DNA from: Chitinibacter bivalviorum
GTDB taxonomy: Bacteria > Pseudomonadota > Gammaproteobacteria > Burkholderiales > Chitinibacteraceae
NCBI RefSeq assembly: GCF_013403565.1
Contig: NZ_CP058627.1
Span: forward strand, 1,736,001-1,800,000
Length of the DNA: 64,000 nucleotides
Reading direction: 5' to 3'
Both the position numbers and the translations under genes were made by a program. The notes beneath the pieces were generated by a model, which worked only from the letters and a program-made list of their open reading frames with translations, did no database searches and had not been told where the DNA came from. Below, in pieces: positions 1 to 64,000 of the stretch. Positions within the stretch are counted from its first letter, which is position 1. Each line of letters begins with the position of its first letter.

Positions 1-742
1 ATTGCTCCAACAAATCGACTACCCGCGGCTGAGCCGTCATCGGTAAAGAGATATAAATTTGCTGAATATTATGTGCCTTGACATAGCTATTAACTTCTTT
101 TAACCCACCAAGCAATTTGCCTTTTTGCACATTCGGTAAACGATCTTCCGTACGGTCGTCAAAAAAGCCGACAAAATCCATTTTTAGGAATGGATGCTCC
201 TGCATATTTTTTGCCAACACCAATCCTGGTTGGTTGGCTCCAATAATGATTACTTTCTTTGCATCTGCTCGTTTATCGCCATCGGGCCTGAGCACTAACC
301 ACCGAAACATAGCATGCGTAACCAATAGCGATACTGGCGCAACCACAAACCAAGTCAGGATAAATGGTGGGTAAAAATAATCATCAAATCCCGATAGTCG
401 CCCGAGCAAAGTAAGGCTAACAACCACAGCTAACCATTCGAGTGAAAATCGCCCAACCCCCAGCAAAGGGCGTGAATATCCAGGCACAAAAAGGAAAACA
501 CCATCCAACAATAATGCTGTTAGCAAAAAAGCAAATGCAGCGAGCAGTAATTCATGTCCATCAGTAGCAATCTGAAACGGCACGCTTAAAGCATACAAAC
601 ATGCGACAACCAAAATCGGGTCTAAAAAGAGCTTAAAAAAACTAACCATGGGCGCAGCGTTCGAGAACTCTCGAAAGCGATCCCCCAATAAGCTAGGGCG
701 CTCAATATAATTGTCAAATAACCCAATTTCTGTTGCTTTCAT
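1..742 (-). CDS. Undecaprenyl-phosphate sugar phosphotransferase, N-terminal part (cut by window edge)
   Basis: The open frame starts at an ATG at 742 and runs off the left edge, giving about 247 residues. Four hydrophobic segments lie at roughly residues 33-55, 62-85, 92-115 and 120-140. A Rossmann-like CoA-binding fold follows, with VIIIGANQPG near residue 152. This is the N-terminal half of the EpsB/WcaJ/WbaP-type enzymes, which put the first sugar phosphate on undecaprenyl phosphate at the inner membrane. The C-terminal catalytic transferase domain lies outside the window. It follows the PEP-CTERM gene by 29 bp in the same operon. The family call is firm; calling it EpsB of an exosortase-B locus is inferred from the neighbours. 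Confidence 0.82.
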   Translation of the reverse strand, partial: MKATEIGLFDNYIERPSLLGDRFREFSNAAPMVSFFKLFLDPILVVACLYALSVPFQIATDGHELLLAAFAFLLTALLLDGVFLFVPGYSRPLLGVGRFSLEWLAVVVSLTLLGRLSGFDDYFYPPFILTWFVVAPVSLLVTHAMFRWLVLRPDGDKRADAKKVIIIGANQPGLVLAKNMQEHPFLKMDFVGFFDDRTEDRLPNVQKGKLLGGLKEVNSYVKAHNIQQIYISLPMTAQPRVVDLLEQ

Positions 743-771
743 CAAATGGGTGTGATCATCTTGATGCACGT

Positions 772-1251
772 TTATTTCGCTTTTTTCAACTGTCGGGTTA
801 ATAAGATAGTTACTCCCATCGCCATCAGCGCCAACGTTTCAGGTTCTGGCACAGGGGTAACTGGTGCTACCGGCTTTTCAACACTTGGCGGAATTACACT
901 TACAGGTGGAATTGTGATCACAGGAGGAACGATCACTGCGGGCGGAACAGCGCCCCCCGGCGTGCTCGGAACAACTCCGAGAGCTCGTGAATTAAAGCTT
1001 GATATTTGACGCCCTATTCCTTGTGCAAATGGTAAAGAATCATGCATCGAAATAGTTCGTGCCGTTTGATATTGCCCACCTAATCCCTGCGTCACATTTG
1101 TAAACACTTGTTCAATGGCCGTTACGCCATTACGCTGGTTACCACCTAATACCCGAATCAGTGGATCGTTCAGCTCAGTAACAGGCTGACTAATTGCAGC
1201 AAAGGCTGAATTAGCAATAATTAGACTTAAAATACAACTTATCGTCTTCAT
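772..1251 (-). CDS. PEP-CTERM sorting-domain protein
   Basis: This is a 159-residue secreted protein with a signal peptide (residues 1-18, ending AFA). Its low-complexity stretch, rich in Pro and Val (about residues 97-130), leads into a C-terminal tripartite signal: VPEPETLALM, a hydrophobic segment, then the basic tail RQLKKAK. That is the PEP-CTERM signal recognised by exosortases in exopolysaccharide-producing Gram-negatives. An AGGGG ribosome site precedes the ATG. It sits between the EpsL-like barrel gene (12 bp upstream) and the sugar transferase. The middle (residues 20-95) matches no domain I know. It is probably a matrix protein or a structural partner of the polysaccharide. Confidence 0.85.
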   Translation of the reverse strand: MKTISCILSLIIANSAFAAISQPVTELNDPLIRVLGGNQRNGVTAIEQVFTNVTQGLGGQYQTARTISMHDSLPFAQGIGRQISSFNSRALGVVPSTPGGAVPPAVIVPPVITIPPVSVIPPSVEKPVAPVTPVPEPETLALMAMGVTILLTRQLKKAK

Positions 1252-1263
1252 AATAATCCCCTC

Positions 1264-2451
1264 TTAATAGTCATAGCGCACAAATACACCTGCTTGCGCA
1301 TCATCGTAATCATCAAGGCCTTTATCCACATTGCTTGTTATATATTGGAAATAAGGATTGATAGATACACTACGTATTGGTCGATATGCTGCACTTAATC
1401 TCGTGGTGTTGTAATTTTGCTTACGTCCATTAATGCCTAGAGTACTTTCTCTTTCTTGTTGACGATAATTAAAATTAAATAACCATGACAATTTTTCGGT
1501 CATAGCCCATCCGCTAGAGAAATAAGCAGTGCGCTCTAGATTGCGCCCAGCACCATCATTAAATTGCTCAAAGTTTTGACCAACGCCAGCACTTACTTTT
1601 GTCTTATCGGTAATCTGCCAATTAAAACCTATATCGCCTTGTGGTTTTGACTCGGTTGAAGCCGTATCTGCTTTTGATTTCCAGCTACTTAATCCAGCAT
1701 TCGCAGTGAGATTCAAGTTAGCAGTTACAGGCCACAGCAGCGACAAGCGCGTATTTTGCTCATGATATCCGCGTTTATCGGCGGGCAAAAATAAGTTTCT
1801 GAGATAGCTATAGTCTTGCCATTGGTGAATCAGACTAATCACCGAGCCTTTATCGGTATTAAACCGCACACCCAGTCCGTAATTGACAACCCTTGCATCT
1901 TGATATTTCAAATCACTATGTGTTTGTTCATCGTAACCAATATTTGCAAGCAAAGCCCAGTTGCTACTAAATAGCCAATTTCCATTCCAGCTCGCACTAT
2001 TATCGTTAATCATGTCGATGATCCCATTACGGACATCTTCAAACGAATTCATGCTGTAACTGGCGCGCGCATTCAAATCACCAGAAAACTGACTGCCAAC
2101 CTGCCATTTCCAGCCTAATTGGCCATTCCAAGAGGTGTAATTAAGCTCATCAAACTTCAAATATTGCTGCCTAGCTGCATTAGCTGCGACATACAAAACT
2201 TGGCGCGAAAGCGGCACATCAATGCGCCCGCCCACAGATGCAACTATGCTTGAATCACCACGCTGCCCATATTCACGGGTGATGCTATTGCTAGAGCTAT
2301 TTGGTAGCAAAAATACATTGTCGTCATATCGATAATCAATTGCGGCATTCAACTTTAAGGTGTCGTCTGCATCATAAGCCGCAAAGCAGAAGGATGTGAC
2401 CATCGCGGTGAATAGCCACAACTGGTTTATCGATAACGATGCTTTCAACAC
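1264..2451 (-). CDS. epsL: EpsL-like outer-membrane beta-barrel protein of an exosortase-B polysaccharide locus
   Basis: The product has 395 residues with a GTG start (TTG is the next codon) and an N-terminal hydrophobic signal ending near FCFAAYDADD. The rest alternates short polar turns with amphipathic strands such as LNLTANAGLSSW and VSINPYFQYI. It ends in the aromatic residue of VRYDY, which is typical of outer-membrane barrels inserted by the Bam complex. The length, the opening (YRYDDNVF) and the PEP-CTERM neighbour fit EpsL, the putative outer-membrane polysaccharide transporter of exosortase-B loci. It is the first gene of the visible part of the operon. The barrel assignment is firm; EpsL itself is a family-level inference. 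Confidence 0.75.
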   Translation of the reverse strand: MLKASLSINQLWLFTAMVTSFCFAAYDADDTLKLNAAIDYRYDDNVFLLPNSSSNSITREYGQRGDSSIVASVGGRIDVPLSRQVLYVAANAARQQYLKFDELNYTSWNGQLGWKWQVGSQFSGDLNARASYSMNSFEDVRNGIIDMINDNSASWNGNWLFSSNWALLANIGYDEQTHSDLKYQDARVVNYGLGVRFNTDKGSVISLIHQWQDYSYLRNLFLPADKRGYHEQNTRLSLLWPVTANLNLTANAGLSSWKSKADTASTESKPQGDIGFNWQITDKTKVSAGVGQNFEQFNDGAGRNLERTAYFSSGWAMTEKLSWLFNFNYRQQERESTLGINGRKQNYNTTRLSAAYRPIRSVSINPYFQYITSNVDKGLDDYDDAQAGVFVRYDY

Positions 2452-2561
2452 AAAATCTCACTTACACATAACATACGAACAAAAAAACAAAAGCTGACGT
2501 AGCCAACTCATCCAATTCGCATGCATTCTATCATCACTGAGATTAAAGTGCTGCTACAACA

Positions 2562-2599
2562 AAAAAACAGTATATAGGCACATACTTATACAGTTTTTT
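2562..2599 (-). terminator. AT-rich hairpin downstream of murB
   Basis: A run of A, then CAGTATA, a short loop and TATACAG followed by a run of T form a nearly perfect hairpin, seven bases beyond the murB stop. It would work as an intrinsic terminator for murB. The 2452-2605 gap holds nothing else I recognise. Confidence 0.55.
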
Positions 2600-2605
2600 C
2601 TGGAT

Positions 2606-3625
2606 TTAGCCCCAAAAAATAGGCTCAACCATTAAATTGACCTTAAACTTCGCACAAACATCCTTACTCACAGCTTCCGATAACAACTTCACCTGTTGTT
2701 GCGTTGCATCCCCCAGATTCACCATCACTAGCGCTTGCCGTTGAAACATCGCAACAGAGCCCAATGCACGGCCCTTCCAACCTGACTGCTCAATCAACCA
2801 GGCTGCTGCTAGCTTATAAGTTTCTTCACTCACCTTGTACTTGACGAGTGCAGGATATTGCTCGACCAACTCACCTACAAGTTCCTGGCTCACAATTGGA
2901 TTTTGGAAAAAACTGCCCGCATTGCCAATTTCTGCTGGATTAGGAAGTTTCTGTAACCGGATTTGGCTAATCACGGTTGAGATATTTTTGGCAGTGGCTT
3001 GCAAGCTCTGTCTTTCCAATTCCTGTGCGACATCGCCATAATTGGTTTTAGCTTCGTACCGCTTCCTCAACTGAAACGTCACGGCAGTAATGCACCAGTC
3101 GCCATAACCTTCATGCTTGAAAACGCTATCTCGATAAGCGAAACAGCACTCTTCCCTAGCAAATTCTTTTTGCGCACCAGTTTTTAGATGAATCGCAGTT
3201 AATGAATGAAATACATCCTTAATTTCAATACCATAGGCACCGATATTTTGGACTGGAGATGCCCCTACAGTCCCTGGGATCAATGATAGATTTTCGAGCC
3301 CCCCCCAACCTTGCTCCAAGGTCCATTGCACAAACTCATGCCAGTTCTCACCTGCAGCCGCGGTGATATACCAATATTCTTCATCTTCATGAGTGAGCTG
3401 TCGCCCTTTGAGGTCCATTTTCAGCACCAGCCCATGAACCAGCTCGGGCAGAATGAGATTGGATCCGCCTCCCAAAATCGACCATTTGAATTGATTTAGT
3501 TTTGGGTCAGCAATGCAGTCAAGCAACTGCTGAGGCTGTTCGATCGATATGAAATACTCGGCAACTGATTGCAGGCCAAAAGTATTTAAGGAGGTCAGTG
3601 GATAGTGTGATTGGATTTGTGGCAT
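2606..3625 (-). CDS. murB: UDP-N-acetylmuramate dehydrogenase
   Basis: MurB is the FAD-dependent enzyme that reduces enolpyruvyl-UDP-GlcNAc to UDP-MurNAc in cytoplasmic peptidoglycan precursor synthesis. From the ATG at 3625 the product has 339 residues. It contains the FAD-binding GGGSNLIL, PGTVGASPVQNIGAYG, the substrate-binding YRDS (Arg165), the catalytic serine in NAGSFFQNP (Ser238) and the C-terminal VEPIFWG (Glu335). This is the E. coli-like type I enzyme with the Tyr loop. The frame stays open to a TTG at 3649, with an ATG at 3634. I prefer 3625 because the family begins just before the conserved NTFG. No strong ribosome site separates these choices. Confidence 0.93.
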   Translation of the reverse strand: MPQIQSHYPLTSLNTFGLQSVAEYFISIEQPQQLLDCIADPKLNQFKWSILGGGSNLILPELVHGLVLKMDLKGRQLTHEDEEYWYITAAAGENWHEFVQWTLEQGWGGLENLSLIPGTVGASPVQNIGAYGIEIKDVFHSLTAIHLKTGAQKEFAREECCFAYRDSVFKHEGYGDWCITAVTFQLRKRYEAKTNYGDVAQELERQSLQATAKNISTVISQIRLQKLPNPAEIGNAGSFFQNPIVSQELVGELVEQYPALVKYKVSEETYKLAAAWLIEQSGWKGRALGSVAMFQRQALVMVNLGDATQQQVKLLSEAVSKDVCAKFKVNLMVEPIFWG

Positions 3626-3703
3626 GAGTCGCATGCAAGTGATCGGCAAAACGACATTATCTACTAGCTATTTAGGCTTTGGAAGAAAATATACCCCAAT
3701 CCC

Positions 3704-3748
3704 GTATACAATCAAGAAGCACTTAATTACTTGATTTCATGGCAATAC
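3704..3748. repeat. Intergenic palindrome of the GGTAT/ATACC family, copy 1 (degenerate)
   Basis: GTATACAATCAAG and CTTGATTTCATGGCAATAC flank an A/T-rich centre. The inner AATCAAG/CTTGATT arms are perfect and the outer arms are partial. It lies just past the stop of the gene at 3750-4226. It resembles the copies at 9769, 26575, 36218, 46187 and 55171. Confidence 0.5.
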
Positions 3749-3749
3749 A

Positions 3750-4226
3750 TCAAGGCCGATTACCTAGATTCCAGCGTGCGCAATACCATTTAGTCTCTTC
3801 TGGCCCCACTTCGACCAAAACACTACCAAATTTCGACAACCAGCGAGGATAAGGACCAGCCAATGCCACGAAGCTCACACCTAGTCTCGTTTCAATATTT
3901 TTTTTAACTTCAGCCAGTGGCTTCTTAATTAAGGCACCGACCATCAAAGCGCCCGAGTCGGGTAAGTTTACAAAGACCTCTTCCGCCGGATTACCGGCCA
4001 AATCGGCCTTTTGTGCATTAAACCATTCAGCCTCACCCCAAGTTCGTACTGGCTGATTCAGATATTGTCGAAAGTAATTGCGCCAGAATTCGGTGGACCA
4101 TTCGCTGCGGCAAACCAGCGCATTTTCTACCTTATCGCCAAAATGACTTGGGAGTGCAGCAGAAACTGCAGGCATAAAAAAAGCCACCAGCGAGCCGAGT
4201 AAAATCAGTGATTTCAATCGATTCAT
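3750..4226 (-). CDS. Secreted protein of unknown function
   Basis: I do not recognise this 158-residue protein. It has a clear signal peptide (NRLKSLILLGSLVAFFMPAV, cleaved near VSA-ALPS). The mature part is soluble and contains three tryptophan-rich patches (SEWSTEFWRNYF, RTWGEAEWFN, KWYCARWNLG) and two cysteines, at about residues 39 and 149, that could form a disulfide in the periplasm. A GTGAGGAGC ribosome site lies upstream. It stands between ppc and murB on the same strand, about 55 bp after ppc, and may be cotranscribed with ppc. No function can be given from the sequence. Confidence 0.75.
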   Translation of the reverse strand: MNRLKSLILLGSLVAFFMPAVSAALPSHFGDKVENALVCRSEWSTEFWRNYFRQYLNQPVRTWGEAEWFNAQKADLAGNPAEEVFVNLPDSGALMVGALIKKPLAEVKKNIETRLGVSFVALAGPYPRWLSKFGSVLVEVGPEETKWYCARWNLGNRP

Positions 4227-4280
4227 TGGTGGCTCCTCACATCAGTTTAAATTTATAGGGTTTAAACCAATGATGCGTGC

Positions 4281-7037
4281 TTAGCCGCTATTACGCAAAC
4301 CTGCTGACACGCCATTAATTGTCAAATGCACGGCGTGGCGCAATTCTTCGCTGTCATCGCCCGCGCGAATGCGTTTTAGCAATTCAACTTGCAAGTGATT
4401 GAGCGGGTCCAGATAAGGCAAACGATTATCCAAGCTGCGTGCCAACATCGGGTTATCGCCCAACAGTTTTTCATGACCAGTAATGGCCAATACCGCATCG
4501 ACCGAACGCTGCCATTCATCTTTAATGCGACCAAAAATGCGTTTAGCCACATCTTGATCTTGCACCAATTCTGAATAACGAGCTGCGATTGCAATATCCG
4601 ATTTAGCCAACACCATTTCCATATTAGAAATGGTGGTCTGGAAGAACGGCCATGTTTTGTACAAGTGATTGAGGGTTTGCAAACCTTCATCACCCGCCTC
4701 AGCCAGATACTCGCTAATGGCCGCACCAAAACCATACCAACCTGGCAACATCAGACGACACTGCGACCATGAGAATACCCATGGAATCGCGCGCAAATCG
4801 GAAATGCTGCTGGTGTTTTTACGCGCAGACGGGCGAGAACCAATATTAAGGTTTGGAATCTCTTTGATCGGCGTTGCTTCAAGGAAATACGTAATAAAGT
4901 CAGGCGTCGCGTACACCAAGTCACGATAGAAACGATAAGCCGCGTTCGACAACCGCTCCATCAAAGCGCGACGTGGCATTGGATCGGTATCGTAGGGCAC
5001 AGGGAAGCTGGCATCCAAAGTGGCAGCCACCAAGATTTCCAAGTTACGGCGACCGACTTCGCGATCCGCATACTTGGCTGTGATCACTTCACCTTGCTCG
5101 GTAATCCGAATCTGGCCATTCACTGAGCCCAGCGGCTGAGCCAAGATGGCGTCATAAGCAGGGCCACCACCGCGACCAACAGTACCACCGCGACCATGGA
5201 ACAGGCGCAGTTTAATGCCCGCAGTTTTGAACACTTCAACCAAGGTCAACTCTGCTTTGTAGAGCTCCCAGTTTGAAGTCAAATAGCCACCGTCTTTATT
5301 CGAATCCGAATAACCCAACATTACTTCTTGCACATCCCCACGGCAAGTCAGCAATTGACGCCATTGTGGAATCGCAAACAATGCGGTCATGATCTCGCCA
5401 CTGGCGCGTAAATCACCTGTGGTTTCGAACAAAGGAATGATATTGACTTTGCTACGTACGGTTGGCGCCAATGACACCAGACCCACATCGTTCAGCAAGA
5501 CCGCCACTTCCAACATATCCGAAACTGATGCACAGTTGGAAATGATGTAGTTTGGCAATACCGCTTCACCGTAGCGCGCTTGAATTTCAGCCGCCGCCTT
5601 CAAGATATCCAGCTCTTGCTGAACATCTGGGCTGTATGAAACATCGTGCGGGCAAATCAGTGGACGTGGACTTGCCAATTCGCGCAGCAACACCACGCGA
5701 CGGCTGTTTTCATCCAGCGACATGTATTCTTCAAGGCCTGCACGATTGAATAACTCGCTGATCATTTTTTCATGCAAACCAGCAAACTGGCGCATATCGA
5801 TCGGAGCAAGGAAGAAACCAAATACCGACACAGCACGTTGCAGACGACGCAGACGACCACCGGCCAATTTAGCAGCGCCATGCGCTTTCAATGAACGAGC
5901 AATAATGGCCAAATCGGCTGCAAGTTGCTCTGCATTGTCGTACGGCTGAGCATGAGCCACATCACGCAATTGGTGATGGAAAGTGCCGATCTGAATCGCA
6001 GTTGCGAAAATACGCGACGTAATTGCTGTCACAGCCAAGCGATATGGCTCTTCAGTTTTACGCACTACATCATCAGTTGCAGTCGCTGCCAGCGCTGACA
6101 GATCTTGATCGACCTGAACCAAGCGTGTCGACATCGACAACTCGCTTTCGAGCTTCAAACATTGCTGATAGTAGTAATCAAGCGCAACACCTGCTTGGCG
6201 CGATACGGCATAGCGCATAACGTCAGCAGTCACAAATGGATTGCCATCACGGTCACCGCCGATCCAGCTACCGACTTGAATAAAATTGGGCAATGAAACT
6301 TGTTCGCCAGTCATTTCAGACAGGCGATCTTCCATATCTTGATACAGACGTGGAATCTCATGCAGGAAGGTATTACGGAAATAAGTTGCGCCGTTCTCGA
6401 TCTCATCTTGTACGGTCAGCTTCACAGTACGAACTTCACGCGTCTGCCACAAAGTGAGCATGACACGTTCCATCGCCTCTTGATTGGCGGCGATTTCTTC
6501 TGGCGTCATTTGACTACGATCGCGCTGAGTCAGCAAATCAGCCAATGCACGGTGACATTCCAAAATCGTCTTGCGCTTTACTTCTGTTGGGTGCGCAGTC
6601 ATTACTGGCGCAATCAATGTATCAGCCAACATCGCCAACATTTCTGATGGTTTTACATTGCGCTCAGACAATGTCTCGAGTACGGCAGCAATACTGCCAC
6701 GTTGCGGTTTTGAACCCGCAATTTTGTGTACGCGACGACGGCGATTATGGTGCAAATCCTCTGCTATATTGGATAAGTGCGAGAAATAGCTAAATGCACG
6801 CACCAAAGCCATCGTGGTGGGCATATCCAAAATAGATAAAGAGCGCGCTAACGCCTTACCTGCTTCAGGGTCATGAGCCTGAACGTAGCGAAATGCAAGC
6901 TCACGGATCGATTCGATCTGCTCAGCAGTGGCCGAACCGGCCTGTTCGCGAATAGTGTCAGACAACAAGGCGGCGAGTAGGTCCAAATCACGCTTAAGCG
7001 GAAGATCCTTTTCAGCAAGAGGTTCGATCACAGACAT
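4281..7037 (-). CDS. ppc: Phosphoenolpyruvate carboxylase
   Basis: This anaplerotic enzyme carboxylates phosphoenolpyruvate to oxaloacetate in the cytoplasm and refills the TCA cycle. The 918-residue product has the usual length. It shows the active-site motif TAHPTEVKRKT (His149), GGDRDGNP, the glycine-rich LFHGRGGTVGRGGGP near residue 605, GYSDSNKDGG and the C-terminal NGVSAGLRNSG ending. The ATG at 7037 fits the start of bacterial homologues. It is divergent from the PhzF-like gene, with 106 bp between them. No allosteric-site change is obvious. Confidence 0.97.
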   Translation of the reverse strand: MSVIEPLAEKDLPLKRDLDLLAALLSDTIREQAGSATAEQIESIRELAFRYVQAHDPEAGKALARSLSILDMPTTMALVRAFSYFSHLSNIAEDLHHNRRRRVHKIAGSKPQRGSIAAVLETLSERNVKPSEMLAMLADTLIAPVMTAHPTEVKRKTILECHRALADLLTQRDRSQMTPEEIAANQEAMERVMLTLWQTREVRTVKLTVQDEIENGATYFRNTFLHEIPRLYQDMEDRLSEMTGEQVSLPNFIQVGSWIGGDRDGNPFVTADVMRYAVSRQAGVALDYYYQQCLKLESELSMSTRLVQVDQDLSALAATATDDVVRKTEEPYRLAVTAITSRIFATAIQIGTFHHQLRDVAHAQPYDNAEQLAADLAIIARSLKAHGAAKLAGGRLRRLQRAVSVFGFFLAPIDMRQFAGLHEKMISELFNRAGLEEYMSLDENSRRVVLLRELASPRPLICPHDVSYSPDVQQELDILKAAAEIQARYGEAVLPNYIISNCASVSDMLEVAVLLNDVGLVSLAPTVRSKVNIIPLFETTGDLRASGEIMTALFAIPQWRQLLTCRGDVQEVMLGYSDSNKDGGYLTSNWELYKAELTLVEVFKTAGIKLRLFHGRGGTVGRGGGPAYDAILAQPLGSVNGQIRITEQGEVITAKYADREVGRRNLEILVAATLDASFPVPYDTDPMPRRALMERLSNAAYRFYRDLVYATPDFITYFLEATPIKEIPNLNIGSRPSARKNTSSISDLRAIPWVFSWSQCRLMLPGWYGFGAAISEYLAEAGDEGLQTLNHLYKTWPFFQTTISNMEMVLAKSDIAIAARYSELVQDQDVAKRIFGRIKDEWQRSVDAVLAITGHEKLLGDNPMLARSLDNRLPYLDPLNHLQVELLKRIRAGDDSEELRHAVHLTINGVSAGLRNSG

Positions 7038-7143
7038 GGCAATCCAATTTCGGCAAATTCAAGACGGAAAAATTTTGAGCATTCTACCAAAAACTCACAA
7101 TCTCTGCCGCTGATTCAAGCAGAAACTTTCAACGGAAAATTTC

Positions 7144-7983
7144 ATGGCTCGTTACCCTTTTAATTTGCTCAATGTTTTTGCTGAAAAAGCGCAAGCTGGC
7201 GACCCATTAGTCGTCTTCGATTTGGCGCAATGGCCCGACGAACACACCATGCAAATGCTGGCTTACCAGATGAATGGCAGCGAAACTGCCTTTGTAGAGC
7301 GATCAAGCGGAAAAACTCGCTTTTTTCATCCGCAATATGAACTCCCCTTTTCAGGCAAAGGGCTTTTGGGCGCAGCCGCCGTTTGTTTTACGCACCATAT
7401 CAGCCCACAAATTCAGTTGCATTGCGCAACGGGTAGCTATCAGCTCAATCAACATTCCGATGGCATTACCTTAGTAAGCTCGGCAGGTCGAACTCGACCC
7501 GCATCCAGAGGGCAAGTCGAAATCGCACATGCACTGGGTATCGATGCACGTGAAATTCTCTCACCTCTGCAATTTGTCGACACCGGTGTCGAGCAGCTAT
7601 TGGTGCAAGTTAAATCTCGCCAAACAGTACTCCAAGCCCATCCTCATCCAGCGTTACTGGCCGAATATGCAGAAAGCCCCAAACAAAATCCTCAAGCGGT
7701 GATTTGGAACGCCGATAACGACTTAATTACGCTGCGTAGCTTTGTTGCGGATCATTTTGGAATTTATGAAGATTTTGGCGCGGGCTCCGCGGCACTAAAT
7801 TTAGGCAGCGCATATCTGGCACAAGGTGGGCGTTTACCCTTCAATATCAGGATCGAACAAGGCCACACCATACAAAGATTAATTAGCCGCCTATCCGTGA
7901 TTTATCTACAAATTGATACAAAGCTGGATTTACATCTAAAGGGCAAAGTGATGCTTTTAGGGGCGGGAGAACTCACAACATAA
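7144..7983 (+). CDS. PhzF family isomerase-like protein
   Basis: The 279-residue protein has the two-half hotdog-like architecture of the PhzF family. The N-terminal half carries NGSETAFVE with the conserved glutamate (Glu47) that acts as general acid/base in PhzF. PFSGKGLLGAAAVCF follows, and the C-terminal half repeats the fold with DFGAGSAALNLG. No phenazine genes lie nearby, so phenazine synthesis is not implied; members of unknown function are widespread. It is slightly shorter than the usual 280-300 residues. It is read divergently from ppc and ends about 75 bp before the chemoreceptor. Confidence 0.82.
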   Translation: MARYPFNLLNVFAEKAQAGDPLVVFDLAQWPDEHTMQMLAYQMNGSETAFVERSSGKTRFFHPQYELPFSGKGLLGAAAVCFTHHISPQIQLHCATGSYQLNQHSDGITLVSSAGRTRPASRGQVEIAHALGIDAREILSPLQFVDTGVEQLLVQVKSRQTVLQAHPHPALLAEYAESPKQNPQAVIWNADNDLITLRSFVADHFGIYEDFGAGSAALNLGSAYLAQGGRLPFNIRIEQGHTIQRLISRLSVIYLQIDTKLDLHLKGKVMLLGAGELTT

Positions 7984-8057
7984 GACAAATCTAATATTAA
8001 ATAGTACCTTTCATAACAATCTTGAACTCTCGCTTGTTTGCCGCAGGAGCAATAAAC

Positions 8058-9677
8058 ATGTCATTAAAATTAAAAGCTTGGGCACTCTCTATCGGTGTCT
8101 TAATTGCACTCATTGCCGTCATGTTTGTGGGTTTAGGCACCATGCGCGAGATGAGCGCCAAAGACAATCGCGCCCGCATTGAACAATTGATGACCAGTAC
8201 CTACCTCACCATTGTTCAACTTGAGAATATGGCCGCCAGTGGCAAGATTCCAGAAGACCAAGCCAAAGCCATTGCCACCCAGATTTTGCGCGAAAATAAA
8301 TATCACAAATCTGAGTATGTCTATGTCACCGACGAAAAATTAAATTTTGTCGCCACCCCGCTCGACCCTCAATTGCACGGCACCAGCTTTAATGAATTTA
8401 AAGACTCGAAAGGCGGCAGCGTCGGCGCACTCGCTGTTGCGGCTCTGCAAAAATCTGGCGGCGCACTCACAGAATACCCTTGGACATCCGAGCGCGATGG
8501 CAAAGTGGTGGAACTGCTTTCAGTAGCGCAAAAAACGCCGCGCTGGGGTTGGATTGTTGGCAACGGTGTGAGCCAAGCCGAAGCGGATGCTCGCTTCTGG
8601 AGCGCAGCTCGCTGGGAAGTTATGATCTGTTTAGCCGTGGCAGCCATTGTGGCCTTCTTTATGCTCACCACCGTGCGTCGCATCCTCAAAGATTTGGGAG
8701 GCGAACCAGCTGAAGTACTTAAATTAGTGCAAGCGGTTGCCGACGGTAATTTGCAAGAAAGTCGTGAGCTTTCTAGCGCTTCACCTCAGAGTATCTATGG
8801 ATCAGTCTTGCGGATGCGTGAATCATTGCGCAGCGTCTTAACCCAGCTTTCACAAGCCGTGACGACCTTACACCACACCAGCGATGACATCGTTTCGCGT
8901 GCGCAAGACAGCAACCGTCTGATCGAGGCGCAAGGTCACGCCGCCACGCGTATTGCACAAACCGCCGAGCATTTTGCTGAACAAACTCGCTCAGCAGCCG
9001 AACAAGCAACGACCGCGCGCCAGCAAAGCGAATCGGCCACACAGATTTCAGCCAAAGGCTTGAATGTCATTTCATCCGCAGTCAATCGGTTTGCCGATAT
9101 TGAATTGGCCGTGGGCGATACACAAAGCAGTATTGATGATCTTGCTGATCGCGTAGCCAGTATTTCCGCCGTCATTGCGGTGATTCGCGATGTAGCCGAT
9201 CAAACCAATTTGCTCGCGCTTAACGCCGCCATTGAAGCGGCACGCGCGGGGGATATGGGCCGTGGCTTTGCGGTAGTTGCCGATGAAGTTCGCAAACTCG
9301 CAGAACGTACCAGTGCCGCCACGCAAGAAATTGGCCAAACGATCACTGCAGTACAAGGCAGTGGTCAGAACGCCAAAAGCCGCATGGATGACATGTTTGT
9401 GCAATTGAAAGAAGGGATACGCCAAGCAAAAGAAGGTGGCGAAGCAGTTAAAGCGATTAGACATGAAACCGAGGCCACTTCCGTTGTAGTGGGCGCCATT
9501 GGTAATGCCCTATCCGAGCAAGTCGGAGCCAGCATGCAAATTCGCAATGATGTGGACGAAGTGGCTCAATCATCCAGCGGCACGATGTCCGCAGCCCAAG
9601 GCACGGTGGGTGCTGCGCAATCGATTAAATCTGTGTCCAGCCAGCTAGGCAGCTTGGTCCAGAAATTTAAACTATAA
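8058..9677 (+). CDS. Methyl-accepting chemotaxis protein with single Cache sensor domain
   Basis: I start at the ATG at 8058, preceded by GCAGGAG; an upstream in-frame TTG is less likely. The 539 residues begin with a membrane segment ([20 protein letters not shown]). A periplasmic sensor of about 150 residues follows, with the small-molecule Cache signature [18 protein letters not shown]. Then come a second membrane segment (about 193-213), a HAMP-like linker and the cytoplasmic signalling coiled coil. The hairpin tip reads [19 protein letters not shown] and continues [17 protein letters not shown]. It would relay a ligand signal through CheW/CheA. No other chemotaxis gene is in the window and the ligand is unknown. 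Confidence 0.93.
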
Positions 9678-9698
9678 ATTGCAGCATCATCTCTTCTG

Positions 9699-9729
9699 AA
9701 AAAAGCCTGCTGTTATAGCAGGCTTTTTT
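9699..9729 (+). terminator. Rho-independent terminator of the chemoreceptor gene
   Basis: AAAAAAGCCTGCT, a short loop and AGCAGGCTTTTTT form a strong hairpin with a T-tract, 21 bp after the stop codon. A separate short GGGGG/CCCCC hairpin follows at 9735-9749. Confidence 0.9.
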
Positions 9730-9768
9730 ATTGCGGGGGACATTCCCCCGACTAAATACTCCCCCACC

Positions 9769-9815
9769 GTATACAATCAAGATTATATTTAATAATAAAT
9801 CTCAGAGATATACCC
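9769..9815. repeat. Intergenic palindrome of the GGTAT/ATACC family, copy 2
   Basis: CCGTATACAATCAAG starts the element and GAGATATACCCG ends it, around an A/T-rich centre. The left arm matches copy 1 (3704) and the right arm matches copy 4 (36218). It lies between two convergent genes. Confidence 0.55.
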
Positions 9816-9822
9816 GCCAAAT

Positions 9823-9853
9823 AAAAAAGCCACGGCAAGATTACCGTGGCTTT
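9823..9853 (-). terminator. Terminator of the AI-2E family gene
   Basis: AAAAAAGCCACGG, a loop and CCGTGGCTTT form a hairpin. Read on the minus strand it ends in a T-run, 35 bp past the stop of the downstream minus-strand gene. Confidence 0.85.
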
Positions 9854-9887
9854 CCCTATCCAGCTTCAACGTGATCCGAATATTGAC

Positions 9888-10994
9888 TTAGTTTTTGATA
9901 TTGGACACGTCGGTTGAGTTACCCACTACTGCTTCAGGTGGCAATGAACTTGGTTGCAAGACCCAATTGCGTGCTATTTCATAGAAAATCGTCAATAACA
10001 CTGGGCCAATAAACACGCCCAACATACCAAAGGCCAGAGCGCCACCCAACACACCAAACAAGATCAGAATAAATGGCAGGTTGCTACCTTTACCAATCAG
10101 TATGGGTTTAATCACATTATCGGCTGAGCTCACGACAATTAACATCCACGCCGCCAAAAAGATTGACCAACCCACATCACCTTGATGATACAACCAAGCC
10201 GCTGCAGGCAAACCCAACAAAACAGGCCCACCCGGCAACAAAGCCATAATGAAGCTGGCAAAACCCAAGGACATCGCATTGGGGACACCCGCAATGACAT
10301 ATGCAATCCATGAAAGCAGCGCTTGCGCTACCGCGGTGCCCAAAAAACCATAGACTACGCCTTTGGTGGAATTCACTGACACCGCTAAGAGTTCGGTACT
10401 TCGCTCACCCGCAACCCGCTCCATCAGCCCCCGTACCCACTCGCGAATATGTTCACCATCTTGATAAATGAAAAATGCGATGAAAAGACTCATCAGCATC
10501 ATCACCATGCCACCGCCGACTTGCCCCGCCAAAAAGATAACCCACTCGGTAACTGGACCAATAAAGCCACGGATCATCGCCATGGTTTTTGCATCATGTG
10601 CCCCCAAACCGACCCAGAACTCATTGACCTTTTCACCAACCAAAGGCAGGCCCGTTAACCAATCTGGCAGCGCAGGCCATCCAGCATCAAAGCTAGAACG
10701 CACTTGGTTAATAAAGTTGACACCCACATTTGCAAAATCGCTCGCTGCAATAATCACAGGCAGCAAAATAAATAAGCACAAGGTGAGCAACATTAAAATT
10801 GCCGCCAAAGCTCGGCGGCCGTTTAACTTTTCAACCAAATACAAATAGGGTTTCCAAGTACTCAGCACCAATATAGCGGCCCATAAACTGGCGGCCAAAA
10901 AGGGCTTCATGATAGAAAAAACTGTTAAACACAGTAAAAAGATAGCCCCCAGCGCCACCAGAGGCTCGATCAAATCGGAAGTTTTCAGTTTCAT
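9888..10994 (-). CDS. AI-2E transporter family membrane protein
   Basis: I start at the ATG at 10994 (KLKTSDLIEPLVALG), which places the first membrane segment normally; an upstream in-frame start adds 27 unlikely residues. The 368-residue product has about eight hydrophobic segments. It includes the conserved mid-region GGGMVMMLMSLFIAFFIYQDG and the C-terminal ILILFGVLGGALAFGMLGVFIGP typical of the YhhQ/PerM/TqsA superfamily. Family members export autoinducer-2 or act as Na+/H+ antiporters, so the substrate cannot be stated. It is monocistronic, with its own terminator. Confidence 0.88.
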   Translation of the reverse strand: MKLKTSDLIEPLVALGAIFLLCLTVFSIMKPFLAASLWAAILVLSTWKPYLYLVEKLNGRRALAAILMLLTLCLFILLPVIIAASDFANVGVNFINQVRSSFDAGWPALPDWLTGLPLVGEKVNEFWVGLGAHDAKTMAMIRGFIGPVTEWVIFLAGQVGGGMVMMLMSLFIAFFIYQDGEHIREWVRGLMERVAGERSTELLAVSVNSTKGVVYGFLGTAVAQALLSWIAYVIAGVPNAMSLGFASFIMALLPGGPVLLGLPAAAWLYHQGDVGWSIFLAAWMLIVVSSADNVIKPILIGKGSNLPFILILFGVLGGALAFGMLGVFIGPVLLTIFYEIARNWVLQPSSLPPEAVVGNSTDVSNIKN

Positions 10995-11111
10995 TGGGAT
11001 GATTACAGCTAGAGAATTAGGTAGGCAGAGAATAGCGGAAAAAAAGGAATGCAAGGTGACAAACCGAGCTTGCAAAGTAATTAAGCCACATTAGAAATCA
11101 ATCAGCAGAAG

Positions 11112-11411
11112 TCAGCGGCCTTGCCCTGCGCTCATTTTGGCCCGATACACCAAAAGCCCCATCATTTGCGATATATCCAGACGCACTTGCGGAGAATCCA
11201 CCCGGCCAAAGCGATCAGAAAGTGCCTCGTGCACTTCGCAAGATAAATTAAACAACATGGGTTTTTCTGCCTCAGGGGCGCGGCTGAGATACAAATTAAT
11301 TTCATCGACAATCTGATCTGCCAGCTCTTCTGGATAGGTCGCATTGGACGTCAAAATACGATCCAATAATCGAACCCCAATCACACCCAAACTTAATAAT
11401 TGTATGGCCAT
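11112..11411 (-). CDS. Small conserved-looking protein of unknown function
   Basis: This 99-residue protein is predicted to be mostly helical (YPEELADQIVDEINLYLSRAPEAEKPML, VRLDISQMMGLLVYRAKM). It has a hydrophobic N-terminus (AIQLLSLGVIGVRLLDRIL) that could be a membrane anchor or a buried helix. I do not recognise the family. It is on the same strand as the AI-2E gene, 117 bp away, and divergent from glmS. The codon usage and acidic helices look like a real gene. Confidence 0.6.
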   Translation of the reverse strand: MAIQLLSLGVIGVRLLDRILTSNATYPEELADQIVDEINLYLSRAPEAEKPMLFNLSCEVHEALSDRFGRVDSPQVRLDISQMMGLLVYRAKMSAGQGR

Positions 11412-11592
11412 AACCTAGCTCCAAGCCGCAGAAACCTTATAGTTCAATGTAGTGAGCAAAGCCTGATTTGGCACAACCATCCGTCTAACGGTAAAGCCAT
11501 ATTAGCCCCCATATAAGGTGTTTTGTTTAGCGACATGTCCCCTCGTTTGCCCTACAGTGCATGCTGCATTGCATCATTCAAGGACAGGACTT

Positions 11593-13428
11593 ATGTGTGG
11601 AATCGTTGGCGCAGTATCAACCCGCAATGTTGTACCCATGCTCATCGAGGGCTTATCTCGCCTTGAGTATCGGGGCTATGATTCTAGCGGCATTGCCTTG
11701 GTGCTCAATCAAGCTAACAGCCCCGAATTTGAACGTGTTCGCGTGGCTGGGCGAGTCGCCGATCTGAACGCCAAGACCACCAATTCCACAGGACAAATTG
11801 GAATAGCCCATACTCGCTGGGCAACGCATGGTGCGCCCAATGAAGCCAATGCCCATCCGCATTTAGGCGGCAACGAGATCATGGTGGTGCATAACGGCAT
11901 CATCGAGAATTTCGCCGACATCAAAAATGAACTCATTGCATTAGGCTATACATTCACGTCCGAAACAGACACCGAAGTCATTGCGCACCTGATTGCATAT
12001 CAGCAAACACAGACCCCAACTTTTCTCGCCGCAGTTCAGGCCAGCATTCGGCAATTGCATGGTGCTTTTGCCATTGGTGTATTAAGCCTACAAAATCCAA
12101 CTCAAGTAATTTGTGCCCGACAAGGCAGCCCGCTGGTCATTGGCTTGGGGTTTCAAGAGTTCTTTTTTGCCTCGGATATCGCGGCACTGCTCCCATTGAC
12201 GCAAAAAATGATCTACCTCGAAGAAGGTGATATTGCGCTCCTGGATTATCAAAAAATACAGATTTGGGATAACACCGGCCTTGCCGTGATTCGCCAACCA
12301 CGCATGCTCGATGTCTGTGCCGATTCGGCCGAGCTTGGCCCGTATCGGCATTACATGCAGAAAGAAATTTTCGAGCAGCCCACTGCAATTGCCAACACAA
12401 TCAATCAAGCGCTAAGCCAAGGTTTTAACCCCGATCAATTTGGTGAACAAGCCCAGCAAATTTTACAGCAAGCCACCGCAATCCGAATCATCGCCTGCGG
12501 CACCAGCTACCACGCAGGGCTAGTCGCCAGATACTGGATAGAGGCATATACCGGTATGCCAGTCAGTGTGGATATTGCAAGCGAATACCGGTATAGCAAC
12601 GGCCTAGAGCAACGTGGCACTTTGATCATCGCCATCTCGCAATCAGGCGAAACCGCCGATCTTCTGGCCGCGATCCGAAACGCCAAAGAACGCGGCGAAG
12701 TTAAAATTCTTGCCCTTTGCAACGTCGCCCACTCCACCTTAACCCGCGAAGCAGATCTGAGCATTTTGACCCAAGCAGGCATAGAGATTGGCGTAGCCTC
12801 AACCAAAGCCTTCACCACCCAACTTGCCGCACTGTATGTATTTGCCGGCTGCCTTGCCCAAGCACGATCCAGTTTAAGCGACGAAAAGCTTGCTGAATTG
12901 GCCAACTGGCTACCGCGGCTGCCCGCCATGATTAGCGCAGCACTCAGTCAAGAAAGTGAAATTGAAGGCTGGGCGCAAGCACTGAGCCACCACGCACATA
13001 CGCTCTACCTAGGCCGCAACACCTTATTTCCGATCGCGCTGGAAGGCGCACTCAAACTCAAGGAAATTGCCTACATTCATGCCGAAGGCTATGCCGCAGG
13101 CGAATTGAAGCACGGCCCGCTCGCCCTCGTTGATGAAAATATGCCCGTCATCGTCTGCGCTGCCAACGACGCTTTATTTGAAAAACTCATGTCAAATCTA
13201 CGTGAAGTTGAGGCGCGTGGTGGACAGATTTATCTGATCGCAGAACCGGGGTGCGAAGCGGCATTACCCTATGTAAAATCAGCCATCTTCTTACCCCTCA
13301 ACACGGGTCCGCTGGCACCGATTGTATTTACTATTCCGCTCCAACTCTTGGCCTATCACACCGCCCACCGCAAAGGCACCGATGTGGACAAACCCCGCAA
13401 TCTAGCCAAATCGGTCACGGTTGAATAG
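11593..13428 (+). CDS. glmS: Glutamine--fructose-6-phosphate aminotransferase (isomerizing)
   Basis: GlmS makes glucosamine-6-phosphate from fructose-6-phosphate and glutamine, the first step to UDP-GlcNAc. The start is the ATG at 11593, since the catalytic Cys must follow the initiator Met (MCGIVGAV); AGGACAGG precedes it. The 611 residues comprise the Ntn glutaminase domain (1-240) and two SIS isomerase domains, with ACGTSYHAG, SQSGETADLLAAI and LKLKEIAYIHAEGYAAGELKHGP. The C-terminus DKPRNLAKSVTVE is canonical and encodes the TnsD-binding part of attTn7. A Tn7-like end begins 26 bp after the stop. No glmS ribozyme is visible upstream. In a chitin degrader this gene also links to amino-sugar turnover. 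Confidence 0.97.
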   Translation: MCGIVGAVSTRNVVPMLIEGLSRLEYRGYDSSGIALVLNQANSPEFERVRVAGRVADLNAKTTNSTGQIGIAHTRWATHGAPNEANAHPHLGGNEIMVVHNGIIENFADIKNELIALGYTFTSETDTEVIAHLIAYQQTQTPTFLAAVQASIRQLHGAFAIGVLSLQNPTQVICARQGSPLVIGLGFQEFFFASDIAALLPLTQKMIYLEEGDIALLDYQKIQIWDNTGLAVIRQPRMLDVCADSAELGPYRHYMQKEIFEQPTAIANTINQALSQGFNPDQFGEQAQQILQQATAIRIIACGTSYHAGLVARYWIEAYTGMPVSVDIASEYRYSNGLEQRGTLIIAISQSGETADLLAAIRNAKERGEVKILALCNVAHSTLTREADLSILTQAGIEIGVASTKAFTTQLAALYVFAGCLAQARSSLSDEKLAELANWLPRLPAMISAALSQESEIEGWAQALSHHAHTLYLGRNTLFPIALEGALKLKEIAYIHAEGYAAGELKHGPLALVDENMPVIVCAANDALFEKLMSNLREVEARGGQIYLIAEPGCEAALPYVKSAIFLPLNTGPLAPIVFTIPLQLLAYHTAHRKGTDVDKPRNLAKSVTVE

Positions 13429-13449
13429 TTGGTATGGTAATTATTCCGA

Positions 13450-13454
13450 CTATT
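13450..13454. other. Putative 5-bp target duplication of the Tn7-like insertion
   Basis: ACTAT directly precedes the TGTGGG terminus, 22-26 bp after the glmS stop, where Tn7 characteristically duplicates 5 bp. The matching copy at the other transposon end is not in the window, so this is positional inference. Confidence 0.45.
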
Positions 13455-13462
13455 GTGGGAGA

Positions 13463-13540
13463 ACAAAATAGTTCTAAAATACACAAAATAATTCTAAATT
13501 ATGACAACAAAGATCTAAAATACACAAAATAGTTGTAAAT
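13463..13540. repeat. Four TnsB-binding-site-like repeats
   Basis: Three repeats share ACAAAATARTTSTAAA and the third is degenerate (CAACAAAGATCTAAAA). Starts are about 20 bp apart, as expected for the tightly packed TnsB sites of a Tn7 right end. TnsB binding itself is inferred. Confidence 0.75.
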
Positions 13541-13555
13541 TCAGAGAGTCCAGCT

Positions 13556-13781
13556 ATGCTAATGAAAAGCGTACTGGACTTTTTCATGTCGAAATCTCAA
13601 CAAGCACTAACAGAGCTTCAGATAGCTCGCAGGATTAAAGACGGACGAGGCCAAGGATTTTGTCAAAACTATAAGCCTTGGCTATTTGTTCAAGATGTCC
13701 CATCACAGGGTAGATCGCACCGGGTTTTTTCCCAAAAAACAGGTCGTGTGCATCACCTACTATCAGACCTAGAGCTTGCGG
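13556..13781 (+). pseudogene. tnsA: TnsA-like transposon endonuclease, N-terminal fragment
   Basis: About 75 residues remain. They include QIARRIKDGRGQG, YKPWLFVQDVPSQGRSHR and KTGRVHHLLSDLELAVL, which I recognise as the N-terminus of TnsA, the Tn7 endonuclease that cuts the 5' strand. The catalytic Glu/Asp/Lys core of TnsA lies further downstream and is missing. The reading frame runs on into the inverted repeat of the IS21-family element and stops at 13804, adding the foreign tail RRTEY. An in-frame ATG at 13586 is an alternative start. The gene cannot be functional. Confidence 0.85.
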
Positions 13782-13894
13782 TGTTGAGGCGCACTGAATA
13801 TTGACCAGCAAACTGCGGTTTTGCGCAGTGAATTTTGACCAGGGTAACTAATCTCCAAGCTCATTCATCGAGCAAGGATTTTGAGGTGATTACC

Positions 13895-15391
13895 ATGGCC
13901 ACATTTGCTAAAGTTCGCCGCATGTATTTTCGCGACCAACTCTCGATCAGCGAGATTGCACGGCGCACCAGCTTAACGCGCAATACCATCAAGAAATGGC
14001 TACGTACCGACTCAGCTACCGAGCCGCGCTATCGACGCAAGTCTAGCCAAACCAAGCTGTCTCCCTTTATTCCTCAACTCGTTAAAGCATTACAAACCGA
14101 TCTACATCGCCCCAAACGAGACCGGCGTACTGCCAAGGTATTGTTCCAGGAGCTAGTGACTGCGGGCTTTGGCGGCGATTACTCCCGAGTCACTGCGTTT
14201 ATTCGTCACTGGCGCACGCAAACGATGGGGCATCACTTGAAGTCTGCATTTGTGCCACTGCGCTTTGCCTTGGGCGAGGCATTTCAGTTCGATTGGAGCG
14301 AAGAGCATGCATTCATTGGTGGTATTCATCGCAAAGTCTTGCTGGCCCACATGAAGCTGTGCGCGAGTCGCGCTTTTGCATTGATGGCGTATCCTAGCCA
14401 AAGCCATGAAATGCTGTTTGATGCGCATACTCGCGCCTTTCAGATGTTAGGGGGCGTGCCGCTGCGAGGGATTTACGACAACATGAAGACGGCAGTCGAC
14501 AAGGTGCTGCCCGGCAAGGAACGCATCATCAACGCCCGCTTTCATGCGATGACTGCCCATTATCTGTTTGATACTGAGTTTTGCAATGTCGCCTCCGGCT
14601 GGGAGAAAGGTATTGTCGAGAAGAATGTACAAGACCGGCGCCGACACATCTGGCAAGCCGCATTGGCGCTCAAATTCGCGAGCTTTGACGAGCTCAATGC
14701 TTGGCTTGAGCAACAATGTCAGTTGGCTTGGCAGCAATTGCGTCACCCAGAGTATCCTGAGCTCACATTAGCCGAATTACGCCAAGATGAGCAGCTTCAC
14801 ATGATGCCATTTCCAGGTGCATTTGATGGTTACACCGAAGTCTTGGCGCGGGTATCAAGTACGTGTCTGATTACCTTCCAGCGCAATCGCTATTCAGTAC
14901 CGTGTCATTGGGCCAATCAAATGGTGAGTGTGCGGCTATATCCCAGCCGTCTGGTTATCTATGCCGACCAGCAAGTGATCGCAGAGCATGTACGCAGCTT
15001 TGAGCGCAGTCAGACGTTTTATCACTGGCAACACTATCTTCCTTTGCTCGAGCAAAAGCCTGGCGCGTTGCGCAACGGAGCTCCGTTCAATGAAATGCCC
15101 GCAGATTTGCGGCAACTACAACAGCGCTTATTGCGCCATAAAGGCGGAGATCGCATCATGGCCAAGGTCTTGGGTTGTGTACCCAAATACGGCTTAGAAA
15201 CCGTTCAGGTCGCCGTCGCGTTGATGCTTGAAACGGGCAAAGTCAGTGCTGAGCATGTCCTGAATGTGCTGGCCAGACTGCATGAAGCACCTCGGCCAGA
15301 TGCCCTTGAAGTGGCATTGGCGCTGAATGAGCCACCACTGGCAGATAGCCAGCGCTACGATCAATTGCATCAAGGGTTGGGGGTGTCATGA
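13895..15391 (+). CDS. istA: IS21 family transposase IstA
   Basis: From the ATG at 13895 (after GAGGTGATTACC) the product has 498 residues; an upstream in-frame ATG-like start at 13835 is less likely. A helix-turn-helix ([22 protein letters not shown]) opens the protein. The DDE integrase core follows, with FQFDWSE (about Asp133), IYDNMKTAV and the glutamate in [13 protein letters not shown]-terminal beta-barrel region carries [10 protein letters not shown], which is typical of IstA. It cuts and joins the element ends with IstB as its ATPase helper. It looks intact. Confidence 0.95.
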
Positions 15392-16185
15392 TGAAGTTGG
15401 ATATTCAAGCCGAACTGAAGCGGCTCAAGCTGCATGGTATGGCCGCCACTTACGCTGAGCTGCAGCAAGCCAGCAGCAGTGGCACGATGGACATCCTCGA
15501 TGCCAACCTCACGCAACTGATCGATGCGGAACATGCCGACCGACACGTACGCTCCATCAGCTATCAGATGCATTCGGCTCGTTTCCCGCATCATCGGGAT
15601 CTCGCGGGCTTTGATTTTAGCCAGTCGAAAGTCGATGAACGTTTGATTCGTGTGTTGGCACAGGGTGAATACGTTCAGGCGGCACACAATATCGTCCTGA
15701 TTGGTGGTACAGGAACCGGTAAAACCCACCTCGCCACTGCGCTGGGTGTTCATGGCATCCAGCAACATAGTTTGCGGGTTCGTTTCTATTCCACGTTGGA
15801 ATTGGTCAGCCGATTAGAGCAAGAGAAAAGCAAAGGCAAGTTGGCCTATAGCTTAATGCATATGGATGTGGTCATTCTGGATGAGCTGGGCTATTTGCCA
15901 TTCTCACAAGCGGGTGGCGCATTGCTGTTTCATTTGCTGAGTAAGCTGTACGAGCGCACCAGTGTGATTATCACGACGAATCTGACCTTTGCAGAATGGC
16001 CCACGGTCTTTGGCGACGCCAAACTCACCACGGCTTTACTCGATCGACTGACCCATCATTGCCACATTATTGAAACGGGGAATGAATCGTGGCGATTTAA
16101 GCAAAGCAGTGCGAATGCAAAATTGAAGATTCAAGAGCGAGAAAGACAAAAAGAACAGTTGCCCGAACGTGGGGAGTTGTTCTGA
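15388..16185 (+). CDS. istB: IS21 family helper ATPase IstB
   Basis: This 265-residue AAA+ protein is related to DnaC. It has Walker [10 protein letters not shown] (about residues 112-120), Walker [13 protein letters not shown] and sensor motifs (TTNLTFAEW). It overlaps istA by ATGA, which implies translational coupling. IstB assembles on target DNA and delivers it to IstA. It is full length and apparently intact. Confidence 0.95.
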
Positions 16186-16307
16186 AGAAGTAGTAAAAAG
16201 CAGCAAAAGCCGATAGGCTAAAGAGGGTCGTACACGAGGGTGTACGGCAAAAATGCCTGGTCAAAATTCAACGCGCACAGCTGGTCAATATTCAGTGCGC
16301 CTCAACA

Positions 16308-17007
16308 GGTATCGTTCTTTATGGGCTTCAACCAACAGTGTTTTTTCTCGGTTACTCAGCTTCTGCGGATCAACGCCCAAGCCTTTTTCCAGAATTTCAT
16401 TGGCAGTTTTCAAAATATCTCGTTCGAGTTGAAACTGTCGCAGGTCGCTTTGTAGTGTTTCGAGCTGGAGCTTTACTTGATCTGGCGAAGAATTGTCGCT
16501 GAGTTTCATGGATGCAGGGGTCTCATGACCGAGTAACTGGTTTTTCCAGTTGTACAGCGTCACTCTGCAGACCCCTAATTTCTCAGCAATCGCCTGAGCA
16601 CTCCCATTTCGAGCGCAAAGTGCCATAACCCCAGCTTGCTTCATTGAATCGGAGTAACTGATTTGTTTAAAGCCGCCAAGAATCCTTTTTCTGGACTCAG
16701 GAAATACTTCGCCAATCCAATCGCTTAATACGCTACGACAGGGATAGCCCAGTGCGTGAATGGTGCTCGCAATGCATTGACCATGCATGCGGTAATGCTC
16801 AACAGCGACCTTTTTCTGCGTTTGCGAGTATCTTGGTTTCCTGCATGCATAGCCCGCTGGCAAGTCGAGCATTTGTTCGTATTCCCGATACCAGCCTTTC
16901 AAGGCATTCTTGGTTGGATAACCCAGCTGGCGTAAAGTTGGCCCGACGCGTTTTCCAAGTTGAATGTATAGCTGAACGGCACGCAATCTATCCTCGTACG
17001 AATACAT
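16308..17007 (-). pseudogene. IS3-family transposase OrfA (HTH protein), truncated by the IS21 element
   Basis: The frame starts at the ATG at 17007 after an AGGAGG site. It encodes about 233 residues: two helix-turn-helix repeats (LGKRVGPTLRQLGYPTKNALKGW, GQCIASTIHALGYPCRSVLSDW), a third HTH (AQAIAEKLGVCRVTLYNWK) and a leucine-zipper end (LQSDLRQFQLERDILKTANEIL). This is the OrfA part of an IS3-family element. It breaks off at VEAHKERYLL, where orfB should begin. The IS21 end adds RRTEY and a stop at 16285. Without the DDE-bearing OrfB it is inactive as a transposase. Confidence 0.85.
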
Positions 17008-17062
17008 GAACTACCTCCTGGTAGTCCAAGATTTTATCCGCAGCTCCGGTGGGTCAGATTTC
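16308..17062 (-). mobile_element. IS3-family element, 5' remnant
   Basis: Only the left end and orfA survive. The terminal part is probably the segment up to the TGACCCACCGG-like sequence near 17050-17062. The exact outer boundary is uncertain because the other end is missing. Confidence 0.6.
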
Positions 17063-17217
17063 AATCGGCGCGAACACAGTCAGCACACTGGGCTTTTTTA
17101 CAAACACATACACCCAAACACATACACCACCACAGTACCTTCATTGGATTCAATAACTACAGTGCATTAAAGAATATACCCCAATTTACTGCATTTCCTG
17201 CACGCAAAGCGCAAAGC
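17063..17217. other. Intergenic stretch between IS3 remnant and rRNA terminator
   Basis: No gene is seen. It contains a short direct repeat (AAACACATACACC twice, 17101-17129) and a lone ATATACCCC half-site of the GGTAT/ATACC family near 17174. I found no Tn7-like left end here. Confidence 0.5.
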
Positions 17218-17250
17218 AAAAAGCCCAGCTCGTTTGAGCTGGGCTTTCTT
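17218..17250 (-). terminator. rRNA operon terminator
   Basis: AAAGCCCAGCTCG, a loop and CGAGCTGGGC form a strong hairpin just beyond the 5S gene. On the minus strand it ends in a T-run. Confidence 0.9.
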
Positions 17251-17257
17251 TAGGGGA

Positions 17258-17372
17258 GTCTGGCAATGACCTACTTTCACACGGGCTATCCGCACTATCA
17301 TCGGCGCTGAGGCGTTTCACTGTCCTGTTCGGGATGGGAAGGAGTGGGACCACCTCGCTATGGTCACCAGAC
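17258..17372 (-). rRNA. rrf: 5S ribosomal RNA
   Basis: About 115 nt. The minus strand begins GTCTGGTGACCATAGCGAGG, contains GGTCCCACTCC and CCGAACAGGACAGTGAAACG, and ends GGTCATTGCCAGAC, which pairs with the 5' end. It is the last gene of the rRNA operon. End positions are within a few bases. Confidence 0.95.
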
Positions 17373-17499
17373 AAAACTGGGTGAATAACTGCTTACCCCA
17401 TTGGGTTTGCAATCACTCGAAATCAATAGAAGAAGTAATTTTTACTCTTAATCATTGGGTCGATTATACCATCAGTCGCTTAACGCGTCTCAGGTTATA

Positions 17500-20387
<2,888 letters not shown>

Positions 20388-20574
20388 ATAACCTCAAACA
20401 CGTTTTACCGTACTCTTGGTCAGAGTTTCGTATTTACGACTTGTTGAATAGTTTCTCACGCTATTCAACGGCTGACTTTTACATCAGCAGATACAATCAA
20501 CCCAATTTATTACTGTAAAAACAAGTCACCCTGTTTTCACATTGTTTAATTAGGAGATATTACTTCTTCTATTT

Positions 20575-20587
20575 TGTTAAAGAACGA
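20575..20587 (-). promoter_or_regulatory. boxA antitermination site in the 16S-23S spacer
   Basis: The minus strand reads TCGTTCTTTAACA, close to the boxA consensus TGCTCTTTAACA. It lies 190 bp upstream of 23S, where the Nus complex loads. The 20388-20738 spacer otherwise shows no gene. Confidence 0.7.
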
Positions 20588-20738
20588 TACAGATGTCTTT
20601 CGACATTCCGATTTAAGAAACCAGAACAAAATCAACAACCCGAATCCCAACTACTGATCCGTCTATTGACTGAATTCTAAATTCTTGACAGTGACTTTTT
20701 TGCTGCACCACTGTTTGCACAGTGCTCGCCGCAAGGTG

Positions 20739-20814
20739 TGGTGGAGGATGACGGGATCGAACCGACGACCCCCTGCTTGCAAAGCAGGTGCTCTCCCAAC
20801 TGAGCTAATCCCCC
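20739..20814 (-). tRNA. alaT: tRNA-Ala (TGC)
   Basis: 76 nt including an encoded CCA. The minus strand starts GGGGGATTAGCTCAGTTGGG, has the anticodon loop CTTTGCAAG and the T-arm GGTTCGATCCC, and closes with an acceptor stem ending TCCACCA. It is the second spacer tRNA. Confidence 0.96.
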
Positions 20815-20853
20815 AATCTGGCATTACTAAGCTGTTTCCACTTACTAGGTAAG

Positions 20854-20930
20854 TGGTGGGTCAAGCTGGAATCGAACCAGCGACCCCCGCCTTATCAAGA
20901 CGGTGCTCTAACCGACTGAGCTACTGACCC
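20854..20930 (-). tRNA. ileT: tRNA-Ile (GAT)
   Basis: 77 nt including CCA. The minus strand starts GGGTCAGTAGCTCAGTCGG, has the anticodon loop CTTGATAAG and the T-arm GGTTCGATTCC, and ends GACCCACCA. It lies between 16S and tRNA-Ala, the usual spacer order. Confidence 0.96.
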
Positions 20931-20987
20931 AGCTTTTGTCTTCACTAGATCAACCCTAACTTCGAGATTACCTTAGATAATCTACGC

Positions 20988-21014
20988 CGCCAGAGCGACT
21001 GACCCAGCTTCCAA
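20988..21014 (-). repeat. Partial copy of the tRNA-Ile 5' end in the spacer
   Basis: The plus strand reads CAGAGCGACTGACCCAGCTT. It echoes the end of the tRNA-Ile gene with its flank, with the internal GAGCTA lost. It cannot fold as a tRNA, so it is probably a recombination scar. Confidence 0.4.
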
Positions 21015-21123
21015 CCAAGTCCGTAACCCTGAGATCAATTGCTTCATCTCGCAGTTACTTTCTCTGTATCTTCAAATTCTACAGCCGATGAGTGTGAGTA
21101 CTTGACCCGCAGGTCTTTCTCTT

Positions 21124-22658
<1,535 letters not shown>

Positions 22659-22816
22659 AATCGCTATGCTATTTTTACTACTTGGCTTGTACTTCAATAC
22701 TCAAAAGAACATCCGAGTTTGAACCGAAGTTCAGACTACAAATATTACTTTTTCAATTGAGTGCAAGCACTTGTTTCGACTTACGAATCAAGCACTCACA
22801 CTCATCGGCTGTATAT

Positions 22817-22829
22817 TGTTAAAGATCGA
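22817..22829 (-). promoter_or_regulatory. boxA antitermination site in the rRNA leader
   Basis: The minus strand reads TCGATCTTTAACA, the leader counterpart of the spacer boxA. It lies about 160 bp before 16S and downstream of the promoter at 22885. Confidence 0.65.
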
Positions 22830-22884
22830 TCTGAGACTGCAGAAACATCACTTCGTTTCGCTGCGTCATCAGCAGAGAGGCCGA

Positions 22885-22913
22885 ACTATACCCACCGCCT
22901 CGAAACCCGTCAA
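22885..22913 (-). promoter_or_regulatory. rRNA operon promoter
   Basis: On the minus strand, TTGACG (-35, 22908-22913) and TATAGT (-10, 22885-22890) are separated by exactly 17 bp. A G/C-rich discriminator (TCGGCC) follows the -10, as expected for stringently controlled rRNA promoters. A T-rich patch upstream could serve as an UP element. The leader to 16S is about 220 nt. The rest of 22914-23110 shows nothing else. Confidence 0.75.
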
Positions 22914-23114
22914 CACCTATCGACGAATAAAACCCAACAAAGGCGCTAAGTGGTTGATCTGATTAGCAACCCAGATTGAAACATTTTTGCCGCAAACGCA
23001 AGAACCGCGTCTGCAGCACCAGCGGATTCGGTTAGAAATCGAGAAATAGAAGCAAAGGAGCGGTAGAAAACGCACGAAAGGCATGAAAACAGCGAAATCA
23101 ACACCCCGAAAAGC

Positions 23115-23140
23115 ACACAGCCCGCTAACGCAGGCTGTGT
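23115..23140 (-). terminator. Hairpin downstream of the M32 carboxypeptidase gene
   Basis: ACACAGCC and GGCTGTGT form an 8-bp stem. Read on the minus strand it is followed by GCTTTT. It could end the upstream gene, shielding the rRNA promoter. The stop codon is about 130 bp away. Confidence 0.55.
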
Positions 23141-23273
23141 TTATATATGAGAACGCAATTTGGCATCACCGTTTAATCGTGGGAATCAGCGCATACAAGC
23201 TCCCATTTAGCATTGCGGCACGACCAGTGCACCAATTTAAATTGCCACCATTGATGAGCGATCTCTTGCATTG

Positions 23274-24761
23274 CTAAGCAAGATAACGCTGCTCCAAATG
23301 CTGCTTAAAATAAACTGGGTTAAGCGCCTCGCCCGTCGCTCGTACTATGAGTTCGCCAGTGTCCCAGCGGCTGGCCTGCGTCCAAATATTTGCTTTCAGC
23401 CAATCGAAAATCGGCGCCAAATTCCCCGCTGCGATTTGCTGATCCAAGTCTGGATGCAGCTTGCGGATCATCGCAAAATATTGTGCCGCGTACATTGCAC
23501 CGAGTGTGTAACTGGGAAAATAGCCAAAACTACCGTCAGTCCAATGAATATCCTGCATGCAACCATTTTTGAAATTATCTTTGGTATCAACGCCTAAATA
23601 CGCCTGCATTTTTTCATCCCAAAGTGCAGGAATATCATCGGCCTCGATCTCGCCATTAATGAGTGCCCGCTCGATTTCATAGCGCAAAATGACATGCGCC
23701 GGATAGGTCAGCTCGTCAGCATCAACGCGGATATAGTCGGGTTTCACACGGGTGTAAATTTTGGCCAAATTATCAGCACTGAACGCTGCTTGCGCGCCAA
23801 AGTACTGTTGCACCAAAGGCTGAATCAGCGCCAAAAAAGCTGGGCTGCGACCCAATTGCATTTCAAACGACAGACTTTGGCTTTCATGAATCGCCATTGA
23901 ACGCGCCCGACCTACGGGCAAATGCACCGTGTCGCGCGGCAAATTTTGCTCATAGCGCGCATGCCCCGTTTCATGCACGATACCCATCATGCTTTGCGTA
24001 AAGTCATCTTCGGTATAGCGTGTCGTGATGCGAACATCTTCGGGCACGCCACCGCAAAACGGGTGATGCGACACATCCAGTCGGCCACCATCAAAATCAA
24101 AACCCAGTAACTTCATCACTTCCAGCCCTAACTCTCGCTGGGCGGCGATCGCAAATGGGCCTTGTGCGGGAATGAGGGTTTCCTGCGCCTGCTTGGCCAT
24201 CGCCTGCTGAATTAGGCCTGGGAGCCACTGCTTCACGTCACCAAAAATCCGATCCAACTCGGCACACGTCATGCCGGGCTCATATTTGTTCATCAGCGCT
24301 TCATAGGGAGACAAGCCTGTTTGCTCGCTCAGCAATTGCGCTTCTTCACGCGACAAACGCACTACTTCGCGGAAATTGGCTAGAAAACCATCCCAATCAT
24401 TATTCGCGCGTTGCGTACGCCATTGGTGCGAGCAATGCGATCCAGCCAATGTTTTTGCCTCCACCAAACTTGCGGGTAGTAAATTGGCGAGCTCCCACTG
24501 GCGCTTCATCTCGCGCAAGCTGACCTGCTCAGCATCCGTTAAGTACTCACCCGCTGCGGCTGTCATCGCCACGGCCAACAGGGGATCAGTCAAGGTGTTG
24601 TGAACCAATACACCCAACTCAGCCATTGCCGCACCGCGCGCATCATTGCCACCTGCAGGCATCATCGCGGCCTGATCCCAGCCCGCTAGCGCCAGCAAAT
24701 GCTCATAGCGATAAATGCGGGTAAAAATGGCTAACACCGTTTGATAGGCAGTCTGACTCAT
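23274..24761 (-). CDS. Carboxypeptidase M32 (thermostable carboxypeptidase Taq type)
   Basis: This 495-residue zinc metallopeptidase removes C-terminal residues from peptides in the cytoplasm. The HExxH motif is HETGH (263-267), preceded by the M32 signature DVRITTRY. Further conserved blocks are HESQSLSFE (a zinc ligand region), IRVDADELTYPAHVILRYEIE and GYFPSYTLGAMYAAQ. The length is typical of the family. The start is the ATG at 24761; a GTG immediately precedes it. It is the last gene before the rRNA promoter region and is separated from guaA by a terminator. Confidence 0.94.
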   Translation of the reverse strand: MSQTAYQTVLAIFTRIYRYEHLLALAGWDQAAMMPAGGNDARGAAMAELGVLVHNTLTDPLLAVAMTAAAGEYLTDAEQVSLREMKRQWELANLLPASLVEAKTLAGSHCSHQWRTQRANNDWDGFLANFREVVRLSREEAQLLSEQTGLSPYEALMNKYEPGMTCAELDRIFGDVKQWLPGLIQQAMAKQAQETLIPAQGPFAIAAQRELGLEVMKLLGFDFDGGRLDVSHHPFCGGVPEDVRITTRYTEDDFTQSMMGIVHETGHARYEQNLPRDTVHLPVGRARSMAIHESQSLSFEMQLGRSPAFLALIQPLVQQYFGAQAAFSADNLAKIYTRVKPDYIRVDADELTYPAHVILRYEIERALINGEIEADDIPALWDEKMQAYLGVDTKDNFKNGCMQDIHWTDGSFGYFPSYTLGAMYAAQYFAMIRKLHPDLDQQIAAGNLAPIFDWLKANIWTQASRWDTGELIVRATGEALNPVYFKQHLEQRYLA

Positions 24762-24842
24762 CACAACACTCTATATATTCATTAGCGATAGCACGATAAT
24801 GCCAGCCTAGGCAGTAAATGCAATGGTGTTTATCCACGACAT

Positions 24843-24872
24843 AAAAAAAGCCCTGCATGCACAGGGCTTTTT
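24843..24872 (-). terminator. guaA terminator
   Basis: AAAAAAAGCCCTGCATGCAC continues into AGGGCTTTTT. The stem is GC-rich and has T-runs on both strands. It lies 20 bp past the guaA stop. Confidence 0.88.
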
Positions 24873-24892
24873 AATCTCAAATGAAGGCAGGA

Positions 24893-26467
24893 TTATTCCC
24901 ACTCGATCGTTGCAGGTGGTTTGCCTGACACATCGTAAACCACGCGGTTGATGCCGCGTACTTCATTGATGATGCGGTTAGACACTTTACCAAGCAGATC
25001 GTATGGCAACTCGGCCCATTTAGCGGTCATAAAGTCGCTAGTTACAACGGCGCGCAGTGCTACTACATAGTCATAAGTCCGGCCATCGCCCATCACGCCG
25101 ACTGATTTAACTGGCAAGAACACGACAAACGCCTGGCTAGTCAGCTCGTACCAAGTTTTACCGCTCTTCTCATCCACGGCTGCGCGCAGCTCTTCGATAA
25201 AGATCGCATCCGCCAAACGCAGCAAGTCAGCGTAGTCTTTTTTCACTTCGCCGAGAATACGCACGCCAAGGCCTGGGCCTGGGAATGGATGACGATAAAC
25301 CAGTTGCGGTGCCAGACCCAATGCCACGCCCAATTCGCGCACTTCGTCTTTGAACAACTCGCGCAGTGGCTCAAGCAGGCTCAACTTCATCGTTTCTGGC
25401 AAGCCGCCCACATTGTGGTGGCTCTTGATCGCGTGCGCTTTGCCGGTTTTGGCGCCAGCAGACTCAATCACATCGGGATAAATCGTGCCTTGTGCCAACC
25501 ATTTGGCTTGTGGCAGCTTGGCTGATTCGGCTTGGAATACTTCAACGAATTCGCGGCCGATGATTTTGCGTTTTGCTTCTGGATCAGTCACGCCGGACAA
25601 GTGGCCCATGAACTGCTCGGTGGCATCAACGTGAATCACGCGTACGCCCAAATGCTCGGCGAAGGTTTCCATCACTTGCTTGCCTTCATTCAGACGCAGC
25701 AAGCCATTATCAACAAACACACAAGTCAATTGATCGCCAATCGCGCGGTGAATCAGCGCGGCAGCAACAGATGAATCGACACCACCCGATAAACCCAGAA
25801 TCACTTCATCACTACCAACTTGCTCGCGGATTTTAGCCACGGCTTGGTCGATGTAGTTCGGCATCGTCCAGCTTGGGGTCGCGCCGCAAATATCGAGCAC
25901 GAAATGATTAATCATTTCGCGGCCTTTGATCGTGTGCGTTACTTCTGGGTGATATTGCACGGCGTAGAAATTACGCGTGGTATCGGCCATCGCCGCGATC
26001 GGGCAAGACGCGTTGCTGGCGATGACTTCAAAGCCTGCGGGCATCGCAGTGACTTTGTCACCGTGGCTCATCCACACTTCAAGGCATACTTTGTCGCCAT
26101 GAATGCGGTCAGCCAAACCTTTAAACAATGGATTGGTGTTGTTGACTTCGATTTCGGCGAAGCCAAATTCGCGCACTTTGCCGGCTTCAACTTTGCCGCC
26201 CAAGCTTTGCGCCATCCATTGCATGCCGTAGCAAATCCCCATGACGGGAATGCCCAGCTCAAACAAGGCTGGGTCAGCTTGGTAATCAGACTCGTACACC
26301 GAGTTTGGGCCGCCGGACAAGATAATGCCCTTGGGGTTAAATTCTTTGATGAAGTCGAGCGACACGTCGAACGAGTGCAGTTCACAGTAAACATGCGCTT
26401 CACGAACGCGGCGGGCGATCAGCTGCGTCACTTGCGAGCCGAAATCAAGAATCAGAATCTTATCCAT
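24893..26467 (-). CDS. guaA: GMP synthase (glutamine-hydrolyzing)
   Basis: GuaA converts XMP to GMP with glutamine and ATP, the last step of guanine nucleotide synthesis. The 524 residues comprise a class I glutamine amidotransferase domain (GICYGMQWM with the nucleophile Cys79; QYHPEVTHT with the catalytic His/Glu), the ATP-pyrophosphatase P-loop [13 protein letters not shown] (about 224-236) and the C-terminal dimerisation domain ending PPATIEWE. Length and ends match the family exactly. guaB is not in the window. Confidence 0.97.
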
Positions 26468-26574
26468 ACCGTATTAATCCAGTGGGTTGGCGGTAAAACG
26501 CGACATTTTACCGTGCTATCGAATTCGAGGCGAGTAGCTTGCTACTAGCGGCAGAAGCTGCAAAACAACTTACT

Positions 26575-26623
26575 GGGTATTGCCATACAGATCAATCAAT
26601 AAAAGGATTTGCTGGCAATACCC
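26575..26623. repeat. Intergenic palindrome of the GGTAT/ATACC family, copy 3
   Basis: Perfect 10-bp arms, GGGTATTGCC and GGCAATACCC, flank a 29-bp A/T-rich centre. It lies between guaA and dacB, 9 bp past the dacB stop. It is one of the clearest members of the family. Confidence 0.75.
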
Positions 26624-26632
26624 ATTAAATTG

Positions 26633-28075
26633 CTATTTTTCTAAAACACTGCGAATCACCGCATCGAGCACAGGAACCGCTTTTGGCGCTTCAGGATGGT
26701 TCAAAATCGCCACCACCGCCCAATTGCGCCCCTTGCTGTCTTTCACATAACCCGCCGCGGCACGCACATCGCGCAAAGTGCCGGTTTTGATATGCGCCAT
26801 ACCTGCTTGGCCTTTGGCTGTTAGTCGTTTTTTCATCGTGCCGTCCACCCCAACAATCGGTAGCGAACTAATATATTCAGCGGCAAACGGGCCGCGCCAC
26901 GCGTTAGCGAGTAAGTCGGCCAAATGGCGTGCGCTCACTTGCTCTTTGCGCGATAAGCCAGCGCCATTTTCCAATACCAATTCCGGCCAGTTGAGTCCTG
27001 CCGCTTGCAAACCAGCACGGATCGCCTCGGCGCCTTTTTCATCGGTATTGGGCGCGGTTTTCCCAAGCTGCGCACCAAGGGTCAGATAGAGCTGACGCGC
27101 CATCAGATTATTGCTGTATTTATTAATATCGCGAATATTGCTCACCATATCGGTCGAGCGCGATGACGCCAAGGTCAGCGCTTTTGCCGGCGTTACACCG
27201 TCTTGCGTTTGACCCGAGCCTTTACCGCCGATCTGGTACCACATATACCAAAACAGCGCGGCGGTGTAATTGCGGGCATTGAGCACGGGCACATAACGCT
27301 CGGCCTTGCATCCTGCGGGCATTTCACCGACATACTGCAAAATATATTCCACGCCATTGACTTGCCCAGGGCGCTGTTGCACGCGTTTGGCCCAAGTAGC
27401 GCAATTGCCCTCACCCAGCGCCAGCTGATTACTCACGCGAACCTGATTGAGCGGCGGCTCGGCGGTCAAGATCACGCGCTCACCGGTGGAATCAAAGCTA
27501 ATGCGTTGCGTGCGAAAATTAGTCATGAGCGCATCAGGCTCAACCATAAACGCGCGCTCGGTTTCGCCGTCATCGTCATATTCACCCAAAGTCGTGCTGC
27601 GCTGGAAATAGCTACCATCCAGCACCAGCGGGCCGCGAATCTCCTCTACACCCGCGGCTTTCAGATCGCGCACCCACAGCCACATCCGCTCCAGCGTGAT
27701 TTTCGGGTCACCACTACCGCGCAAATAAATTGGCCCATTGAGCACGCCTTTCACTGGCGGCGCGTCGGCGAGTAAATCAGTTTGCCATTGCCAAGCGGGG
27801 CCTAATAAATTGAGCCCCGCCCACGTGGTGACCAGTTTCATCGTCGAAGCCGGATTGCGCGGCTGATCGGCCAAATGAAATTGCGCCGTGCCAGCGCCAT
27901 CGAGCGGCACAATCGCCACACTCAAGGCTTCGCTGGGCAAACCCAGTGACTTCAGGCTTTGCTTAACCGACTCAGGCAACTCTGCCTGCGCCAAGGGGAT
28001 CGCGTGTAGCGCGAAAACAGCACTCGCCAATAAGGCGCGCAGCGGGGAAAATTTGCGATTCATATTGGTCTTCAT
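26633..28075 (-). CDS. dacB: D-alanyl-D-alanine carboxypeptidase/endopeptidase (PBP4 type)
   Basis: This periplasmic low-molecular-mass class C penicillin-binding protein trims and cleaves cross-linked peptidoglycan. From the ATG at 28075 it has 480 residues with a signal peptide ending LAQA-ELPES. The three serine-transferase motifs are present: SxxK in NPASTMKLVTTW, SxN in KYSNNLMAR and KTG in HIKTGTLRD. A large insert sits between the first two motifs, as in PBP4. An ATG four codons later (28063) is possible. It follows the CCxSGC protein gene by 11 bp and is probably cotranscribed with it. Confidence 0.94.
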   Translation of the reverse strand: MKTNMNRKFSPLRALLASAVFALHAIPLAQAELPESVKQSLKSLGLPSEALSVAIVPLDGAGTAQFHLADQPRNPASTMKLVTTWAGLNLLGPAWQWQTDLLADAPPVKGVLNGPIYLRGSGDPKITLERMWLWVRDLKAAGVEEIRGPLVLDGSYFQRSTTLGEYDDDGETERAFMVEPDALMTNFRTQRISFDSTGERVILTAEPPLNQVRVSNQLALGEGNCATWAKRVQQRPGQVNGVEYILQYVGEMPAGCKAERYVPVLNARNYTAALFWYMWYQIGGKGSGQTQDGVTPAKALTLASSRSTDMVSNIRDINKYSNNLMARQLYLTLGAQLGKTAPNTDEKGAEAIRAGLQAAGLNWPELVLENGAGLSRKEQVSARHLADLLANAWRGPFAAEYISSLPIVGVDGTMKKRLTAKGQAGMAHIKTGTLRDVRAAAGYVKDSKGRNWAVVAILNHPEAPKAVPVLDAVIRSVLEK

Positions 28076-28086
28076 CACTGATCGGG

Positions 28087-28311
28087 TTAAGACTGCGGGG
28101 TATTGTTGGCCGCTTGGCGCGCTTTCCACGCCATATGTGCGACACGATAAGCATTTAAATCTTCGGCGTACACGTCAAAAATACAGGGCACGCAACCGCT
28201 CGTGCAGCAAGCTTCCAGTGGCGGCTCAATCGGCGCTTGTGGCTCGGGATCATCGGCCGGCGTGGATAAATCGGGCAAATCTTCGGCGTGTGACATCTTT
28301 TCTAAATCCAT
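28087..28311 (-). CDS. Small CCxSGC protein, oxidoreductase-like domain
   Basis: This 74-residue protein has a proline/acid-rich N-terminus and the signature PPLEACCTSGCVPCIFDVYAED. That matches the short oxidoreductase-like N-terminal family (PxxPxxCCxSGCxxCxxDxY). Four closely spaced cysteines suggest metal or redox binding, but no activity is established. A second ATG at 28296 is an alternative start. It lies directly upstream of dacB and is divergent from dnaX, with 55 bp between them. Confidence 0.8.
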   Translation of the reverse strand: MDLEKMSHAEDLPDLSTPADDPEPQAPIEPPLEACCTSGCVPCIFDVYAEDLNAYRVAHMAWKARQAANNTPQS

Positions 28312-28366
28312 CTTAAATCCATCTCAAATCGATCGGTTGGAATCGCGAATCTGTTAGAATCGCGAA

Positions 28367-30340
28367 ATGGCCTATCAAGTACTCGCGCGCAAATGGCGCC
28401 CCAAAACGTTTGCCCAGCTCGTTGGGCAAGAGCATGTGATCAAAGCACTGGCAAATGCGTTTGCCAGCGAGCGACTGCACCATGCGTATTTGCTCACTGG
28501 CACCCGCGGCGTGGGTAAAACCACCATCGCGCGGATTATGGCCAAGGCGCTCAATTGCGAAACCGGCATTACATCAACGCCGTGTGGCGTTTGCTCGGCG
28601 TGTACGCAGATTGACGCGGGCCGCTTTGTCGACCTGCTCGAGATCGACGCGGCGTCGAACACCGGCATCGATAATATCCGCGAAGTCTTGGACAACGCGC
28701 AATATTCGCCCACCGCCGGGCGCTTCAAAGTGTACATCATCGACGAGGTGCACATGCTTTCCAAATCAGCATTCAACGCGATGCTGAAGACCTTGGAAGA
28801 GCCGCCTAGCCACGTCAAATTTATCTTGGCAACAACCGATCCACAAAAAGTACCAATCACGGTACTGAGCCGTTGCCTGCAGTTTTCGCTGCGCCAGATG
28901 ACGCCGCAGCAAGTCACCGGCCATCTGCATAAAGTCCTAGAAGCCGAGCAAGTACAATTTGAGCCACTGGCGCTTAATCTGCTCGGCCACGCAGCCAATG
29001 GCTCGATGCGCGATGCGCTCTCGCTGCTCGATCAAGCCATCGCACACGGCGCGGGTCAGGTGGAAGAGTCTGGCGTGCGCGCGATGCTTGGCGCGGTGGA
29101 TCAAAGTTATTTATTCGATTTACTTGATGCGCTCGCTGCGCACGATGGCCCACGTCTGCTGCACACCGCCGACGCGATTGCCTCGCGCGGCTTGTCGTAT
29201 GAAGCTGCACTACATGAGCTAGCCAATGTGCTGCATCAGGTGGCGCTGACTCAAGCTGTGCCAAACGCATTGGCAGATGATCTGCCACAACGCGGCCAGA
29301 TTGTCGCCGCGGCGCAAGCACTCAGCCCGGAAGATACCCAGCTGTATTACCAAATCGCCCTGCACGGCCGTCGTGATTTACCTTTGGCACCGGATGAATA
29401 CGCAGGCTTTACGATGACGCTGCTGCGAATGCTGGCCTTTGCTCCGGCGAAGCCGGAGCAAATTGCTGGAGCTGTCACTCCGGCCAAGCCAGAGCAAATC
29501 ACCGGAACGACCACTCCGGCGAAAACAGAGCAAAACTCTGGAGTGATCGCCCCTCCGGCTAATTCCGCACAAGCCCTCAGCAATATCGCACCAGCGCAAG
29601 CCGAGCAAATCACAGCAACACCTGCTGCGTCTACTTCCCCCGCAGGAGCTATCACGCCGGGAAAGCCTGAGCAGATCGCGGCCAGCCCTGCGCGGCTTGA
29701 ATCAGCGAGCGTGGTGCAAATGGCACCATCGGCAACAGAACCAGCACCAGCACCAGCTCAGCCTAGCAACACGGCCCCCGCAGTTGAATCTGCTTCCGCT
29801 TACGATGATTTAGAGCCACCACCGTGGCATAGCGAAGCGGCCGAGGCCATTTATCAAGCGAGCGAACCTGCTGCACAGTACGTTTCTGAGCCTGCCCCGA
29901 CCGCGCCGCACACAGAACCGGCACCAAGTATTGCTACGCCGAGCCAGAGTAAACCAGTTACGCCATTCAATGGCGACTGGCGCGCTTTGGTAGTGCAACT
30001 CAAGCTGGGCGCGGCAGGTATGTTGGCGCAGAACGCAGAGCTATTGAGCTATAGCGATATACGTTTCGATTTACAAGTTGCCGAAGCACATCGCGCCGTC
30101 GCCACTCGCGATTATCAAGATAAACTGCGCCTAGCGCTCTCCGAACATTTTGGTCGCGACATTGAGGTGAACGTCAATATCGGCACGATTCAGGGCGAAA
30201 CCCCTGCGGTCATGCTGGTGCGCGAAAATGCAGCGCGGCAGGAAGTCGCCGTGGCGGCGATTCAAAATGACCCATTTATTCAAACCCTCGTTCGGGATTT
30301 TGGCGGCACCATCGACGCAGCGTCGATTAAACCGCTGTAA
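28367..30340 (+). CDS. dnaX: DNA polymerase III subunit tau (gamma/tau)
   Basis: DnaX is the clamp-loader ATPase of the replicative polymerase. Of 657 residues, the first 370 or so are the AAA+ module: Walker A GTRGVGKTT, the zinc-binding cysteines around CETGITSTPCGVCSAC, Walker B YIIDEVHMLS and the SRC arginine-finger motif. A long Ala/Pro linker (about 360-530) follows. It contains three near-perfect 12-residue repeats (TPAKPEQIAGAV and variants, from about 29452) plus degenerate ones. The C-terminal tau domain (about 540-657) would bind polymerase alpha and DnaB. I see no A AAA AAG slippery site, so a gamma form is not supported by sequence. It heads dnaX-ybaB-recR. Confidence 0.96.
   Translation: MAYQVLARKWRPKTFAQLVGQEHVIKALANAFASERLHHAYLLTGTRGVGKTTIARIMAKALNCETGITSTPCGVCSACTQIDAGRFVDLLEIDAASNTGIDNIREVLDNAQYSPTAGRFKVYIIDEVHMLSKSAFNAMLKTLEEPPSHVKFILATTDPQKVPITVLSRCLQFSLRQMTPQQVTGHLHKVLEAEQVQFEPLALNLLGHAANGSMRDALSLLDQAIAHGAGQVEESGVRAMLGAVDQSYLFDLLDALAAHDGPRLLHTADAIASRGLSYEAALHELANVLHQVALTQAVPNALADDLPQRGQIVAAAQALSPEDTQLYYQIALHGRRDLPLAPDEYAGFTMTLLRMLAFAPAKPEQIAGAVTPAKPEQITGTTTPAKTEQNSGVIAPPANSAQALSNIAPAQAEQITATPAASTSPAGAITPGKPEQIAASPARLESASVVQMAPSATEPAPAPAQPSNTAPAVESASAYDDLEPPPWHSEAAEAIYQASEPAAQYVSEPAPTAPHTEPAPSIATPSQSKPVTPFNGDWRALVVQLKLGAAGMLAQNAELLSYSDIRFDLQVAEAHRAVATRDYQDKLRLALSEHFGRDIEVNVNIGTIQGETPAVMLVRENAARQEVAVAAIQNDPFIQTLVRDFGGTIDAASIKPL
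29448..29556 (+). repeat. 36-bp tandem repeats inside dnaX
   Basis: Three adjacent 36-bp units begin CTCCGGCSAARMCRGAGCAA. They encode TPAKPEQIAGAV, TPAKPEQITGTT and TPAKTEQNSGVI. A fourth partial unit follows, and related blocks recur near 29595 and 29655. They lie in the flexible tau linker. Confidence 0.75.
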
Positions 30341-30367
30341 CCGATCATCAACCACAAAGGAAAAAGT

Positions 30368-30697
30368 ATGTTCAATAAAGGCGGTTTGGGTGGCTTGATG
30401 AAGCAAGCCCAGCAAATGCAAGAAAACATGAAAAAAGCGCAAGATGAGCTGGCCACAGTTGAAGTGGAAGGCCAATCGGGGGCCGGTCTGGTGAAAATCA
30501 CCATCACCTGCGCCAACGTGGTAAAACGCGTTGCGATCGACGATAGCCTGTTGTCGGACGACAAAGACATGTTGGAAGACCTGATTGCAGCGGCATTTAA
30601 CGACGCATTGCGCAAAGCCGAAGCAACCAGCCAAGAAAAAATGGGCGCGTTGACGGCAGGACTACCATTACCACCTGGCATGAAACTGCCCTTCTAA
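30368..30697 (+). CDS. ybaB: YbaB/EbfC family nucleoid-associated protein
   Basis: The 109-residue product has the family pattern: an N-terminal helix with Gln/Met ([22 protein letters not shown]), the strand block [18 protein letters not shown], and a C-terminal helix ending [12 protein letters not shown]. It forms a DNA-binding dimer. AAAGGAAAAAGT precedes the ATG. The dnaX-ybaB-recR order is one of the most conserved in bacteria and supports all three calls. Confidence 0.95.
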
Positions 30698-30733
30698 TTC
30701 CGAGGTCTGCGCCCTACGCATATTGCAGTCGGG

Positions 30734-30784
30734 CGGAGCTCGAAATCCTCATGGACTTCAGTCCATTGCGGTTTCTGCGCTCCG
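30734..30784. repeat. Large imperfect hairpin between ybaB and recR
   Basis: CGGAGCTCGAAATCCTCATGGACT folds on AGTCCATTGCGGTTTCTGCG plus CTCCG across a 2-nt turn, with few mismatches. There is no T-tract. It may be a mobile palindrome or an mRNA processing/stability element. The rest of the 190-bp gap shows no ORF of interest. Confidence 0.55.
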
Positions 30785-30888
30785 TCCTCCTACACTCTGT
30801 GTGGGCTCGCCACTCGGAAACTGTGTAGATACACACCGCAGTATCACATCACAGATCAATTGCGAATTACTCTTCAAGGCAATACCCC

Positions 30889-31485
30889 ATGAGCACACCC
30901 CGTTCGCTGAATAATCTGATTGAAGCCTTGCGCGTCCTACCCGGCGTTGGTCCCAAATCAGCGACGCGAATGGCGTTTCATCTGGTGCAGCGCGATCAAG
31001 ACGGCGCTGGCCGTTTGGCGCAATCGCTGGTCGAAGCGCTGGGCACACTCAAACATTGCCGCCACTGCAATACCTTTACCGAGGCCGATGTTTGCGATAT
31101 TTGCTCGGACGAGCAACGCAATCATGCCCTGCTCTGCGTCGTCGAGATGCCGACCGACCTGATGTCGATCGAACACACGCGCAGTTTTGAAGGCTTGTAT
31201 TTTGTCTTGATGGGTCGCCTCTCGCCGCTCGATGGCATCGGCCCCAAAGACATCGCACTCGCGCAATTACTCAAACGCGCCAGCGATGGGATTGTTGAAG
31301 AAGTCGTGCTAGCGACCAATTTCACGACTGAGGGCGAAGCGACTGCCCATTACCTAGCCGAAATGCTGCGCGCACGCGGACTCAAAGTCAGCCGCATCGC
31401 CCGCGGCCTGCCCGTCGGCGGCGAGCTCGAACATGTAGATCCAGGCACATTAGCGCAAGCGCTGATTGAACGGCGTGGTTTGTAG
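30889..31485 (+). CDS. recR: Recombination protein RecR
   Basis: RecR works with RecF/RecO to load RecA on gapped DNA. The 198 residues include the helix-hairpin-helix [16 protein letters not shown], the zinc finger [16 protein letters not shown] and the Toprim domain with [12 protein letters not shown] and the [15 protein letters not shown] ending. Length and motif order are canonical. It is the last gene of the dnaX operon and a terminator follows at 31588. Confidence 0.97.
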
Positions 31486-31587
31486 TCATCGAATAAGTCA
31501 TCAAGCCCATTGTGTTGTATGCAGCTCAAACGAGCCACCCCATCCATACGGCACAAACGCATTCTGTGCCGATTAAAGCGCTCATAT

Positions 31588-31621
31588 AAAAAAACCGCAT
31601 TGCGAACAATGCGGTTTTTTT
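31588..31621. terminator. Bidirectional terminator between recR and the Bax-inhibitor-1 gene
   Basis: AAAAAAACCGCATTG, a short loop and CAATGCGGTTTTTTT form a strong hairpin with A- and T-runs on both sides. It sits between convergent genes. Confidence 0.9.
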
Positions 31622-31641
31622 AGATTACGGCTTGAGCGCGC

Positions 31642-32322
31642 TTAATCGCGGCTGTTACCAGAGAAAGCCATCAGCAGGTTGAGCAAGCTGGTGAACAGAT
31701 TGTAAATGTTCAGGTACAGGCTCAAGGTGGCCGAAATGTAATTGGTTTCGCCACCATTCACGATGCGACTGACATCAAACAGGATAAAGCCAGAAAACAG
31801 CAATACCGCTACGGCAGAGATGGTCAGCGACAGCGCAGGAATGGCGAAGAAAATATTCGCGATCGCAGCCAGCAGCACAATCACCAGACCGATCATCAAG
31901 AATTTACCCATAAAGGAAAAATCTTTCTTGGTCACGGTGGCGATGGTGGCCAAGGTAAAGAAGATCGCAGCAGTACCCACTGCGGCAATACCGATCAACT
32001 CGGCACCGTTGCTAAATTTGAGCGCGACTTGCAGGATTTGGCTCAGCCACAGACCCATAAAACCAGTCCAAGCGAGCAAAATCGCAACGCCTGCGCCTGA
32101 TTCTTTGGTTTTTTCAATGGCGTAAAACGCGCCAAAGCTTACCGCCATAAACACGATAAAACCCATCATCGGGCTCATCGCAAATTTCATCGAGATACCC
32201 AAAATGGCACCCGCTGCTGTTGGCAACATTGACAGCGCCAACAGGAAATAGGTGTTGCGCAACACGCGGTTGCGTTCAACGGCCAGCGTCGTGCTACCGT
32301 AGCTTGCTGGATTGTATTGCAT
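31642..32322 (-). CDS. Bax inhibitor-1/YccA family membrane protein
   Basis: This 226-residue inner-membrane protein has seven hydrophobic segments (for example YFLLALSMLPTAAGAILGIS, FLMIGLVIVLLAAIANIFF and IYNLFTSLLNLL). The conserved C-terminal pair FDVSRIVNGGETNYISATLSLYLNIYN carries the acidic residues of the pH-sensing Ca2+-leak family (TMBIM/YccA/YbhL). YccA modulates FtsH in E. coli; the exact role here is unknown. A GGAGAG ribosome site precedes the ATG. It is monocistronic. Confidence 0.92.
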   Translation of the reverse strand: MQYNPASYGSTTLAVERNRVLRNTYFLLALSMLPTAAGAILGISMKFAMSPMMGFIVFMAVSFGAFYAIEKTKESGAGVAILLAWTGFMGLWLSQILQVALKFSNGAELIGIAAVGTAAIFFTLATIATVTKKDFSFMGKFLMIGLVIVLLAAIANIFFAIPALSLTISAVAVLLFSGFILFDVSRIVNGGETNYISATLSLYLNIYNLFTSLLNLLMAFSGNSRD

Positions 32323-32442
32323 GATCAGACTCTCCTAGACTTTTATCATCGGCTTGCGCCATGCCACTAAGATGCGGGGAAATGAGAAAAGTTTCAAGTC
32401 ATCGCGGCTAAATTGACAATATTCTCAAGCTTTTGCCATGCC

Positions 32443-33510
32443 TCATTCAAACACCGGCGCAAACGCCTGCTCGATGGCAGCCAGATCTAATGACTCAATA
32501 CTTGCTTCGCGCCAGCGGTGTGGCTGATTGCGATCAAATAGCGTGGCGTAAATACCCGCTTGGAAATCACCATAACGCAGTGCACAGGCAGCCATTTGCG
32601 TTTCCAATGCCACCGTTTCAGCCAGCGTTTTATCAGCGCAGATGTCTTGCAAGCGCCAGCTAAGGTACAAGGATGTGGGCGAGGCTTTGTGCATACGTTG
32701 GGCCACATGCCCTAAATAATCGCAGGTATGACCTGCAAGATCTTTTAAATATTGAACTGCAGATAGATACCCACCACTGGCAGCTAGCTCAAACTCGCCC
32801 TGATGGGATAAAAGTTGGGGCTCGATGGCACAGCTCGGCACCGCAATGGACGACAGATATTGAGCCAATCGCTGATGATCCGCCGTGTCACCTTGCCAAT
32901 CTAAGCCCGCCAGCTCCAACAGCGTCTGGTGCCGGCGCTCATCGGGCAAGAGCCATTGCGCCGCGCCCAATGCTAGCGCGTCTGCCGCGTTCATCGCAGC
33001 CCCCGAGAGAGCCAAAAAGCGGCCAGCGCTCCCCATTTGCGGTAGCCACCAACTGGCGGCCACATCGGGAAATAGCCCAATACCCGTTTCTGGCATGGCC
33101 AAACGGCTTGTTGGGGTCACGATGCGATGACTCGCGGCTGAAAATAAGCCCCATCCGCCGCCCATCACAATGCCGTGCCCCCACGCCAGCACCGGCTTGG
33201 GATATTCGCGGATCGTTTGGCAGAGGCGGTATTCTTCGGCAAAAAAAGCATCGCCTTCGCCGATGGCCCCAGCGCTGGTCATCGCGTGATACAGCGCTTT
33301 CAAATCACCGCCGGCACAAAACCCGCGTTCACCCGCACCAATCAAGACGATCGCGACCAACTGCGCATCATGCTCCCACGCGGCGAGGGCGGCGGCCATT
33401 TGTCGCACCATCGCCAAATTTTGGGCGTTAATCCGCTCGGGCGCGCTCAGCGCCAAACAGCCAATCTGCGCCCCGCAGCTCGTATTGATGGTTGAAACAT
33501 GAACGGTCAT
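32443..33510 (-). CDS. Enoyl-CoA hydratase/isomerase family protein, 3-hydroxyisobutyryl-CoA hydrolase-like
   Basis: The 355 residues form a crotonase fold. The oxyanion-hole block is IGAGERGFCAGGDLKALYH (about 57-75), followed by GHGIVMGGGWGLFSAASHRI and the family-specific PETGIGLFPDVAASWWLPQM. Length and the PDV motif fit 3-hydroxyisobutyryl-CoA hydrolase of valine breakdown rather than a short enoyl-CoA hydratase. No other valine catabolism gene is nearby, so the substrate is inferred from family only. It is divergent from the M14-type peptidase gene. Confidence 0.85.
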   Translation of the reverse strand: MTVHVSTINTSCGAQIGCLALSAPERINAQNLAMVRQMAAALAAWEHDAQLVAIVLIGAGERGFCAGGDLKALYHAMTSAGAIGEGDAFFAEEYRLCQTIREYPKPVLAWGHGIVMGGGWGLFSAASHRIVTPTSRLAMPETGIGLFPDVAASWWLPQMGSAGRFLALSGAAMNAADALALGAAQWLLPDERRHQTLLELAGLDWQGDTADHQRLAQYLSSIAVPSCAIEPQLLSHQGEFELAASGGYLSAVQYLKDLAGHTCDYLGHVAQRMHKASPTSLYLSWRLQDICADKTLAETVALETQMAACALRYGDFQAGIYATLFDRNQPHRWREASIESLDLAAIEQAFAPVFE

Positions 33511-33654
33511 TCACGACTCCTGCCGAAAGGATATGCGGGCATTTAGCCTGATCCGGCCAAGGCGCAGCAAGCAGTAATTTCCTTTATAGCGGCTGTAACA
33601 TAAGTAGGACGATGCTGACCTATAGTGGGGAAAATAACCCGCTTGAGCATAGGT

Positions 33655-34674
33655 ATGAATGCGCAGCATGATTTAACAGAATTAGCCGAGCTCGAAGCAA
33701 TCATCGCCCAAGCGCCATCTTGGCTATCGGTGCAACAACATGGTGTGATTCACGCCCAAACTCATCAATATCCTTTGTATAGCTTAAGTTTAGGCAGCCC
33801 TGCTGCCGATGCGCCCGTGCTGGGTTTTTTTGGCGGCGTCCATGGCCTTGAGCGCATCGGCAGTCAGATCTTGCTCGCTTTGCTGCAAAGCCTGCTGGTG
33901 CGCATGGAATGGGATAGCAGCCTGCAGCACAAACTCCAAAAGATGCGCATTGTGTTTATGCCGCTGATCAATCCTGCTGGCATGGTCAAAGGCTGGCGCA
34001 GTAATGGCGATGGCATTGATCTGATGCGCAATGCGCCAGTCGAAGCAAGCCAGCGTCCCGCCTTGCTCGTGGGCGGGCATCGGATAAGTCGCCACTTGCC
34101 TTGGTATCGGGGGAGCGCCGATGGCGATATGGCACCAGAAAATCAGGCTTTGTGTGAAGTCGTGCGCGAGCAGTTATTGTCTGCGCCATTGAGTATCGCG
34201 CTCGATTGCCATTCGGGTTTTGGCTTGCGCGATCGGGTCTGGTTTCCCTATGCACACACGCATGAGCCGATCACTCATTTGCCCGATGTCCATGCGCTGG
34301 CACATTTGTTTCAACGTAGCTATCCAAATCACCCCTACGTAATCGAGCCGCAGGCGCGGCAATACCTGACCCACGGCGATATCTGGGATTATTTATATTT
34401 GCAGCACAGCCAAAGCAGCCAGCGCATCTTTTTGCCGCTCACCCTTGAGCTCGGCTCTTGGTTGTGGATTAAAAAAAACCCGCGCCAGATGCTGTCCTTG
34501 GGCGGCTTATTCAATCCAATTGTGCCGCATCGCCAGCAAAGGGTATTGCGCAAGCATTTAATCTTGTTCGAATTTTTAATCCGTGCGGTGCATGATTATC
34601 AACATTGGCTGACGCAGCCAGACAATCGTGCCCAGCACCAGCAACTAGCGCTGCAACAGTGGTATCAGCCATGA
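33655..34674 (+). CDS. M14-family zinc carboxypeptidase-like protein
   Basis: From the ATG at 33655 the product has 339 residues; a GTG at 33625 would add ten. The zinc motif HxxE is seen in FFGGVHGLERIGSQ, followed by the substrate-binding INPAGMVKGWRSNGDGIDLMRN. A second zinc-ligand region is ALDCHSGFGLRDRVWFPYA, and LPLTLELGSW supplies the likely catalytic glutamate. This is the pattern of the M14 carboxypeptidase/succinylglutamate-desuccinylase superfamily. There is no signal peptide, so the enzyme is probably cytoplasmic. The stop overlaps the next start as ATGA, so the two products are translationally coupled. Confidence 0.8.
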   Translation: MNAQHDLTELAELEAIIAQAPSWLSVQQHGVIHAQTHQYPLYSLSLGSPAADAPVLGFFGGVHGLERIGSQILLALLQSLLVRMEWDSSLQHKLQKMRIVFMPLINPAGMVKGWRSNGDGIDLMRNAPVEASQRPALLVGGHRISRHLPWYRGSADGDMAPENQALCEVVREQLLSAPLSIALDCHSGFGLRDRVWFPYAHTHEPITHLPDVHALAHLFQRSYPNHPYVIEPQARQYLTHGDIWDYLYLQHSQSSQRIFLPLTLELGSWLWIKKNPRQMLSLGGLFNPIVPHRQQRVLRKHLILFEFLIRAVHDYQHWLTQPDNRAQHQQLALQQWYQP

Positions 34675-35465
34675 AAACATGGGTGCTATTACGCGGTCTG
34701 ATGCGCGAAACGCGGCATTGGGGGCATTTCGTCGATCAACTACAAACTCGTTTTCCGCAGGATCAGATTATTTGTATTGAATGGCCAGGCAATGGCCTGC
34801 TCCACCAGCAACAAAGCCTGACTTCAATTGGCGACATGGCAGAGTATGTGCAGCAAAGCCTGATTGAGAAAGGCATTGACGGGCCATACCATGTGATCGC
34901 TATTTCACTTGGCGCCATGGCGGCGATCGAATGGGCGCATCGCCACCCGCACTGCTTGGCCAGTTGTACGCTAATCAATACCAGTTTGCGTCGCTACAAC
35001 CCCATCCATCAGCGCTTGCGCTGGTCACAATGGCCAGTGCTCATCAGGCTTGCCTTACTAGCCCCCGCCGAACGTGAAGCCATGATCATGCGGCTCACGA
35101 GTCAGCGACAGCACGTGCCCCCCCTGCTGGCATGGCAAAATTATGCGCAGCAATACCCTATTAGCACGGCCAATGCATTGCGCCAGCTTTGGGCTGCCAG
35201 CCATTATCGTGCGCCGAGCTGCGCGCCAGCGGTGCCGCTGCTGATGCTCAATGCCTTGGGGGATCAACTGGTCGATCCGCGCTGCAGCGCGCAAATTGCC
35301 GCGCAATGGCAGGTACCGCTGCAAACGCATCCCGATGCAGGGCATGATTTGCCACTGGATGACGGGGAATGGGTACTGACGCAAATCGCGGCAACATTCT
35401 TCAATAAAACTGAAGATGCCAGTCAAAACTCTTTGCTATCCGAAGCGCAAATTCATGCTTTATGA
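34671..35465 (+). CDS. Alpha/beta hydrolase
   Basis: The ATG at 34671 overlaps the upstream stop. The 264 residues show the alpha/beta-hydrolase order: an HG-type loop at LLRGLMRETRHWG, the nucleophile elbow VIAISLGAMAAIEW (Ser in A-x-S-x-G), an acid in GDQLVDPR and a histidine in DAGHDLPLDD. Substrate is unknown. Coupling to the M14-type peptidase suggests a joint catabolic job. The GTTTGACATGATG-type alternative upstream start is not needed. Confidence 0.82.
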   Translation: MKTWVLLRGLMRETRHWGHFVDQLQTRFPQDQIICIEWPGNGLLHQQQSLTSIGDMAEYVQQSLIEKGIDGPYHVIAISLGAMAAIEWAHRHPHCLASCTLINTSLRRYNPIHQRLRWSQWPVLIRLALLAPAEREAMIMRLTSQRQHVPPLLAWQNYAQQYPISTANALRQLWAASHYRAPSCAPAVPLLMLNALGDQLVDPRCSAQIAAQWQVPLQTHPDAGHDLPLDDGEWVLTQIAATFFNKTEDASQNSLLSEAQIHAL

Positions 35466-35500
35466 TGAATGCAACTCACCAACCTGTAAGGGATCAAACC

Positions 35501-36040
35501 ATGAAAGTTTTGGCCATCTGCGGCAGTTTGCGCGAAAAATCGACCAATAAAGGCTTGCTGCGCTTTGCGCAAGCCAATGCGCCCGAAGGCATGGAAATTA
35601 CGATTGCCGATCTGAGCCAAGTACCTTTTTATAATGCTGATATCACCGAGCAACCTGCTGCGGTCAAAACCTTGTTAGCACAATTTGACGCGGCTGATGC
35701 ATTTATTTTTGGTGCCACCGAATACAATTATTCGATTGCCCCTGCGTTGAAAAACGCAATTGATTGGGCTTCTCGTGCTGAAGGCAACACATTACTTGGC
35801 GGCAAAGCGGCGGCGATTATGGGGGCGGCAGGTGGCATGGGCTCTTCGCGTTCGCAATATCACTTGCGTCAGGTTTGCACTTTTATCGACGTGCATCCAC
35901 TCAATAAGCCCGAAGTATTTGCCAATGCATTTGCCGGCACATTTGATGCCGATGGCAACCTGACCGATGAGAAAATTAAAGAGAATATTCGCCAACAATT
36001 GATCGCGCTGGCGGCCTGGTCAAAGAAAATTAGCGCCTAA
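35501..36040 (+). CDS. NAD(P)H-dependent FMN reductase
   Basis: The start is the ATG at 35501, because KVLAICGSLREKSTN is the N-terminal flavin-phosphate loop of this family; AAGGGATC precedes it. The 179 residues carry the flavodoxin-like fold, with GATEYNYSIAPALKNAIDWASR (isoalloxazine contact) and AAIMGAAGGMGSSRSQYHLRQV. The family reduces FMN, quinones or azo dyes. The stop codon TAA is part of the 8-bp target duplicated by the MITE at 36046, so the insertion left the protein intact. Confidence 0.92.
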   Translation: MKVLAICGSLREKSTNKGLLRFAQANAPEGMEITIADLSQVPFYNADITEQPAAVKTLLAQFDAADAFIFGATEYNYSIAPALKNAIDWASRAEGNTLLGGKAAAIMGAAGGMGSSRSQYHLRQVCTFIDVHPLNKPEVFANAFAGTFDADGNLTDEKIKENIRQQLIALAAWSKKISA

Positions 36041-36045
36041 CCAAG
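36038..36045. repeat. 8-bp target duplication, left copy
   Basis: TAACCAAG occurs immediately before the MITE (36038-36045) and immediately after it (36209-36216). The left copy contains the stop codon of the FMN reductase. Confidence 0.85.
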
Positions 36046-36208
36046 GGGCATGTTCAGATTATGTGTTGATATGAACAGTACTTGGTTTGACTAGGAAAAA
36101 CGATATTCGTAGGGTGGGTTAGGCTAAGCCGTAACCCACCGTTACGCTGCTTTTCTTTATGTCGCGTCACTACGATTCTTGTTATCAACACGTTATCTGA
36201 ACATGCCC
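36046..36208. mobile_element. MITE, short copy (163 bp)
   Basis: Terminal inverted repeats GGGCATGTTCAGATTATGTG and the complement of CGTTATCTGAACATGCCC bound a 163-bp non-coding element. It contains the internal palindromic motif GTAGGGTGGGTTAGG/CGTAACCCACC. It is inverted relative to the 195-bp copy at 48152 and lacks 32 internal bases of it. Perfect 8-bp duplications flank it. It encodes no transposase and must be mobilised in trans. Confidence 0.88.
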
Positions 36209-36217
36209 TAACCAAGT

Positions 36218-36267
36218 GGGGTATATCTACAAAATCTAATCAATTAAATGATTTTTGAGATATACCC
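36218..36267. repeat. Intergenic palindrome of the GGTAT/ATACC family, copy 4
   Basis: GGGGTATATC and GATATACCC are perfect end arms. The interior also pairs partly (ATCTAATCAATT against AATGATTTTT). It sits between the MITE target duplication and the bpt stop codon. Confidence 0.75.
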
Positions 36268-36268
36268 A

Positions 36269-36991
36269 TCAATCTAGCACAACCCACTCACCTTTTACCC
36301 GCCCCTCGATGGGGCGGTACTGGGTTTTGTAGGACATTTTGCGACAATCTTTGATCCAGTAGCCGAGATACACATAGGGCAAACCCAACTGTTTGGCCAA
36401 ACCCACTTGCCACAGCACGTTATACACGCCCAAACTGCGGCTGCTTAAATCGGGATCAAAGAAGGTATACACCGATGAAATACCATCATTGAGCTGGTCA
36501 ATCAGGCTCACCATCCGCACGACACCGTCTTCGATAAATTCGGCCAGGACGCTGGCGACATTACTTTTGAGCAAAAAACTCTCATATTGCTCGCGATTAT
36601 CCTGATCCATCCCACCACCCGCATGGCGCGACTGTTGATAACGCTGATAGAGCTGAAAATGCTCATCGCGAAAACTCAGCTCGATCAATCTGACTTTAAG
36701 ATTGTGGTTGCGCTGCTGCACTCGGCGCTGGGTACGATTGGGCTGAAATTGCGCGACGGGCAGGCGCACTGGCACACAGGCTTGGCAATGGTCACACCAC
36801 GGACGATAGACAAACTGACCGCTACGGCGAAATCCTTGCTCGACTAACTGGCTATAGACATCAGTGCCAATCAAATCAGAAGGCACGGCCACTTGCGAGC
36901 GCGCATACTGCTGATCCAGATAGCTACAGGGATAAGGAGCCGTTGCATAAAACTGGAGCTGGACCGTGTGCTTGCGAAAGGTATCGTTCAT
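36269..36991 (-). CDS. bpt: Aspartate/glutamate leucyltransferase (bacterial ATE1-like)
   Basis: Bpt attaches leucine from tRNA to N-terminal Asp/Glu of proteins, marking them for ClpAP via the N-end rule. The 240 residues have the ATE1 cysteine pattern YPCSYL in the N-terminus and [20 protein letters not shown], then [20 protein letters not shown] and the ending [22 protein letters not shown]. It lies 18 bp downstream of aat, the other N-end-rule transferase, in the same operon, which strongly supports the call. Confidence 0.94.
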
Positions 36992-37009
36992 ATTGGCCTC
37001 GCCTGTCGT

Positions 37010-37717
37010 CTACGATGGTTCACCTGTTGAATCATAGCGATAAGACCATGGGCCGAGCAGATCGTATTGGTCGATCAATTGCCCTAAATGCCTCATAAAC
37101 TGTTTACGCTCGATCTCTTTAGCGCCAAAGCGTGCCAGATGATCGGTGTACATCTGGCAATCAATCAGGCCAAATCCCTGTTCTTTAAGCCATCGTACCG
37201 CATGGACAAAGGCAATTTTAGAGGCATCAGCGCGTTTGGCGAACATAGATTCACCATAGAACATTTTTCCGATCGCCATGCCATAAAGCCCACCAACGAG
37301 CTCATCATCCATCCAGCATTCGAAACTATGCGCATAACCCGCCTCATGCAGCGCAAGGTAGGCCGACAGCATATCAGCAGAAATCCAAGTACCTGTTTCT
37401 GCGCCACGCGGTGCTGCACAGCCTTGCATGACCTCAGCAAACGCGGAGTCAAAAGTAATACGGTAGGCGCGATTACGAATGACCTTGTCCAATGATCGAT
37501 GCACATGCAAATCATCAGGAAATAGCACCATCCGCGGGCTCGGGCTCCACCACAAAATGGGTTCGCCCGGCATATACCACGGAAAGATCCCTTGCCGATA
37601 AGCCGCCAAAATGCGCCCTGGCGCCAAATCGCCCCCCGCCGCAAGCAAGCCGTTTGGCTCGGGCAAGGCTTGCTCTAACGGCGGAAACTGGTGGCGATGA
37701 TCAAGCCAAGGAATCAT
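37010..37717 (-). CDS. aat: Leucyl/phenylalanyl-tRNA--protein transferase
   Basis: Aat adds Leu or Phe to N-terminal Arg/Lys of proteins for the bacterial N-end rule. The 235 residues show PNGLLAAGGDLAPGRILAAYRQGIFPWY, ILWWSPSPRMVLFPDDLH, ETGTWISADMLSAYLALHEAGYAHSFE and GLIDCQMYTDHLARFGA, the full set of family motifs. It starts 8 bp after the fur stop codon and precedes bpt. The fur-aat-bpt arrangement suggests one transcript. Confidence 0.96.
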   Translation of the reverse strand: MIPWLDHRHQFPPLEQALPEPNGLLAAGGDLAPGRILAAYRQGIFPWYMPGEPILWWSPSPRMVLFPDDLHVHRSLDKVIRNRAYRITFDSAFAEVMQGCAAPRGAETGTWISADMLSAYLALHEAGYAHSFECWMDDELVGGLYGMAIGKMFYGESMFAKRADASKIAFVHAVRWLKEQGFGLIDCQMYTDHLARFGAKEIERKQFMRHLGQLIDQYDLLGPWSYRYDSTGEPS

Positions 37718-37725
37718 GACTTCAC

Positions 37726-38154
37726 TTATTTTTTATTCGTTTTAGTCTGGCAATCGGCGCATAAGCCATATAGATACATTTCATGCTCTTGAATTTGAAA
37801 GCCATGCTTTTCTGCAATGGCATCTTGGCGCGCTTCAATTTCAGGATCGTAGAATTCTTCCACTTTGCTGCATTTCACGCACACCAGATGATCGTGGTGC
37901 TCACCGTGATTGAGCTCAAATACCGATTTGCCCGTTTCAAAGTGATGGCGAACTAAGATACCAGCCTGCTCAAACTGCGTCAGAACGCGATATACCGTCG
38001 CTAAACCCACGTCGATTTCTTCGGCCAGCAACAGACGATAGACATCCTCAGCCGTTAAGTGACGCTCGGCGCTGGTTTCAAATAAATTAAGAATTTTCAA
38101 ACGAGGCCCGGTCGCCTTTAAACCCATACCTTTTAATTCAGCCGCTTTGCTCAT
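37726..38154 (-). CDS. fur: Ferric uptake regulator Fur
   Basis: Fur is the Fe2+-dependent repressor of iron genes. From the ATG at 38154 it has 142 residues ([21 protein letters not shown]); longer frames would run into bamE's promoter. It has the winged helix ([34 protein letters not shown]), the metal sites [23 protein letters not shown] and the CxxC zinc motif VKCSKVEE plus LCADC. Candidate Fur boxes are seen upstream of the DUF2325 gene at 59400-59433. It is divergent from bamE, the usual Neisseriales/betaproteobacterial arrangement. Confidence 0.96.
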
Positions 38155-38257
38155 TTTAATTTTCCCACTTCCCAATATGTGCGGTGTTGGCGCAATACGG
38201 TTATCATATAGCGTTTCTCGGTGCCGCGCACCGACCCCAACAGTGAAGCGTACGAGC

Positions 38258-38731
38258 ATGAAGGCTAGAATTTTAACTGTAATCATCAGCGGCAGCCTGC
38301 TTTTATCGGGCTGCAGCGTAGTCAATTTTTTCACGCCCTATAAGCTCGATATTCCACAGGGCAATGAAATCACGATCGATCAAGTCGCCAAGCTCAAAGT
38401 CGGCATGTCACAAAATCAAGTACGATTTGTACTTGGCACCCCTTTGCTGGTAGACCCATTTCATCAAACTCAATGGGTTTATTTATCGCGTGACACGCGT
38501 GGCGATACGCTACTAGAAAGCAAGCGCCTCACGCTTTACTTCCAAGAAAACAGCTTGGTGAAATGGGAAGGTGACGCGCTACCAGAGCCGATTGAGCGTA
38601 TTGAGGCGAGGAAAGCTGATCCAGCACAAGTCAATGACACTAGCTCCAAGTCTAACAACACAGTCCCCAGCAATAGTGCAGCACCGAATGCTGAAACTGA
38701 AGTCAAACCACTGATTGATAAAGGATTTTAA
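38258..38731 (+). CDS. bamE: Outer membrane assembly lipoprotein BamE
   Basis: BamE is a lipoprotein partner of the beta-barrel assembly machine. The ATG at 38258 gives 157 residues with a type II signal peptide ending LLLSGCS. A SmpA/OmlA domain follows: [39 protein letters not shown]. The C-terminal 35 residues are a Ser/Asn-rich tail. It is divergent from fur (103 bp between starts), and its stop is immediately followed by dapB. Confidence 0.94.
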
Positions 38732-39541
38732 ATGACGATGAAAATCGCCATTGCCGGTAGCAGCGGTCGTATGGGCCGCATGTTGATCGAAGCAGTAGTT
38801 AATGCACCTGATGCACAATTGTTTGCGGCGCTAGATCGCGTCGGTAGCGATAGCATCGGCACGGATGCGACGGCCTTTTTGGGCAAAAATAGCGGCGTAC
38901 TGATCAGCAGCGATTTAGCCGCACTAAATGGGGCTGACGTTATCATCGATTTCACTCGCCCTGAAGGTACGCTTGAACACCTTAAAGCCTGCCAAGAATA
39001 CGGCGTGAATATGATTATTGGCACCACGGGGTTTGATGAAGCCGGTCGCGCCGCAGTAAAAGCGGGCAGCGAAAAAATCGCGATTGTGTCGGCGTACAAT
39101 ATGAGTGTTGGCGTCAATTTGGTTTTCAAACTACTGGAAATTGCGGCCGGCGTACTCAATCAAGGCTATGACGTCGAAATCGTTGAAATGCACCACAAGC
39201 ACAAAGTCGATGCGCCCTCTGGCACGGCCATTGCGATGGGTGAAGCGGTGACTAAAGCTTGGGATAAAGCATTAAAAGATGTGGCCGTTTGGTCGCGTGA
39301 AGGCATTACGGGCGAGCGCGAAGATGGCACGATCGGCTTTGCCACCCTACGCGGCGGCGATGTGATTGGGGATCATACGGTGGTTTTTGCCGGAGCTGGC
39401 GAGCGAGTTGAAGTCACCCACAAAGCGAGCAATCGCACCATTTATGCGCAAGGCAGCTTGCGTGCGGCACGTTTTCTGGCCAACAAAACCACCGGGCATT
39501 ATGATATGCAGGATGTATTGGGCCTTAAAAACATCACCTAA
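38732..39541 (+). CDS. dapB: 4-hydroxy-tetrahydrodipicolinate reductase
   Basis: DapB reduces hydroxy-tetrahydrodipicolinate in lysine and meso-diaminopimelate synthesis, feeding peptidoglycan. The 269 residues include the nucleotide-binding [40 protein letters not shown] and the substrate-binding signature [15 protein letters not shown]. It ends with the typical [16 protein letters not shown] lies before the ATG and the gene directly abuts bamE, so they form an operon. Confidence 0.97.
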
Positions 39542-39580
39542 TGCCTTTGCCGCTGGCGAGCCCATCAGAAATTTGGCACG

Positions 39581-39614
39581 AAAAAAAAGCGAGGTCAGAT
39601 GGCCTCGCTTTTTA
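39581..39614 (+). terminator. dapB terminator
   Basis: AAAAAAAAGCGAGGTC, a short loop and GGCCTCGCTTTTT form a strong hairpin with a T-tract, 40 bp after the stop. Confidence 0.9.
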
Positions 39615-40083
39615 TTTACCCTGCAATGATGAATGAATAATCAGTCCTACCAAACACATCACATCAACTGCTGATTATCCGCCCTTTCCTGCCACATTAT
39701 CATTTCGTAGATCAAAAACCACTGCTACTAACTACGTCATATCACACTACATACAAAGTTAATCAAAACCACTTAACCTGACTACTGTATTGCGAAGATC
39801 TACGACCATGTTGCAAAGAACATCATTAAAGATCAACGAGGTGCCCGATCGACACCTCGTGGCTGGCTCGGTATTTAATTGATTGAGGCGAGTACTATGA
39901 CTGCCTTATACCGTACACCTTATGCTACGAGATCACAATTGATCAGGGTTTAGCCTTTGCGGCTGGGTACTAAAACGAACAGAAAACGCTTAAACAAATT
40001 TGGCCTCCTGTAATTTAGTTAGACAACAACACATCGAATCCAAAACTAGCCTCCTGTTTTGTTGCTGTAGTATTACTCTAGTC
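39615..40083. other. 470-bp region without a convincing gene
   Basis: Two things stand out. One is a perfect 8-bp-stem hairpin, ACGAGGTG/CACCTCGT (39836-39860), without a T-tract. The other is an 18-codon ORF (39897-39953, TALYRTPYATRSQLIRV) with GAGG nine bases upstream. A 9-bp direct repeat, GCCTCCTGT, occurs near 40003 and 40049. It could hold a small RNA or be a decayed gene; nothing is proven. Confidence 0.35.
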
Positions 40084-41253
40084 CTAAATATTCATTCCTG
40101 CAACATATCCCGACGACCAGGCCCATTGAAAATTGTAACCGCCCAGCCAGCCGGTCACATCGACGACCTCACCAATGAAATACAAGCCCGCGACATTGCG
40201 CGACATCATCGTCTTCGAGAGCAGCTCGTCGGTATCGACCCCACCGCGTGTGACCTCGGCTTTTTTGTAGCCAACCGTACCCGAGGGTTTGACCTGCCAA
40301 GCGTGCAGCTCCGCCTCTAAGCCTTGCAATACCTTAGGCGAGTATTGCTTCAAAGGTTTTATTTCACCTAGCTTTTGCAGCCATACCTGCACAAAACGTT
40401 TAGGCAACACATCCGAAAGTATCGTTGACAGTAGCGCTTCACGGCTGGCATTGGCAAAATAATCTTGCAAATCCAGATCAGGAATCAGATCAATTTCAAT
40501 CGTGTCGCCCGCCTGCCAATAGCTGGATATTTGCAAAATCGCAGGGCCAGAAACCCCTTTGTGCGTGAACAAAATCGCCTCGCGAAACTGTTGCGTTTTG
40601 CAGCTCACAATGGCATCTTCGATCGCGACACCCGCTAATTCAGCCCATAAATCTTCGGCTTGAAAGGTCAGCGGCACTAAAGCTGGCGCTTGCGGCACAA
40701 TTTTCAGGCCAAATTGCTTGGCGATTTCATAGCCCATCGGCGTTGCGCCGATTTGCGGAATCGACAATCCGCCCGACGCAATGACTAAGGATTGGCAATG
40801 CCAGGTTTCCTGGCTGGTTTCAACGATAAATCCACCCGACTCGCCCTGCGCCACGCTCAAGACGCTCGTGCCCATGCGCCAAATCACATCACCTTGCTCG
40901 ACCTCGTCTTTGAGCATTTGAATAATGCCTTCTGAGTTTTGATCGCAAAATAATTGCCCCAGCGTTTTCTCATGAAAACTCAGCCCGTGCTTGTACACCA
41001 TCGCAATAAAATCGTGCTGGGTATATTGCTTGAGCGCCGACTTCACAAAGTGCGGGTTGTTCGAGAGATAGCAATCAGGGTGAATATTCAGATTCGTGAA
41101 ATTGCAGCGCCCACCGCCAGAAATACGGATTTTCTCGGCCAGCTTGGTGCTGTGATCGACCAGAACCACGCGTCGGCCACGCTGGCCCGCCGTTGCGGCG
41201 CACATCAAACCGGCGGCGCCCGCGCCAATAATCACTACATCCGTTTCTTGCAT
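40084..41253 (-). CDS. HI0933-like FAD-dependent oxidoreductase
   Basis: This 389-residue flavoprotein begins with the dinucleotide-binding VVIIGAGAAGLMCAATAGQRG. It continues with the family motif KIRISGGGRCNFTN and a middle beta-rich domain, then LVIASGGLSIPQIGATPMGYEIA. It closes with EVTRGGVDTDELLSKTMMSR, LYFIGEVVDVTGWLGGYNFQWAWSSGYVAG. The arrangement is that of the YhiN/HI0933/BaiN family, whose physiological substrate is generally unknown. It is monocistronic and divergent from the HAD gene. Confidence 0.92.
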   Translation of the reverse strand: MQETDVVIIGAGAAGLMCAATAGQRGRRVVLVDHSTKLAEKIRISGGGRCNFTNLNIHPDCYLSNNPHFVKSALKQYTQHDFIAMVYKHGLSFHEKTLGQLFCDQNSEGIIQMLKDEVEQGDVIWRMGTSVLSVAQGESGGFIVETSQETWHCQSLVIASGGLSIPQIGATPMGYEIAKQFGLKIVPQAPALVPLTFQAEDLWAELAGVAIEDAIVSCKTQQFREAILFTHKGVSGPAILQISSYWQAGDTIEIDLIPDLDLQDYFANASREALLSTILSDVLPKRFVQVWLQKLGEIKPLKQYSPKVLQGLEAELHAWQVKPSGTVGYKKAEVTRGGVDTDELLSKTMMSRNVAGLYFIGEVVDVTGWLGGYNFQWAWSSGYVAGMNI

Positions 41254-41424
41254 TCTTTACCCCTCAGAAGGCGACTATTGTACCTCTAAGCGCGCAGCAC
41301 AGGCTTTTGCGTTGTACAGCCAATCTGAGTCGCGAGTAAGGTCAAACCCCATTGGCATTATTACAGCGACAATCTACTGTCGCGCTAGCGTAAAATAGCA
41401 GGACTTATTCTGTGGGAGCACCCA

Positions 41425-42222
41425 ATGCACACGATGATTGTTACCGACCTAGATGGCACCCTGCTCGACTCTGAACACAAAGTCGATCCATACACCGCCG
41501 AGACCTTTCAGGCGCTGGCGGCTCAAGGTATCAACATCACCATCGCGACCGGTCGCCATTTTTTGGATGTCAAAGGTATTCGCAGCGTGCTTGGTGTGCC
41601 CGCGCATCTGATTACGTCCAATGGCGCGCGCGTGCACGCACCAAATGATGACGAAATCTACGCTGAGAATATCGACCCTGCTTTGGCGCGTGCGCTATTG
41701 CAGCCTGAATTTTCAGCAGGTTCTTTGCTCAATATGTACACCGATGAGGGTTGGTTGGTTGAACGCGAATGCCCAGAGCTGGTTGGCGTGTATTACAAAG
41801 ATTCAGGCTTTGGCTATCAGGTCGTTGATCTGGCCAATCACCACGGCGCAGGCGTTGCGAAAATTTTATACATCGGCGAACACGAAGCACTGAGCGCGAT
41901 TGAAGCCAAAATTCTGGCTCAATATCGCGATCAGGTTTACATCACGTTTTCGGCGCATGATTGCCTAGAGGTGATGGCTCCGACCGTTTCCAAAGGCCAT
42001 GCGCTACAAGCGGTGCTGGCGCGCCTTGATTCGGACAAATCGCATTGCATTGCCTTTGGCGACGGGCAGAATGACATTGAAATGCTAGCCGTGGCGGGAA
42101 CGGCGTTTGTCATGGCTAACGCCAGCGACAAGCTCAAAGCCGCGCACCCTGATTTACCAGTTATCGGCAGCAATGAAAATCATGGCGTAGCGACTCAATT
42201 AAGGAGTATGTTTAAACTCTAA
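41425..42222 (+). CDS. Cof-type HAD-superfamily phosphatase
   Basis: The 265 residues carry HAD motif I VTDLDGTLLDSEHKV (Asp nucleophile at residue 8), motif II ITIATGR, a C2B-type cap domain, motif III at VSKGHALQAVL and motif IV AFGDGQNDIEML. This is the YbiV/YidA sugar-phosphate phosphatase group; the substrate cannot be assigned. TGGGAG precedes the ATG. It ends 36 bp before the glutathione peroxidase gene. Confidence 0.92.
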   Translation: MHTMIVTDLDGTLLDSEHKVDPYTAETFQALAAQGINITIATGRHFLDVKGIRSVLGVPAHLITSNGARVHAPNDDEIYAENIDPALARALLQPEFSAGSLLNMYTDEGWLVERECPELVGVYYKDSGFGYQVVDLANHHGAGVAKILYIGEHEALSAIEAKILAQYRDQVYITFSAHDCLEVMAPTVSKGHALQAVLARLDSDKSHCIAFGDGQNDIEMLAVAGTAFVMANASDKLKAAHPDLPVIGSNENHGVATQLRSMFKL

Positions 42223-42258
42223 ACCCCAATTCCAAATCACCCTGGGCGAGTTTAAATC

Positions 42259-42792
42259 ATGCGTATCAGCTTATTTTTAGGGAGTATCTTGCTCAGTGGC
42301 TTAGCTAACGCCGCTTGCAGCCCGATACTCCAGCATCAATTCAAAACACTGCAAGGCCAGCCTTTTGATCTGTGCCAGTATGCGGGTAAGCCGATTTTGG
42401 TGGTCAATACCGCGAGTAAATGCGGCTTTACCAAGCAATTTACCAAGTTGGAAAAGATGTACGCGCAGTACAAAGCGCGTGGACTGTTGGTGATTGGCTT
42501 TCCGTCGAATGATTTTAAGCAAGAGCTGGAAAGCAACGCCGAGATTGGCGAGTTTTGCAAACTCACCTACATGGTCGAGTTTCCAATGATGGAAAAATCC
42601 AGCGTCACGGGCAAAACGGCCAATCCGCTCTACCAGCAATTGATCACCGCCAGCGACACCAGCCCGAAATGGAATTTCTATAAATACCTGATCGCACCCG
42701 ATGGCAAAACGGTGACTGCGTACAGCTCGCTGACCGAGCCCGATGATAAGGAAATCATCGGTAAAATCGAGAGCTGGCTACCAAAAAAATAA
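42259..42792 (+). CDS. Glutathione peroxidase-like thiol peroxidase, exported
   Basis: The 177 residues start with a signal peptide (LFLGSILLSGLANA-ACS), so the enzyme is probably periplasmic. The GPx fold shows LVVNTASKCGFTKQFTKLE with the peroxidatic Cys (about residue 55), VIGFPSNDFKQELESNAEIGEFC and the WNFYKYLI block. Selenocysteine is not used. The Cys in GEFCKL may be a resolving residue. It reduces peroxides, probably through thioredoxin-like partners. Confidence 0.92.
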   Translation: MRISLFLGSILLSGLANAACSPILQHQFKTLQGQPFDLCQYAGKPILVVNTASKCGFTKQFTKLEKMYAQYKARGLLVIGFPSNDFKQELESNAEIGEFCKLTYMVEFPMMEKSSVTGKTANPLYQQLITASDTSPKWNFYKYLIAPDGKTVTAYSSLTEPDDKEIIGKIESWLPKK

Positions 42793-42797
42793 GCCAT

Positions 42798-42827
42798 AAA
42801 AAAAGCCCGCACATCGCGGGCTTTTTA
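42798..42827. terminator. Terminator after the glutathione peroxidase gene
   Basis: AAAAAAAGCCCGC, a short loop and GCGGGCTTTTT form a hairpin with runs on both strands. It can serve this gene and the convergent carbonic anhydrase gene. Confidence 0.9.
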
Positions 42828-42842
42828 TTCAGATCTCAATAC

Positions 42843-43493
42843 TTAAGTCGCCGAAATTGACGTCACCAAAGGACGGAAACGATTGATTTCCTGGTCAAAG
42901 TCGTACAAAGAGCCTTGCTGAATATCGAAATACCAACCAATCAGACTTAGCTTGCCCGCCTCAACGCGCTCGGCGATGAATGGAAAGCTCATTAGATTGT
43001 CGAGCGAAACAATAATCGCCGCCATTTCGCAAGCGCGAATCTGGCGCTCTTCATCTTTATGCGCCAACTCGCGTTTAACTTGCTCACGCGCTGAATCGGC
43101 AATCCGCACCCAACGACCGACAAAGTTGGCCTCAGTTTTGGATTCTGGATTTTGCATCAGCGCACGAATACCACCGCAAGCCGAATGCCCCAAGATGATG
43201 ATTTTGCTGACTTCCAGATGCACTACCGCGTATTCAATCGCCGAAGATACACCGTGAAAAGCACCATCGATTTCATACGGCGGCACCATATTGGCCACAT
43301 TGCGCACGACAAACAAATCACCGGGATCACAGTCCATCAGCAAAGCGGGGTCAACACGCGAATCGGAGCAGCCAATCAGCAGCGTCTTTGGGTTTTGCCC
43401 TTGTTTGAGCTCTTCGAATAATGTGCTGTGTTCACCAAAATATTTATGTTGGAAGCGGCGAAACCCACCGATAAATTTTTCAATGTCTTCCAT
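42843..43493 (-). CDS. can: Beta-carbonic anhydrase
   Basis: It interconverts CO2 and bicarbonate with zinc in the cytoplasm. The start is the ATG at 43493, preceded by GGGAGGGAAG; longer in-frame starts lack one. The 216 residues include the zinc and catalytic motifs CSDSRVDPALL and GHSACGGIRALM plus SAIEYAVVHLEVSKIIILGHS. Bicarbonate supply would support PEP carboxylase (4281-7037) and fatty-acid synthesis. That link is functional knowledge, not linkage. Confidence 0.95.
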   Translation of the reverse strand: MEDIEKFIGGFRRFQHKYFGEHSTLFEELKQGQNPKTLLIGCSDSRVDPALLMDCDPGDLFVVRNVANMVPPYEIDGAFHGVSSAIEYAVVHLEVSKIIILGHSACGGIRALMQNPESKTEANFVGRWVRIADSAREQVKRELAHKDEERQIRACEMAAIIVSLDNLMSFPFIAERVEAGKLSLIGWYFDIQQGSLYDFDQEINRFRPLVTSISAT

Positions 43494-43727
43494 CTTCCCT
43501 CCCTGATGATGAATTTTATTTTCGCGCAATTCTACTGGTTTTCCCGCAGTCATGCGCTAGCAATTTTGATCTGCTATCAAACACTGCTAGCCGAGCACTT
43601 GCTGCGCACAGCAAAACGCTCATGTTCAATTTTTTTGAATAGTCAATACAAGTATTTTTGCTATGAATCAATACACAAGACTTTTATTATTCAACTCACA
43701 TTCAGATTTACTGAATAAGGAAACGCA

Positions 43728-44288
43728 ATGACAAAGAAATCCCCCAGCAATTACAACGCGCTGCAAATCGGTCTGCACTGGCTGGTGGCGCTGCTGATTT
43801 TGGCGGCTTTTATTTTGGTCTGGACTTTTGACAATACGCCTCTGGCGCCAGACACCTTTAAGCTCAAACTGCAATTGATTGCTTGGCATAAATGGGCAGG
43901 CATCACGGTATTGATGCTGTTTTTTGTGCGCCTGATTTACAAGCTGATCCGCGGCACACCGGCGATTGACCCGGAGCTCAAACCGATTGAACGCAAGATG
44001 GCGGTCAGTGTCCATCACTTGCTGTATCTGCTGATGCTGGTCTTGCCCATGGTTGGCTGGATGCTCAGCTCAGCCAAAGGCTACCCAGTGATGCTGTACG
44101 GCGTATGGCAAATGCCCGACTTAGTGGCCAAAGATGAAGCGCTGGCGCATACCTTGAAAGAAATCCATGAATTACTCGCCAATGGCTTGATGGTCTTGGT
44201 CGGTTTGCATGCTGCAGGTGCATTGAAACATTACTTTATTGACAAGGATGGTACGCTGGCTCGCATGCTACCTTTCTTGAAGCGCTAA
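43728..44288 (+). CDS. Cytochrome b561
   Basis: This 186-residue inner-membrane protein has four hydrophobic helices. Its histidines are spaced as in the bacterial b561 family: ALQIGLHWLVALLILAAF, IAWHKWAGITVLMLFFVRL, MAVSVHHLLYLLMLVLPMVGW and HELLANGLMVLVGLHAAGALKHY. It would bind two b hemes and pass electrons from quinol, typically to peroxide/superoxide or periplasmic partners. Two YceI genes follow at 29- and 36-bp gaps, forming a likely operon. The 234-bp gap upstream holds the divergent promoters. Confidence 0.93.
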   Translation: MTKKSPSNYNALQIGLHWLVALLILAAFILVWTFDNTPLAPDTFKLKLQLIAWHKWAGITVLMLFFVRLIYKLIRGTPAIDPELKPIERKMAVSVHHLLYLLMLVLPMVGWMLSSAKGYPVMLYGVWQMPDLVAKDEALAHTLKEIHELLANGLMVLVGLHAAGALKHYFIDKDGTLARMLPFLKR

Positions 44289-44317
44289 TTAAAATTGCGA
44301 ATTAACTGGAGAAATCA

Positions 44318-44875
44318 ATGTTGCGTCCTTTATTACTCGCCGCCCTGCTCGCCACCTCCATCGGTGCACAAGCAGCCCAAACCTTGGTGCCGCAAAAAAG
44401 TAAACTCGGCTTTGTATTTAGCCAAATGAATACGCCGGTTGATGGCTCATTCAAAAATTACACCGCCACCATCGATTTTGACCCCGCCAAGCCGGAAGCG
44501 GCCAGCGCGCAAATCGTCATTGATTTGGCCAGCATTGATGTCGGTGGCCCTGACGGCAACGCCGAAGCCAAGAAAAAAGCTTGGTTTGACGTGGCCGCCA
44601 ATCCAAAAGGCACGTTCACCGCGACCACTGTTAAAGCGCTAGGCGGCGGCAAATTTGAAACTAAAGGCAAACTCACGATCAAAGGCATTAGCCGCGAAGT
44701 TGTCGGCCAAATGACCGCCAAACAGCAAGGCGCGGAATTGGTGCTGGAAGGCACTGTGCCGCTCTTGCGTCTGAACTACAAACTCGGCGATGGCGCTTGG
44801 GCTGATACAGGCACCGTAGCTGACGAAGTTGCAGTGAAATACAAGCTGGTATTAACCGGTAAAGCAGGTAAATAA
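44318..44875 (+). CDS. YceI family periplasmic protein (first copy)
   Basis: The 185 residues start with a signal peptide (RPLLLAALLATSIGAQA). They continue as the lipocalin-like YceI barrel: LVPQKSKLGFVFSQMNTPVDGSF, an ASAQIVIDLASIDVG-type strand, KKAWFDVAANPKGTFTATTVK and TIKGISREVVGQM. YceI proteins bind long isoprenoid lipids such as quinones. Adjacency to cytochrome b561 suggests a quinone-linked redox or lipid-handling job. GGAGAAATCA precedes the ATG. Confidence 0.92.
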   Translation: MLRPLLLAALLATSIGAQAAQTLVPQKSKLGFVFSQMNTPVDGSFKNYTATIDFDPAKPEAASAQIVIDLASIDVGGPDGNAEAKKKAWFDVAANPKGTFTATTVKALGGGKFETKGKLTIKGISREVVGQMTAKQQGAELVLEGTVPLLRLNYKLGDGAWADTGTVADEVAVKYKLVLTGKAGK

Positions 44876-44911
44876 AGAAGTCTACGACCATACCCACTAG
44901 GAGTACACATA

Positions 44912-45475
44912 ATGAAGAAACTGATTCTCGCCTCTATCCTGTCTGCGGCCACTTTGACTGCTGTTGCAGCCCCAGAAACCTACAACGTTGATCCATCGCA
45001 TACGTTTGCTAGCTTTGAAATCAACCACTTGGGTTATTCAACCCAGCGCGGCGCTTTCCAAAAAACCGCCGGCACGATCACGCTCGATAGCGAGAAAAAA
45101 ACTGGCAGCGCCGACATCACCATCGACACGGCTAGCCTGAACACTGGCTGGGAAGCGCGCGACAAACACTTGAAAAGCGAAGATTTTTTCAATGTAGCTA
45201 AATTCCCAAGCATCACGTTCAAAGGCAAAACTTTCAAATTTGACGGTGACAAATTGGCTAGCGTCAGCGGCGATTTCACCTTGCTCGGCGTGACCAAGCC
45301 TTTGACTTTGAACGTCGTCAATTTCAAATGCGCACCACACCCAATGAGCAAAAAACCAGCTTGCGGCGCGGATGCGGTGGCCACGATCAAACGTAGCGAT
45401 TTCGGCATGGCAGCGTATGTACCAGCAGTCAGCGACGAAGTGACTTTGCGCATTCAGGTTGAAGCCAGCAAATAA
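44912..45475 (+). CDS. YceI family periplasmic protein (second copy)
   Basis: The 187 residues have a signal peptide (KKLILASILSAATLTAVA). The classical YceI sequence follows: YNVDPSHTFASFEINHLGYSTQRGAF, LNTGWEARDKHLKSEDFFNVAKFPSITFKG and FTLLGVTKPLTLNVVNFKC. Two cysteines (FKCAPHP, KPACGAD) may pair. It is closer to the E. coli YceI type than the upstream copy, so the two probably arose separately or diverged long ago. ACTAGGAGTAC precedes the ATG. Confidence 0.94.
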   Translation: MKKLILASILSAATLTAVAAPETYNVDPSHTFASFEINHLGYSTQRGAFQKTAGTITLDSEKKTGSADITIDTASLNTGWEARDKHLKSEDFFNVAKFPSITFKGKTFKFDGDKLASVSGDFTLLGVTKPLTLNVVNFKCAPHPMSKKPACGADAVATIKRSDFGMAAYVPAVSDEVTLRIQVEASK

Positions 45476-45492
45476 GCCGTTTTTTCACGCCC

Positions 45493-45524
45493 AAGCCCTT
45501 TGCGCCCCAAGTGCAAAGGGCTTT
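45493..45524 (+). terminator. Terminator of the b561-YceI operon
   Basis: AAGCCCTTTGC, a loop and GCAAAGGGCTTTT form a hairpin with a short T-run, 20 bp after the stop. Confidence 0.85.
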
Positions 45525-45580
45525 TGTCATTGTTGCGCGGGCAAGACCTGCGCTTTCTGCGCCCCACATGCGCGTCAATC

Positions 45581-45608
45581 TTGCAGCGCGCGCTTTCCGC
45601 AGTAAAAT
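45581..45608 (+). promoter_or_regulatory. Putative sigma-70 promoter of the YqhA-like gene
   Basis: TTGCAG and TAAAAT are separated by 16 bp. The -10 ends 32 bp before the ATG. Both hexamers are close to consensus. Confidence 0.5.
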
Positions 45609-45640
45609 ACGGCACCGCCCAAATTAACTAGGTTTACCTT

Positions 45641-46174
45641 ATGGAATTTCAACCATCTCCTGATCGCCCCACGCCGTTGCTGGGCAAAATCATCTTCGCC
45701 AGCCGCTGGCTACAATTACCGATTTACCTTGGCCTGATCGTGGTACAAGGCGTGTACGCGTATAAGTTTCTGGCTGCGCTGTACAATATGATGAGCAATC
45801 TGACGACGCTATCCGAAACGCAAATCATGCTGGCGGTGCTGGGCTTGATCGACGTGGTGATGATTGCCAATCTGCTGCTGATGGTGACGGTGGGTGGCTA
45901 TGAGACCTTCGTGTCGCGCCTGCGCATTGACCGCCACCCTGACCAGCCCGAATGGCTCGATCATGTGAACGCGACGGTATTGAAAGTGAAGCTGTCGATG
46001 GCGATTATCAGTATCTCGTCGATCCACCTTTTGCAAACCTTTATCAACGCCGCGCAAATGGCCGAAGCCACGATGAAATGGCAAGTGATCATCCACCTCG
46101 CCTTCCTCGTTTCGGCAGCCTCGCTGGCTTATACCGATAAGCTATTGCATTCGGTATCGCAGCCACAGCACTAA
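45641..46174 (+). CDS. YqhA/UPF0114 family membrane protein
   Basis: The 177 residues carry four membrane segments. They also show the family blocks [56 protein letters not shown] and [22 protein letters not shown]. Function is unknown for the family. It is monocistronic with its own promoter and is followed by a GGTAT-family palindrome. Confidence 0.9.
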
Positions 46175-46186
46175 TACCCCCGCATA

Positions 46187-46231
46187 GTATTGCCATGAAA
46201 TCAAAATATTAATTTATATTCATGGCAATAC
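46187..46231. repeat. Intergenic palindrome of the GGTAT/ATACC family, copy 5
   Basis: Perfect 13-bp arms GTATTGCCATGAA and TTCATGGCAATAC surround a 19-bp A/T-rich centre. This is the best-preserved copy in the window. It lies between two convergent genes. Confidence 0.8.
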
Positions 46232-46280
46232 CTGCAGGATTCAATCGCCACAAGTAATAGGCAGCAGCAAAGCGATTATC

Positions 46281-47186
46281 TTATTGCAGCCAATCCTGAA
46301 TCGCCGTCGATTGACTGAGCGCCTCCACCCACCACTTCATCGCATGCCCTGCCCCTTGGCTGCGCCAAGCATTGCAGAGCCGCGCTTGCGGGTTCACTTC
46401 CGAGACGGTTTTGACGATCAATTCACCACGATCAAGGTAAGGCTGGGCCCACGCCAGCGGCAAATAGCCGCAGCCCAGCCCCGCCACTTGTGCGGCGACT
46501 TTTTGCGGCATATCGGGCACACGCAACACATCCTGACCCGAGAGAATATTGTAGGAATACGTCGGCATTTGCCGCGCAGTATCGGGGATCACCACTGCGC
46601 GATGCTGCGTGATGGTTTGCGGCGACAGTGGCTCGGGCTGACTAGCAAGCGGATGATGTGGCGCGATGGCAAATACACTTTGAAACCCGCCCAAAACCTG
46701 CGTTGAATAGCCACCACCCGCAGGGCCTTGCGCGATGGCACCCACGACAATATCGGCGCGGCGCTCCAGCAGCGCCTCCCAAGTACCGCCCAGCGACTCG
46801 TGCAAAAACCGAATCCGCGTGCCTGAGCCCAATTCATCAAATTGTTTGAGCAAGGGAAACATCAGCGCGAGCGGAATAATCGTATCGACCGCGATCGTCA
46901 GCTCGGTTTCCCAGCCGGTCGCCACGCGCTTGATACGGCATTCGAGTTCATTGGCGGCGCGCAGCAAGTGGCGGCCTTCGTTGAGCAATTCCAGCCCCGC
47001 CTCGGTCAACGTCGCGCGATGGCCGCTGCGATCAAAGATCGCCACGCCAATATCGTCTTCGAGCTTGCGCACCATATAGGTGACGGCCGAAGGCACGCGA
47101 TGGACTTCTTCGGCGGCAGCAGCAAAGCTGCCACGGCGTGCGATCGCATCCAAGATTTCCAAGGCTTCCAGACTTAATCGCAACAT
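46281..47186 (-). CDS. LysR-type transcriptional regulator
   Basis: I start at the ATG at 47186 (LRLSLEALEILDAIARRGSFAAAAEE), which places the winged HTH correctly; 31 more residues upstream are unlikely. The 301 residues comprise the HTH (SAVTYMVRKLEDDIGVAIFDRSGHRATLTEAG) and a periplasmic-binding-like co-inducer domain. It is divergent from the pirin gene. A perfect palindrome of LysR-box type (47230-47249) lies between the two starts, so it probably controls pirin and itself. The inducer is unknown. Confidence 0.93.
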   Translation of the reverse strand: MLRLSLEALEILDAIARRGSFAAAAEEVHRVPSAVTYMVRKLEDDIGVAIFDRSGHRATLTEAGLELLNEGRHLLRAANELECRIKRVATGWETELTIAVDTIIPLALMFPLLKQFDELGSGTRIRFLHESLGGTWEALLERRADIVVGAIAQGPAGGGYSTQVLGGFQSVFAIAPHHPLASQPEPLSPQTITQHRAVVIPDTARQMPTYSYNILSGQDVLRVPDMPQKVAAQVAGLGCGYLPLAWAQPYLDRGELIVKTVSEVNPQARLCNAWRSQGAGHAMKWWVEALSQSTAIQDWLQ

Positions 47187-47229
47187 GCCGCACCTATATC
47201 GAAATTTTTGAACGAATTCAGCGAATATT

Positions 47230-47249
47230 TTTGCTATCAACATAGCAAA
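47230..47249. promoter_or_regulatory. Palindromic operator between the LysR and pirin genes
   Basis: TTTGCTATCAACATAGCAAA has perfect 8-bp arms and fits the T-N11-A rule of LysR sites. It sits 44 bp from the regulator start and 51 bp from the pirin start. Confidence 0.65.
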
Positions 47250-47299
47250 CTGCCGCTTATTATGGCACGAATCATTCAAATATCCCGAAGGAGCACAGC

Positions 47300-47998
47300 A
47301 TGATCACCCTACGCAAAAGCGACGAACGCGGCCACGCGAACCACGGCTGGCTCGATTCCAACTTTAGCTTTTCATTTGCCGAATATTACGATCCTGCGCA
47401 TATGCATTTTGGCGCGCTGCGCGTCATTAACGACGACCGCATCGCGGCAGGTATGGGCTTTGGCATGCATCCGCATCAGGATATGGAAATCATCACCTAT
47501 GTGCTGTCGGGCGCGATTGAACACCGCGATAGCATGGGTAATGGCTCGATTATTCGCCCCGGCAATGTGCAACGCATGAGCGCGGGCACTGGCGTGCGCC
47601 ATAGCGAATTTAACCCCAGCAGCAGCGAAGAAACGCATTTGCTGCAAATCTGGATCATGCCCAATCAAAAAGGCATTCCACCTTCGTACGAAGAGAAAAT
47701 CTTTGCCGAAGCCGAAAAGCGCGGGCAATTGCGACTGGTCGCCAGCCCGAACGCCGAACAAGGCTCGGTGCTGATTCATCAAGATGTACGGCTGTATGTC
47801 GGTCTTTTTGACGGCGACGAGGCGCTAGAGCAAGCGATTCAGATGGGGCGCAAATTGTATGTGCACATTGCCCGTGGTCAGGTCGAAGTCAATGGCATTG
47901 CGCTCAAAGCCGGTGATGCCGCCATGCTGACGCAAGAAAGCAAGCTGGCCCTGAAAAACGGCCAAGCAGCCGAAGTACTGGTTTTTGATTTGTTTTAA
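47300..47998 (+). CDS. Pirin family protein (YhaK-like bicupin)
   Basis: The 232 residues begin with the pirin signature ITLRKSDERGHANHGWLDSNFSFSFAEYY. The metal site is FGMHPHQDMEIITYVLSGAIEHRDSMGN, followed by PGNVQRMSAGTGVRHSEFNPS. These give the His/His/Glu-type iron site of the N-terminal cupin. Some pirins have quercetinase activity or act as redox sensors. CCGAAGGAGC precedes the ATG. It is adjacent to and divergent from a LysR regulator, a recurrent pairing. Confidence 0.93.
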   Translation: MITLRKSDERGHANHGWLDSNFSFSFAEYYDPAHMHFGALRVINDDRIAAGMGFGMHPHQDMEIITYVLSGAIEHRDSMGNGSIIRPGNVQRMSAGTGVRHSEFNPSSSEETHLLQIWIMPNQKGIPPSYEEKIFAEAEKRGQLRLVASPNAEQGSVLIHQDVRLYVGLFDGDEALEQAIQMGRKLYVHIARGQVEVNGIALKAGDAAMLTQESKLALKNGQAAEVLVFDLF

Positions 47999-48151
47999 AT
48001 GCAGCTGCAAAATGGACTCGGGCCATTTTGAGCATGTGTAAATCCAGCGTTTTATGCAGATAGAGCGCTGGATTTCCTCATATACCCACATTATGTATAT
48101 GCCAAAAATCAATACCCAAAAATTACTTCAGCCATATACCCTCAATTAAAT
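47999..48151. other. Gap after pirin: terminator-like hairpins and degenerate palindromes
   Basis: Two hairpins, AAAATGG/CCATTTT (48009-48029) and AAATCCAGCG/CGCTGGATTT (48040-48075), probably terminate pirin transcription. The 48079-48142 stretch carries three ATACCC half-sites of the GGTAT/ATACC family in degenerate form. There is no gene. Confidence 0.6.
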
Positions 48152-48346
48152 GAGCATGTTCAGATAAAGTGTTGATAACAAGAATCGTAGGGTGGGTTAG
48201 CCCCTTAGGGCGTAAGCCACCGTGACGCGACATAAAGAAAAGCAGCGTAACGGTGGGTTACGGCTTAGCCTAACCCACCCTACGAATATCGTTTTTCGTA
48301 GTCAAACCAAGTTCTGTTCATATCAACACACAATCTGAACATGCCC
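48152..48346. mobile_element. MITE, long copy (195 bp)
   Basis: It starts GAGCATGTTCAGATAAAGTG and ends CAATCTGAACATGCCC, making terminal inverted repeats. Reverse-complemented, it matches the 36046-36208 element almost throughout. It has an extra 32-bp segment that completes the inner palindrome of GTAGGGTGGGTTAG and CTAACCCACCCTAC. The flanks AATTAAAT and AATTTAAT form an 8-bp duplication with one mismatch. It carries no ORF of its own. Confidence 0.85.
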
Positions 48347-48475
48347 AATTTAATTAGTACAGCCTTGTGAGCCAACTCACGAAAGCGCGTTTTGGACAAA
48401 TCCAAAGCGGCTTTCGGACAATGCCATCTACATACTTCCACCGTACAATCGTTTCCATAACAAGGAGACAGATTG

Positions 48476-49564
48476 ATGCACAAATTAATTCTCGCCACGG
48501 CCATCGCCGCCAGCGCATTTGCCTACTCAGCCGCCCATCCTGCCGAGCCCGCATCACCCACCGTACTGGCCTCGGGGCGCTGGGCGCAATCGGCGGAGCG
48601 CCCCAATCAATTTCAAGCCACTTGGCCAGGCGTTTCGCTGGCCGCCAACTTTAGCGGCAGCGCTGTCGGCGTAGTGCTCAATGATGAACGCAGCTATTAC
48701 GCGGTTGAAATTGACGGCAAAGCCGTGCAGCAAATTGCGCCAGCCAGCGGCAAACGCACCATTTGGGTCAAAAACCTGACCCCGGGCGAGCATAAAGTCG
48801 AGCTAATCCGACGCAATGAAACGCCCGACTACGTTGGCACTGTGTATGGCTTTACGCTCGACGGTACGAACAGCAAATGGCTAGCCGCCCCCGCCACGCC
48901 CAAACGCAAAATCGAATTTATCGGCGACTCATTCACTGCCGCGCTGGCCGATTTATCGACCAAACGCGAATGCAATGATGCCGAAATCAGCGCCAGCACC
49001 GACATCAGCCAAGGCTTTGCGATCAAAGTTGCCCGCGAGCTGGGCGCGCAATGGCAAACCAACGCCATGTCCGGCATGGGGCTGATCCGCAACTGGAACG
49101 GCAACCTGCCTGACCGCGATTTCCGCACCTTTTACGCGCGCCAATTGCAAACCGACGCAGGCAGCAAGCCCGATTTTGCCAACTGGCAACCGCAGCTGGT
49201 CGTGATTGGGCTTGGTATCAATGACTTTTCCACGCAGGTGAACGCAGGCGAAAAACGCAACGCCGAACAACGCGCCACCGATTTTCAGGCAGCCTATCGC
49301 CAGCTGATCAAAGAGATCAATGGCCGCTACAAACAGCCGCACATCATCGTCACCGCGATGAAGCTGTGGCCAGATGATCAACAGCGCCCCAATGTCCGCG
49401 CCGTCGTCGAATCCGAGCGAGCGGCAGGCAACACCCGCATCCACTACCTCAGCCTTGATCCGATGCAACTGACTGGCTGCCAATGGCACCCCAATCTAGA
49501 AGATCACAATCTCGTCGCCAGCCAGTTAAAGGCCGAAATTAACGATTTGAAATTGGCTTGGTAA
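48476..49564 (+). CDS. SGNH/GDSL esterase with N-terminal CE2-like domain
   Basis: From the ATG at 48476 (AAGGAGACAG upstream) the product has 362 residues with a signal peptide (KLILATAIAASAFAYSAA). A jelly-roll domain (about 28-135; GRWAQSAERPNQFQATWPGVSLAANF) precedes the SGNH hydrolase. The hydrolase has IEFIGDSFT (Ser152), the Gly/Asn block LVVIGLGINDFST and a C-terminal GCQWHPNLEDHNLVA with the catalytic His. This two-domain layout is that of carbohydrate esterase family 2 acetyl-xylan/glucomannan deacetylases. In this chitin degrader it may remove acetyl groups from polysaccharides outside the cytoplasm. Confidence 0.87.
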   Translation: MHKLILATAIAASAFAYSAAHPAEPASPTVLASGRWAQSAERPNQFQATWPGVSLAANFSGSAVGVVLNDERSYYAVEIDGKAVQQIAPASGKRTIWVKNLTPGEHKVELIRRNETPDYVGTVYGFTLDGTNSKWLAAPATPKRKIEFIGDSFTAALADLSTKRECNDAEISASTDISQGFAIKVARELGAQWQTNAMSGMGLIRNWNGNLPDRDFRTFYARQLQTDAGSKPDFANWQPQLVVIGLGINDFSTQVNAGEKRNAEQRATDFQAAYRQLIKEINGRYKQPHIIVTAMKLWPDDQQRPNVRAVVESERAAGNTRIHYLSLDPMQLTGCQWHPNLEDHNLVASQLKAEINDLKLAW

Positions 49565-50057
49565 GGAAAAAGCTCAGCCATCGCCAACAATGATTGAGCC
49601 ATTAATTTCATAAAGGGTATATACCCAAAGGTATTATTTTTATTAACCTCTAAAGACATACCTAAAGAAGATCTAATTCTAAGCCCCACTCATGGGATGT
49701 ACTTCTCACCTTGTTACTGAAACAAGACAAGTACTTGGACTACTGAGACCGAGATTGCGGACTAGAGGTAAACTGGGTGAGTAGCGCTGGTCGACCTCAA
49801 CCGGCCTTTCAGCCTCACGCAACAATAAATATTCAACTGACGGCCCCAAATCCGAGAGTCGCCGCATCGACAATTCGTGTTACTCGGCCAAAGCGGGCGA
49901 TATTACAGGGTTCATAGGAATTGATTTATAAGTTACATTCAAATTAGTTTGAATTGTTGTGACTATCCGAGGGGTGTAGCAAGTCTATAAGCAGCATAAG
50001 GGAAAGTTATTGAGCTCTTCTCAAACGGAATTAACAAATCAACTTTCGAGAGAAATT
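49565..50057. other. 493-bp region upstream of the orphan gene
   Basis: It holds a GGGTATATACCC palindrome (49615-49626) followed by GGTATT...CATACC (to 49663). It also contains a TTCAAATTAGTTTGAA palindrome (49939-49954) that could be an operator for the downstream gene. I found no ORF with good coding character. It reads as accessory DNA, unlike the tightly packed genes on either side. Confidence 0.4.
49615..49663. repeat. Intergenic palindrome of the GGTAT/ATACC family, copy 6 (atypical)
   Basis: GGGTATATACCC is immediately followed by AGGTATTATTTTTATTAACC and ends at CATACCT. The ends match the family, but the interior pairing is poor. Confidence 0.45.
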
Positions 50058-50966
50058 ATGAGTAACATTATTTTGCGCAAGCCAGAACAAGATGGATTTA
50101 TAAAAGCTCGTAATGCATGTTCACAATGGGCGAATAATCACCAAGCCGAAATAGGCGTTGTAGAAATGGCTTTCGGAGCAGGACTTATTGCTTGGGGAGT
50201 TCATAACGGGTTTATCGATATTGGACGTGATATTGTCGGAAGCAAGCTGGCGGATTTGGGCGGCTCTATTTCGGCTGGAATTGGGGCAATTGCCGGCCCT
50301 TTGATTGCCAATACCATCCTGAAGTCTGTCTTCATCGGAGGTGTGACTTGTATTCAAGGCGTCACGCTTGTTCCTGCAATCCCCATTATTGCCCTTGCCG
50401 GAGGCTCTGCGGCCATATTGGGTATGTTTGGTTACACAACATCAGGGTTGGCGTCAAAGTTTCTTGAAACTGACTTTGCCGACTTCGTTAAAGATGCCTC
50501 GATTGTTGCTGTTGGTTTGGCTCTTTTGGTTGATGGCGCTCGTCGAGTTATTGGCGACGATAGGGTACAGACGGTTGTTTCTGAGATAAAAAATGGAGTT
50601 CTCAAACTTAGCCAGAACGCAGGTGAAATTGGCGTATCTTCTATGGACGATTTCCAAAAAATCATAAAGGAGCTGAGGCAGTCCCCCTCAGGTAGTGTGA
50701 GCGCTGGAGCTGGCATGGCTGCTGGCGCAGCGGTTGGTGGTAGTTTAGCGACAGGTTCAGTTGCTGTACTTGGCTCACATGGGTTAGGTGCTCTTGCTCT
50801 TTCTCTCGGCATAGTTTCTGCTCCGGTATGGCCGATTGTCGCAGGTGGCGCTGCTGGATTAGCAGCAGGTGTGGCTGCCTGGAAGGGTATAAAACATCTT
50901 AAATCAACACGTAACGATGACTACCCCCCTTTGCTTTTAGGCGCACCGAATGAAGACGACAAATAG
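50058..50966 (+). CDS. Orphan glycine-rich membrane protein of unknown function
   Basis: I do not recognise this protein. From the ATG at 50058 (GAGAG upstream) it has 302 residues; a TTG at 50010 would add 16. An amphipathic N-terminus (RKPEQDGFIKARNACSQWANN) is followed by about six hydrophobic, glycine/alanine-zipper segments. Examples are SISAGIGAIAGPLIANTI, LVPAIPIIALAGGSAAILGM, AGMAAGAAVGGSLATGSVAV and PVWPIVAGGAAGLAAGVAAW. A charged linker (about 175-220) separates two membrane halves, and the tail is hydrophilic. Such glycine zippers occur in pore-forming or membrane-remodelling proteins, but that is only analogy. It stands alone in sparse DNA and ends at a strong hairpin. Confidence 0.6.
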   Translation: MSNIILRKPEQDGFIKARNACSQWANNHQAEIGVVEMAFGAGLIAWGVHNGFIDIGRDIVGSKLADLGGSISAGIGAIAGPLIANTILKSVFIGGVTCIQGVTLVPAIPIIALAGGSAAILGMFGYTTSGLASKFLETDFADFVKDASIVAVGLALLVDGARRVIGDDRVQTVVSEIKNGVLKLSQNAGEIGVSSMDDFQKIIKELRQSPSGSVSAGAGMAAGAAVGGSLATGSVAVLGSHGLGALALSLGIVSAPVWPIVAGGAAGLAAGVAAWKGIKHLKSTRNDDYPPLLLGAPNEDDK

Positions 50967-50984
50967 CGTATTTTGAGCCTTGCT

Positions 50985-51012
50985 GTGTGCGTAAATTCTA
51001 ATTTACGCATAC
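50985..51012 (+). terminator. Hairpin after the orphan gene
   Basis: TGCGTAAAT and ATTTACGCA form a 9-bp perfect stem on a 4-nt loop, extended by TGT/ACA. There is no clear T-tract. The stop codon lies about 20 bp upstream. Confidence 0.5.
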
Positions 51013-51123
51013 AGGGAAAATGCTATTTCGGGAGCGCAACACTTCGCGTTTCGCACTCTACGATATTCAATTTAATAACAACTTTGAGTTGATTTCGGCT
51101 TACATTACCGATTACCACCCAAT

Positions 51124-51151
51124 AAAAAAGGCAACCTAAGCTGCCTTTTTT
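51124..51151. terminator. Bidirectional terminator before the DUF4332 gene
   Basis: AAAAAAGGCA, an 8-nt loop and TGCCTTTTTT form a hairpin. It lies 22 bp past the stop of the minus-strand DUF4332 gene. Confidence 0.85.
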
Positions 51152-51173
51152 ATTCGCAATTCATGCTGCCTAA

Positions 51174-51578
51174 TTAGTATTCAACACCACGTGGCAAGTC
51201 TTTGGCTTCGGCAATCCATTTTTCAACTTGTGCCAAGCTCGGCGTCGTACCCGCGAGTTTTTTCTCTTCGTTGGTTTTAGCCAAAGCGTCGGCCAGATTG
51301 GCGGCGTTGCGGCGGGCTAGCTCGGCGACGGTGTCGACACCAGCGGCTTCGAGCAATTCGGCAAATTGACCCGCTACGCCTTTGATGCGGAATAAATCGG
51401 CATGATTAACCCATTTCAGGATCAATTTGCCCGAGATGCCTGTCGCTTCGGCCAATGCATCACGGCCTTTGGGCGTGTTGCCTTTTTCGAGCAAGGCTTC
51501 AACGGTATTCACGCCAGCGTCTTTCAGCTTGGCCGCGTACGCTTCGCCTACACCTTCAATATCAACGATTGCAGTCAT
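51174..51578 (-). CDS. DUF4332 helix-hairpin-helix protein
   Basis: The 134 residues contain two helix-hairpin-helix repeats: VDIEGVGEAYAAKLKDAGVNTVEALL (5-30) and RIKGVAGQFAELLEAAGVDTVAELARR (64-90). They are linked by a helical segment, as in the DUF4332 family. The fold resembles DNA-binding HhH domains of ligases and polymerases, but no enzyme domain is attached. Its role is unknown. It lies 17 bp before the stop of nothing; the PatZ-like gene upstream ends at 51595, so the two may be cotranscribed. Confidence 0.85.
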   Translation of the reverse strand: MTAIVDIEGVGEAYAAKLKDAGVNTVEALLEKGNTPKGRDALAEATGISGKLILKWVNHADLFRIKGVAGQFAELLEAAGVDTVAELARRNAANLADALAKTNEEKKLAGTTPSLAQVEKWIAEAKDLPRGVEY

Positions 51579-51594
51579 TTATTGCTCCTGTGGT

Positions 51595-54276
51595 TTAATT
51601 TAACGGTTTCACTACCCATTTGAGGCCATCATCTTCGGGATGCGGGCCAATGCTAAAGCCTAAATGTTTCATAAATGCCAGCATGGTTTTATTGCTGGTG
51701 AGCACTTCGCCTTCGATGATTTTCAGATTCATATCACGGGCGGCGGCAAAGAGCGCGTCCATCAATCTTACCCCAAGCCCTTTGCCTTGCCAGCGATCGT
51801 CGATGACAACGGCAAATTCGCAACTATCGCGATCAGGATTGGCGGTAAAGCGCGCCACACCGATGATCATTTCGCCCCCGCCCGTTTCCACCGTGGCCAC
51901 AATCGCCATTTCCCGCGTGTAGTCGAGCTGGGTAAAGCGCGCAAGCAAGGCTTGCGGCAAGGTTTTGAGCGTGCTCATAAAGCGGTTGTAGCGGCTTTCA
52001 TCCGACAAATTGCTCACAAAGGTCGCCACCAGCTCGGCGTCTTCGGGGCGAATCGGGCGCAAGCACATCGGCATGCCATTTTTAAGCTGCGTGACGCTGG
52101 CCAGATGCGCCGGATACGGGTGAATCGCCATATGGCTGTAGCGGCGCGCTTGCTCGGGTACGGGCGCAATAATGATTTTGGCATCAACGGCCACGACGCC
52201 ATTTTCATCGGCGACCAGTGGGTTGATGTCCATTTGCTGAATTTGCGGCAGCTCGCACACCATTTCGGATACGCGCATCAACACCATTTTGACGGCGGCC
52301 ATATCGACAGGCAGCTGGTTGCGGAATGCGCCGAGCATTTTTTTAACGCGTGTGCGGCGAATCAAGTTTTCGGCGAGGTATTCGTTCAGAGGCGGCAGTG
52401 AGACTGCTACATCGTTAAATACCTCAACTGCAATGCCACCAAAACCGAAGGTAATCACCGGGCCAAAGGCGCGATCACGCGAGACACCGACCATTAATTC
52501 CCGACCCGATTTTTTGCCGTGCATCGGTTGGATCACCAAGCCGCGCACCTGCTCCGAGCCGAGCCGATCATGCGCTCTTGCCAACATTTTGTTCGATTCA
52601 GATGCCACCTGCACCAAGCTATTCAAATTAAGCACAACGCCATCGATATCGGTTTTGTGCAAAATGCCTTCGGCGTCGATTTTCAGTGCGACGGGCAAGC
52701 CCAAGCCCATGGCCGCCGTCACCGCATCGTCGGCCGTTTTGGCACGCACGGTCAGCGTCACTGGAATATGAAAGGCGCGCAGCAAAGCTTTGGATTCGAC
52801 TTCGTCGAGCACTTCGCGCCCGCTGGCAAGCACGCCATCGATGATCATGCGGGCTGTTTCGAAATCGGGCTCTTCCATTTCGCCAATCGGGGCCGGCGTT
52901 TGCAGCAAAAGCTGCTGATTGTATTGCCACGAGGCGAGTGAATAGAACACCTCTACGGCGTTTTCCGGCGCGCTAAAGTGCGCACATTGGGCTTTGGAAA
53001 GTAATTTGCGGCTGCCTTCGACTTTCTTGCCGCCGATCCACGATAGTAAAATCGGCTTGTCGCTGGTTTTGCGCAGCGCAATCATGGCCTCCGCAGTGGC
53101 CATATCGTCGGTACCCGCTTGCGGCGTAAAGACGACCAGTACGCCATCAATATTCGGGTCGCGCAGTACAATTTCGGTAGCGGCCTTGAAGCGCTCTGGC
53201 CCTGCATCACCCAGAATATCAACCGGATTGCGGTGCTGCGCTTGCGGCGGTAAAAGTTGATCGAGTTCGGCGATGGTTTGCTCGCTCAGCATCGGCATTT
53301 GCACATGCAGCTCATGTGCGCGATCCACCGCCATCATGCCCGCGCCGATACCATTGGTGATAATCGCGAGGCGACGACCTTTGGTTTTGTACGAGCCATC
53401 GAGCACGCGCGCGGCGGTGAATAATTGATTGATCGAGCGCAGACGCAAGACACCGGCGCGTTTGAGCGCGACGTCAAAGACATCATCACTGCCGATCAAG
53501 CGCTCGGAATGCGTACGCCCGATTGATACATCATTATCAAAGCGCCCTACTTTGAGCGCCAGCACGGCTTTGGAGCGTGAAGCGGCGCGCAGGGCCGACA
53601 TAAACAAACGCGCGTCTTTCAAATCCTCGATATACAGCAAAATGGATTTGGTTTTGGGATCGGCCACCAGATAATCGAGCACATCACCGACATCAATATC
53701 GGCCGCAGTCCCCAAGGACACCACCGATGAAAAGCCCAACTCGTGCGATTCGGCCCAATCGAGAATCGCCGACGTCACCGCCGATGATTGCGACACCAGT
53801 GCCATACCGCCATTTTTGATTTTGCCTTGGTAATTACACGCCAATAATTTGCTGGGCGCGCGCGCAAAGCCAAATGCTGTTGGCCCCAATACGCGGATGC
53901 CATATTGCCGTGCACGCGCCAGAATCTTATCGAGCAAGACTTTGCCCTTGGTATCGGTGCCGACAAAATCCCACGACATAATCATGACAAAACGGATGCC
54001 CTGCTTGCCACAGCCTTCGATTAATTCAGGTAGCGTTTTGCTGGGCGTCGTCAAAATCGCCAGATCGACTTTTTCAGCTACTTTGGCAATGCTTTTGACC
54101 GTATCGAGGCCAAACACTTTTTGATTGCGTAAATTGACCGGAAAAGTTTTGCCGGTAAAGCCCGACTCAACCAAATTACGCATTACCTTTTCCCCGACCG
54201 AGCCCGGCGTTTCCGAGCCCCCGATCACGGCAATCGAGCGAGGATCAAATAGGGCAGATAAATAATGAGGTTTCAT
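51595..54276 (-). CDS. PatZ-like protein acetyltransferase: NDP-forming acyl-CoA synthetase plus GNAT
   Basis: From the ATG at 54276 the product has 893 residues. The order is a CoA-binding Rossmann domain (FDPRSIAVIGGSETPGSVG), two succinyl-CoA-synthetase-like domains (about 130-460), an ATP-grasp domain (about 480-700; GLPVALKIDAEGILHKTDIDGV, VITFGFGGIAVEVF) and a C-terminal GNAT domain (about 735-890; MAIVATVETGGGEMIIGVARF, DRWQGKGLGVRLMDALF). This matches E. coli PatZ/Pka (886 residues), a lysine acetyltransferase that regulates acetyl-CoA synthetase. Whether the synthetase half retains activity cannot be judged here. A TTG four codons upstream is the only other start. Confidence 0.9.
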   Translation of the reverse strand: MKPHYLSALFDPRSIAVIGGSETPGSVGEKVMRNLVESGFTGKTFPVNLRNQKVFGLDTVKSIAKVAEKVDLAILTTPSKTLPELIEGCGKQGIRFVMIMSWDFVGTDTKGKVLLDKILARARQYGIRVLGPTAFGFARAPSKLLACNYQGKIKNGGMALVSQSSAVTSAILDWAESHELGFSSVVSLGTAADIDVGDVLDYLVADPKTKSILLYIEDLKDARLFMSALRAASRSKAVLALKVGRFDNDVSIGRTHSERLIGSDDVFDVALKRAGVLRLRSINQLFTAARVLDGSYKTKGRRLAIITNGIGAGMMAVDRAHELHVQMPMLSEQTIAELDQLLPPQAQHRNPVDILGDAGPERFKAATEIVLRDPNIDGVLVVFTPQAGTDDMATAEAMIALRKTSDKPILLSWIGGKKVEGSRKLLSKAQCAHFSAPENAVEVFYSLASWQYNQQLLLQTPAPIGEMEEPDFETARMIIDGVLASGREVLDEVESKALLRAFHIPVTLTVRAKTADDAVTAAMGLGLPVALKIDAEGILHKTDIDGVVLNLNSLVQVASESNKMLARAHDRLGSEQVRGLVIQPMHGKKSGRELMVGVSRDRAFGPVITFGFGGIAVEVFNDVAVSLPPLNEYLAENLIRRTRVKKMLGAFRNQLPVDMAAVKMVLMRVSEMVCELPQIQQMDINPLVADENGVVAVDAKIIIAPVPEQARRYSHMAIHPYPAHLASVTQLKNGMPMCLRPIRPEDAELVATFVSNLSDESRYNRFMSTLKTLPQALLARFTQLDYTREMAIVATVETGGGEMIIGVARFTANPDRDSCEFAVVIDDRWQGKGLGVRLMDALFAAARDMNLKIIEGEVLTSNKTMLAFMKHLGFSIGPHPEDDGLKWVVKPLN

Positions 54277-54405
54277 CGGAGTTTCCAATAGTGAGGCGCG
54301 CTATTCATTGTATATCTTCGCCTTGCAATGCAATATATATTGCACTGCAAAATACATGAAACTCTGTAGTTAAAATCATCAGAAGCTATCAGTCTGGGCG
54401 ACTCG

Positions 54406-54415
54406 CCGTTATAAT
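54406..54415 (+). promoter_or_regulatory. Putative -10 element of ppa
   Basis: TATAAT at 54410-54415 lies 41 bp before the ppa ATG. No good -35 hexamer is visible at 17 bp, so only the -10 is supported. Confidence 0.35.
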
Positions 54416-54456
54416 CGCGAGGTTTTATTCAAACTACATCCTCAGGATTGAAGCTC

Positions 54457-54987
54457 ATGGACATCAGCAAAATTGCTGCAGGCAAAAACCTGCCAGAAGA
54501 TTTCAACGTAATTATTGAAATTCCGGCCAATGCACCACCGGTAAAATACGAATTCGACAAAGAATCTGGCGCGATCATCGTTGACCGTTTCGTGGGTACT
54601 TCGATGTCTTACCCAATGAACTACGGTTTTGTGCCACACACCCTGTCATTGGATGGTGATCCTGTCGATGTATTGGTTTACACCCCATTCCCATTGGCAC
54701 CAGGCATGGTCATCAAATGCCGTGCAGTTGGCGTATTGGGCATGGAAGACGAATCAGGTATGGACGCGAAAGTGATCGCTGTACCAGTACCTAAAGTTTG
54801 CGCGATGTTTGCTCACATCGAAAAACTGGAAGACATCCCAGAATTGCTGTTGGCTCAAGTGAAACACTACTTCGAGCACTACAAAGATCTGGAAAAAGGC
54901 AAATGGGTTAAAGTGACTGGCTGGGGCGATAAAGCCGCAGCTGAAGCTGAAATCATGACCAGCTACGAGCGCGCGCAAAACGCCTAA
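54457..54987 (+). CDS. ppa: Inorganic pyrophosphatase
   Basis: Ppa hydrolyses pyrophosphate and so drives biosynthesis in the cytoplasm. From the ATG at 54457 it has 176 residues, the family I length. Conserved motifs are [49 protein letters not shown] with the metal-binding Asp cluster, and [15 protein letters not shown]. The codon use (strong GGT/CGT/GTA preference) looks like that of a highly expressed gene. It is monocistronic. Confidence 0.97.
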
Positions 54988-55133
54988 GCGGCGTGCCACG
55001 GGAGTCTGGGCTTGGTAGGTCTCGGCCTAGCCCTAGAACAGGCAACGATGTATCTGCCGCTGATGTTCTATACCCACTCCCCCCCGCCCTCTCCTTGAGA
55101 GGGTGCCTCGCTTGGCGAGTCTGGCTTTATTTG

Positions 55134-55158
55134 AAAACCCGCCTCGGCGGGTTTTTTT
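55134..55158 (+). terminator. Terminator between ppa and amtB
   Basis: AAAACCCGCC, a TCG loop and GGCGGGTTTTTTT form a strong hairpin with a T-tract. It is 147 bp past the ppa stop; no closer one is seen. Confidence 0.85.
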
Positions 55159-55170
55159 ACGTCCTTCCAA

Positions 55171-55219
55171 GGTATAGCCTTCAAATCTATATTGCATATA
55201 GATTACAAAGCAATACCCC
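55171..55219. repeat. Intergenic palindrome of the GGTAT/ATACC family, copy 7
   Basis: GGTATAGC and GCAATACC are the outer arms. Inside them ATCTATA and TATAGAT pair perfectly on a short loop. It lies between the ppa terminator and the amtB control region. Confidence 0.65.
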
Positions 55220-55256
55220 ACCATCACCAGATCTGCATTCCTTCAAGCAAAATCAA

Positions 55257-55275
55257 TTGCACCATCATTGTGCAA
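55257..55275 (+). promoter_or_regulatory. Putative NtrC-binding site upstream of amtB
   Basis: TTGCACCATCATTGTGCAA has perfect TTGCAC/GTGCAA arms with a 7-bp spacer, the geometry of NtrC sites such as TGCAC-N7-GTGCA. It lies about 93 bp upstream of the -24 GG. A second, weaker copy (TTGCACCACTTCTGCGCA, 55349-55366) abuts the -24 element. Confidence 0.6.
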
Positions 55276-55366
55276 ATTTTAGTTCACGCACCAGATCAAG
55301 GCGCACATCTCGCTCCCCTTCAGCATTAATTCACCGCAACGCCTGCATTTGCACCACTTCTGCGCA

Positions 55367-55383
55367 CTGGCATAAATATTGCT
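55367..55383 (+). promoter_or_regulatory. Putative sigma-54 (-24/-12) promoter of amtB
   Basis: CTGGCATAAATATTGCT contains GG and GC separated by exactly 10 bp, as required for RpoN promoters (TGGCAC-N5-TTGC). It lies 39 bp upstream of the amtB ATG, downstream of an NtrC-like site. Confidence 0.65.
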
Positions 55384-55421
55384 AGCTAAACCGCCATAAT
55401 AATCACCAATATGGAGCACAC

Positions 55422-56624
55422 ATGGACGCACTTCGCACCAGTACGGACGTACTGTTTATTTTACTTGGCGCCATTATGATTTTGGCGATGCACGCCGGCT
55501 TTGCATTTTTGGAGCTGGGCACCGTGCGCAAGAAAAATCAGGTCAATGCCTTGGTCAAAATCCTGACTGATTTTGCCGTATCGGCGATTGCCTATTTCTT
55601 TGTTGGCTACACGATTGCTTACGGCGTTCACATGCTGGTGCCCGTGAGCGAGCTCAACGCCGCCAGCGGCTATGGCATGGTGAAGTTTTTCTTCCTGCTG
55701 ACCTTCGCCGCCGCGATCCCTGCGATTGTGTCGGGCGGGATTGCCGAGCGCGCCAAGTTTCACCCGCAATCGGCGGCGACCTTTTTGTTGGTTGGTCTGG
55801 TCTATCCCTTCTTTGAAGGCATGATGTGGAATAATAATTTTGGCGTACAAGACCTGTTCAAAGCCTGGTTTGGCGCGAATTTCCACGACTTTGCTGGCTC
55901 AGTGGTCGTACATGCCGTTGGCGGCTGGATCGGTCTGGCAGCCGTGCTTCATCTTGGTGCACGTCGTGGTCGCTACACCAAAGAAGGCCGCGTTGCGGCG
56001 CATCCGCCTTCAAGCATTCCATTTCTAGCACTCGGCGCGTGGATTTTGATCGTTGGCTGGTTTGGCTTTAACGTGATGAGCGCGCAGAAAGTCGAAGGTA
56101 TTTCTGGTTTGGTGGCGATGAACTCGCTGATGGCAATGGTGGGTGGCACTTTGGCGGCCACCGTGCTCGGCAAGAATGACCCCGGCTTTATCCATAACGG
56201 CCCACTCGCAGGCCTGGTTGCGGTGTGTGCGGGTTCCGACATCATGCATCCGCTGGGCGCTTTGGTCGTGGGCGTAATTGCGGGCGGGATGTTTGTGTAT
56301 CTGTTCACCATCACGCAAAACAAATGGAAAATCGACGACGTACTCGGCGTATGGCCTTTGCACGGTATTTGCGGTGCATGGGGAGGTATTGCCGCAGGGA
56401 TCTTTGGTAGCCAAGCCTTGGGCGGTATGGGTGGGGTGAGTATCCTTGCGCAAATCGTCGGTACGCTACTGGGTATCGTGATTGCCTTTGTTGGCGGCTA
56501 TGTGGTGTATGGCGTATTGAAGAAAACTGTCGGCATTCGCTTGTCTGATGAAGAAGAATTTAATGGCGCGGATTTGAGCATCCATCAGATTTCCGCCAGC
56601 CCAGAGCGTGAAACCAACTGGTAA
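55422..56624 (+). CDS. amtB: Ammonium transporter
   Basis: The 400 residues form an Amt/Rh channel with eleven hydrophobic helices. Conserved blocks are MHAGFAFLELGTVRKKNQVNALVKILTDF, AAAIPAIVSGGIAERAKF, YPFFEGMMWN, FHDFAGSVVVHAVGGWIGLAAV and GPLAGLVAVCAGSDIMHPLGALVVG, with the pore histidines in the twin-His region. There is no cleavable signal peptide. The usual glnK partner is absent on both sides (433 bp of non-coding DNA upstream, a terminator downstream). Sigma-54/NtrC signals suggest induction under nitrogen limitation. Confidence 0.95.
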   Translation: MDALRTSTDVLFILLGAIMILAMHAGFAFLELGTVRKKNQVNALVKILTDFAVSAIAYFFVGYTIAYGVHMLVPVSELNAASGYGMVKFFFLLTFAAAIPAIVSGGIAERAKFHPQSAATFLLVGLVYPFFEGMMWNNNFGVQDLFKAWFGANFHDFAGSVVVHAVGGWIGLAAVLHLGARRGRYTKEGRVAAHPPSSIPFLALGAWILIVGWFGFNVMSAQKVEGISGLVAMNSLMAMVGGTLAATVLGKNDPGFIHNGPLAGLVAVCAGSDIMHPLGALVVGVIAGGMFVYLFTITQNKWKIDDVLGVWPLHGICGAWGGIAAGIFGSQALGGMGGVSILAQIVGTLLGIVIAFVGGYVVYGVLKKTVGIRLSDEEEFNGADLSIHQISASPERETNW

Positions 56625-56646
56625 TTTCGCCTTGGCGCATCGGTAA

Positions 56647-56674
56647 AAATAAAGGGGCTTACGCCCCTTTATTT
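56647..56674 (+). terminator. amtB terminator
   Basis: AAATAAAGGGGC, a TTAC loop and GCCCCTTTATTT form a hairpin, 22 bp after the stop. Confidence 0.85.
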
Positions 56675-56699
56675 ATTTCTGCAACTTTTACACCGTCAA

Positions 56700-56927
56700 T
56701 TACATCCGTGGATTTGGCGTTAAGCGTCCTACCGTCATCCATTTGGTGGCGAGCAATTGCTGCGCGCCCTGCTGAATATCGGCGATAGTCAGGTTTTTTA
56801 CCGCCTTGCGCAGCGCGGATAAATCACTGAGCGAGAGCCCAGCTTGGTTCATCACAAAAGCGCGTTCCAGCAAGGTATCAGGCTCACTTAACTCACTTGT
56901 GAGCTCACAAACATCTAACCAAACCAT
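56700..56927 (-). pseudogene. C-terminal fragment of an M16 (insulinase-family) peptidase
   Basis: The 75-residue frame reads LVMNQAGLSLSDL-like helices and ends LTIADIQQGAQQLLATKWMTVGRLTPNPRM, which resembles the very end of M16 zinc peptidases. The HxxEH-bearing N-terminal domain is absent. The chitinase terminator lies immediately upstream, so this is a decayed remnant rather than a working gene. The identification rests on a short stretch and is moderate. Confidence 0.5.
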
Positions 56928-56954
56928 GCTGGCGAGCGAGCGACATCAATCGCG

Positions 56955-56994
56955 AAAAAAAACCGCCCCAGTAGCCAAGCTAGTGGGGCGGTTT
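56955..56994 (-). terminator. Chitinase gene terminator
   Basis: AAAAAACCGCCCCA, a loop and TGGGGCGGTTT form a strong hairpin. On the minus strand it ends in a long T-run, about 50 bp past the chitinase stop. Confidence 0.88.
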
Positions 56995-57045
56995 GGATCA
57001 GGTCAAGCCACACTCAAGTGCGGCTTAGCTTGAAAACACTGCTGA

Positions 57046-58812
57046 TTATTTCTTGATCATGCCGTTGTAAATCGTTGTTACCAACTCAGCATCTGGCGTG
57101 TCTTGAGAAATTTCCCAAGCCATAATGCCGCCGAGTTTTTTCTTCTTGGCGTACTCGATTTTCTCTTTGAGCAACTCAACGTCGTCATACACCCAAACGT
57201 CTTTGCCATTCACTTTCCACATCGCGCGAGTTTTATCGTCGCGATACACTTTGCCTGGCAAGGTTTTCAGGTAAGAGTATGGTGCAACGCCCGCTTCGAG
57301 CGGACCTTTTGCTTTAGCAATCGCAGGCTGGTACAAGCCATTGTTTTCCATACTGTTGACAGTCCAACCATAACCGTAGAATGGCACGCCCAGCACCAGC
57401 TTATTCGACGGTACGCCGCGACCGAGGTATTCATCGACGGTGCTATCGACTGAAACACGATCTTTGGCACTACCCACCAAGGTCGAATGCGGCGCAGTCG
57501 TGCCTGACCATGGACCTGAGAAATCATAGGTCATCAAGTTGATCCAATTGAGCGATGGAATGATTTTTTCCAGCTCAATTTTTTCAGTTTTGTTCGCCGA
57601 GGCTGGGGTTGCCACGGTCAACAAATAGCCCGGCTTGATCGCGTCGATTTGCTTGCGGAATTCTGCCAGCAAGGCGGTGTAGTTTTTCGTGTCGTCTTCA
57701 CGCACGATATTGCCATCATTACCCGGTGAGCCTGGGTATTCCCAATCGATGTCAAAGCCGTCAAAGACGCCTGCCGCCATACCCGCAACAACTTTGCCGT
57801 TTTTATCCGGTACATTGCCTTTGATATAAGCATCAACGCATGATTTAACAAATGATTCGCGGTTCGCTGGCAAGGCCGCATCAGAGAAATGTTTCGACCA
57901 ATTCCAGCCGCCCAAGCTGATCACAACTTTGAGATTGGGGTATTTTTTCTTCAGTTGCTTGAGCTGATTCCAGTGTCCATAAAGGCCGTTATCGCCTTTA
58001 TCTTCTTTACCATCCAAAGTGTATTCTTTGGGTACTGGATTCCAGTAATCATCGCTAGCCGCACCAACGCCTTCTTTATCAACGCCCACCACGCAGCGAT
58101 TGTCTTTCACATTACCAAACGCGTATTCAACCACGGTGATTTTGCCCGCAGCGCCGCTGGTATCAAGGTTTTTAACGTAGTAACCCTGACCTTTACCCCA
58201 AGCGGTAAAGTACATCACCGATTGCGGTGAAGTTGGGCCTGCGACGCCAGCCGTAATCGGCGTCACTGCAGCCGCCGCAGCGGCTGCTGGCGCGGCTGTT
58301 TCCAGGCTCACGAGTTTCACATTATCGATAAAGGCGTCTTTACCTTCACCCTTGGCCGAATCCCATTGCTCCCATTTCAAATGGAAATCAAATTTACCTT
58401 TGAATTCAAATTCGTAGTGTTCCCATTTTTTGGTGTCATCCAAACGGTTTGGGAAGCCATTGGCAGTACTGGCCAGCCATTGCTCTTTGCGACCGGGTTG
58501 ACCTTCATCCAAGCCTAAAGTACCACCGCAATTGCGGCACATACCAAGGTAGTCAAATGAGATTTTGTATTTGCCCGCTGGGAATTTCTGGCGGCTGAAA
58601 ATATCGCCAATATTGACGGGCTTATTAAAGCGCGCCACTTTATTGGCAGGATTGAGCGGATCCACTTCAATCGAGGTGTACATTGGCGAGTTATCTTGCC
58701 CACCAAGGCCGACCCATTTTTTGAGATCGGTATTGAAATCTTCTTCAAACACTACGGTTTCTGCGTGCGCAAATGCAGAAGCAAGTAGCAAAGGTATTAA
58801 TAGTTTTTTCAT
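57046..58812 (-). CDS. Secreted GH18 chitinase with N-terminal carbohydrate-binding-like domain
   Basis: I start at the ATG at 58812, because KKLLIPLLLASAFAHA is a perfect signal peptide; the longer frame to 59007 is spurious. The 588 residues comprise a beta-sandwich module (about 20-205; FEEDFNTDLKKWVGLGGQ to KDAFIDNVKLVS), an Ala-rich linker (about 208-225) and a GH18 barrel. The barrel has the SxGG motif VVISLGGWNWSKHFS and the catalytic FDGFDIDWEYPG with Glu358 as proton donor. LMTYDFSGPW and the C-terminal GGIMAWEISQDTPDAELV complete the fold. It hydrolyses chitin outside the cell and is the clearest niche marker in the window. Confidence 0.95.
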   Translation of the reverse strand: MKKLLIPLLLASAFAHAETVVFEEDFNTDLKKWVGLGGQDNSPMYTSIEVDPLNPANKVARFNKPVNIGDIFSRQKFPAGKYKISFDYLGMCRNCGGTLGLDEGQPGRKEQWLASTANGFPNRLDDTKKWEHYEFEFKGKFDFHLKWEQWDSAKGEGKDAFIDNVKLVSLETAAPAAAAAAAVTPITAGVAGPTSPQSVMYFTAWGKGQGYYVKNLDTSGAAGKITVVEYAFGNVKDNRCVVGVDKEGVGAASDDYWNPVPKEYTLDGKEDKGDNGLYGHWNQLKQLKKKYPNLKVVISLGGWNWSKHFSDAALPANRESFVKSCVDAYIKGNVPDKNGKVVAGMAAGVFDGFDIDWEYPGSPGNDGNIVREDDTKNYTALLAEFRKQIDAIKPGYLLTVATPASANKTEKIELEKIIPSLNWINLMTYDFSGPWSGTTAPHSTLVGSAKDRVSVDSTVDEYLGRGVPSNKLVLGVPFYGYGWTVNSMENNGLYQPAIAKAKGPLEAGVAPYSYLKTLPGKVYRDDKTRAMWKVNGKDVWVYDDVELLKEKIEYAKKKKLGGIMAWEISQDTPDAELVTTIYNGMIKK

Positions 58813-58950
58813 TGTCGACTCCATCTTTGTTAAATACCAGCTAGTGGCAAATCGTATAGGAATAGACTGAAAAAAGACGAATTTAATTGGTACAGTGTCC
58901 GATTTGTAGCAGTCAGAAAAGAGCACCCAAACGAGAAAACACCATAACAA

Positions 58951-58971
58951 ACGCCAGTCATCGACTGGCGT
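58951..58971 (-). terminator. Terminator of the DUF2325 gene
   Basis: ACGCCAGTC and GACTGGCGT form a 9-bp perfect stem on a 3-nt loop. On the minus strand TTTGTT follows. It lies 72 bp past the DUF2325 stop. Confidence 0.65.
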
Positions 58972-59042
58972 ATTAGTCTTTACTCCAAAGTGTTCAAGCC
59001 TTTGCATTCACGAACAAAAATCACACAAGGCCAGAGTCAACG

Positions 59043-59369
59043 CTATTTACATTTTTTACGCTTGGGGCACTGCGTACAATCTTTGACCTCGTTCATTTTT
59101 TCCAAACTTTGGCTTAAGGCACACACCGAGCGGCGGCAGGCCACAAAACGCACATTTTCTTCATTGGCCAATTCGCGGTAGGCCTTCATCACGTTGTGGC
59201 TTAAAAAATCGGTAAATAGGATCAAAAGATCTGCGCCATTGAGGCTGGGCGGTTTGCGTTGGTGCGCGACATTGCGGCCATTGACGTGCTTTTGTACCGT
59301 AATGCCATGTTGGGCCAAGACTTGCGGAATATTGCCCAATACATCTGCACCGACCAGATATGCGTTCAT
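59043..59369 (-). CDS. DUF2325 domain-containing cysteine-rich protein
   Basis: From the ATG at 59369 (AAGGTGATGG upstream) the product has 108 residues. It shows the DUF2325 pattern: NAYLVGADVLGNIPQVLAQHGITVQKHVNGR, DLLILFTDFLSHNVMKAYRELA, and the cysteines in FVACRRSVCALSQSLEK and CTQCPKRKKCK. Family function is unknown; the cysteines suggest metal or redox sensing. Two tandem Fur-box palindromes lie 31 and 52 bp upstream of the start, so expression should respond to iron. Confidence 0.88.
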   Translation of the reverse strand: MNAYLVGADVLGNIPQVLAQHGITVQKHVNGRNVAHQRKPPSLNGADLLILFTDFLSHNVMKAYRELANEENVRFVACRRSVCALSQSLEKMNEVKDCTQCPKRKKCK

Positions 59370-59399
59370 GACCATCACCTTGTAAGCTCTAAATAAGAT

Positions 59400-59433
59400 G
59401 AGAATGATTCTCACATAAATGATAATAATTATC
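59400..59433 (-). promoter_or_regulatory. Tandem Fur boxes
   Basis: GAGAATGATTCTC (59400-59412) and GATAATAATTATC (59421-59433) are perfect palindromes, 21 bp apart centre to centre. Both closely match the repeated GATAAT units of the Fur consensus. They lie directly upstream of the DUF2325 start. Confidence 0.8.
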
Positions 59434-59574
59434 AATACGGATAAATGAAGATTTGATGGCACGCAAATCTTTGACCGCAAGCCAACGGCAACAACTTGCT
59501 GCGACATAAGGTTTTACCCTGATTTGCGCTGTGTCAAACAGCGCCAAGGCCAGATGGGGCTAAATGGTTGCATC

Positions 59575-59843
59575 AGGGTCTGTTGACGTTTGGTTTGCCG
59601 TCGCGCTGGAGCGCGTTTTGCGATGAACCAAGGCATAGGCCGCGACACAATAGTCATTCTATGTGAGCGGCATATAACGCAGAGTCATCGAAAAAATCGC
59701 CCAGCCCAGAGGGTTTGGCTGCTTTTGACCTGACCCTGCGTTGCAAAAACCTTACATAGAATGACTATGCGGCGGTTTTCGCGCCTGGCTTCAGGTCAAA
59801 ATCAGCACAAACGCGATCTGTAAACCAAACGTCAACAGACCCT
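59575..59843. mobile_element. MITE-like element upstream of pntA (269 bp)
   Basis: Perfect 22-bp terminal inverted repeats begin AGGGTCTGTTGACGTTTGG (59575-59596 and 59822-59843). A second inverted pair, ATAGTCATTCTATGT and ACATAGAATGACTAT (59652-59666 and 59753-59767), makes most of the element a long imperfect hairpin. No ORF of interest is inside and I see no flanking duplication. It ends 66 bp before pntA, so it must contain or displace the promoter of that operon. Confidence 0.75.
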
Positions 59844-59909
59844 AAACGAAATGGTATTTATGCCACTACGCCATTGCTCTCTACGCCCTGCCCAGAAGGA
59901 AAGTCGACG

Positions 59910-61115
59910 ATGCAGATCGTGATCCCCAAAGAAACCCTGCCCGGCGAAACACGGGTCGCCGCCTCGCCCGATACGGTAAAAAAACTTTGCCAGCAAGGCC
60001 ATCAAGTGCTGGTCGAACACAATGCTGGCCTCGCCGCGACCTGGAGCGATCAGCTGTATATCGACGCAGGCGCAGCCATTGCCACAGATACCACCCAACT
60101 GTATTCATCTGCAGCCCTTATTTTGAAAGTTAATCAGCCCAATACCCAAGAAATCGACTTATTCAAACCCAAGTCGGCGCTGGTTGCGCAAATGAATATT
60201 CATCGTTTTGCATCCTTGCCGGCCTTGGCGGCGAAGGAAATTGACACTTACGCGCTAGAACTCATCCCACGCATCACCCGCGGCCAGAGCATGGATATTT
60301 TATCCAGCCAAGCCAATATCGCGGGCTATCGTGCAGTGCTCCTCGCGACGCATTACTTCCCACGCTTTATGCCAATGTTTATGACCGCAGCGGGCTCGGT
60401 CAAACCCGCTCGCGTCTTGATTCTGGGCGCCGGTGTTGCGGGTTTGCAGGCAATTGCCACCGCCAAACGTCTTGGCGCAATTGTAGAAGTTTTCGACGTT
60501 CGCCCTGCCACGCGCGAGCAAGTTGAATCGCTGGGGGCAAAATTTATCGAAGTGGAATTGAACGATGAAGAACGTGCCGCGTTCGAGCACACCGGTGGCT
60601 ACGCCAAAGAAATGTCGGATGACTATAAAGCGCGCCAAAGCGCACTGATTGCACAACAAGCCGCCGCGGCCGACATCATCATTAGCACCGCCCTGATTCC
60701 CGGCAAACCTGCACCCGTGCTGATTACGCCAGAAACCGTTGCTGCGATGAAGCCGGGCTCTGTGATTATCGACTTGGCTGTAGCCGCAGGTGGCAATTGC
60801 CCGCTGTCGCGTAGCGATGAAGTGGTGAAGTCCGCCAACGGCGTCACCATCGTCGGCCAAGCCAATTTACCCGCTTTGGTCGCCACCGATGCGTCGAGCA
60901 TGTTTGCCCGCAATGTCCTGACTTTCTTAGGCTTGGTGCTCAATAAAGAAGGTCAATACGCGCCGCAACTGGATGACGAAATTATCAAGGCCACGCTCGT
61001 GACCCACGCTGGCAGCATTTACTTTGGCAGCGAAGCTGCGCCTAAAGCGGCAGCACCAGCCAAACCAGTTGTAGAGACCGTCGTCGCAGCGGCGGCCATC
61101 ACTGAAACCGTTTAA
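59910..61115 (+). CDS. pntA: NAD(P) transhydrogenase subunit alpha, part 1
   Basis: PntA binds NAD(H) in the proton-driven transhydrogenase that makes NADPH from NADH. The ATG at 59910 follows GAAGGAAAG. The 401 residues carry QIVIPKETLPGETRVAASPDTV, the NAD-binding loop ILGAGVAGLQAIATAKRLGA and the RQD-region equivalent in AKEMSDDYKARQSALI, then ALIPGKPAPVLI. The C-terminus is a short Ala-rich tail without the membrane helices. Those are encoded by the next gene, the three-subunit arrangement of many alpha- and betaproteobacteria. Confidence 0.94.
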   Translation: MQIVIPKETLPGETRVAASPDTVKKLCQQGHQVLVEHNAGLAATWSDQLYIDAGAAIATDTTQLYSSAALILKVNQPNTQEIDLFKPKSALVAQMNIHRFASLPALAAKEIDTYALELIPRITRGQSMDILSSQANIAGYRAVLLATHYFPRFMPMFMTAAGSVKPARVLILGAGVAGLQAIATAKRLGAIVEVFDVRPATREQVESLGAKFIEVELNDEERAAFEHTGGYAKEMSDDYKARQSALIAQQAAAADIIISTALIPGKPAPVLITPETVAAMKPGSVIIDLAVAAGGNCPLSRSDEVVKSANGVTIVGQANLPALVATDASSMFARNVLTFLGLVLNKEGQYAPQLDDEIIKATLVTHAGSIYFGSEAAPKAAAPAKPVVETVVAAAAITETV

Positions 61116-61124
61116 GGAAGCATT

Positions 61125-61487
61125 ATGTCGAGTTTATCCATCGCCGCTTCAGCGGTTGCCCAGCTCCCCGTGACTGAACACGTGGCGAGTGATCCTTTTA
61201 TTGCCAGCCTGACAATTTTTGTGTTGGCGATTTTTGTTGGTTATCACGTGGTGTGGAATGTCACCCCGGCTCTGCACACGCCGCTGATGGCGGTGACCAA
61301 CGCCATTTCCGGCATCATCGTCGTCGGCGCGATGCTGCAAGTGGTTGATATCAATTCGCAGCAAATTACGCTGACCAGCGTGCTGGGCGCGCTGGCGATT
61401 TTCCTCGCCAGTATCAATATTTTTGGTGGCTTTTTAGTTACCCAGCGCATGCTCGATATGTTTAAAGCCAAAAAAGGAGGTAAATAA
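61125..61487 (+). CDS. pntAB: NAD(P) transhydrogenase subunit alpha, part 2 (membrane)
   Basis: The 120 residues contain three or four membrane helices ([42 protein letters not shown] and [30 protein letters not shown]). They represent the membrane part of the alpha subunit, separate from the NAD-binding part. AAGGAAGC lies before the ATG. It starts 9 bp after pntA and ends 2 bp before pntB, so the three are cotranscribed and probably coupled. Confidence 0.93.
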
Positions 61488-61489
61488 TC

Positions 61490-62857
61490 ATGGCCAGCCT
61501 CACTGCCCTGCTTTACCTCGTCGCCGCCGTGCTCTTTATCTTGTCACTGCGCGGATTGTCATCGCCGAAGACTGCTTTGCGCGGCAATCTGTACGGCATG
61601 ATCGGGATGGCGATTGCCGTCGCGACGACCTTTTTTGTTGCCAATAAACCCGTCGTCTGGCTGATCGTCGGCGCGATGGCTGCCGGCGCGATTGTGGGCG
61701 CTTACAAGGCGCGCACTGTCGCGATGACGGCAATGCCGGAATTGGTGGCCGCGATGCACTCGCTGGTTGGCCTATCAGCGGTCTTGATCGCGGTTGCGGC
61801 CGTTTTTCACACTGGCGTTGCCCACACTGGCGCACAACAAATTGAGCTGTTTATCGGCGCCTTTATCGGCGCAATTACGTTTACGGCGTCGGTCGTTGCC
61901 TACGGCAAGCTATCGGGCAAATTTGGCGCGCGGGCGATCAATTTTGGTGGCCAACATTTACTCAATCTGATTTTGGCTTTGGCCATGGTTGGGCTGGGCT
62001 TTGCCTACTACGCAACGGGGAGCCAAGCGGCTTTCCTGATGATGTTGGCGATTGCCTTGGTGCTGGGAGTGTTGTTGATTATCCCGATTGGCGGCGCCGA
62101 TATGCCCGTGGTGGTGTCGATGCTGAACTCGTATTCGGGTTGGGCTGCGGCGGGGATTGGCTTTACGCTGGATAATCCGGTGCTGATTATTGCCGGTGCC
62201 TGCGTGGGAGCTTCCGGTGCGATCCTGTCTTACATCATGTGTAAAGCGATGAACCGTTCAATCGTTTCGGTGCTGCTTGGTGGCTTTGGTGCCGAAGTGG
62301 CAGCGGCTGGCGCAAGTGGCAGCGGGCAGAAAAACTACCGTTCCGGCTCGGCCGACGATGCGGCCTTCCTGATGGAAAATGCCGAAAAAGTCATCATTAT
62401 CCCCGGCTATGGTTTGGCGGTATCTCGTGCGCAGCATGCCCTGCAAGAGCTGACCGATTTGCTGACTGAGCGCGGCGTTGATGTGCGTTATGCGATTCAC
62501 CCGGTCGCTGGCCGTATGCCAGGTCATATGAATGTCTTGCTCGCGGAGGCTGAAGTACCTTACGAGAAAGTCGTTGAGATGGAAGAAATCAACAGCGAGT
62601 TTTCCAGTGCCGATGTCGTGCTGGTGATTGGCGCCAACGACGTGGTGAACCCCGCAGCGAAAAATGACCCGAATAGCTCAATCTACGGGATGCCGATTCT
62701 GGACGCGTACAAAGCGCGTACCGTGATGGTGGTAAAACGCTCAATGAGCGCGGGCTACGCCGGCTTGGATAATGATCTGTTTTATATGGACAAAACCATG
62801 ATGGTATTTGGCGACGCCAAAAAAGTCGTCGAGGAAATGCTGCAAGCCGTTCACTAA
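61490..62857 (+). CDS. pntB: NAD(P) transhydrogenase subunit beta
   Basis: The 455 residues combine about eight N-terminal membrane helices with the NADP(H)-binding domain III. Signature motifs are MPELVAAMHSLVGLSAVLIA, GGADMPVVVSMLNSYSGWAAA, IIIPGYGLAVSRAQHAL, YAIHPVAGRMPGHMNVLLAEA and VIGANDVVNPAAKNDPNSSIYGMPIL. It completes the proton-translocating enzyme of the inner membrane. AGGAGG lies upstream of the ATG, overlapping the end of pntAB. Confidence 0.97.
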   Translation: MASLTALLYLVAAVLFILSLRGLSSPKTALRGNLYGMIGMAIAVATTFFVANKPVVWLIVGAMAAGAIVGAYKARTVAMTAMPELVAAMHSLVGLSAVLIAVAAVFHTGVAHTGAQQIELFIGAFIGAITFTASVVAYGKLSGKFGARAINFGGQHLLNLILALAMVGLGFAYYATGSQAAFLMMLAIALVLGVLLIIPIGGADMPVVVSMLNSYSGWAAAGIGFTLDNPVLIIAGACVGASGAILSYIMCKAMNRSIVSVLLGGFGAEVAAAGASGSGQKNYRSGSADDAAFLMENAEKVIIIPGYGLAVSRAQHALQELTDLLTERGVDVRYAIHPVAGRMPGHMNVLLAEAEVPYEKVVEMEEINSEFSSADVVLVIGANDVVNPAAKNDPNSSIYGMPILDAYKARTVMVVKRSMSAGYAGLDNDLFYMDKTMMVFGDAKKVVEEMLQAVH

Positions 62858-62885
62858 TAATATGAACGACGCTCAGGGAAACTTG

Positions 62886-62918
62886 GCCGCGACTCGCACG
62901 AGTCCGCGGCTTTTTTTT
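62886..62918 (+). terminator. pnt operon terminator
   Basis: GCCGCGACTCG, a short loop and CGAGTCCGCGGC form a nearly perfect stem followed by eight Ts, 28 bp past the pntB stop. Confidence 0.92.
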
Positions 62919-63065
62919 GCCTTTAATCAGCCCAAGCCCATGCACAGTTAAATCGGGCTTGTCGCCCAGTCAGCCTGCCATATGATGAGTTCAGTGGCTA
63001 AATTAAGCGGTGAAATTTGTTAGCCAACGCGTTATCCTTGTCGACTAAGTTAATGTGAGGAATAT

Positions 63066-63260
63066 ATGAGCGATCAAGCCCCTGCCATCCAACCCCAAGC
63101 CTGCCCCAAATGTGGCGCGCCCGCCGAACAACACAAAGCAGGTTCAAACCGCTTCTGGGTGCAATGCAGTAAATTAGGTCGCCAAGGCAATTGCAGCGCA
63201 ATTGGCCAGCAAGGCACGAATAAGAAAGAAGCCATTGCGGCGTGGAACAAACTCAAATAG
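63066..63260 (+). CDS. Small zinc-ribbon protein (Lar-like)
   Basis: The 64 residues contain QACPKCGAPAEQHKAGSNRFWVQC and C-terminal KKEAIAAWNKLK. The CxxC, a later Cys pair and the EAIAAWN end are the layout of the Lar restriction-alleviation-like zinc-ribbon family, which is common in phages and scattered in chromosomes. No restriction system or phage gene is nearby, so restriction alleviation is not implied. GTGAGGAATAT precedes the ATG. Confidence 0.7.
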   Translation: MSDQAPAIQPQACPKCGAPAEQHKAGSNRFWVQCSKLGRQGNCSAIGQQGTNKKEAIAAWNKLK

Positions 63261-63307
63261 GTATTACTCTGTAAATCATTATTTACAAAGCATTCGAGCA
63301 CATACCC
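63260..63307. repeat. Intergenic palindrome of the GGTAT/ATACC family, copy 8
   Basis: It opens GGTATTACTCTGTAAAT and closes at CATACCC, with TGTAAAT/ATTTACA pairing inside. It starts on the last base of the stop codon of the zinc-ribbon gene. Confidence 0.5.
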
Positions 63308-63344
63308 TCGTCAAAATCTACAATATCAAATGATGTATGGCCAG

Positions 63345-63842
63345 TTAAGCCGCGCCATGGCGAGGGGTGCGGCGAAATAGCAGTCGATGTAGCCAAGTCG
63401 ATACACCGAGCAAAAATAAAAACGCCCCAAGCACAAATACCGGCGCCCAAGGTAGCCAATTGAGGGCTGGACGATTGATTATGGCGTTGCTGGGCTGACG
63501 TGGGTCATAAATCACTGACACGGTTTCTGGCACGCCACCTTGATATTCGCGCCCATTCCAGTCCTGAAAATAAATCGTTTGAGCATCATTGCGAAAAACC
63601 ACTACGGCAGTAAACCAGCGCTCTGCGCCGGGTGTGGCAGCGCCACGCTCGAGGTATTGCACGACTTGCCCTGTCGTTTGCTCGCCACGCACCATGAGCG
63701 CAAAGCGATCAATACCCGTCCAATAACCAAATCCCATCAGCAATAGCCCAACGCCCATTTGGATATACACGATAGCACGCAGATAGGACGCGCCCACTTT
63801 GGCGACATCATGATTGAGCGTAGTTTCATCGGGCATAGGCAT
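63345..63842 (-). CDS. DUF3592 domain-containing membrane protein
   Basis: The 165 residues have an N-terminal membrane helix (IVYIQMGVGLLLMGFGYW) and a C-terminal one (NWLPWAPVFVLGAFLFLLGVSTWL). A small extracytoplasmic beta domain between them carries RGEQTTGQVVQYLERG and VSVIYDPRQPSNAIIN. This is the DUF3592 pattern (new-strand motif followed by the V.YdP..P motif). Function is unknown. It is monocistronic on the minus strand. Confidence 0.85.
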   Translation of the reverse strand: MPMPDETTLNHDVAKVGASYLRAIVYIQMGVGLLLMGFGYWTGIDRFALMVRGEQTTGQVVQYLERGAATPGAERWFTAVVVFRNDAQTIYFQDWNGREYQGGVPETVSVIYDPRQPSNAIINRPALNWLPWAPVFVLGAFLFLLGVSTWLHRLLFRRTPRHGAA

Positions 63843-63938
63843 GGCTAAGACATCGAGCAGTCAATATCTTTGCATCTTAGTGGTAATAGATGACGTTGAG
63901 ATAGTTAATTGACGTATTTTGTAATTGTCGTCGCCCAT

Positions 63939-63966
63939 AAAAAAACGCCTTCGATGAAGGCGTTTT
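63939..63966. terminator. Terminator near the right window edge
   Basis: AAAAAAACGCCTTC, a GAT loop and GAAGGCGTTTT form a strong hairpin. It probably serves a gene outside the window to the right. The 63843-63938 gap holds nothing else I see. Confidence 0.85.
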
Positions 63967-64000
63967 GGTCATTTCATATTGCAAATTACTGGCAGGTGCC

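Follow-up and report, generated by a model that had tools for sequence, protein, structure and literature searches.

Behind glmS in the genome of Chitinibacter bivalviorum lies what is very probably the relic of a Tn7-type transposon, the rest of which disappeared in association with an insertion sequence of the IS21 family, by one or the other of the two routes considered below. In the window (the whole stretch of DNA analysed, 64,000 nt) a Tn7-type right end follows glmS and leads into the start of tnsA, which breaks off at the edge of an IS21-family element. The features up to this break are listed here.

11593..13428, plus strand: glmS, the carrier of attTn7 (SIS and GATase domains)
13449..13453, plus strand: ACTAT, candidate 5-bp target duplication, on one side only, directly 5′ of TGTGGG
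13454..13545, plus strand: Tn7-type right end with TGTGGG terminus and four TnsB-type sites (spacing, blastn, plasmid matches)
13586..13780, plus strand: tnsA, the 5′ 65 codons (TnsA match in PDB; K. variicola and R721 TnsA)

GlmS has the C-terminus PRNLAKSVTVE, its stop codon is at 13426-13428, and a top-scoring match to glmS is present in 37 of 37 genomes. As stated in an excerpt of PMC2918618, Tn7 enters behind glmS with a 5-bp duplication; an excerpt of PMC11406308 describes the right end, with four partly overlapping TnsB sites, as facing the att sequence, and the two together give insertion just 3′ of glmS with the right end proximal as the Tn7 rule. The locus is arranged in this way: the right end is proximal, just past glmS, and the TGTGGG terminus starts at 13454, 26 bp past the stop codon, where the first-pass annotation had put it. 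A second copy of ACTAT was not found in 16308-17257, so the 5-bp duplication cannot be demonstrated.

The TnsB-type sites, of 18 bases each and of the ACAAAATAG kind, start at 13463, 13483, 13504 and 13524. Four repeats about 20 bp apart had been noticed before; their exact spacings are 20/21/20 bp, identical to those computed by script for the right end of Tn7 of plasmid R721, and the identical script returned 20/21/20 for the corresponding end of a Tn7-related element carried by a K. variicola plasmid. Taken as predicted sites, they correspond to the four partly overlapping TnsB sites of the canonical Tn7 right end. When 13429-13555 was shuffled 2000 times, the four-site chain never arose, and a scan of both strands of the window gave no further chain of even two TnsB-type sites. 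In blastn alignments the right end shares 77% identity with that of R721 Tn7 (131 bp) and 78% with the K. variicola element (190 bp), matching both in sequence as well as in spacing.

Among 72,556 plasmid records, 90 matched the segment 13449-13781, and 67 of these covered at least 80% of it; the best E-value was 8e-59, with 98-99% of the 333 bp aligned. The best 15 of the 90 have identities of 70.7-76.0% at 98-99% coverage. They include seven Klebsiella and Proteus plasmid records at 75.9-76.0% and eight others, mostly from E. coli, Shigella and Acinetobacter, at 70.7-71.7%; four less-covered records outside the best 15 reach 80-90% identity. Matches of such identity over 98-99% of the segment mark the stump, and with it the relic, as close kin of canonical Tn7.

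The frame that follows the right end matches Tn7 TnsA in PDB (1t0f), the alignment spanning residues 11-80 of the frame in its longer form, with an E-value of 3.6e-27; the 65-residue stump is 78% identical to K. variicola TnsA and 69% identical to R721 TnsA. As in canonical Tn7, tnsA is the first gene inside the right end, here with its first 65 codons only. The first-pass annotation had spoken of 75 TnsA residues; the match to TnsA holds, but the length has to be reduced to 65 codons (13586-13780), as the earlier figure includes 10 codons located 5′ of the Tn7-equivalent start. The end assigned to the frame, 13804, was likewise wrong: it overruns by 8 codons, stop included, into the IS21 element starting at 13782. 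No Pfam or NCBIfam model matched the 65-codon stump because the TnsA domains lie beyond residue 65 (in K. variicola TnsA, PF08722 spans residues 74-165); the stump is without nuclease domains. A PF08722 search gave no match in the C. bivalviorum genome and none in 14 control genomes either, and is hence uninformative. Right-end DNA, TnsB-site spacing, the start of tnsA and the position behind glmS all fit canonical Tn7, in agreement with the original proposal that a Tn7 element formerly occupied this attTn7 site.

Other tns genes were sought as well. A TnsB query had no match in the whole C. bivalviorum genome; of the 61 genomes searched, 22 gave one, the strongest in the family members G027 and G019 and many of the remainder weak. 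The Pfam TnsD model also had no match in the whole genome; it scored above cut-off in 4 of the 61 genomes, G019 and G027 being positive. A canonical Tn7 has tnsB and tnsD; since neither was found in this genome, the locus is filed as a Tn7 relic and not as a Tn7. Tns queries from R721 (A-E), K. variicola (A-D) and G019 were run against 171,086 bases of stretches from the C. bivalviorum genome (overlaps included), which took in contig C4 in its entirety and the sequence on either side of each of the four full chromosomal IS21 copies. Their only match was the 65-codon stump, where the alignments ran past its end into IS21 by a few residues; next to the four IS21 copies, nothing else of tns type was seen. 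Within these bases tnsC was absent, the control locus in G027 being positive for TnsA-D; tnsE was absent too, with no positive control, as the same locus is negative for TnsE. No left-end-like array occurs in 16308-17257, and the R721 left end matches only the 20-base right-end terminus in the stretches searched. A genome-wide scan with a terminus pattern modelled on the right end returned the window locus, its C4 copy and one place with 3 mismatches. The last is at C1:115493-115517 on the minus strand; a reversed control pattern gave no match.

Beyond the tnsA stump, the window continues with the following features.

13782..16307, plus strand: IS21-family element, 2526 bp, TGTTGAGG...CCTCAACA (further copies; ends and flanks)
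13895..15391, plus strand: istA transposase (NF033546, E 5e-92)
15388..16185, plus strand: istB helper ATPase (PF01695, E 3e-80; NF038214, E 2e-78)
16308..17076, minus strand: IS3-family element, truncated; its orfA-type gene runs from 17007 and breaks off where IS21 ends (NF033516)
17077..17257, no strand assigned: rRNA-operon flank (90% identical to C1:2100585-2100758)
17258..22658, minus strand: rRNA operon, 5S-23S-tRNA-tRNA-16S (Rfam)

With istA, istB and TG...CA inverted ends the element belongs to the IS21 family. It starts exactly where TnsA similarity ends (13780/13782), and its far end, 16307, adjoins the cut IS3-family transposase gene on the minus strand. This boundary at the end of the stump is consistent with the loss by rearrangement that the first-pass annotation had proposed. 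Besides the copy in the window, full copies are present at three places in the chromosome and at one on contig C4. The IS21 target duplication is usually 4-8 bp. At the four full chromosomal copies the flanks match over 2, 1, 0 and 1 bases only, which means that no target duplication is present at any of them. The copies at C1:1862746 and C1:2677110, with unmatched flanks, adjoin what by eye appear to be truncated integrase genes, as if IS21 had trimmed additional mobile elements there.

The IS3-family gene matches NF033516 with an E-value of 3e-17 and 63 bits, the model cut-off being 160 bits. We take the IS3-family stretch to end near 17076, where the rRNA-operon flank would start. Reading 17077-17257 as such a flank follows from the match of these 181 bases to C1:2100585-2100758, where, as at four places with shorter matches, the tag of a 5S gene comes directly next. 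Segment 17023-17076 is repeated at C1:1502745-1502797 with 89% identity and, in part, at C1:1526077 and C1:3338792. This recurrence was considered as a sign of an IS terminus; no matching IS3 transposase was found beside the examined copy, C1:1502745-1502797, so the segment may be a short repeat in its own right and the boundary at 17076 is a matter of inference.

The proposed history would begin with a close relative of canonical Tn7 inserting ∼25 bp past the glmS stop in the usual orientation, with TnsD recognising the 3′ end of glmS. IS3 and IS21 insertions would have come afterwards, leaving an IS21-family element within tnsA, and recombination between two IS21 copies of the same orientation would then have taken out the DNA between tnsA codon 66 and the left Tn7 end, both included, along with part of the IS3-family element that adjoins the rRNA-operon flank. 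This would leave the tnsA stump and a right end that has kept all of its four TnsB sites. The full element of the past, its use of TnsD and the place of the lost left end are inferred here, as are the order and mechanism of the losses.

Contig C4 (28,994 bp) bears on the mechanism. It repeats window positions 1-16307 with differences in 13 indel columns, and at the IS21 end (10291/10292) it continues into the right flank of the IS21 copy at C1:1421600. Either a chimeric contig or a duplication or circle formed between direct IS21 copies separated by ∼328 kb would give such a junction; C4 fits an IS21 that recombines. The identical relic could also result from a single IS21 insertion in tnsA followed by a one-sided deletion adjacent to it, a course of events that we regard as possible, if rather on the doubtful side. 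The site has a single IS21 copy, with unmatched flanks, as would be the case after an adjacent deletion; still, all four full chromosomal copies are without matching flanks, and a hybrid junction of the C4 kind is expected from recombination between direct copies. Neither the unmatched flanks nor the C4 junction cleanly separates the two routes; recombination between two IS21 copies is favoured.

Because the IS21 copies, of 2.5 kb each, hardly differ and C4 has a different right flank, the IS21-IS3 junction is supported by one contig. An assembly that had joined unrelated flanks across identical IS21 copies, leaving the true right partner of the stump elsewhere, is quite improbable. On C4, it is true, the stump and IS21 are continued by the flank of the C1:1421600 copy; against this, the flanks of the four full copies have no tns genes, the stump would be a stump with either flank, and the 13 indel columns over the common 16.3 kb suggest that C4 is of lower quality. 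Support for the C1 order comes from the congener G002, where an rRNA operon is located within ∼650 bases of glmS (96% identity over 5.3 kb, mostly rRNA genes). This suggests that adjacency of glmS and an rRNA operon is an old neighbourhood here as well, as seen in this one congener only: G003, G004 and G005 have other genes behind glmS in the stretch read, and the G001 contig stops ∼1.2 kb past glmS.

Repeat arrays are also present behind the glmS genes of relatives. In the 200 bases behind glmS (167 bases in one genome), at least two AATAAAGT-type sites 17-24 bases apart were found in 8 of 22 other family genomes and in 0 of 7 genomes outside the family; the scan used loci from 30 of the 37 genomes, with a motif picked after some of these sequences had been viewed. 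The positive genomes are four congeners (G001, G002, G004 and G005) and four other family members; in each, at most 6 of 1000 shuffles reached such a chain. Ten loci were also divided into 647 tiles of 200 bases, and all five tiles with such a chain were at glmS. The C. bivalviorum genome itself scores 0 for the AATAAAGT-type motif. That its repeats and frame are native regulatory DNA resembling Tn7 by chance is scarcely credible: the arrays in 8 of 22 family genomes speak for it, but the relatives' repeats differ in sequence, no shuffle produced the array, spacing and sequence agree with Tn7 from the end into tnsA, and of 399 genomes sampled from the order just 2, its own included, have this right-end DNA.

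The first-pass annotation had held that finding the same repeats behind glmS in relatives free of tns genes would count against a Tn7 origin. In form such repeats do exist, in the four positive congeners, none of which matched the Tn7 tnsA and tnsB queries; their sequence, though, is not that of the Tn7 repeats. We read them, short of proof, as relics of other Tn7-type elements. In the same four congeners and in G011, two or three ATTAAAGTCGTGA-type repeats ∼21 bases apart lie behind glmS, and beyond them a stretch resembling a hairpin and then a reversed gene in decay, which in G002 is represented by similar DNA only. The region is alike across genera, even though G011 glmS is only 54% identical to that of the window, as if it had moved horizontally. 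There is a weak suspicion, from sequence comparison, that the reversed gene may be a TnsD relic: blastp gave an E-value of 0.011 and Pfam TnsD an E-value of 0.071 for one fragment, while a longer relative of this fragment had no Pfam TnsD match and a profile comparison was negative (probability 0.1, shallow alignments).

The tnsA fragment was matched in 6 of 61 genomes, the C. bivalviorum genome included, and in 0 of 5 congeners; right-end DNA, as said, is confined to two genomes in the sample of 399. The earlier expectation that relatives of the strain may still carry the element found no backing in these counts. Genome G140, from the same order, has two matches to the right end and tnsA start, at C1:911506-911833 (71%) and 912708-913035 (70%), 1.2 kb apart. 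The tnsA-fragment matches include G026 and G016, the latter distant from glmS; in G007, G019 and G027 tnsA lies within ∼140-320 bases of glmS. Since in G007 the matches are limited to tnsA and the first 61 residues of tnsB, it is a second relic. Taken together, the family data suggest that at least two Tn7-type lineages have made use of attTn7, often with only the ends kept, and solo Tn7-type ends apparently stand behind glmS in several family members.

Relics of Tn7 are an ordinary outcome and their type is well understood; this one is notable mainly for a TnsB-site array that still looks complete. The locus shows that bacteria of the Chitinibacter type were reached by close kin of clinical Tn7, of which a right-end stump bordering an IS is left. 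Arciszewska et al. (1989) reportedly observed that a right end alone can confer immunity, and Parks and Peters are said to have worked on Tn7 islands. The intact-looking array might still bind TnsB of incoming Tn7 relatives and make glmS immune, which we consider unlikely. If it did, solo Tn7-type ends behind glmS would be self-made barriers that steer which element settles next, and relics whose ends still confer target immunity would shape the later colonisation of attTn7. An excerpt of PMC11406308 states that an existing Tn7 copy inhibits a second insertion nearby. In the literature, as far as titles and the first lines of abstracts go, no description of the Chitinibacter locus could be recognised, and nothing combined Chitinibacter with transposon and Tn7.

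Among known systems, the Tn7-like elements of the family (G019 and G027, with the shorter relic G007) share with the relic the position of tnsA nearest glmS. They differ in TnsA proteins that are only 46-52% identical to the stump and in having three AATAAAGT-type repeats versus four in the relic; G019 and G027, unlike the relic, keep tnsB, C and D behind glmS. The closest among the matches listed is the Tn7 relative on a Klebsiella plasmid (NZ_CP129756, WP_063099979), with TnsA 78% identical over 65 residues and right-end DNA plus tnsA start 76% identical to the relic. Unlike the relic, it is located on a plasmid and has full-length tnsA, tnsB and tnsC, and its record closes with a short tniQ/tnsD gene. 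From the prototype, Tn7 of R721 (NC_002525), the relic differs in its TnsA stump (69% identical), in the cut of tnsA by IS21, and in that tnsBCDE, cargo and left end were not found at the site; it has in common with the prototype the TGTGGG terminus, the four TnsB sites spaced 20/21/20, and tnsA directly inside the right end.
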